DNA of 30,003 bases from a virus: positions 1 through 30,003 of the IMG/VR virus record IMGVR_UViG_3300021442_000221. One strand, given 5' to 3'. A model generated the notes under the pieces. It saw only the letters and a program-made list of their open reading frames with translations. It did no database searches and was not told the origin of the DNA. Within the stretch, counting starts at the first letter, position 1; the number at the start of each line of letters is the position of its first letter. This document shows, in pieces, positions 1 to 30,003 of the stretch. A program made the translations under genes and the position numbers.

Positions 1-257
1 TGTTTATATACGTTAGTACCATCATAATAACGTTTACTACTAGGAGCACTAGTATACGGCACTTCTATAACCTGATCAAATACAGTTTTATAATCTGTAT
101 AGGTTTCATGTAGGTATTCTACGCTATCCGTAATTATAGATGTAGGAAGATTTAAATATTCCTTAATACGCTTTGCTAGAAAATGTGCTTGTTTTATATA
201 ATCAATTTGAGCATTATTTTTAGCAATAATTAAAATACCTTGCTTATGATTGCTCAT
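1..257 (-). CDS. Possible GT-A-like glycosyltransferase, N-terminal fragment (cut by left edge)
   Basis: An open frame runs from an ATG at 255-257 off the left edge, giving 85 visible residues without a stop. It begins MSNHKQGILIIAKNNAQID, followed by a helix-rich stretch (YIKQAHFLAKRIKEYL) and a strand (PTSIITDS). This beta-alpha-beta start resembles the first half of the nucleotide-sugar-binding fold seen in GT-A-like proteins of marine T4-like phages. The start overlaps the end of the upstream 119-residue gene by 14 bases, as expected for a real co-transcribed gene. The DxD metal-binding motif that would prove a glycosyltransferase would lie beyond the window, so function is inference; the gene itself is well supported. 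It does not look like a virion component, so the structural block probably ends here. Confidence 0.62.
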   Translation of the reverse strand, partial: MSNHKQGILIIAKNNAQIDYIKQAHFLAKRIKEYLNLPTSIITDSVEYLHETYTDYKTVFDQVIEVPYTSAPSSKRYYDGTNVYK

Positions 258-603
258 TCTGGACTAACCCATCAACGGTTCTTTTGGTTCTAATTTTTTC
301 GTACTCAGTTTGATATTCGTTAGTAGCTGTAAAATATATGTCTAAAATATCATCAAAAAACTTAATTAAATCATCAATTTTAATTGGAGTATCATTATCA
401 TCAAGCAATACTATATCAGAATCATTACCTTTACTACATAACATATTAACAAACGTAATTAATTCTTTAGTTACTGAAAATTGGCCACCATTAAAATAAT
501 GAACTGCACTTTCATAATATTTTTCTTTTAAAACACGCTTTTGGTTATTAAGCGTAACCATGTAATTAGAAAAATCTAATGCTTTGGCTAACCGTTCATC
601 CAT
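244..603 (-). CDS. Conserved T4-like phage protein of unknown function (119 aa)
   Basis: A small soluble protein of 119 residues starting MDERLAKALDFSNYMVTLNN. I recognise the overall pattern (ALxFSNY near the N-terminus, GGQFSVTKELITFVN in the middle, a helical C-terminus ending in EKIRTKRTVDGLV) as typical of a small protein conserved in marine T4-like phages, but I know of no assigned role. It has no signal peptide, membrane segment or catalytic motif. The start at 603 is fixed by a strong ribosome-binding site, AGGAGA, about six bases upstream. It is the first gene after a 56-base gap with a late-promoter-like element, so it probably opens a new transcript. Its 3' end overlaps the next gene by 14 bases. 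Acidic runs (DDNDTP) and predicted helices suggest a compact, partly helical fold. Confidence 0.8.
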   Translation of the reverse strand: MDERLAKALDFSNYMVTLNNQKRVLKEKYYESAVHYFNGGQFSVTKELITFVNMLCSKGNDSDIVLLDDNDTPIKIDDLIKFFDDILDIYFTATNEYQTEYEKIRTKRTVDGLVQNEQS

Positions 604-626
604 AACTGTCTCCTATACTAGTAGTA

Positions 627-634
627 TATTTACA
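627..634 (-). promoter_or_regulatory. Late-promoter-like element before the 119-residue gene
   Basis: On the minus strand the octamer reads TGTAAATA, matching the T4-type late consensus TATAAATA at seven of eight positions and sharing the AAATA core. It lies 23 bases before the start codon at 603, in the 56-base gap 604-659. An AGGAGA ribosome-binding site follows it. It is the weakest match of the four such elements in the window. Between it and the ribosome-binding site there is also a short palindrome, ATACTA-C-TAGTAT. Confidence 0.4.
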
Positions 635-659
635 GTAAAAATGTTTTGGAGAGTTTAAA

Positions 660-1568
660 TTAGGTTAAGTTACTACCTGGATCGGTAGCATAAGTTGGTG
701 TTGGAACTGCAACGTTTACACCAGTTGGACGGAATTGTGTTATAATGCTTGAAAGAGTACCACTAACTAATTCATCAGTTGGAGTACCTGGGTCTGTAGG
801 ATCATCATCATTAAAATTGATTCTAAATTGCAATACATCAGGATTAGGTGTTGTATTTCCTTTTACTTCTATAATATAATGGTTTTCTGTATATTGACCT
901 GAACCTGCTTTATCAAATATTGATTGAAAACTTGTAGTAACATCATGATAACCAATAGATGAACCAGTACCTGATCCACCAATAGATGCTGTAGCTGTAT
1001 AGGTAAATTTTACTGTTTGCATATTAGATAATATTGTAGCCCAGTTAATTGATTTAGCTTCAGCTGGAAATGATGCAAGATTTGCCGAAAAACGGATTTC
1101 GCCGCCAGCATTGAAAAAATGTCTTGCGTGATCACTATCTGTAAATGTTACATTTAATAGATGATCAAGTTGACCGTTCCAAGAAGTAGTATACTGAGCT
1201 TGAATAGCCGCTTCAGCAGTACCTTGATTTACATCAATATTGAATTTTTCATTTTCTAATGTAGTAGTTAAACTTTCATACTGAGCAACACCTTTTTTAT
1301 TAATAGCGTTATCATCTTCAATTACATCAGTTGTGGCAATAAGAGCTATATCACTAGGTGCAGTATTTGTTTGGTGTTTTCTACCTGCGGAAATGTCATT
1401 AAAAAGCAACGCCATATGTGTTGCTGTTACTGTTTCAGCCGCGGCAACTTGCGAACTGTTTAGAGCTTGGCCGTAACCATCGTCTCCGGAACCTGTTCCC
1501 ATAATGGTTGCAACACGACTCTGTAAATTGTTGTGTCGAGCCGCTGTGATAATATCGCCAACTGCCAT
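660..1568 (-). CDS. Putative virion structural protein (302 aa)
   Basis: A 302-residue protein with an N-terminal block (MAVGDIITAARHNNLQ, then GTGSGDDGYGQAL at about 24-36) that I recognise from virion proteins of marine T4-like phages. The rest is rich in Thr, Ser, Asn and Gly with alternating beta-strand character, including a glycine cluster (GGSGTGSS) near residue 200 and a Pro/Asp/Thr-rich section near 260-265. No enzymatic motif, signal peptide or membrane segment is visible. It follows the 502-residue fibre gene by only four bases, and its ribosome-binding site (AAAGG, about nine bases before ATG) lies inside that gene, so the two are probably co-transcribed. A role as a tail-associated or fibre-accessory protein is inferred from position and composition. 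The exact role is unknown. Confidence 0.72.
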   Translation of the reverse strand: MAVGDIITAARHNNLQSRVATIMGTGSGDDGYGQALNSSQVAAAETVTATHMALLFNDISAGRKHQTNTAPSDIALIATTDVIEDDNAINKKGVAQYESLTTTLENEKFNIDVNQGTAEAAIQAQYTTSWNGQLDHLLNVTFTDSDHARHFFNAGGEIRFSANLASFPAEAKSINWATILSNMQTVKFTYTATASIGGSGTGSSIGYHDVTTSFQSIFDKAGSGQYTENHYIIEVKGNTTPNPDVLQFRINFNDDDPTDPGTPTDELVSGTLSSIITQFRPTGVNVAVPTPTYATDPGSNLT

Positions 1569-1572
1569 GTTC

Positions 1573-3081
1573 TTATACCTTTAATATACATTCTACTAGT
1601 TTTTCAGAAGTACTAGTATTTGATTCGAGGGCAACACCTACGATCATTGCTGAATTTTCAATTATTGTAGTAGCTGTTCCTGAAGGTCCTGCGTAAATAT
1701 TCATTCCTTTAGTAACTGCGCCAATTACTCTTACTGGAACTCGTCCTTTAAGTGCAACATTTTGTCCATCAGCATCTGAATTCATTAAGTATGCTGGGTT
1801 TTCACTAATAACACCTACTGGTGCTGGTGCAGTAAATCCTAATTCTTTATTTTCGTTTGTTACATTACACGCTTCAAGTTCTGAACCTGTACCGTGTCCT
1901 GATACTGAAACTACTGTACCAAACGCATATTCTTGGTCAGTTGTATATTTCTCTGCCAAGTCAGCATATTGTGCCGCTGTAGCTGTACCTGTGAATAAGT
2001 TTGCAAATAAATTACCGCTACCATCTCTAACTGCAACTGTATTATTAGTTGCGGCAGTATCTGCGGATCTAAAATTAGCACCTACTTTAAGTGTTTCAGC
2101 TTGTGAAGCCAATCCTGTAAAAGCAGTTGAATAAACATTTGCAAATTTTAATGTTGATGTTCCTAAAGTAAATATATCTGTTATTGGTGGATACATTCCT
2201 ACGGCAGTAATTGTAAGAGGTTCTTTAACAGCTCCTACATCATCATCAACTTTAAATTTAATTTTTGTACCAACTTGGTTTTGTATAACACCTTCATTAT
2301 CATTCTCAATATAAATCTTCATGTCATTGGAATCACCAATGGCAATACCAGCATCTGCGAATGTTGTTAATGATGTAAATGCACCTGATCCTGCAAGAGC
2401 AAAATCTGTGTCAGCTTTACCGTTTAATAGTAAGGCGTTACTTGCAGTTCCCCAATAAAAGTCTGTTGAACTAGTTACTCCACCTGTTGCGTTTGTTGTA
2501 TTACGTAATGTTAAGCCCTTTTTAATACTATCAAAACCTGTAATAGCGTTAGTTGGGTCTGTTGAGTCAATTGTAAATGCTACTGAACTAATAATAAAGA
2601 TTACTTCATCATTTACCGTTGATTTAATAATAATTCTGTTTACACTAGTAGTATCACGAACCGTTGAAGTAACCATTTGTGAAACAGTAGCGCCAATACC
2701 TTGAGGTCCTATTAATACATATCCTGACCCGTTAAAAGCATATAATTGTTCATTTGCAGAATCCCACCATAAATCACCAGTGGCTAATCCTGCTGGAGCA
2801 GTAGTGGCAACTTCAGCACCGCCTGTAGTTCTAAATTTAGAACCATCATAAAATTTTAATTTACTTGATGTTGCATCAAACCAAATTTGCCCTGAAATGG
2901 CTTTTGGAGGTTGTGCCGCACCACTAAAATTTTCTAGTATATGTAAGAAATTCTCATTTTGAATTTCGCCGTATCCTGCATAGTTTTTACCTACTAATTT
3001 AATGTCAGTAGTTTGATCAACTGTACCGTCTTCTACGACTACTAGTGTTACACCACTATATCTATCTATTGTATATGCCAT
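1573..3081 (-). CDS. Fibre-like virion protein with ADLAEKY-type C-terminal domain (502 aa)
   Basis: Residues 1-128 form the platform shared with the two upstream paralogs: GKNY at 31-34, ENF at 50-52, GQIWFD at 64-69, then GDLWWDSANEQLY and a closing GP. A second shared region reaches about residue 235. The middle is beta-rich and contains an LGTSTLKFANVY motif that also occurs, diverged, in the 677-residue paralog. The C-terminal 135 residues start at YADLAEKYT (about 368-376), a sequence widely seen at the start of C-terminal domains of phage fibre proteins; some such domains are related to autoproteolytic chaperones, which I cannot confirm here. A late-promoter-like element and an AAGGGG ribosome-binding site precede the start at 3081. 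It probably acts as a baseplate- or fibre-associated receptor-contact protein. Confidence 0.78.
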   Translation of the reverse strand: MAYTIDRYSGVTLVVVEDGTVDQTTDIKLVGKNYAGYGEIQNENFLHILENFSGAAQPPKAISGQIWFDATSSKLKFYDGSKFRTTGGAEVATTAPAGLATGDLWWDSANEQLYAFNGSGYVLIGPQGIGATVSQMVTSTVRDTTSVNRIIIKSTVNDEVIFIISSVAFTIDSTDPTNAITGFDSIKKGLTLRNTTNATGGVTSSTDFYWGTASNALLLNGKADTDFALAGSGAFTSLTTFADAGIAIGDSNDMKIYIENDNEGVIQNQVGTKIKFKVDDDVGAVKEPLTITAVGMYPPITDIFTLGTSTLKFANVYSTAFTGLASQAETLKVGANFRSADTAATNNTVAVRDGSGNLFANLFTGTATAAQYADLAEKYTTDQEYAFGTVVSVSGHGTGSELEACNVTNENKELGFTAPAPVGVISENPAYLMNSDADGQNVALKGRVPVRVIGAVTKGMNIYAGPSGTATTIIENSAMIVGVALESNTSTSEKLVECILKV

Positions 3082-3101
3082 ACTTTAACCCCTTGTAAGT
3101 A

Positions 3102-3109
3102 TATTTATC
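3102..3109 (-). promoter_or_regulatory. Late-promoter-like element before the 502-residue fibre gene
   Basis: The minus strand reads GATAAATA followed by TAC, seven of eight matches to the T4-type late consensus TATAAATA. It sits 20 bases before the start codon at 3081, in the 33-base gap between two fibre genes. An AAGGGG ribosome-binding site stands between it and the start. Transcription starting just downstream would give a very short leader. Confidence 0.5.
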
Positions 3110-3114
3110 ATTTA

Positions 3115-4971
3115 TTACCATAACCCACCGCTGGATGGCGGTTCATCAAGGAAAACCCATGCTGTACCTACAACGTGAAATCGTCTTAATCCTCTGTCTA
3201 ATACCACTTGTACAGTACCACTTGCGGCAGTAAATGCAATATCTTGCAATACACTTTCGTTCTGTACACCATTTGAGTCAACTGCTATAAATGATTTTGT
3301 TAAAACTGGTGTATCTACATTAATTCCGCTTACAGTTGCTCCTGTTATTGAAGAAGTTATTATATAAGCATACGTACCTGGTTTCTTATTTGCCGCTGGA
3401 TATACATCCTCAATTATTGTAGCAATTTCGGCATTCGTTAATGTTACTCCGCCTGCTTTTGATATATCTAAACTCATAACAACTGGTTCTAAGTTGATCT
3501 GATCATCTACATAAAACTTTGTTGCCGCATCTTGATTTAGTGTTGGATCAGCTAATCCTGTAATTTTTTGATTATTTGTAATAGCAATAGACCCTGTACT
3601 AGTAATTTGTAGTCCACTAGTACTAGTTGAAACAGTATTTCCATTAAGCGTAATATCATCAACACTTAAAGTAGTAAGTGTACCTACTTGCGTTAGGCCA
3701 GTTGCTTTAGTTACTGTTACACCTATTTCTGTTTTGTTTATTACTGGTTCACCTTCAGCATAATAACCTTTTGTTGCGGCTATATTAAGATTTTCGCTTG
3801 ATGTCCAAGATCCTTCTGATGCTGGGTCGAAAGGTGAGAGTGAATTGTTTAGCCATACAAATTCTTTATCTAATTGTGATGATTTAAGTATTATACCTCC
3901 ACCATCTACTCCAGCATTATCAAGTACAGTACTATCACTCGTTACTGCTAATTCAATATTTTTATCTTCTATTCTTAAATTCTGTGTTTCTACAAAAACC
4001 GAAGCGCCACCTACTAAAAAGTCGCCTTCAATTTTCATATCACCCCCAACGTGGAGTGCATATTGTGGATCTGATTTAAAAACTCCGAAATGCTCTTCTG
4101 ATGTATCAACTACTAACGCATCAATAAAGCCTGTTGGTTTTCTAACTCTAACTTTCCAATCATGATTAGATAATTGATTTTCAGTAACAAACGATGTACC
4201 TACTACTTTTAAAATATTATTTTGTGCTAACCCAATAGTAAGTCCACTTGAGTTTTGTATCGTTAATGCACCAGTTGTAGTTGCTGAAGCATCTGCAGGT
4301 AAAAATTGTGACGCTGATTTAACATTTCCAAACGCATCTCTTAATGCACTAGCTTGGTCGGCAATTCCTCGATATCTAAAATCCTCAATACTAACAGGCG
4401 TAAAACCTTTTTTAATTTCTCCAGTTATACCAGAAATAGCAAATCCTGTTGCCGGTGTAAAATCGGAATTACTCCACACACCAACAATAGTTCCTGCAAT
4501 AAAATATTTCATCACAACATGACTATTATTAAATGTATCTATAAGTGTAGCAATTTCGAATCCACTTTTACCTTGTGTTTTAGTATAGATCGGCCCAGCT
4601 AATTCTAAATCACTTCCATCATAAAAATAAAGTTGATTATTATCACTATCAATCCAAAGATCGCCAGCAACTAATGAACTTGGTTGTCCAGACTGAACTG
4701 CTGGTGCACCACTAGTTCTAAATCCAGTACCATCATAAACTTTTACTCGTTGTGTTGCTGTATCATACCAAAGTTGACCAATTAAAGGATTACTAGGAGC
4801 AGATGACTTTGAGAAGTTCTCAAGCATCTTAATTAAATTTTCATTTAATGCTTCACCAAATCCTGAATAGTTTTTTCCAATTAGAGATATATCAGTTGTT
4901 GTAGTATCTAATTGACCGTCAACTAAATCAACTAATAAACTTCCATCGGATTTGTTTAACTTATAACTCAT
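3115..4971 (-). CDS. Fibre-like virion protein with KIxGLADP repeat motif (618 aa)
   Basis: The N-terminal platform matches its two neighbours: IGKNYSGFGE at 31-40, MLENFS near 49-54, GQLWYD at 65-70, GDLWIDSDNNQLY near 103-115, then a second shared region ending near residue 228 (SASQFLPAD). Next come beta-rich segments (YALHVGGDMKIEGDF) of the kind found in trimeric fibre shafts. At about 470-488 is KITGLADPTLNQDAATKFYV, a motif common in phage tail-fibre shafts. The C-terminus is a compact domain ending in FHVVGTAWVFLDEPP and a short Ser/Gly/Trp tail. The start overlaps the stop of the upstream paralog by one base (TAATG), so translation is probably coupled. It has no tail-collar domain, unlike its 677-residue neighbour. 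The fibre role is inferred from shared motifs and position. Confidence 0.8.
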   Translation of the reverse strand: MSYKLNKSDGSLLVDLVDGQLDTTTTDISLIGKNYSGFGEALNENLIKMLENFSKSSAPSNPLIGQLWYDTATQRVKVYDGTGFRTSGAPAVQSGQPSSLVAGDLWIDSDNNQLYFYDGSDLELAGPIYTKTQGKSGFEIATLIDTFNNSHVVMKYFIAGTIVGVWSNSDFTPATGFAISGITGEIKKGFTPVSIEDFRYRGIADQASALRDAFGNVKSASQFLPADASATTTGALTIQNSSGLTIGLAQNNILKVVGTSFVTENQLSNHDWKVRVRKPTGFIDALVVDTSEEHFGVFKSDPQYALHVGGDMKIEGDFLVGGASVFVETQNLRIEDKNIELAVTSDSTVLDNAGVDGGGIILKSSQLDKEFVWLNNSLSPFDPASEGSWTSSENLNIAATKGYYAEGEPVINKTEIGVTVTKATGLTQVGTLTTLSVDDITLNGNTVSTSTSGLQITSTGSIAITNNQKITGLADPTLNQDAATKFYVDDQINLEPVVMSLDISKAGGVTLTNAEIATIIEDVYPAANKKPGTYAYIITSSITGATVSGINVDTPVLTKSFIAVDSNGVQNESVLQDIAFTAASGTVQVVLDRGLRRFHVVGTAWVFLDEPPSSGGLW

Positions 4972-4973
4972 TA
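4969..4973 (-). promoter_or_regulatory. TAATG stop/start overlap between fibre paralogs
   Basis: The stop codon of the 677-residue gene and the start codon of the 618-residue gene share one base. The upstream ribosome-binding site is weak (AGAAG only), so re-initiation after termination is the likely way the second gene is translated. Confidence 0.7.
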
Positions 4974-7004
4974 TACTTCTTCCACTACACCTGCATATAT
5001 AATATAATTTACTGCCATATATGGGTTCATAATATCAACAGGTTGCCCCAATGGTACCTGTTGCGTTGTTAATACTCCACCGCTTGTTGGATATGCTTGT
5101 CCGCCTGTGGCTCCGTCTAATGCACCATATACTATTGCTTCTGCATCATTTGGTGATCCAGGAACTTTTCTATAAGCATAATATTGGTCTCCACTATCAC
5201 CTCTTAAATCGTGTTCGTGTTCTGGCAAGTTTCCAAGTCCAACTTCTTGTGTTTCTGATCCTGCGTGTGTTCCCATATTATCAGCCGCTGAACTTGAAAC
5301 AGTATTAGCCGCTGTTCCGCCCATGTCGTCAATACCTAATGGAAACCTACCTCTCATATCTGGTAAGCAGAAAAATCCTGCTGTAACTAATGTTTGATCT
5401 TTAAAATTATAACCAATAATACTAAACAAATTTTGATACAATGCAACAGCAACTTCACGTCCATCACAAAGTAACCAATCTTGCGGAGCAGTTAATCCAC
5501 CATATGGACTAATCATTCCAATTGGCATTGTTGGAATTGAAGCAAATAAGTTATTTCTATTAACTTTAAATACGCCAGTGTCTCCACTTATTCTATTAAT
5601 TAATATTTCGTCATCAACTTGACTAAAAGCACTTTCATCTTTATTAGCAATAAAACTATTTGCAATAGATGTAGTAAATGTTTTAGTACTCTCGTCTTGT
5701 CCGTCAAAACTAAACGATGGTGCTGAAACATCTCCAGTCATTTGGAACGTTGTTGGACTTGCAAGTTTATCTGCTGATCCCGAACGCCCACTAACTGTAC
5801 CTGTAATATTACCTGTTAAATTACCAACAAATGTTTGTGCATAAACGTTTAACCATTGTTCATTTGACGTTCCTAGATTACGTGCTAATGTTAAATTAGG
5901 AACAATGTTTTGTGTTGTAAGTAATCCTGCAACATTAGAATCTCCGCCAACAAATAATTTTTTCGCAATTCCTACGCCGCCTTTAGTTGTAATACTTCCT
6001 GTACTAATCGTTGACGCCTCTGTAGTTCCTTCAACTAGTAATGAACTATCAGTTTGAATGTTACCAACAACATCTAATGATTGGTCTGGTGATAAATTAT
6101 TAATACCTACTTTAGCTTGTGAATCAATTCTAATTACTGTTTTTACGTCACCAGCATCATTAACCCTAACATCAATATTTGATCCTGAAGTTTGGTGGGC
6201 AATGATTCCTGCTTGACCTTCTACGCCAATTGATAATGCACTATCGGCACCAACAATGATACCTGAATTATTTTTAATTTTAAGTGGAAATAAACTTGTA
6301 CTGAGTACATCATTTCTTAAGAAACTTGATGCCGGTACGCTATCTCCAAGAACAAGTAAGTTCTCTGCTTTTTCTGCCGTACCATAATATTTTCCAGTAC
6401 CATCACCTGTAATGTCTGCTGTACTTAAATTATATCCTGGATTAATTGTAGTAAATCCAGTAATAACAATCTTTGGTGTAAAACTATCTGTTGAAATAAT
6501 TGCAAGTATTTTTGCTCTAACTTCTACTTTTAAAACTGTATAAGAAACATTATCAGTTCCAATAAGAACTGTTGGCTTTACGCCAGTTGATAATCCATCA
6601 CTAAATGACGGACCTACTAATATCCATCCTGAACCTGTATAAAGATAAAGTTGTTGGTTATCAGTATCAACCCATAAGTCACCTACAACTGATTGATTAG
6701 CGGCAGGTTCGTTTGTTGCTTTTTTTAATCCACTTGCAGAAATCCAATTTGTACCATCAAAGATTTTTAACTGGTTAACTCCTACTGTAGTATCATACCA
6801 AAGCTGACCTTCTACAGGATTTCGTGGTGATGTATTAAAAGCAAAATTTTCTAGTAAGTGTAAAAAGCTATCTGCAATAGCTGTACCATAAGCCGTAGTA
6901 TTACGTCCAGGAATATCTAAACTAGTAACCTGGTTAATTGTATTATCTTCAACTGTAATAGTACCTTTATTTGCTAGGTCAGTATGTGATACTAGATATG
7001 CCAT
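4971..7004 (-). CDS. Tail fibre-like protein with phage tail collar domain (677 aa)
   Basis: The shared platform occupies residues 1 to about 240 (ENF at 52-54, GQLWYD at 66-71, GDLWVDTDNQQLY, and ASSFLRND at the end). The middle carries shaft-type motifs: VGINNLSPDQSLDVVG, GGVGIAKKLFVGG and NLTGNITGTVSG. Residues about 489-565 form a tail collar domain (PIGMISPYGG, WLLCDGR, FCLPDMRGRFPLGID), the family found in T4 short tail fibre gp12 and many host-contact proteins. After it come LGNLPEHEHD (about 588-597) and a terminal MNPYMAVNYIIYAG, both usual in collar-type tips; HxH motifs bind metal in T4 gp12. The gene follows the 204-residue gene by four bases with a GAGG ribosome-binding site in that gene. 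It is the best candidate for direct receptor contact in the window. Confidence 0.88.
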   Translation of the reverse strand: MAYLVSHTDLANKGTITVEDNTINQVTSLDIPGRNTTAYGTAIADSFLHLLENFAFNTSPRNPVEGQLWYDTTVGVNQLKIFDGTNWISASGLKKATNEPAANQSVVGDLWVDTDNQQLYLYTGSGWILVGPSFSDGLSTGVKPTVLIGTDNVSYTVLKVEVRAKILAIISTDSFTPKIVITGFTTINPGYNLSTADITGDGTGKYYGTAEKAENLLVLGDSVPASSFLRNDVLSTSLFPLKIKNNSGIIVGADSALSIGVEGQAGIIAHQTSGSNIDVRVNDAGDVKTVIRIDSQAKVGINNLSPDQSLDVVGNIQTDSSLLVEGTTEASTISTGSITTKGGVGIAKKLFVGGDSNVAGLLTTQNIVPNLTLARNLGTSNEQWLNVYAQTFVGNLTGNITGTVSGRSGSADKLASPTTFQMTGDVSAPSFSFDGQDESTKTFTTSIANSFIANKDESAFSQVDDEILINRISGDTGVFKVNRNNLFASIPTMPIGMISPYGGLTAPQDWLLCDGREVAVALYQNLFSIIGYNFKDQTLVTAGFFCLPDMRGRFPLGIDDMGGTAANTVSSSAADNMGTHAGSETQEVGLGNLPEHEHDLRGDSGDQYYAYRKVPGSPNDAEAIVYGALDGATGGQAYPTSGGVLTTQQVPLGQPVDIMNPYMAVNYIIYAGVVEEV

Positions 7005-7008
7005 TTAC

Positions 7009-7623
7009 TTACGCCTCATTAAAGCCAGTTAGACTTTGTACCCTTACGGTATAATCTATTTGAATTAATCTATTTAAACTCTTTTGCACTGGATGGAAAA
7101 CTACATGAGTTAATAATCTACCAGTACCTGAAGTTGCATAACTTACAAGTCCTAACTCATCAAATACATAAAGGCTTTCACTTCCTGTTGCATTATCAAT
7201 TGCATCTTGTCCGTTAGGTTCACCATAATCTAATAAACAAGTTGCTAAAATGTCTGTATAATTTGTACCACTAACATGGCGAGTTTCTAGCTTATTTCTT
7301 GTAGGATCTGTATTGTTAATCGAATTATCGTCAATTACTTTAGTATGTGTTTGACTGTATAAACTAGCGTTAGTACCTGTTGAATTTGGTGACAAATAGG
7401 TAATAATACCAGTTGGATCAACAGATGTTCCTCCGTTGCCAAAAACCATGCTATTAATAAACCCTTGACCCTGGTTCGCTAGACTTTCAGCTAACGCAAG
7501 ACTCATGTTTTCATAATGAATTGCATTTCGCTTATTCACTAATATTTCACCCGAGTCTGGGTCAAAAATCTTAATGTGTCCTTCTAAAAGTACACCGTTT
7601 TGTTCATTAAAGTTGTCTATCAT
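7009..7623 (-). CDS. Putative virion structural protein (204 aa)
   Basis: A 204-residue protein beginning MIDNFNEQNGVLLEGHIKIF. I recognise its central pattern (GQGFINSMVFGNGGTSVDP at about 52-70, followed by ITYLSPN) and its C-terminal beta segment (LLTHVVFHPVQ, then IQIDYTVRVQS) as typical of a structural protein in marine T4-like phages, located between the giant protein and the fibres. No enzymatic motif or membrane segment is seen. It starts 22 bases after the last base of the giant gene's stop codon, behind a late-promoter-like element and a TAGGA ribosome-binding site. Position suggests it links the baseplate rim to fibres, a role filled in T4 by gp9-gp11, but no sequence match to those is evident. 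That assignment is only inference. Confidence 0.75.
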   Translation of the reverse strand: MIDNFNEQNGVLLEGHIKIFDPDSGEILVNKRNAIHYENMSLALAESLANQGQGFINSMVFGNGGTSVDPTGIITYLSPNSTGTNASLYSQTHTKVIDDNSINNTDPTRNKLETRHVSGTNYTDILATCLLDYGEPNGQDAIDNATGSESLYVFDELGLVSYATSGTGRLLTHVVFHPVQKSLNRLIQIDYTVRVQSLTGFNEA

Positions 7624-7641
7624 ATTAATATCCTACAAGTG

Positions 7642-7649
7642 TATTTATT
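7642..7649 (-). promoter_or_regulatory. Late-promoter-like element before the 204-residue gene
   Basis: The minus strand reads AATAAATA, followed by CACTTG, seven of eight matches to the T4-type late consensus. It overlaps the stop codon of the giant gene (7645-7647) and lies 18 bases before the start at 7623. A TAGGA ribosome-binding site is placed between. The location fits an internal late start that would decouple fibre expression from the very long giant transcript. Confidence 0.5.
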
Positions 7650-10600
7650 TAGGTAACGTTGCCTCTGCACTTCTTAAGAAACGCCCTATGTTATTTTCCT
7701 GTCTATGTAACGGAACTCCTGAATCTGTCCAGGTTCTTCCGAGCTTTCTCACCACTATAATTTTACTATTAATAGCTGGTGTATTTAATAATATTACTGT
7801 CGACGTTGTCCCATCTACACTAAATTCAGCAGGTAAAGTGATATCTGCTTCAGGACTGTCTAAATCAACAGTTTTATCAAATGAACTAATTGAAACTTTG
7901 CGTAATCTCTTGCCTGCTACAAAGATCTCAAATTCATTAACGGTTTTTGGGATAAAATCAACAGTTACAGCATTCGTTGATCCATCCGCTTCAAAAACCT
8001 GCGTTAATATTTCGTCTTTATATGGTACTGTTTGAGTTGCACTCTGATCAAATAAATCTGACCCTGCTTTGTGTAACTCTGCAACACCTGTACCTAAAGT
8101 ACCTCTACGTAATTGCCTAATGGCTCCGCCTTCCTTCAAATAGTACTCTATACGTTCGCCATTTATAAAAATTATTCCTGGTATACCTTTATCCTTATTA
8201 GGAAGTGGTAAATTATCATAATTTGTTACATAAATTCGACTATCGTACCAATGTAAATCTTCTGCTAATGTATATTTATTACTATCTCCAAGACGCTTAT
8301 AGTGTGTTCGGTTTAACATATCTTTAAAGATTCTGAATCCAAATTTTGGAACAATAACAGGATTAGTAAAATGAATCACTTCTATCTTATCATCAGGGTC
8401 AATATCACTTACAATTTTAATATGTTTTCTATCATCAGTAACATAATAATCAATACTTGGAGTTAATAATACCTTATTTAATGTAACCCATACATATTCA
8501 GCATCAATGGCTTCTTCACGTAATCTAACTATTCCATTAGTTAATTGATGGAATTCAGTATAACCATCTGTTCCAACTGTAACAGCATTTCTAGCCACAA
8601 CATCAAATGTTTCTCTTTTAATTTTTCTAATATCATGCTTACTAAATTTATATATTGTAAGTTTTACACCAAAAGGTGGTGGAGTATCTAAATAAACATC
8701 ATCTGGTGTTTTAACAAATAAACTTGTACCAACATCAAAATATCCAAGTTGATAATCACCACTATCAACAATAAACACTTCTAATGTATCTCCATTTACT
8801 CCTACATCATCAAACAACACAACCGATCCGTTAAAGGTATCCCAACGCCATTTTGTATTAAGTTCTATCGCAACACCATTCAAATAGACTAGAACATTAT
8901 TAGCACCAAATGTTGCTGTTGCAAGTTGCCATTCTCTTAATTGGTATTCACGTTGTGGTACAACTGTAAATTGTTGATTATATCCTGCATTCAAAATCTC
9001 ATTACCAAGTTTAACGATAATATTATGACTTTCTGGTTCACTAGTGAACGGAGTTTGACTTAAAGTAAATTTAGTCGTTACAGCATTACCAACAAATTCA
9101 TCTGTTGTTACTTGACTAAACACTTGACTAGTACTATCATAAATTACATACTGAATGATTGCTCCAGGATCTGGAATCGTTCCTAATTTAAATACTGCCC
9201 TACCAGGAACTTCATATGTAGCATCTGTTTCTGATAAATCAGTAGTTACTGTTTCACCATCTACTGTTAATGTATATGTTAGTCCTAATTTATAAACTAC
9301 CGGTGTTACAAATTGTGACGTTGAACCATCACCTATAAACTTATCTAAGTCAAGAATCTTTTCACCATTATTAGACATTGTTGAAATATGTACTAGTTCA
9401 TTAAGCTGTGGTACAGTAACTAATTCTACTTGTTTAGTTTGATAATTTACAGTATATTCTGTAGTATCTAAAATTATTCCATTTACTTTTACAAATAAAT
9501 CTTTTTGACTTGCTGGCAATTGGTTAATAGGAAATTTACTAATTGATCCATCCCCAAAGTAATTATGACTACTAATAATACACGAGCCATCCGCAGTTCT
9601 ATCATAAACTCTAAAATCTACAGTATCCATAACTTGTCCTGGAATTAATTCTTCAGGACCTTTAGAAGTTAATGGAGTAATAAACCCATCACCATCAACA
9701 ACAATTTCTTCTGACAAAAGTCCTTTAGCTGTTTGGTAAGCTAAATCGCCACCTTGTAATGCTGTATCATAAGCATCAGGATCTGGAATAAAACTACCGT
9801 CACTAGTTGCTTTTCTAATAATAATAACATCACCATCAACTGTTGGTATTAATTCTTCATTTAAAGTAATTGTTTGTGTAACGCCGTCGCCTGTAATTGT
9901 TTGCATAACTGCACTAGGATTACCAGGTACAGTACTGCCATCATATTCTGGATCGTCTACTCTAACACCATTTTTGTATACATTATAAAGTACACCATCT
10001 GCTAATGGTTGAGCAAGATTAAAAATATTTGTGCTTCCATCTAGCTGAAATACTTCGTCTTCAAATGTATTATCAAAAGTATCCCAAGTTGATGTAAACC
10101 AAGGTTCTGAAAACCAACCTGCGCCTCCACCAAAGTCAAAGCTTCTAACTTCTACACCACCATAATCAATACCTTCCATTAATTGTGATATATCGTTCCC
10201 TAACATTCCGTCAGTTGGTTTATAAAATAAATTAATACGATCTTGTGCCTGAAGCATATCAATAGCTTTACTATATTTGACTACTATTGAGGCTAAATTA
10301 GCTGGAGGTTCTGTAAAGAATATTTGTCCTCTATATCTTGTATATGATTTGTCTGTATAAGCAATATTTTTAAAAGTATATTCGCTTGTTAATAACTCAA
10401 CGTCATTAATTGTAATATAAATTTGACTAGGTCTTACATCCATTGGCCATTTTAAATCAACCTTTTGTTTACTTGCATTACCAGTAAAGGATTCTGTTTC
10501 TTCAAGAGTAGTAATTAAAAATGCTCCACTAACTCTATCAAATCTTGATATAATGTGAGCACTACGTATTTTTCCATTACCAAGTTTTGCAGAAACAACT

Positions 10601-13600
10601 GCTGGTTTACTACCTTCTGATTGTGTACCATTAACTGTAACTGTCGGTGCTGATAGATATCCTGAGCCAACATTTGTTAACTTAATCCAAGTAATTGCTC
10701 CGCCGACACCGATATATGCTTGTGCCTTGGCTCCTGTGCCGCCGCCTCCACTTATTGTAATAACTGGAACTTCAAGAAATCCTGTGCCGCCATCTTTAAT
10801 TTGAATCATTACAACTTCATACCCTAAATTATCTTTCCAATGTTTGTTTGGATAATTTACAAGTCCAGGATCTACACCATATAACACATCATCTTTAATT
10901 TTTAATGACGATGGTATAATTTTTCCAGCTTCTGTTTTATAAGCTGGTGGTAAATCAAAATCAGTTGTTATTGAATTAGTATTATCAAATTTTGTATAAG
11001 AAGTTAAGTATTCTCTAATCTTTGTTTTATAAGGTTTAGCTTCTCCAACAAATGCTTCATAACTTGGAAGATTATCATTTTGGAAAGTAACTTTTTCAGC
11101 TAACTCTCCAATATTATGCTTTGCCTTAATGAAGCTTGTTTTAAATGCCCAATCAACAAATTTTTGTTCTGAAAATACATAGCGTAAACTTGCTATGAAT
11201 AATTTATTATATTCTACTGCAAGATCATCTATAAAAATATCATCACGTAATGCTTCTAAAATTAATCTGAATTCGTGTACTGGTTGATTATCATAATCAC
11301 TTGTATCATAACTTAAACTATCATAACCTATATTCCAAGTTGGATAATTATATAGACTTGATGCAAATTTAATTGTTCCGTTCTGTCTACCAACTGTTTC
11401 ATAATTTGTAGTGTAATCTGCATCTACTACGCTATTAATTTTCTTTAATAATAGCCAACCGCCTGTACCAACTGTTTTAATTTTAACAATATCACCAATA
11501 TCATCATCTAAAGATGTTAATAGATAACTTTCATCAATTAGATAATCAACGTTTGTAAACTGATTATAATCTATCGCATACCAATCAATATAACCCCAAA
11601 AATCAGGAACATTATACGCTTGACTGTCTGTTCTTTCCCATAATGTGTTAGCAGTATTATAAGCATGAATTGACCATTTACCAGTAATATTTTCATCTGC
11701 TTTAACAAGTGTACTATATCTTCTAACTATTAATCCAGTATCGTTAGGATAATTTCTTCCGGCGTGTTTAACAGTTACACTATTAACTTTTCCTAGAGTA
11801 TCAATTGTTAAAATAAGTTCTGCGGCAGTACCATTCCCAATGTTAACAAATTCATATGTTGGTGGTACTTTATATCCTCTACCACCATCAGCAATTTCAA
11901 CTCGCTCTAATCTGCCATTTAGCCAAATAGGTGTTAATACTGCTTGTTTAATATTTGCAGTACCTACATAAACAATTTCTGCATACGTATCAACTGATTG
12001 ATCGAACTTACCAGAATTTAACGTTGGTATTACATCAACTTCTTTTAACTTACTAAGATCATATTCATCAACGATAATATGTTGTTTAAGAACTCTATTA
12101 ACTCGTTCAATAACTTCTTTTACTGCTTCAAGCCGATTTACAAACCAACTTTGTCGCGGACTATTTAATGAACCATATTTTTGTTTAGGACTTAAATCAG
12201 TATCAGGTACTGCTCTATAATTTGTATCCCATCCTATTAAACTATCAAACCACTTACGTTCTACATCAGCTTTAGGTCTACTTGTGTCTAATCCTTCACT
12301 TAAAACTTGATATTCATTATGAATATTATTTGGATTCTCAATAGTCCAGTAACGGAAATTAACTGCTGAATTTACATCATTGAATAAAGCATCAGTATTA
12401 TATAATGCAAATCTATTATCTGCTAATAGAGCCGCGAACTTATATCCTTGAGCTTTAGGATCTTCAATTAATTGTGCTACATCATATGCACTTGTTTTTC
12501 TCCACTCCTTCTCAGAAGGAATAAATTTTCTATTTTTAACCCAATAGTAAAACTTATTTGAAAAAGACTGTGCCGCTTTATTATAAACTCTAGTTGATAC
12601 TAAAGTATTATCATCAAACCTAGGTACTCCGCTAATTCCTTTTGATAAACCTTCTTCAGTATCTGCTTGTTCAAGCCATTGTGAAGGTAAAAGCTCTGTT
12701 TCAACCCATTCGTAAACATCAATTGAAGAACCTTTAAATAATTTATTCCAATTAGCAGTTTGATAAATTATACTTCCTTGATAAGGATTATGATATTTTA
12801 CTGTACTTAAATCCCACCAAAGTCTTCCAACATAGTTTTTACTCCAATAATTTGACGTATCAACATTAGACGGTGCTGTACCAATTGTATATACTGCTGG
12901 ATCATATAACGTTTTAAATGATATTTCTTCTTCAGCTATACCGGAAATTTTTCCTTGTATTGGATCAATATAATCTATTTGAGAACCTAGCTTATTTGTT
13001 TCTGTATCGTAAATAAACACGCCTCTGAACTGTTTTAGGTCAACTTGGTCAAGTGGTGAACGTAAAGTTTGCCACGACAAAACATTTCTTTCGCGTCTAA
13101 AATCAATTATTGTTCCCTGAAAATTATCAGTTGGTGTTATAGTTAATTCGGGCATTGCCACATAAACATGATTATCTGTAAATAATAAATAATCACCAAA
13201 ACGTCTTGTTACAGGATTATTAAAAACAAATTTTTCACTATACAATAATGTATTATTAAATCTTTGGAAAATAAGAACTTGGCCACTATCTTCATTAACA
13301 ACTTTAAACTGAGTAAGATTATTATCCCAGGACGTAGGTACGATTGTAATATTTGCATCAAATGTTGTAGATGCTATAAGATCTCCACCACGAGATGAAA
13401 CAGCTAAATTGTTTTTATCAAAGTCTAGTGTTGCTCCAAATCTTTCCGCTACATCAGTTTCTGGACTATAAAGTGTTTGTGACCATATGAAGCTACCTGC
13501 CTCTTGTATATAAACATAAACAGCGCCATTATTAGTCTCTACTTCATCTTGGAGTGGTGCACCAATGGCAATTAAAGTTCCATCGTCTGAAACTGCAACA

Positions 13601-16600
13601 GCTGAACCAAATCCTATACCTGCTACCGGTGTTACAATTTGTTGGCTAAATTCATAGTGTCCGTTGTTTAATCTATAAACAAGTACTTTAGGATCACCAC
13701 TAGTATATTCAGCTACAACAACTAAAATATTTCCATCTCTATTAGTTGTAAATGGACCAAAATTTGCAAGAAGACTTTGATCAAGAATAGTTTCGTCGTC
13801 AACTGTTAACCCTAAATCATTAGGAATATATCCTATATAATCTATATGCGATGATAATTGTGTCCAAAGTGATGGACTCCAAACACCTGCCGGTAAATTA
13901 GTTTTACTTTGCCAGAAATATTCATCATATAAAACAATATCATTTTCATAGTATGCTTGAGCTACATCAAATACACCTTTATAATCTTTATCTTTTCCAG
14001 TTGCATAATCGAATACTTCTCCAGTACTATCAGTACCATGATTAAACAAGTATACCCTACCAGGTGAACCAAATGACCCTGGATCGTGCGTACCAACATA
14101 AAGATAATGTAATAATCCATTTGTAGCAAACTCTATTTGGTCGCCAAATTCTGTACCTGTAGCCGTATGTTCAGAAATATATCCGTGGTTTAATGAATAC
14201 TCTCCATTAGCAGTCTTATCATAAGTTAAAATGATACCACAGTCGTCTTTATCATTGACAACACCTTCTGCGTGTGCAGGAATATTATATTGTTGTAACC
14301 AGTCTTTGTTTAGTGGTGTTGGATAATTAGGTATTCTAGCAATTCCACTAACTTCACTGCTAGAATAAAAATGTACTTCTAATTCATTTTGAAAACTCGG
14401 CGAAGTAACTGGTAACTGAGCTGAATCCGTGTTCTTAACAACCACCATCTTACCTGTAGCCGTACTATCCATATCCGCATGATCTAATCTCCCAGATAAA
14501 CGATTGACGCCAGGGCTAATAGCATCTTTTATACTAATAGTACTTGTTGCACTATTATTAAATCCGAAACTAAATGTTCCAGCTCGACCAGTTACAAATA
14601 CTCTAGCTGTTAATAATTGTTGTTGTATATACGTAACTGTAGCTTCAGCACCTGTAGTATTATCAATAATAACTTGATTTTCTAAAGGAACATAAGGATC
14701 ACCACTTAAATCAAAGTTTGTAAATGTTATATCAATATATCCTGACCATAGATCAAAAATTGTATGAGTTGAATCATTGAGATATGTAAATGTTAAACCT
14801 AATGACGCAGGATCAAAAACTGAAATAGGATCAACCCCTCCTCTAATAGTATTAACCCACATTTTAAACTCATCATCTTTATCAGCTAAATCTGTAAAAG
14901 TTTTAGGTGCTCTTACAAACCAAAGTTCACTTAAATTCGGTAATCCAAGTTTATCATAATAACTTAAATGTCCTAGTCTGCCGCCTCTTGTTGGATCTGT
15001 AATAAGACTTAATGCACGAACATCATCCATTGTATTACTAAACGGAACTGGTGATCTTGATTCACTTGAAGTTATAAAATCTTGACCTATAATATTTGGT
15101 ATTGCAATTTCTTGTGCTTCGTTTACAGTTGTAGTAAACGTAGGTATTCCGTCAATCCTCCACCATCCGCCAAATACTTCTGGGTGTGTGCCTGGTTGAA
15201 CTTTTTCAAATGTTCCACAACTTACTGCGTTTAAGAAAATTTCATCTGTAGCAAGAAATTCTCCACTAACATCTTTCATATAAATTATTGCTTGACTAAC
15301 ATTTTCAATTCGAATATATTGTACTTCACCAACGGCTGTAGCCGACGATAGTGAATCTCCAACAGTTGGAATGCGTATTAAATTGTCAACATATAAAATA
15401 GCATCAATTTTTGCCGCAATAACTTTTTGACCTTCTATTGCCGCAACACCTGGACCTGTTGCACCCCACGGTAAAATACCAGTTGGATAATTTTGTGAAA
15501 ATTCTTGCCAGTTAATAATTACTTTATCATTTTCAGCTGATCCATTATATTGTTCAACTGGAGCTCTAATTAATATGTGATCTGTAGTAACATCTAATCC
15601 ATAATCACCTCTTATAGCATAAACTATTTTTGGATATGAATTGCTTAAGGCATCATAATTTGCTTCGTGAATAAATGACGTTGAATAAAAACTAGGAAAT
15701 AATAATGCACCAGTTGCCGCCGCTATATCAAATTGTGCTTCCCAGAAAGCTTCTAAATACCTAACAATGTCACCAGTAACATAAGATGTTCCGCCATCAA
15801 AGTCACCTTTCCATTTAGTTCTTACATTACTAGCATGGGGAGCCCCAATAACTAAATGATTACCATCATCAGTTAATGCAACAGCTTGACCAAACTTTGC
15901 TGGTGGATCTCCAACATCACCATACAATTCTGTTGGAGCATCGATTGTTTGTCTATGAGTATAATCTACATTATCTGAAACTCTAGTAAACACATAAACT
16001 TTTTCGTATTCAGCGGCTGATACAATTAAAATTGTATTTCTTTGATCAGTCGCAATAACTTTACCAAATAAATGTCCTTCACCAGTGTTAACATTAGGAA
16101 TCTGTTGGAATGAACTATATGTTGGTTTATTTTCTAATACAACCCAACGTCCTTGATCATCATTATCAATCCAAATTAATTCACCTACGTTTAAGTGACT
16201 ATTAAGAACTCTAACATTTGCTTCTGCTACCGTGGCAACTCTAGCTGAAATAAATTTAGTAACAAATCCATCAGCTATTGGTACATCTTCTGTTGTACCA
16301 TTTGCATAACAAATAATATTTCCTAGAGAAACACTTTTAACTTTAAAGAATTTTTCTGCACCAGTAACATCAAGTACACCTATAATTTCATCTGCGTCAT
16401 ATACAGCTTGTTCATTAAGAGTTATTGTTGTTGTTCCGGCGTCATTATCTGAAGTTACTTGTACAACTCTGTCTACTGTTCTTACATACTTGAAAACATC
16501 CCATGATGTTCTATATTGACCAACCCAAATATAATTACCAACACTTAAATCTGTAATAGAAGCATTAAGAATGTCATCATATTTTGCAACTGTTAATTGA

Positions 16601-19600
16601 ACATCTTCTTCATTAACAAATCCTGCTGTTCGCACATATTCAAACTCTTTTGTATGTGTTGGAAATGGCTTATGATTATAACCATTTGGTTTTAAATAAA
16701 CTTCAAATGGTCGTATACGATAAATTAAATCTGTTTCTATTCCTGAAACAGTATCAACTAATTCGACTGGTTGAGGACTTAATTTAAATTTGCCTTCATC
16801 TAATTTAAATTCGATTTCATCAAATCCATCTGAAGACCCATATTGTCCTAACTTAACAGCCCACTCTTCATAAAAATCAATACTATCTTTATCTGCATTA
16901 CTTAAAGCATCAAACAGTTTTGTTAAACTATTTTGTGTACCTTTATCTTGAATAAATCCTTGATAAAATTTATACTGACTAACATCGTCATTAATAATGT
17001 TTGAAAGATACTCTCTTTTTTGATATCCAATAAGATGTTGGGCTATTACTTGCTGTTCTGTATCAAAATTATCTGTATCTAAATCATAATAATCTTTAAA
17101 TTGTTTTGCTTTATAATCTAAGTTGGGTCTTAATACAGAAGTAGGTTTCTTACTTAACCGCTCCCATAAAGAAGCATCAAAAGACTCTGCTCCTTCGATT
17201 TTTTGTTTAGCAAGATAATAAAATTCTTTATATTTTACTGTATCACCAACAGCATATTTTTTATATTCAGCCCATTCAGTACAAATTGCATTATCATAAA
17301 CAAACCCTGGAATATTTAAACTTCCATTCCAATCATCTGTACGATAACCTATAACTTTAACTCGTTCTTGTCTATATCCTGGTTCTAAATCATATATTAT
17401 ATCATTAAAAACAGTATGGTTGTCTATTAAAACAACGTGTTCTTTTTGTATTAATGGTAACTTAACAGCATATACACCATCAGCACTATTTTTTGCTGTA
17501 ATTTTAAATTCACCTTCAGCACCTCTATAAACATCAATAAATTCTTTTAATAATTTTGTCCCGTCAGCTTTTAAAAGTGTGTAGTCATAAAAACTATCAA
17601 AAATATTATCCGAAACATGAAGTTCTCTTTTAAATGATAAATGATTACCGGCTGGACTTAAAGTTATTACACTATTATCAGCCCAATTCTGTGTAGTCCA
17701 GAATAAAAATTCTTTAGCACTTAACTCCCAATTTTCAACTAAATTAATATCGGGATTAAAGAAATTAAAATCAAACCCTTTAGATTTTAACCAATGTCCA
17801 TAACCTAATAAGAAGTCAACAACACCTTGAATGGTTGTAAATAAAGTACCATACGAAATTTCTTTTATACTATTAATAAGAGGAGGTGTCTGATCAAACT
17901 GACGTCTAAAGAACGCATCACGTCCACCACTTATAGGTAATTCAGCTAATTTAACAAAGTTAGTAGCTTCAAAATCTACATCAGCATCATGTGATGTCTT
18001 AACAGTAAAATATTCATTATCAAATTCAACAATTTGTCCTTCAAGATACTTCTGACCGGCTTGCCATCTAACAAAACTTTCAGAAACGCCTCCAACATTT
18101 ACTACTGGATCATCTGATAACTCACGAACCTTAAAATATTTAAAATATGGATTAGTAGAATCATACCCTCTTATAACAAATCCAGCAGGTTTCTTTTCAA
18201 TAATAACTCCGCTATAACTTACTAAATCAATAACTGAACTTGCATTTAAAAATACTTCATAATTCTCATCAGGAACAAAAACATTTCCTTCATTAAATGG
18301 ACTTCTACTATCTAATAATAGTTTAAATTTAGATTTCTGAGTAAACCCAGCAATTTTAAATCCTAATTGATTTTTAATTTGCTTTAACTCGGTTTTATAA
18401 GAAGTATAACTATCTACAGCCTGTGTATTAACAAAGTTAAAGATATAATTGATAAATCCAGCCGTAGATGATCTATCTACATCTAGATATGTATTTGGAA
18501 AAACTATATCTTTAAACCTAATTCTTTTATCAGTATTACTATAAACAATTTCATTTGCTAAATTTCTAACAGTTCGCGATCTATCAAACCCTAATCCCAT
18601 AATTTTAGCTGGTTGATTAAGTATCCAACTTACAATAAATGCAAAAGGATATTCACTACTTCTACGCCAAGCGGTTTCAGTTGGTGCTTCGTCACCAAAA
18701 ACAAAAGCATCATCAGTTAATGCAAGAACATAATTTTTAGCATAGTTACTATCTAACGGACTTAATAAATTACCTTCACCATCTACTGGAATATGTTTTG
18801 TAATATCTTTTCTTGCATACGCTGTAAGATATTTTAATGCTTTGCCAGGTTCTCTAACAATTCCATCTTCAACATCTTTCCATAAAATTTTATTTTCTCT
18901 AGTATATGGAGCTGGTCCATAAACTGTTTGCCACCATGCAGGCTCAATAGTATAACCTAATATTTCCCAGGGATGAGTATGCGGACGATCAGTATCATAT
19001 GCTTCTTTATAAATTGCTCTCCAGTATCCTGCTAATTGATTACCATTCGGAGATGTCATTTTACTATAATTAAATGTGAAACTATTTGTTCGTTGATAAA
19101 AACTATGATCAGTATAATCTAAATTACCAACATTGTTTAACCAACCTAGGAAGTCAGTAATTAAAGTCTTATCTCTATTCCATTTACTAAATCCTGTATC
19201 TCTACTGTCACCACCAATAAATTCATGAATATCTATTAATGTTTTATCATACTCTACTTTTATATTATTAAAAATTCTTTTTTCTAATTCTAATAAAAGT
19301 TCATCTCTATAATCTCCATAACAAACAAAAATATTACCATCATGACCTTGAATAACTTCTGTTGGTGTTTGATAGGTATTATCAATATATTTCTTTGGTT
19401 CATATTTAGGATACAATCCTAATTTAGATGGCGTTTCAGGAATATAACTTCCGTCAGATAACGGATATTCATAAATTTCAATTATATCATCTACAGCCTT
19501 AGTCGCTGTAATTGTAACAAACCCTGGATGATCTGTTTCAAATATATAATCAACACCATGAAGTAATTGAACTTTGTTTTTATAAATGTAAACAGACTGT

Positions 19601-22377
19601 GCTGACAATGATGCTAAATTAAAATCAGTTGATAGTGCATAAAACTTTGTGTCAACATCATCTACAGTATGCTTTCCTTTTAATGATGTTCCTGCACCAA
19701 CCATGTCACTAAAATAAAATGGCATATCATAAGTTTTATTTTTATTAATCTGCTTCATTAAGCGATCAAAGTGCTCTCTTATTTCTCCATCAAAACCTAA
19801 TCGTGTTGCTTCTTGAAGAAATATGCGTCTAAACTTTCCGTATTCTTTACTAGCAAATCGAAGTGCTTTAATAATATTAGAAGTTCTATCAGTAATATGA
19901 TACAAGGCAAGATTTACTGGGCCACTATGTTGAATAAATTTTGTACCCCAAGGTGCTAAATCTCCTAAATCTCTTAAATTATTAGGACCAGGAAACGTAC
20001 CTATAAAATTATCATTATATTCAGTAACAGTTTGTACATGGTCGGTAACTTCGCCTACAGTAAATGTAAGAACGTTATCATTTAATGGATTTCTTTCTAA
20101 ATTCCAAGGAATTTCATAATACCCATTTTCATTTTTGTCAGTTGCACTATGGGTTTTAATTAAAACAACATCATCTTTTTTTAAGTCTTTTACAAATGTA
20201 ATATATGCTATACCATTAATTCTATTAATTACGAAATCTGTTAAGGCTTCTTGTCTCTTCCAGTTAACATAAACTCTAGTCCATAAATCATTTAGATCAC
20301 CACTTCTATCATAAACATCAATAGCATAATCATTAAATTGAATATCAATTACATATTGTCTTATAACAAGCTGACGACTATGTGCAACAGCTTTAACCCA
20401 ACCAGACTCATTAGTATACGTATTAATAGCAGTATAAACTCGTAATAACGCTATATCAGTTTTTCCTGTTAATAATGCATTATCTTGTTGATATGTATAT
20501 TTGTCAGCTAATAAATTAAAATCAAATAAAATGTCTCCTGTGTTTTCTAAAGCTCTATAGCTTAGAGAAAATCCTAATTCAGGATCATTAACTACTCCAG
20601 CACCAAGTTTATAACTGAAAACCTTATTTCCAACAAATGTTGATGATGGATAATAAGTTGTATCTGAAAGAGCATATCCATCCTTATCATATAACTCAAA
20701 TAATGGAGCCTGATTTAAAGCAATTTTATCTTGTCCTGCTTTCCACTCAGTACCATTATAAAACCACATCTTACCTTTATAAGTGTCACCATTCCTAACT
20801 AATACTGTTTCATTTTCAATTGGACTTGTGTCTGTTTCTTCAACAAGACTAATTTGTCTTACAAGATTATGTGTAATAAAGTTTACTTTAAAAATTTTAC
20901 CTGATACTCTACTGTCAGGATCAGCAGTAAACAATATACGCATATTGTCAACAATATCTATACCATCAATATTATATCCTATTGCACCTTCAACATCTGA
21001 AAACACATCTTTAGTAAATGTATCAAGCAAATCAATATCATTTTTAGCACTAGTACCAAAGTTATATAATTTTAATCCTGCTTCAAATTCTATAATAGGA
21101 CGCTTTGCTCTAAAATTTTGATCTAGTTCTGGAGGCGTTCCTGTAAGTTCAGCTACTTGTTCAATAACTTGCTTATGAAACCATCTATTATATCTTGACC
21201 AAGGGTTTCGACTTTTAGATGCTTTATTAACTACAAGATAATCTTTTTCACCTGCAAAACTATTAGCATTACTATAAGGTAATCTATCAAAACCTACAGT
21301 ATCAAAAGGTACAGGTTTGTCTGTTGCATACGTAGCCGGAATTTCTAAATCTTTTTCATTAACTAAAGTAATTTCGCTTCCTACACCTTCAACATACCAC
21401 TCGCCTTCAGCATATTTTACTGGAGTTACATCTCCTTGGAAATAAACTTTCATTCCATTTGAAAAAGCTACTCCGCCAGTACTTGTATAAGTTTTTTTAC
21501 CTATAATCTCAGCGTCAACATCTATTTCTGTATTATCAATTGCATCTGCAATTTGTATTAGCCCACTTGCATTAATATCATTGCCATTTACATAAAACAA
21601 TGTATCAGGTGCATTATCAGGGATTGTCCAAGTAATAGTTCCAACATCAACTGTTTGAGTACTATCATCTAATCCTGTAGTAAACAATAAACTAGGATCT
21701 AATGAACGTGCAGTTCTAAATGTTAGTGGCATTCCTACTGCATCAATTTCAAAAATGTATGTTTGACCTCTAAATAATTTTAAAGTTGGATTAGATGTTA
21801 ATCCGTCAGGTGTGAAAATATAACTGTTATTATCTATATTATCTTTTTTAGTTACTTTGTATGTGCTTATAACATCTTTGGCGTTACCAGCAATCCCTAG
21901 TCCTATTGGACCTCCTGGAAGCCAATAATATTCTCTAAAGTTTACAAACTTGTCCCAATCAATATGAGGGCTCCAAGCATAATATTCAGTACTATTAAGT
22001 TTACTATGATTAGTTACATTGCCACCGAATGCTTTTATTTGATTAATGTAGTCATTATAGTCTTTATAAAATTTTACATTTTCTAAATTATCTTTAACTA
22101 CTACGGCGGGCTCTAATTGATAATTTTCTCTATCTGGACTATGTTCTTTAATATAAACGTCATTGGCTTTATATGCTCTAGCTGTTTCACGGCCAAAGTA
22201 GCCGTTTAACTTTTCAGCAACACCTGGTTGTACTAATTGATCTAGAGTTGCGCCTAAAAACTTTTTATTATGTCCAGTTCTAAAGTATCTAGGAAGTAAC
22301 TCAGCACTATGTCTTCGTGGTGGCTTCTTGCTATCAGCTGGTAACGGATATTCATTTTGTTCATTTGTAAAAGGCAT
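7645..22377 (-). CDS. Giant modular virion protein, probable baseplate wedge/periphery component (4,910 aa)
   Basis: One uninterrupted frame of 4,910 codons, roughly 540 kDa. The N-terminal 160 residues (LLPRYFRTGHNKKFLGATLD, AYKANDVYI, then FREYYWLPGGP) and a block near 1130-1185 (HPWEILGYTIEPAWW, YGPAPYT) are conserved features I recognise in giant structural proteins of marine T4-like phages. Further modules: four CBM5/12-like motifs (about 1434, 1699, 2184, 2796); FG-GAP-like propeller blades near 2130-2185 and 2740-3100; two glycine-rich modules near 3500 and 3860; and a C-terminal array of beta modules from about 3940. The end reads RQENNIGRFLRSAEATLPK. The start overlaps the gp6 stop by one base. 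It occupies the place of T4 gp7 or P2 gene I after gp6, so a wedge role is inferred. No enzyme motif is evident. Confidence 0.85.
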   Translation of the reverse strand: MPFTNEQNEYPLPADSKKPPRRHSAELLPRYFRTGHNKKFLGATLDQLVQPGVAEKLNGYFGRETARAYKANDVYIKEHSPDRENYQLEPAVVVKDNLENVKFYKDYNDYINQIKAFGGNVTNHSKLNSTEYYAWSPHIDWDKFVNFREYYWLPGGPIGLGIAGNAKDVISTYKVTKKDNIDNNSYIFTPDGLTSNPTLKLFRGQTYIFEIDAVGMPLTFRTARSLDPSLLFTTGLDDSTQTVDVGTITWTIPDNAPDTLFYVNGNDINASGLIQIADAIDNTEIDVDAEIIGKKTYTSTGGVAFSNGMKVYFQGDVTPVKYAEGEWYVEGVGSEITLVNEKDLEIPATYATDKPVPFDTVGFDRLPYSNANSFAGEKDYLVVNKASKSRNPWSRYNRWFHKQVIEQVAELTGTPPELDQNFRAKRPIIEFEAGLKLYNFGTSAKNDIDLLDTFTKDVFSDVEGAIGYNIDGIDIVDNMRILFTADPDSRVSGKIFKVNFITHNLVRQISLVEETDTSPIENETVLVRNGDTYKGKMWFYNGTEWKAGQDKIALNQAPLFELYDKDGYALSDTTYYPSSTFVGNKVFSYKLGAGVVNDPELGFSLSYRALENTGDILFDFNLLADKYTYQQDNALLTGKTDIALLRVYTAINTYTNESGWVKAVAHSRQLVIRQYVIDIQFNDYAIDVYDRSGDLNDLWTRVYVNWKRQEALTDFVINRINGIAYITFVKDLKKDDVVLIKTHSATDKNENGYYEIPWNLERNPLNDNVLTFTVGEVTDHVQTVTEYNDNFIGTFPGPNNLRDLGDLAPWGTKFIQHSGPVNLALYHITDRTSNIIKALRFASKEYGKFRRIFLQEATRLGFDGEIREHFDRLMKQINKNKTYDMPFYFSDMVGAGTSLKGKHTVDDVDTKFYALSTDFNLASLSAQSVYIYKNKVQLLHGVDYIFETDHPGFVTITATKAVDDIIEIYEYPLSDGSYIPETPSKLGLYPKYEPKKYIDNTYQTPTEVIQGHDGNIFVCYGDYRDELLLELEKRIFNNIKVEYDKTLIDIHEFIGGDSRDTGFSKWNRDKTLITDFLGWLNNVGNLDYTDHSFYQRTNSFTFNYSKMTSPNGNQLAGYWRAIYKEAYDTDRPHTHPWEILGYTIEPAWWQTVYGPAPYTRENKILWKDVEDGIVREPGKALKYLTAYARKDITKHIPVDGEGNLLSPLDSNYAKNYVLALTDDAFVFGDEAPTETAWRRSSEYPFAFIVSWILNQPAKIMGLGFDRSRTVRNLANEIVYSNTDKRIRFKDIVFPNTYLDVDRSSTAGFINYIFNFVNTQAVDSYTSYKTELKQIKNQLGFKIAGFTQKSKFKLLLDSRSPFNEGNVFVPDENYEVFLNASSVIDLVSYSGVIIEKKPAGFVIRGYDSTNPYFKYFKVRELSDDPVVNVGGVSESFVRWQAGQKYLEGQIVEFDNEYFTVKTSHDADVDFEATNFVKLAELPISGGRDAFFRRQFDQTPPLINSIKEISYGTLFTTIQGVVDFLLGYGHWLKSKGFDFNFFNPDINLVENWELSAKEFLFWTTQNWADNSVITLSPAGNHLSFKRELHVSDNIFDSFYDYTLLKADGTKLLKEFIDVYRGAEGEFKITAKNSADGVYAVKLPLIQKEHVVLIDNHTVFNDIIYDLEPGYRQERVKVIGYRTDDWNGSLNIPGFVYDNAICTEWAEYKKYAVGDTVKYKEFYYLAKQKIEGAESFDASLWERLSKKPTSVLRPNLDYKAKQFKDYYDLDTDNFDTEQQVIAQHLIGYQKREYLSNIINDDVSQYKFYQGFIQDKGTQNSLTKLFDALSNADKDSIDFYEEWAVKLGQYGSSDGFDEIEFKLDEGKFKLSPQPVELVDTVSGIETDLIYRIRPFEVYLKPNGYNHKPFPTHTKEFEYVRTAGFVNEEDVQLTVAKYDDILNASITDLSVGNYIWVGQYRTSWDVFKYVRTVDRVVQVTSDNDAGTTTITLNEQAVYDADEIIGVLDVTGAEKFFKVKSVSLGNIICYANGTTEDVPIADGFVTKFISARVATVAEANVRVLNSHLNVGELIWIDNDDQGRWVVLENKPTYSSFQQIPNVNTGEGHLFGKVIATDQRNTILIVSAAEYEKVYVFTRVSDNVDYTHRQTIDAPTELYGDVGDPPAKFGQAVALTDDGNHLVIGAPHASNVRTKWKGDFDGGTSYVTGDIVRYLEAFWEAQFDIAAATGALLFPSFYSTSFIHEANYDALSNSYPKIVYAIRGDYGLDVTTDHILIRAPVEQYNGSAENDKVIINWQEFSQNYPTGILPWGATGPGVAAIEGQKVIAAKIDAILYVDNLIRIPTVGDSLSSATAVGEVQYIRIENVSQAIIYMKDVSGEFLATDEIFLNAVSCGTFEKVQPGTHPEVFGGWWRIDGIPTFTTTVNEAQEIAIPNIIGQDFITSSESRSPVPFSNTMDDVRALSLITDPTRGGRLGHLSYYDKLGLPNLSELWFVRAPKTFTDLADKDDEFKMWVNTIRGGVDPISVFDPASLGLTFTYLNDSTHTIFDLWSGYIDITFTNFDLSGDPYVPLENQVIIDNTTGAEATVTYIQQQLLTARVFVTGRAGTFSFGFNNSATSTISIKDAISPGVNRLSGRLDHADMDSTATGKMVVVKNTDSAQLPVTSPSFQNELEVHFYSSSEVSGIARIPNYPTPLNKDWLQQYNIPAHAEGVVNDKDDCGIILTYDKTANGEYSLNHGYISEHTATGTEFGDQIEFATNGLLHYLYVGTHDPGSFGSPGRVYLFNHGTDSTGEVFDYATGKDKDYKGVFDVAQAYYENDIVLYDEYFWQSKTNLPAGVWSPSLWTQLSSHIDYIGYIPNDLGLTVDDETILDQSLLANFGPFTTNRDGNILVVVAEYTSGDPKVLVYRLNNGHYEFSQQIVTPVAGIGFGSAVAVSDDGTLIAIGAPLQDEVETNNGAVYVYIQEAGSFIWSQTLYSPETDVAERFGATLDFDKNNLAVSSRGGDLIASTTFDANITIVPTSWDNNLTQFKVVNEDSGQVLIFQRFNNTLLYSEKFVFNNPVTRRFGDYLLFTDNHVYVAMPELTITPTDNFQGTIIDFRRERNVLSWQTLRSPLDQVDLKQFRGVFIYDTETNKLGSQIDYIDPIQGKISGIAEEEISFKTLYDPAVYTIGTAPSNVDTSNYWSKNYVGRLWWDLSTVKYHNPYQGSIIYQTANWNKLFKGSSIDVYEWVETELLPSQWLEQADTEEGLSKGISGVPRFDDNTLVSTRVYNKAAQSFSNKFYYWVKNRKFIPSEKEWRKTSAYDVAQLIEDPKAQGYKFAALLADNRFALYNTDALFNDVNSAVNFRYWTIENPNNIHNEYQVLSEGLDTSRPKADVERKWFDSLIGWDTNYRAVPDTDLSPKQKYGSLNSPRQSWFVNRLEAVKEVIERVNRVLKQHIIVDEYDLSKLKEVDVIPTLNSGKFDQSVDTYAEIVYVGTANIKQAVLTPIWLNGRLERVEIADGGRGYKVPPTYEFVNIGNGTAAELILTIDTLGKVNSVTVKHAGRNYPNDTGLIVRRYSTLVKADENITGKWSIHAYNTANTLWERTDSQAYNVPDFWGYIDWYAIDYNQFTNVDYLIDESYLLTSLDDDIGDIVKIKTVGTGGWLLLKKINSVVDADYTTNYETVGRQNGTIKFASSLYNYPTWNIGYDSLSYDTSDYDNQPVHEFRLILEALRDDIFIDDLAVEYNKLFIASLRYVFSEQKFVDWAFKTSFIKAKHNIGELAEKVTFQNDNLPSYEAFVGEAKPYKTKIREYLTSYTKFDNTNSITTDFDLPPAYKTEAGKIIPSSLKIKDDVLYGVDPGLVNYPNKHWKDNLGYEVVMIQIKDGGTGFLEVPVITISGGGGTGAKAQAYIGVGGAITWIKLTNVGSGYLSAPTVTVNGTQSEGSKPAVVSAKLGNGKIRSAHIISRFDRVSGAFLITTLEETESFTGNASKQKVDLKWPMDVRPSQIYITINDVELLTSEYTFKNIAYTDKSYTRYRGQIFFTEPPANLASIVVKYSKAIDMLQAQDRINLFYKPTDGMLGNDISQLMEGIDYGGVEVRSFDFGGGAGWFSEPWFTSTWDTFDNTFEDEVFQLDGSTNIFNLAQPLADGVLYNVYKNGVRVDDPEYDGSTVPGNPSAVMQTITGDGVTQTITLNEELIPTVDGDVIIIRKATSDGSFIPDPDAYDTALQGGDLAYQTAKGLLSEEIVVDGDGFITPLTSKGPEELIPGQVMDTVDFRVYDRTADGSCIISSHNYFGDGSISKFPINQLPASQKDLFVKVNGIILDTTEYTVNYQTKQVELVTVPQLNELVHISTMSNNGEKILDLDKFIGDGSTSQFVTPVVYKLGLTYTLTVDGETVTTDLSETDATYEVPGRAVFKLGTIPDPGAIIQYVIYDSTSQVFSQVTTDEFVGNAVTTKFTLSQTPFTSEPESHNIIVKLGNEILNAGYNQQFTVVPQREYQLREWQLATATFGANNVLVYLNGVAIELNTKWRWDTFNGSVVLFDDVGVNGDTLEVFIVDSGDYQLGYFDVGTSLFVKTPDDVYLDTPPPFGVKLTIYKFSKHDIRKIKRETFDVVARNAVTVGTDGYTEFHQLTNGIVRLREEAIDAEYVWVTLNKVLLTPSIDYYVTDDRKHIKIVSDIDPDDKIEVIHFTNPVIVPKFGFRIFKDMLNRTHYKRLGDSNKYTLAEDLHWYDSRIYVTNYDNLPLPNKDKGIPGIIFINGERIEYYLKEGGAIRQLRRGTLGTGVAELHKAGSDLFDQSATQTVPYKDEILTQVFEADGSTNAVTVDFIPKTVNEFEIFVAGKRLRKVSISSFDKTVDLDSPEADITLPAEFSVDGTTSTVILLNTPAINSKIIVVRKLGRTWTDSGVPLHRQENNIGRFLRSAEATLPK
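7660..10560 (-). repeat. Array of diverged beta modules at the giant protein C-terminus
   Basis: From about residue 3940 onward a module recurs with the pattern F-x-G-D/N-G-x-T-x-x-F, then a strand with VxVNG or a similar sequence, then Y-x-V and a closing hydrophobic strand. Examples are FTGNASKQKVDL, YFGDGSISKFPIN, KFIGDGSTSQFVT, EFVGNAVTTKFTL, VTVGTDGYTEFHQL and VFEADGSTNAVTV. At least six copies can be read, spaced about 80-150 residues apart. They are protein-level repeats; the DNA copies have diverged and show no obvious long identical stretch. Such modules probably act as rigid spacers. Confidence 0.6.
10590..10800 (-). other. Glycine-rich module of the giant protein (copy 2)
   Basis: Residues about 3860-3930 read VITISGGGGTGAKAQAYIG, then a strand pair and GSGYLSAPTVTVNG. 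The pattern P-x-(V/Y)-x-(I/F)-x-G-G/N-G-T-G/A-A-x-A followed by V-x-x-(A/V)-G-x-x-Y is shared with a second copy encoded near 11740-11900. Confidence 0.55.
11740..11900 (-). other. Glycine-rich module of the giant protein (copy 1)
   Basis: Residues about 3494-3545 read GGRGYKVPPTYEFVNIGNG, then TAAELILTIDTLGKVNSVTV and HAGRNYP. It is a diverged copy of the GGGGTGA-type module encoded near 10590-10800. Confidence 0.5.
13080..14160 (-). other. FG-GAP-like beta-propeller blades in the giant protein
   Basis: Residues about 2740-3100 hold successive blade-like units: FGDQIEFATNGLLHYLYVG, then FGPFTTNRDGNILVVVAEY, FGSAVAVSDDGTLIAIGAP, FGATLDFDKNNLAVSS and FGDYLLFTDNHVYVAMP. Most are followed by a strand such as GAVYVYI, KVLVYRL or GQVLIFQR. 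The FG-x-(A/S)-(V/L)-x-x-(S/T)-x-D-G-x-x-(L/I)-x-(V/I)-(G/A)-(A/S)-P pattern is that of FG-GAP repeats, known from integrin-alpha-type propellers. One further blade lies about 550 residues earlier (encoded near 15823-15990). Confidence 0.65.
13840..13992 (-). other. CBM5/12-like motif 4 in the giant protein
   Basis: Residues about 2796-2846 read KGVFDVAQAYYENDIVLYDE, then YFWQSKTNLP and W-x-x-x-LWTQLSS. The order of aromatic residues fits the short chitin/carbohydrate-binding pattern W/F-x(4-6)-Y-x-x-G/N-D-x-V-x-Y-x-x-x-Y/F-x-A/S with a trailing W. Confidence 0.45.
15673..15828 (-). other. CBM5/12-like motif 3 in the giant protein
   Basis: Residues about 2184-2235 read KWKGDFDGGTSYVTGDIVRY, then LEAFWEAQFDI. 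The SYVTGDIVRY core with a following W-E-A matches the CBM5/12-type pattern well. It directly follows an FG-GAP-like blade. Confidence 0.5.
15823..15990 (-). other. Isolated FG-GAP-like blade in the giant protein
   Basis: Residues about 2130-2185 contain EKVYVFTRV, then FGQAVALTDDGNHLVIGAPH. This is the clearest FG-GAP signature in the protein, but it is separated from the main blade cluster by about 550 residues containing a carbohydrate-binding-like motif and unassigned sequence. Confidence 0.6.
17134..17283 (-). other. CBM5/12-like motif 2 in the giant protein
   Basis: Residues about 1699-1748 read TEWAEYKKYAVGDTVKYKEF, then YYLAKQ and later SLWERLSKKP. This is the best of the four matches to the CBM5/12-type pattern: W, Y-x-x-GD-x-V-x-Y, Y-x-A, and a terminal W. 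Confidence 0.55.
17923..18078 (-). other. CBM5/12-like motif 1 in the giant protein
   Basis: Residues about 1434-1485 read VRWQAGQKYLEGQIVEFDNE, then YFTVKTSHD and NFVKLAELP. The usual D after the central G is Q and the terminal W is F, so it is a diverged copy. Confidence 0.42.
18830..18990 (-). other. HPWE...YGPAPYT conserved block of the giant protein
   Basis: Residues about 1130-1183 contain THPWEILGYTIEPAWWQ, then YGPAPYTRENKILWKDVEDG. The density of Trp, Pro, Gly and Tyr far exceeds the surroundings, which usually marks a conserved folded core. I recognise the pattern from giant structural proteins of marine T4-like phages. Confidence 0.55.
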
Positions 22378-22379
22378 TA
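22375..22379 (-). promoter_or_regulatory. TAATG stop/start overlap between gp6 and the giant gene
   Basis: The gp6 stop and the giant gene start share one base. The nearest ribosome-binding-like sequence (AGGGA) is about 14 bases upstream, further than usual, so coupled re-initiation is the likely way the giant protein is translated. This ties its output to that of gp6. Confidence 0.7.
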
Positions 22380-25300
22380 GATTAAGTTAGTCCCTGAGCT
22401 TGTAATAGTACCTGATGTATATGTACCAGCACTTTGTAAACCTGAATTAGTAGACGTTGCTACAGTTAAAACTTTACCTGAAGCTTTTAATCTACTTGCT
22501 GTAACGGCATCTATTACTTCAATGTTATCAACTGTAGCTCCACTAATAAAAATTTCATCTGATTCAGATTTAATCTCATATAAACTACCAAATCCTTGTA
22601 ATTCTTGATTAGGAACAATTACAATTGTTACTAAATCCGGAGCAACGGTAGCCATGATAAAAGTACTCAACTCTGAGAAGTAAAATGTATCGCCAAAATC
22701 CCAATTATCTAGAGCAAAGAATTGGTTAATTGCTGAAATAACTTTTGCCTTAATTGCATTAGTATTAACAACTTGATCTATATTTTTAACTATTTTAAAT
22801 GTTGCTTGTAAATCTAAGTCTGCAGAAGCTCCAAATAAAATTTTATATTTTACAGGATGATAAACAACTTCATCACTAATAGACTTAATTTTATTAATTT
22901 CAGATCCATAGTTATTAAATAAATTATCACTACTTGGAGGCAACGGTTTTTCGTCTACCGTGCCGTCTAAAAATTCTCTAAACGAAGTATCGTACTCTTT
23001 TGTTAAAAGATACGTATCAATAATATTACTACTACTAGGATCAATTCTATTATCATCGTCTGCCGCATGAATATATTGGAATTTAAGTTTATCACGGCCA
23101 GTAAATGCTCTATAATCTGTTGTTAAATCTATAGAAGTTGTTGCATATACATACTTTTTAAATACATTCTCTGTAACTAGATAAAAAATTTGTCCATCAC
23201 TATATTGACTTAATGCACCTACAAAACTTTCTGCTTGAAGTATTACGATACTTGCACTATCCATATAACTATAATCTTCAATACCGTCAGTAGTAATATA
23301 TTTTTTTTGAAATATAAACTTTGTTAACGGACTAACTGTTTCATTAACAATTTCGATAAATGTTTCTGGATCATCTACAACACCATCTTCATCTTCATCA
23401 TAAAAACTTACTTCAATTTTCTTACTATCAACATATCCATCAGCATCTCTATATGCATCACTTATTTCCCAATCATGTTGAACTGTAAAAGGTGTCAGTG
23501 CATCTGGTTTTAAATTAATAGATAAGACTGCAATTTTGTCTTTAATAATTTGTCCTGTCTTATTATCAAAAACTTTATCACTACTATCATAATAAAATCT
23601 AATTTCTTCTGCACTTTCAAAAATATATCTTAAACTACGATATGTAATTGTATATTTTTCACCATCAGTTTCAAATAATAAAATCCAACTTGCATCTAAT
23701 TGTTGATTAGTAGTATCTCCGGTTTTACCTAAACTGAATTCTCCAAGAACACTTAAATTATTTTCTATAATAATTCGCCATTGTCTTAAATTAATATCAT
23801 ATCGTAAACCAAATGTTTTTTGTGCAAATACATGGTCAACTATTTGTGTTTGTACATCAGCTTCTAATGTTTTAGCAAACTTAGGTACAATTTGACTTAA
23901 AACTGCCGTTGATGGAATAACATCATTAAGTATAATAGGTCCTGATCCATCTGTATTATCAATAGTACCATCACCTGTAACACTAACAACCTTAACCCAC
24001 TTATAATCAATTGACCCTGGATGGTCTGCTGAACCTTGCATTAATGTACCATCTTTCATAAAATGATATCCTGCAGGTGGAAGGAATTTAATTAAGGTTC
24101 CTGATTCAAGAAATCTTAATGCACTACCTGTAAAACTTCCAACTTGAAATCTTGTACCATCATCATCTTGGAAATTTCCTGTTGTTAAATTTGTTTCAGT
24201 TGTAGTTTGTACCCAATTAGCTCCTAAATCTGCTACAATTGTTTTAGGAAAATTTGTTAGATAATAATTTAATAATTGTTTTTCAGCTAAAATTGGTGTT
24301 ATAGTGTTTACAATAATACCTTCAACATCTGTTTTTGTTGTAAACACAAAATGTTTATATTTTGTTAACGTTTCTTTATATACAACACCATCATTACCAA
24401 ATAAGGTTGTACTAGAATATTTTCCTGTACTATCTAGTAAATCAAAATAACGTGAAATACCACTTGATGTTCTATTAACACTCTTAACTTTAACAATTTC
24501 TTGACTAATACCTAGTGGAGCTACTTGATAGTCTTCACTAGTAACCATTCTGTTTTGAGTATAATAAGTAGATGGTGCATTTTCGCGAATACTTAAATTA
24601 CTTTCTGAAGTACTACTATTATCTACAGTATACTTTAATGTTAATGTTATACTAATTGTTTCAGCATTTCCTTGAGCAGAAGTATATGGAATTGCTACAC
24701 TAATTGATGTTAAATCATCTGGAACAATATTATATGATTGATTAATACTTGACCTATAATAAACTCTAAAATTACCTTGAGGTAAATTACCAAAGACTCC
24801 ATCAGAGAAAATTAAGTTAATTTTATCTTGTGTTTTAGTAAGTACTCCATAGATATTTCTAATCTTTTTTCTTAAACTATTATAAACAATATTATTACCT
24901 TCTACTGCATCAACTTTAGTCCATAACTCAGATTCAGTACCTAATGAATTTAACTTATATAACCAAACATCTGTATTATTAATATTTGACGCATCTATGG
25001 AAATTGACTGATTAGTACTTGGAGATTCAACTGTAAATTGTCCTTGATCTAAAACACCTTGTCTAAAGTGACAAAAATATCCAGTATTTTGACTACCTGG
25101 TCCACGTCCGTCATCTCTAAATAAAAATGCGAAACTATTACCTGGCAAAGGTGGCTCTTCATATATAACACCATCAATAACGTCTGTTGAAACTATTTGG
25201 AATTGAATACTTCTTCCATCAATATTTTTCGTAAAAGTATATACTGGTACATCAACGTTAGTTGCTCTATACCTATATTGATGTGTTAAGATTCCTTCTA

Positions 25301-25835
25301 CTGTATCTTTTTTAATAGGACGTCCTATTGTAGAATTTGGTGGCAATGCCGCGTTAAGAATCTTTTCAAATTGTTCTTTCCAATCAGGATTAGTTGGATC
25401 ATTCCATACAATTGTTTGATTAGATAAATTTGTACCATTTGAGTCTACAACTTCTTCAGATGTTGTAACAGCTTCAAACTTTATTAACCCATTAGCACAC
25501 TGATTACGTTTTGGATTATATGATAATAGTCGTGCTAAACGTAATACTGAATCTCTACGCTCAGCTAATTCAAGAAAATTTTCTCGAGAATTTAAATCAA
25601 TACGATAAGCAACATTTTGTCCTAAGAATGCAATAAGATCAATTAAAGCTAGATATTCACTAGACTCTATATAATCATTAAAATCTTCAGGATAATTTTC
25701 TCTTATGTACGCAATCATCGTACGACGTAAACTATCAAAGTCATACGACCTAAAATCTGCATTACGAAACGTCTGATATAGACGTTTCCAGTCTTCTGCT
25801 AAAAGTAACCTATTTTGTCTATTTGTTGATGACAT
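22377..25835 (-). CDS. 6: Baseplate wedge subunit gp6-like (1,152 aa)
   Basis: The N-terminus (MSSTNRQNRLLLAEDWKRLY) and the helical region at 62-112 (YLALIDLIAFLGQNVAYRID, then ENFLELAERRDSVLRLARLL) match the gp6/gpJ wedge family as found in marine T4-like phages. T4 gp6 has a comparable segment where a hydrophobic LLAY-type helix is followed by an R/S-rich helix. In T4, two gp6 copies per wedge dimerise into the inner baseplate ring. This protein is much longer than T4 gp6 (660 residues). The extra sequence is beta-rich and includes a calcium-loop-like DEDEDGVVDD (about 812-821). It follows gp25 after a 50-base gap holding a late-promoter-like element and an AGGA ribosome-binding site, and it overlaps the giant gene by one base. 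The order spike, gp25, gp6 is the same as V, W, J of phage P2. Confidence 0.88.
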   Translation of the reverse strand: MSSTNRQNRLLLAEDWKRLYQTFRNADFRSYDFDSLRRTMIAYIRENYPEDFNDYIESSEYLALIDLIAFLGQNVAYRIDLNSRENFLELAERRDSVLRLARLLSYNPKRNQCANGLIKFEAVTTSEEVVDSNGTNLSNQTIVWNDPTNPDWKEQFEKILNAALPPNSTIGRPIKKDTVEGILTHQYRYRATNVDVPVYTFTKNIDGRSIQFQIVSTDVIDGVIYEEPPLPGNSFAFLFRDDGRGPGSQNTGYFCHFRQGVLDQGQFTVESPSTNQSISIDASNINNTDVWLYKLNSLGTESELWTKVDAVEGNNIVYNSLRKKIRNIYGVLTKTQDKINLIFSDGVFGNLPQGNFRVYYRSSINQSYNIVPDDLTSISVAIPYTSAQGNAETISITLTLKYTVDNSSTSESNLSIRENAPSTYYTQNRMVTSEDYQVAPLGISQEIVKVKSVNRTSSGISRYFDLLDSTGKYSSTTLFGNDGVVYKETLTKYKHFVFTTKTDVEGIIVNTITPILAEKQLLNYYLTNFPKTIVADLGANWVQTTTETNLTTGNFQDDDGTRFQVGSFTGSALRFLESGTLIKFLPPAGYHFMKDGTLMQGSADHPGSIDYKWVKVVSVTGDGTIDNTDGSGPIILNDVIPSTAVLSQIVPKFAKTLEADVQTQIVDHVFAQKTFGLRYDINLRQWRIIIENNLSVLGEFSLGKTGDTTNQQLDASWILLFETDGEKYTITYRSLRYIFESAEEIRFYYDSSDKVFDNKTGQIIKDKIAVLSINLKPDALTPFTVQHDWEISDAYRDADGYVDSKKIEVSFYDEDEDGVVDDPETFIEIVNETVSPLTKFIFQKKYITTDGIEDYSYMDSASIVILQAESFVGALSQYSDGQIFYLVTENVFKKYVYATTSIDLTTDYRAFTGRDKLKFQYIHAADDDNRIDPSSSNIIDTYLLTKEYDTSFREFLDGTVDEKPLPPSSDNLFNNYGSEINKIKSISDEVVYHPVKYKILFGASADLDLQATFKIVKNIDQVVNTNAIKAKVISAINQFFALDNWDFGDTFYFSELSTFIMATVAPDLVTIVIVPNQELQGFGSLYEIKSESDEIFISGATVDNIEVIDAVTASRLKASGKVLTVATSTNSGLQSAGTYTSGTITSSGTNLI

Positions 25836-25857
25836 ATTGTTTTTTTCCTATTAATAC

Positions 25858-25865
25858 TATTTATT
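25858..25865 (-). promoter_or_regulatory. Late-promoter-like element before gp6
   Basis: The minus strand reads AATAAATA followed by GTAT, seven of eight matches to the T4-type late consensus. It is 22 bases before the gp6 start at 25835, in the 50-base gap 25836-25885. An AGGA ribosome-binding site lies between it and the start. The rest of the gap is AT-rich with no clear hairpin. Confidence 0.48.
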
Positions 25866-25885
25866 TAAACTAATTAACCACTTAC

Positions 25886-26335
25886 TTAACTACTAAATGA
25901 AGATGCATCTTCATCGAATGTTAAACGCATTTGTTCAGAGATATTATACGGTAGATATGTTAATGTACAATCAATTATAATTCCTGATTCGTACTGATCA
26001 ATAAGGATACTGTCTACATTAACCCTAGGATCTGCATTAACAATCTCTGTAACATTCTCAGCTATAAGTGTTTTTAACCCTTCTGTTAGTGGTTCATAAA
26101 TTGCTTCCCAAATAATAGTTCCAAATGTTGGATTTTCCAATTTTTCACCCTGTCGTATATGAAAATGATTTATAATATCTTGTTTAATTAATTCAATATC
26201 ATAAAGCACTTTACTTGAGTTAGCTGGATTAACTGAACTTAAACCACGATACGCTCTACTTTTAACTATTGACGGATCTTTAGCGGCTGTAGTTACTTTT
26301 ATTTGTTTGTATAATTCTCTATCAGATTTGCTCAT
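25886..26335 (-). CDS. 25: Baseplate wedge subunit gp25 (149 aa)
   Basis: A 149-residue protein of the gp25/GPW family. The family signature is clear: an IxxSI-type helix equivalent (LYDIELIKQDIINHF), then IRQGEKLENPTFGTIIWE (60-77), IYEPLT, and DPRV at 102-105, the position where T4 gp25 has its E-P-R motif. The final strand is the usual L-T-Y-x-P. In T4, gp25 clamps the two gp6 chains and starts sheath polymerisation at the baseplate. Length is close to T4 gp25 (132 residues) with a short N-terminal extension. The start at 26335 follows the spike gene by six bases and uses a TAGG ribosome-binding site that overlaps the upstream stop codon. Gene order (spike, gp25, gp6) supports the call. 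Confidence 0.93.
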   Translation of the reverse strand: MSKSDRELYKQIKVTTAAKDPSIVKSRAYRGLSSVNPANSSKVLYDIELIKQDIINHFHIRQGEKLENPTFGTIIWEAIYEPLTEGLKTLIAENVTEIVNADPRVNVDSILIDQYESGIIIDCTLTYLPYNISEQMRLTFDEDASSFSS

Positions 26336-26341
26336 ATTAAC

Positions 26342-27928
26342 CTACTTTGATGCTTCTTTCTTAAACGGATCTGCTGTTGGTACAAATTCAAGGTCATTCT
26401 TGACTGTTATCACGTTATCTCTGTCTGTGACTCCAACTTTAAATGCTAATGGATTTAAATTTTCATGATCCTTCCAAGGTTCATGTTGTGGTGCTCTTTG
26501 TGATAATATTCCTAACGCATTATTTGTTGGAATACCAGGTAGAATATGTGTATTAAGAGCTGTAACAAGTTGAGCGGCTGATGCCGCTGGACCATTCATA
26601 TGAATTTGCGGAGCAGTTTCTAAATGCTGACCGCCTGACTTAATATGAGATGTTCCACCTGATGTAATTTTAGTTTCACCATTTGTTTTATACTCAGTAT
26701 TACCTATTGTAGTAACCCAAAGATTTTGACCTACTAACATTTTAGTATCTTTTTGTGATTCTAATTGTATTCTACCTTTAATAATTTTAGGCTCTTCTAC
26801 ATCAAGATAAGTACCACTTGCTTTCATGGCTATATTAGCTCCAGCTTCTATGGTAATATTTCTATCTGCTGTTAAATTAAAATCAGCTTCAGTATGCATA
26901 CTCATACTGTCTTTTGCATAAATGTCTATTTTTCCATCTGATGTTAATTCAACCCATGCTGATCCTTTTGAATTAGCAATATATATTAAATCTTCTGTAT
27001 TATGTAATAAAATTTGATGACCAGTTCTAGTCCGTATCCTAACTAATTCATTATGTGGTAATTCACGTAGTCCATCTAATTCATTCTTAGCAACATTAGA
27101 ATATTCTGGTGGTCCTTCACTTGCTGATGTTTTTCGTAAAAGTTTATCATTACCATCATCCATTACAAATGATGTTCCACCTAATCTGCTTCTAAATACA
27201 TTAGCTGGTGCATCAGAAACTCCTACAAGTCCTTTCGGTGCTCCAGGAGTTTTATCAACTGGTCCTGGTGTACTAATACCAAACACTGAACTAGGAAGTT
27301 CACGTCTAGCACTAGCCGTTGTTATTCCCCTAAATTCATCTATAAATTCTTTTGTAACTAATCCTTGTTCTAATAATGTATTAAGAAGTCTTAATTGAAA
27401 AGGTTTTAAAAATTTTGTTGGGTCTTGTGCAATACCCGATTCATTTTGTTTATTATATTCACTTGCAGGAATTTTTTTACCTTTAAAGTCTGCAGGTGTT
27501 CCATCAGTTGTTAACGACGTTGAAGCATTGCCAGGAACAGCAAAATTTTGATACTGGTCCCAAACACAACCTAACCAATAACATTGATTAGGATTACTCT
27601 CAGCAAAAATTACTAATACATTTGTTCCTGCATCAGGCGGAACCATCCACATACCATAACTTTGTTGGCTTTGTCTATAATCATCATTTTTTCCTGTTGA
27701 CCAAACTGGCGTTTGTCCAGCAAAAGGTGATAGATACCTTGCTGTAAATAATTGTCCATCTTTTTGTGGTTCATTTCCTGATGTTGTTGATTTTAATAAC
27801 TCAACTTGAAGATTACCCATAAAAGAAGGATCTTGATGACTAACAACTTTAGCTAGATATGGTCCTGGGTCTTTAGGTGCTGGCCCGTCGGCTTGAATAA
27901 GATTTAAAAATTGTTCTGTTAATGACAT
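26342..27928 (-). CDS. 5: Baseplate central spike, gp5-like without lysozyme domain (528 aa)
   Basis: Residues about 20-128 form the OB-fold region of gp5/VgrG-like spikes (PYLAKVVSHQDP, MWMVPPDAGTNVLVIFAES, CYWLGCVW). A helical linker follows (about 170-212, KFLKPFQLRLLNTLLEQGL). RSRLGGTSFVMDDG (247-259) and TGHQILLHNTEDLIYIANS (302-320) lead into a beta-helix needle of about 320-445, whose short repeats include LTADRNITIEAGANIAM. The C-terminus has HMNGPAASAAQ and RAPQHEPWKDHE. In T4, gp5 has a lysozyme domain between OB-fold and needle; no such domain or its catalytic Glu-Asp-Thr context is seen here. The start overlaps the hub stop by one base and has an AGGA site about nine bases before it. 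It probably forms the trimeric membrane-piercing spike mounted on the hub. Confidence 0.88.
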   Translation of the reverse strand: MSLTEQFLNLIQADGPAPKDPGPYLAKVVSHQDPSFMGNLQVELLKSTTSGNEPQKDGQLFTARYLSPFAGQTPVWSTGKNDDYRQSQQSYGMWMVPPDAGTNVLVIFAESNPNQCYWLGCVWDQYQNFAVPGNASTSLTTDGTPADFKGKKIPASEYNKQNESGIAQDPTKFLKPFQLRLLNTLLEQGLVTKEFIDEFRGITTASARRELPSSVFGISTPGPVDKTPGAPKGLVGVSDAPANVFRSRLGGTSFVMDDGNDKLLRKTSASEGPPEYSNVAKNELDGLRELPHNELVRIRTRTGHQILLHNTEDLIYIANSKGSAWVELTSDGKIDIYAKDSMSMHTEADFNLTADRNITIEAGANIAMKASGTYLDVEEPKIIKGRIQLESQKDTKMLVGQNLWVTTIGNTEYKTNGETKITSGGTSHIKSGGQHLETAPQIHMNGPAASAAQLVTALNTHILPGIPTNNALGILSQRAPQHEPWKDHENLNPLAFKVGVTDRDNVITVKNDLEFVPTADPFKKEASK

Positions 27929-27930
27929 TA
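27926..27930 (-). promoter_or_regulatory. TAATG stop/start overlap between hub and spike genes
   Basis: The hub stop and the spike start share one base. An AGGA ribosome-binding site lies nine bases before the ATG. Coupling suits two proteins that assemble in equal numbers. Confidence 0.7.
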
Positions 27931-30003
27931 GAAAGGTCCTGTTAATCCTGGATGGACAAAACTTCCAGACGATCCATTACCAATTTTATCATACTCAGTC
28001 TTTGGTTGAGTTGGTAACGGACTAAATGCGTTAGCTTCACCTTGTTGGTTGTTTAATCTAATTAATTTTAATTCCTGTTGAAACTTTCCTTGATTAAAAT
28101 TTGACGTAACCTCTCTTACCCAATAAAGTCCGCTAAAGTGTTCTAACTTTGTTCCGTCTCCTAATGTTGGAAATTGCATTGTTCCATCTTGATTATAATC
28201 AAACGGTGTTCTAAAATTAAGATCAATATAAACTTTTTTATCTTGATATCTCATTTGCCCTCGATCATCTATTGATTTTTTAAAAGTCCCTGGACTATTA
28301 TAATTTCCTAGTCCACTATCAGAAATAAAATAAGGATCACCCCAAATTGTTAACGAGGCGTGCATCAAATCTACTGGGTGATTAACTGTAGCATCATGAA
28401 ATTGTCTTGCAAGTTCATCAGCCTGCCCTGATGCTATTGCTCGCATTCCACCTGAATAATTTACTAAAGCCTTAACACCTTGTTTTTTCCAAATCTTTTG
28501 TGCAGGAATAGATAATTGAGGTGGCGCAGTTTGTTGCGTATTTGTAATGTGTGCTAACTCGGCTTGAGTTGCATGACTTCCTGGATTATTGAGATCTTTT
28601 GTATTTTCACCTTTGTCTGGTGTTAGTCGAGTTAAAAATCTATATTCAAATTTAATATCAAAATTTATAACATCTTTGTTTTTGCCTGTATAAACATAAT
28701 TGTATTGTTTACAAGTTGTATCTTTTATCTTTACGACTCCTTTTGAAATCTCAGTAGGGGTTGTCCACGTTGATGCAGGCTCTTTATATGGGACAACTCT
28801 AAAAACATATAGCTTTGGAAATCTACCTTTCTTTAATTCCATTTCATATACAGGTATATTAAAAACTTGGGTTTCAATCTTAAACCATTCTCTATTTCCT
28901 TCAGCATCTGGTTCTCTTTGTGCTAAAGATCTTCCGAAGTCACTAATAAGAACTATTTCTTCAATAATTTTATTAACATGAGTTTTTTCTTTAAAAGTAA
29001 TATCTCTACTCTTTGTAGAAATCTTGGCAAGAGATGTTAGCCAAATACCTTTCTCTGCATTGTATACATATTTTGCAGGTGGTAACGGTGTTGCGCCTGC
29101 TTGTAATGCCGAAAACATTATTGTTGAATTACCAATCGAATTAATATTTTCTTTTTTAGTCATAAAGTCTTTTAATGATTCACTAGTGGCACTTCTTACT
29201 ACTGAGATTCCTAAAATCTTTTTAGCCCATGTATCAAAATCAAATGTATTCAAGTTTATAGCTTCAGCAAGATCTTCTTTTCTACTACTACTTTCAGGAT
29301 GAAGATTATACAATCGTCTTGCTTCTGAAAGCGACCTAGCAACACCTTCTGTAGTAGCATTTTGTTCATTAGGATTAGAAGTTGTTACTTCACTTGCTCG
29401 TTCATTTGGAAAAGTAATCATATATTCATCAGCAAATGAAACTGTATCTTTCGATTCACGTTTTAGCAACGTGGTATTAAGTTGAGTTGTTAAACTATGT
29501 GATCCTGATTGTAAAAGTTCATGTACAGATCCTCCTGAAAGTGTAATATCTGTCGGTATTTGTTGAACTTCAGCTGTTAATGCCTGATCATTAAAAGCAA
29601 TACCTCTCATATTATATTCTGAACCACTTTGCGTAACTGTAAAATCTGCATTAGTTAACTGAATAGGTAAGTATCTTTTTGATTGTCCTTCTACTTGCGA
29701 TAGTCTACTTACCTTACCATCATCGTCATAGCCTACCCAATCTAGTATTAAAAGAAATGGAGCACCAATGTAATTCCCGTGTCCAGCTTTAATACTTGCA
29801 ACTTGTAATGTTTCTAAAAATTGTCCCATACTATAAGGTTCTATAACTTTAAAAGAAAACTTATTATATGATGCAGTTCGTGTTTGTGGGTTAGGTGCAA
29901 CAACAGAATTAATTTCTAGGTCTTCAATAAAATATTCTATTCTTCCTCCAGCGTCTACTCGTTCAAATGCAGTTAAGGCTTTTCTCTCTTTAAGTGTCCG
30001 TGT
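27928..30003 (-). CDS. Baseplate hub protein, gp27-like, 5' end outside the window
   Basis: The frame is open from the right edge to a stop at 27928-27930, giving 691 visible residues. The ATG at 29827-29829 is internal: 58 in-frame codons upstream encode conserved-looking sequence (ERVDAGGRIEYFIEDLEINS, then SYNKFSFKVIEPYSMG). Later regions include KTHVNKIIEEIVLISDFGRS, RFPKLYVFRVVPY and FEYRFLTRLTP. The end has SGLYWVREVTSNFNQGKFQQ followed by a strand and Arg, the usual closing element of phage hub domains (gp27/gpD type), where a long strand pair ends in V-x-x-x-F-x-x-G-x-F-x-x-x-L. The spike gene follows directly. In T4, gp27 forms the trimeric torus carrying gp5, so a hub role is likely; the tail is Gly/Ser-rich. 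Confidence 0.72.
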   Translation of the reverse strand, partial: TRTLKERKALTAFERVDAGGRIEYFIEDLEINSVVAPNPQTRTASYNKFSFKVIEPYSMGQFLETLQVASIKAGHGNYIGAPFLLILDWVGYDDDGKVSRLSQVEGQSKRYLPIQLTNADFTVTQSGSEYNMRGIAFNDQALTAEVQQIPTDITLSGGSVHELLQSGSHSLTTQLNTTLLKRESKDTVSFADEYMITFPNERASEVTTSNPNEQNATTEGVARSLSEARRLYNLHPESSSRKEDLAEAINLNTFDFDTWAKKILGISVVRSATSESLKDFMTKKENINSIGNSTIMFSALQAGATPLPPAKYVYNAEKGIWLTSLAKISTKSRDITFKEKTHVNKIIEEIVLISDFGRSLAQREPDAEGNREWFKIETQVFNIPVYEMELKKGRFPKLYVFRVVPYKEPASTWTTPTEISKGVVKIKDTTCKQYNYVYTGKNKDVINFDIKFEYRFLTRLTPDKGENTKDLNNPGSHATQAELAHITNTQQTAPPQLSIPAQKIWKKQGVKALVNYSGGMRAIASGQADELARQFHDATVNHPVDLMHASLTIWGDPYFISDSGLGNYNSPGTFKKSIDDRGQMRYQDKKVYIDLNFRTPFDYNQDGTMQFPTLGDGTKLEHFSGLYWVREVTSNFNQGKFQQELKLIRLNNQQGEANAFSPLPTQPKTEYDKIGNGSSGSFVHPGLTGPF

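Follow-up and report, generated by a model that had tools for sequence, protein, structure and literature searches.

Three adjacent fibre paralogs in a marine relative of jumbo phages share an N-terminal base, and a probable autochaperone end of one of them is exchanged between lineages

Introduction

At the periphery of the T4 baseplate lie three sequential paralogous trimeric proteins, gp10, gp11 and gp12, which share a C-terminal fold (PMC3004832). In the branched fibres of phages CBA120 and RaK2, several fibres are joined via conserved N-terminal modules, and a C-terminal chaperone of ~14 kDa is removed from RaK2 gp530 (PMC10253068). Domains are also shuffled between phage fibres, one of them an intramolecular chaperone domain, and in PMC10684548 this mosaicism typically concerns non-homologous receptor-binding ends. 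As for removable ends, two further papers indicate that mature gp12* of phi29 is modelled up to residue 691 (PMC6542822), and that a Ser-to-Ala change impedes cleavage of the T5-type chaperone, which is differently folded (PMC4690869).

Here we analyse a cassette of three fibre genes in IMGVR_UViG_3300021442_000221 (IMG/VR), from a marine phage that is kin to giant phages. Positions 1-30,003 of this record were studied, and are called the window below. Like T4 gp10-gp11-gp12, the three proteins are sequential paralogs in a corresponding genomic place; unlike them, they share an N-terminal base and differ in their ends. The CBA120 and RaK2 fibres, as described in PMC10253068, have other N-terminal domains, depolymerase bodies and a T5-type chaperone, without one base in three fixed copies. 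Compared with the mosaicism of PMC10684548, the end exchanged here is homologous, is limited by a predicted cleavage motif, and neighbours two stable paralogs.

Results

Locus and shared platform

A sequence-only reading of the window had proposed three adjacent fibre ORFs, and these were confirmed to the exact base, all on the minus strand. They encode proteins of 677 (4971..7004), 618 (3115..4971) and 502 residues (1573..3081), designated A, B and C where gene order is concerned, and the ATG of the 618 gene and the stop of the 677 gene have 1 base in common. The flanking genes are also on the minus strand. On one side lies the gene for a 302-residue protein (660..1568); on the other, a 204-residue neighbour (phrog_11259, 7009..7623) occupies the position of PA5oct gp357, and a 4910-residue giant protein (7645..22377) that of the giant virion proteins of PA5oct, Atu_ph07 and Phosso. 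The trio lies within a T4-type baseplate module, collinear with that of jumbo phage PA5oct. Megablast of positions 1-25000 of the window against cultured phages gave no match; in IMG/VR, hundreds of stretches match, and they represent a group of jumbo-phage relatives that is marine and uncultured. A promoter scan returned a count below the mean of shuffles, and 5 terminator-like sites were found, against a mean of 3.8 in shuffles.

The shared N-terminal part, first put at about 240 residues, is present in all three proteins, but extends to about 290 by profile comparison. In pairwise BLASTP the proteins were 37% (263 columns), 33% (289 columns) and 31% (309 columns) identical, with E of 5e-38 to 4e-35 as single comparisons; the further segments listed had E values of 0.33 or worse. 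By profile comparison, residues 1-291 of the 618 protein align with residues 1-294 of the 502 protein (E 2.2e-51), and residues 1-431 of the 677 protein with residues 1-363 of the 502 protein (E 1.9e-51), so that shaft sequence is also common to the 677 and 502 proteins. The platform motifs named earlier were recovered. In the 502 protein the platform (residues 1-126; 2704..3081, minus strand) comprises a helix at 42-51, two GxxWxD repeats and the closing GP. Among 54 representatives per paralog group, the same residue was present in at least 90% of each group at 24 of the first 128 platform columns, whereas 2 columns were fixed differently between paralogs; identity between groups was 39-46%. 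Within the window the platform profile matched these three genes alone, which sets their likeness apart from that of unrelated fibres. Pairwise BLASTP, profile comparisons and group identities thus bear out the proposed duplication of the platform. It had further been proposed that all three proteins dock at the same or equivalent sites; this is only indirectly favoured, because so few columns are fixed differently compared to those fixed alike.

In a comparison aimed at the N-terminal anchor of T4 gp9/gp10, the platform profile gave no match to PDB sequences up to E 5. Fold searches gave weak matches, at best Z 4.3 for the Mtd N-terminal domain (40 residues) and Z 5.1 for CBA120 TSP3 (37 residues), with AF2 models of only moderate quality (mean pLDDT 66.8 and 72.5; in the 502 model, residues 1-47 fall below 50). 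The absence of T4 gp9 and gp10 from these fold matches carries no weight.

Gene order was scored over 236 loci, several of which share a contig: 195 were ABC, 1 was ABCC and 40 were partial. B lay between A and C in all 196 loci holding both outer genes, and all 40 partial sets were truncated where the stored sequence ends. When ORFs were collected with a platform-only query, platform class and end class agreed in 211 of the 214 with an intact 3' end, the remaining 3 being short (161-272 aa) and without an end. From the gene order we conclude that the three copies arose long ago and have become fixed. The class agreement leads us to reject the idea that the paralogs still trade whole ends with one another.

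Ends of the three proteins

The C-termini of the three paralogs do differ, as had been noticed. The 677 protein carries a Collar domain (PF07484) at residues 496-555 (5340..5519, minus strand; E 1.9e-15, 57 bits against a curated cut-off of 24), which was matched in all 26 orthologs. Further on, its HEH at residues 596-598 (H596/H598; 5211..5219, minus strand) is conserved as HxH in 121/121 distinct sets. T4 gp12 likewise combines a Collar domain with an HxH pair. The C-terminal domain of T4 gp10 (PF21939) scored 14.6 bits in the 677 protein, under the cut-off of 27 bits; 14 of 26 orthologs matched it at E 1, the best at 9.1e-5. For residues 485-618 of the 618 protein, which form its end (3118..3519, minus strand), no trusted fold match was obtained, the best Z being 4.2 (T5 tail tip, 7zn2), then 3.8 (DT57C straight fibre). 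The 618 shaft matched PF03906 in 9 of 39 orthologs; it also matched a chain labelled 'tail fiber gp9' (E 3.5e-4).

In the 502 protein the shaft runs up to residue 373, and residues 374-502 (1576..1962, minus strand) form a Peptidase_G2/phi29-gp12-like domain, the match starting around residue 370. The Peptidase_G2 profile (PF11962) was detected in 17 of 39 orthologs, at best with E 7.6e-9, and gave no match at E 5 in the window's own copy, so the profile assignment holds for the family and not for this one sequence. Residues 370-501 of the model superimposed on 688-854 of the 'pre-mature' phi29 gp12 structure 3suc with Z 14.3 (rmsd 2.1, 111 aligned), and residues 374-501 on 692-854 of fragment 3gqh with Z 13.7 (107 residues). 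The domain thus has the fold and the C-terminal place of that of phi29 gp12, which is a pre-neck appendage and not a baseplate protein.

Cleavage is predicted between A373 and D374, at the start of an ADLAEKY motif (residues 373-379; 1945..1965, minus strand). ADLAE is kept in 121/121 relatives, including the junction Asp and the Glu three residues on, and phi29 aligns there as S691-D692-F-A-E695, with the same D-x-x-E; Glu695 is found in phi29 and in 3gqh, and Gln at this position in 3suc. The residue preceding the junction is Ala in all 121 relatives, as opposed to Ser in phi29, which counts against cleavage in so far as the Ser-to-Ala change impedes it in the differently folded T5-type chaperone (PMC4690869). 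Tailspike Dpo31, whose chaperone is phi29-like, nevertheless also has Ala there. A literature search on the motif letters returned no phage paper among the matches listed. Judged from the modelled fold and the junction residues, the 502 end is probably a self-cleaving chaperone rather than a tip. The three different tips of the sequence-only reading are therefore three different ends, one of which is doubtful as a tip and resembles a removable chaperone.

Exchange between lineages

In 121 distinct sets, distance correlations over nine regions were 0.78-0.91, with the exception of the 502 end (0.40-0.55). Excess changes (115/121 sets) amounted to 10-15 in the two windows spanning residues 361-495 of the 502 protein, against 0-4 in the rest of that protein, 0-3 in the 677 protein, 0-3 in the downstream gene and 0-6 in the 618 protein, whose highest value fell in its shaft. 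This signal depends on the number of clusters: 1 excess change was scored for the 502 end with only 6 clusters, and at least 10 are needed for the signal to emerge.

Two pairs of loci illustrate the exchange. Between the ADLAE codons and the following ATG, L146 and L132 share 97-100% identity, against about 70% in the flanks, and identity drops again just past the start codon of the counterpart of the 302-residue gene. The cassette is thus limited on the left by the ADLAE motif and on the right by the start of the next gene. In L021 and L033, the N-termini are 98% identical and the ends 61%. Both have near-copies in other datasets (L032; L035, L036), and the L033 protein is identical across three IMG datasets, which may not be independent.

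The proposed replacement of tips is thus partly correct, in another sense than was meant: only the C-terminal domain of the 502 protein is exchanged, and what takes its place is a homologous version; in the window's clade, the 677 and 618 ends track their own genes and follow the background. Inheritance of an end apart from its gene, as a host-range cassette with replaceable tips would show, is seen in the 502 protein and not in the 677 and 618 proteins, but the exchanged domain may be absent from the virion.

Counterparts in other jumbo phages

Duplication of the platform recurs in other jumbo phages, in varying number: RAS14 has six consecutive platform ORFs and PA5oct has two and a further three, while Atu_ph07 and Phosso have a single full-length one each. 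The gp357-gp360 cassette of PA5oct lies in the collinear baseplate module and has two platform copies, gp358 and gp359, compared to three here. Gp358 has a Gp10_C end (E 9.8e-24), and the end of gp359 resembles that of the 502 protein and carries YADLAE. The PA5oct record bears ESI-MS/MS notes for gp349, gp350, gp353-355 and gp357-360, and thus for both cassette paralogs. The single platform proteins of Agrobacterium phage Atu_ph07 (gp176) and Sinorhizobium phage Phosso (292), unlike the trio, stand alone; they have the same platform, a YADLAE end and the same position, behind the giant and a ~200-residue protein.

Platform trees were built on 129 columns and contain several long branches. In them, gp358 and gp359 were mutual nearest neighbours (100/99). 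In the second of two runs, on fewer rows and with a simpler model, grouping of the clade's 502 proteins with gp359 was rejected (p-AU 7.7e-4), as was that of the 677 proteins with gp358 (p-AU 5.3e-3), so that these trees reject whole-length orthology for both pairs. In the same run a clade of C with gp359, Atu_ph07 and Phosso gave p-AU 0.026, and A, B and C as one clade were not rejected (p-AU 0.086 and 0.158 in the two runs). With jumbo phages included, the 677 group did not resolve as a single clade (4 changes and 2 changes in the two runs). Platform and end histories thus appear to differ across phage families; within the window's clade, the 677 and 618 ends follow their own genes.

Discussion

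We consider it probable that the cassette encodes three baseplate fibres or spikes on a common base, of which the 502 protein has an autochaperone end exchanged as a cassette, the other ends being inherited. The three proteins would sit on the rim of a T4-type baseplate, each docking on the wedge via the N-terminal base of about 290 residues, and their roles would have parted ahead of the clade's diversification. The 677 protein, with its T4 short-tail-fibre-type end, would be the best candidate for surface contact, possibly with a receptor, and the 618 protein would end in a small domain. The phi29-gp12-type end of the 502 protein probably drives folding of a trimer and then probably cleaves itself off at A373/D374, leaving a fibre that would end near residue 373. 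At the DNA level, the cassette that passes between phage lineages is bounded by the ADLAE motif on one side and by the next gene's start on the other; the 677 and 618 ends are handed down with their own genes. Of this picture, the computation establishes the homology, the constant gene order, the match in fold, the kept junction residues and the exchange, whereas trimers, wedge docking, self-cleavage and receptor contact are inferred.

It may be instead that the 502 end is retained as a distal receptor-binding or decorating tip, and exchanged because it sets host range. No other end is exchanged between lineages; capsid decoration proteins share its fold (Z up to 12.1), so that it could stay in place; and the invariant Ala replaces the phi29 Ser before the junction. 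We nevertheless find this unlikely, given the invariant junction Asp and Glu, and the presence of the same type of domain at the end of 6 complete fibre ORFs without this platform. Pairwise dN/dS also argues against it, with 0.385 in the 502 end, lower than in the shaft of the same protein (0.565) or in either part of the C-terminal half of the 618 protein (0.53), although this is a rough count on saturated and recombining sequences, of use for ranking only.

It seems very improbable that metagenome assembly, or sequence saturation in so short a domain (~129 residues), produced the exchange signal artificially. L146 and L132, the clearest recent case, are single contigs in the sample, so a chimeric assembly could account for this one pair. 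Windows of equal length in the 677 and 618 proteins, the rest of the 502 protein and the downstream gene nevertheless show less, the L021/L033 contrast recurs in near-copies, and the domain, with a mean identity of 0.54, is no less conserved than regions that do track. Least probable of all is ordinary host-range evolution, in which the platform was duplicated and all tips were replaced in turn: it would account for one base with three different ends, for the varying platform number in other jumbo phages and for the differing histories between families, but within this clade it is refuted by the tracking of the 677 and 618 ends and by the class agreement in 211/214 ORFs.

Returning to the autochaperone reading, we tentatively suggest that the C-terminal domain of the 502 protein could be a mobile module with an intein-like logic, its catalytic motif also serving as a homology handle for recombination and the start of the next gene as the other side. 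Since such a domain would fold the fibre and then cleave itself off, it could be traded, even onto unrelated fibres, with the mature virion unchanged.

The limits of the cassette are sharp enough for direct testing, and the cultured relative PA5oct gives a route. The present case distinguishes two things commonly lumped as 'tip swapping', the apparent adhesin ends being stable and the moving domain a seemingly disposable folding helper. If this is true, annotating the 502 end as a receptor-binding tip would be misleading, and exchanged fibre C-termini would not be directly readable as determinants of host range.

Results

The three adjacent fibre genes of the window, a virus record of 30,003 bases, lie on the minus strand and encode proteins of 677 (4971-7004), 618 (3115-4971) and 502 residues (1573-3081); they were read from sequence alone as copies of one duplicated platform fitted with three replaceable tips. 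The shared platform and its duplication are borne out. BLASTP among the three proteins aligned 263-309 columns at 31-37% identity (E 5e-38 to 4e-35), and profile comparison lengthened the common part, residues 1-291 of the 618 protein aligning with 1-294 of the 502 protein, and residues 1-431 of the 677 protein with 1-363 of the 502 protein, which ends shortly before its ADLAE domain. A platform ORF was present in 157 loci, with a complete triplet in 121, of which 82 were distinct and 54 were left after thinning at 93% identity. The first 128 columns of these 54 sets have a mean identity of 0.66-0.75 inside groups and 0.39-0.46 across groups, and a midpoint-rooted FastTree made all three groups monophyletic (support 1.0 and 0.994 for two of them, and only 0.585 for the 502 group). 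At 24 platform columns the same residue is fixed in every group; at two, the fixed residues differ. With jumbo-phage rows added, IQ-TREE recovered the 618 (97/97) and 502 (100/99) groups as single clades, and the 677 group did not resolve as one.

Gene order is constant. Among 236 loci, several of them on a shared contig, 195 read 677-618-502, one carries a second 502 copy and 40 are partial (618-502, 15; 502 alone, 12; 677-618, 11; 677 alone, 2), all 40 ending at the border of the stored stretch. The 618 gene sits between the other two in 196 of 196 loci having both. The sole four-copy locus (L271:189-7746; 690, 612, 609 and 581 aa) retains a YADLAE end in both 502 copies, which share 38% identity over their first 178 residues.

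The trio belongs to a T4-type baseplate module which runs, on the minus strand, through a 633-aa protein, a gp5-type hub lysozyme, a gp25-type wedge, a gp6-type wedge (1152 aa), a 4910-aa giant, a 204-aa protein, the trio, a 302-aa and a 119-aa protein. For the gp6-type protein, matches were found in 62 cultured phage records, the best in the jumbo phages SCTP-2, Atu_ph07, Phosso and PA5oct (35-37% identity). No close DNA relative of positions 1-25000 was found among cultured phages; IMG/VR relatives are abundant, with 478 stretches for the 677 protein, at least 600 for the 502 protein, and contigs up to 267,783 bases. The giant is a single ORF (7645-22377), with giant structural proteins at the equivalent place in PA5oct, Atu_ph07 and Phosso; GxLWWD- and MWFYNG-like stretches were spotted in it by eye only. 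The N-terminus of the 302-aa protein (660-1568) resembles, also by eye, that of PA5oct gp360 (GTGSG..GYGQ), and Pfam, PHROGs and NCBIfam searches gave no family match for this protein.

Platform number varies among phages. Thirteen marine records searched whole held three cassette copies and at most two weak partial matches. Atu_ph07 has one full-length platform and one weak partial match, Phosso one full-length, Hallingskeid one, and none was found in S-SKS1. In Stenotrophomonas phage RAS14 (L163:10665-19342) the platform motif opens six consecutive genes with dissimilar C-termini, annotated as hypothetical proteins and one D-alanyl-D-alanine carboxypeptidase. PA5oct has two platforms in the collinear cassette and a second tandem trio, gp316-gp318 (L274:1425-6923), distant from it; in gp316 the platform match begins at about residue 250. 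Notes in its database record report ESI-MS/MS for gp349, gp350, gp353-355, gp357-360 and every member of gp316-318.

The three ends differ in kind. That of the 677 protein includes a Collar domain (57 bits against a cut-off of 24), present in 26 of 26 orthologs, and all 121 sets carry an HxH pair there; Gp10_C reached 14.6 bits in this protein, under the cut-off of 27, and is clear in PA5oct gp358 (E 9.8e-24). For the 618 end, fold comparison yielded no trusted match. The 502 end (residues 374-502) resembles the phi29 gp12-type autochaperone. Peptidase_G2 matches 17 of 39 orthologs (best E 7.6e-9); the window's own protein gave no match to it. The AF2 model of the 502 protein (mean pLDDT 66.8, blocks of the end 81-94 save 64 at 411-420 and 72 at the extreme end) superposes on phi29 gp12 over 111 residues (Z 14.3, 2.1 A), and the alignment with the released phi29 fragment, 3gqh, opens at D374, equivalent to D692. 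The model of mature gp12* extends to residue 691 (PMC6542822). The junctions read S691-D692-F-A-E695 in phi29 and A373-D374-L-A-E377 here. Residue 695 is Glu in phi29 and in the fragment, and Gln in the "pre-mature" structure 3suc, a substitution that, in our reading, left it uncleaved.

Fold and D-x-x-E are kept, whereas in 121 of 121 sets Ala replaces the Ser ahead of the phi29 junction. In the T5-type chaperone, of another fold, cleavage is impeded by a Ser-to-Ala change (PMC4690869), which counts against self-cleavage of the 502 end. The phi29-like chaperone of tailspike Dpo31 likewise carries Ala at this position.

Within groups, homology over the last 150 residues is detectable in 1431 of 1431 pairs for the 677 and 502 proteins and 1359 of 1431 for the 618 protein. 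This suggested that no end had been swapped, which distance comparisons contradict. In the 54 sets, distances in 502 windows correlate with N-terminal distances of the other paralogs at 0.76-0.87 up to residue 385, 0.68 for residues 351-410 and 0.37-0.49 from 376 onward; along the whole 677 and 618 proteins the values are 0.67-0.88 and 0.58-0.87. Of 175 complete sets, 121 are distinct; across these, nine regions intercorrelate at 0.78-0.91, the exception being the 502 end (0.40-0.55).

Cluster changes were then counted on trees omitting the tested protein, for the 115 of 121 sets whose downstream ORF is complete (three of these ORFs exceed 1000 aa and are not the usual gene). Excess changes numbered 10-15 in 502 windows 361-435 and 421-495, 0-4 elsewhere in that protein, 0-3 in the 677 protein, 0-6 in the 618 protein, with the peak in its shaft, and 0-3 downstream. 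On a tree of every part except the 502 end, the excess for that end was 9-15 at 10-30 clusters and only 1 at 6, against 0-1 for the 677 and 618 ends. The picture of three replaceable tips does not hold. Within the 618 protein, residues 361-495 (window 3487-3891) show a mild excess in relatives (2-6), and the length of the whole protein varies from 602 to 737 aa; pieces of its shaft may be exchanged too.

In nucleotide comparison of 7260 pairs, the 502 end exceeded the upstream gene in identity by over 15 points in 54 (from 40 loci and not independent) and fell short of it by over 20 points in 14; the identical test gave 0 and 0 for the 677 gene, 0 and 3 for the 618 gene. Between loci L146 and L132, one contig each in this collection, an identity of about 70% climbs to 97-100% at the ADLAE codons and drops back right after the next gene's start codon; between L157 and L141 a level of about 50% gives way to 67-97% from the motif to the stop codon. 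L033-type proteins are identical across three IMG datasets.

A search with just the 502 end retained 80 loci out of 309 stretches, with a 502-type platform on 71 ORFs. The other nine show no platform, three being cut 5' and six complete with other fibre N-termini (L304, L305, L310, L311, L323 and L326, the match in each running from 3001 onward). Five of these six share MGLTRPRAHQLQDIDYKQ at or near the N-terminus.

Discussion

At greater depth, platforms, unlike end types, cluster by phage lineage. The platforms of PA5oct gp358 and gp359 form a sister pair (100/99). The platform tree rejected a clade of the 502 protein with gp359 (p-AU 7.7e-4) and one of the 677 protein with gp358 (p-AU 5.3e-3). 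On these 129 columns, platforms may either have been separately duplicated then fitted with similar ends, or homogenised inside a genome.

Mosaicism of phage fibre domains, intramolecular chaperone included, is already described (PMC10684548), so that the principle of domain exchange is not new. For the sharp exchange limit at a predicted cleavage motif beside two stable paralogs, searches of open-access paper listings brought up no report.

The main rival explanation is host-range selection acting on the 502 end. In dN/dS across nine regions, usable as a ranking only since these are rough pairwise counts on saturated, recombining sequences, the 502 shaft is highest (0.565), the end predicted to be shed lies at 0.385 and the base at 0.133. 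Residues 276-300, in that shaft, are the least conserved stretch of the 502 protein, its last partial window aside (mean identity 0.36, 17 representatives).

We favour shedding of the 502 end. The three trimers would dock on the wedge through their N-terminal base, possibly via the 4910-aa or 204-aa neighbour; the 502 end would register and fold its trimer and afterwards be shed, leaving the shaft as far as residue 373 as the mature distal part. Homology for crossing-over could come from the conserved motif and from the start of the next gene, also conserved. We propose that an end which leaves the particle, and has few interactions, would be exchanged at low cost.
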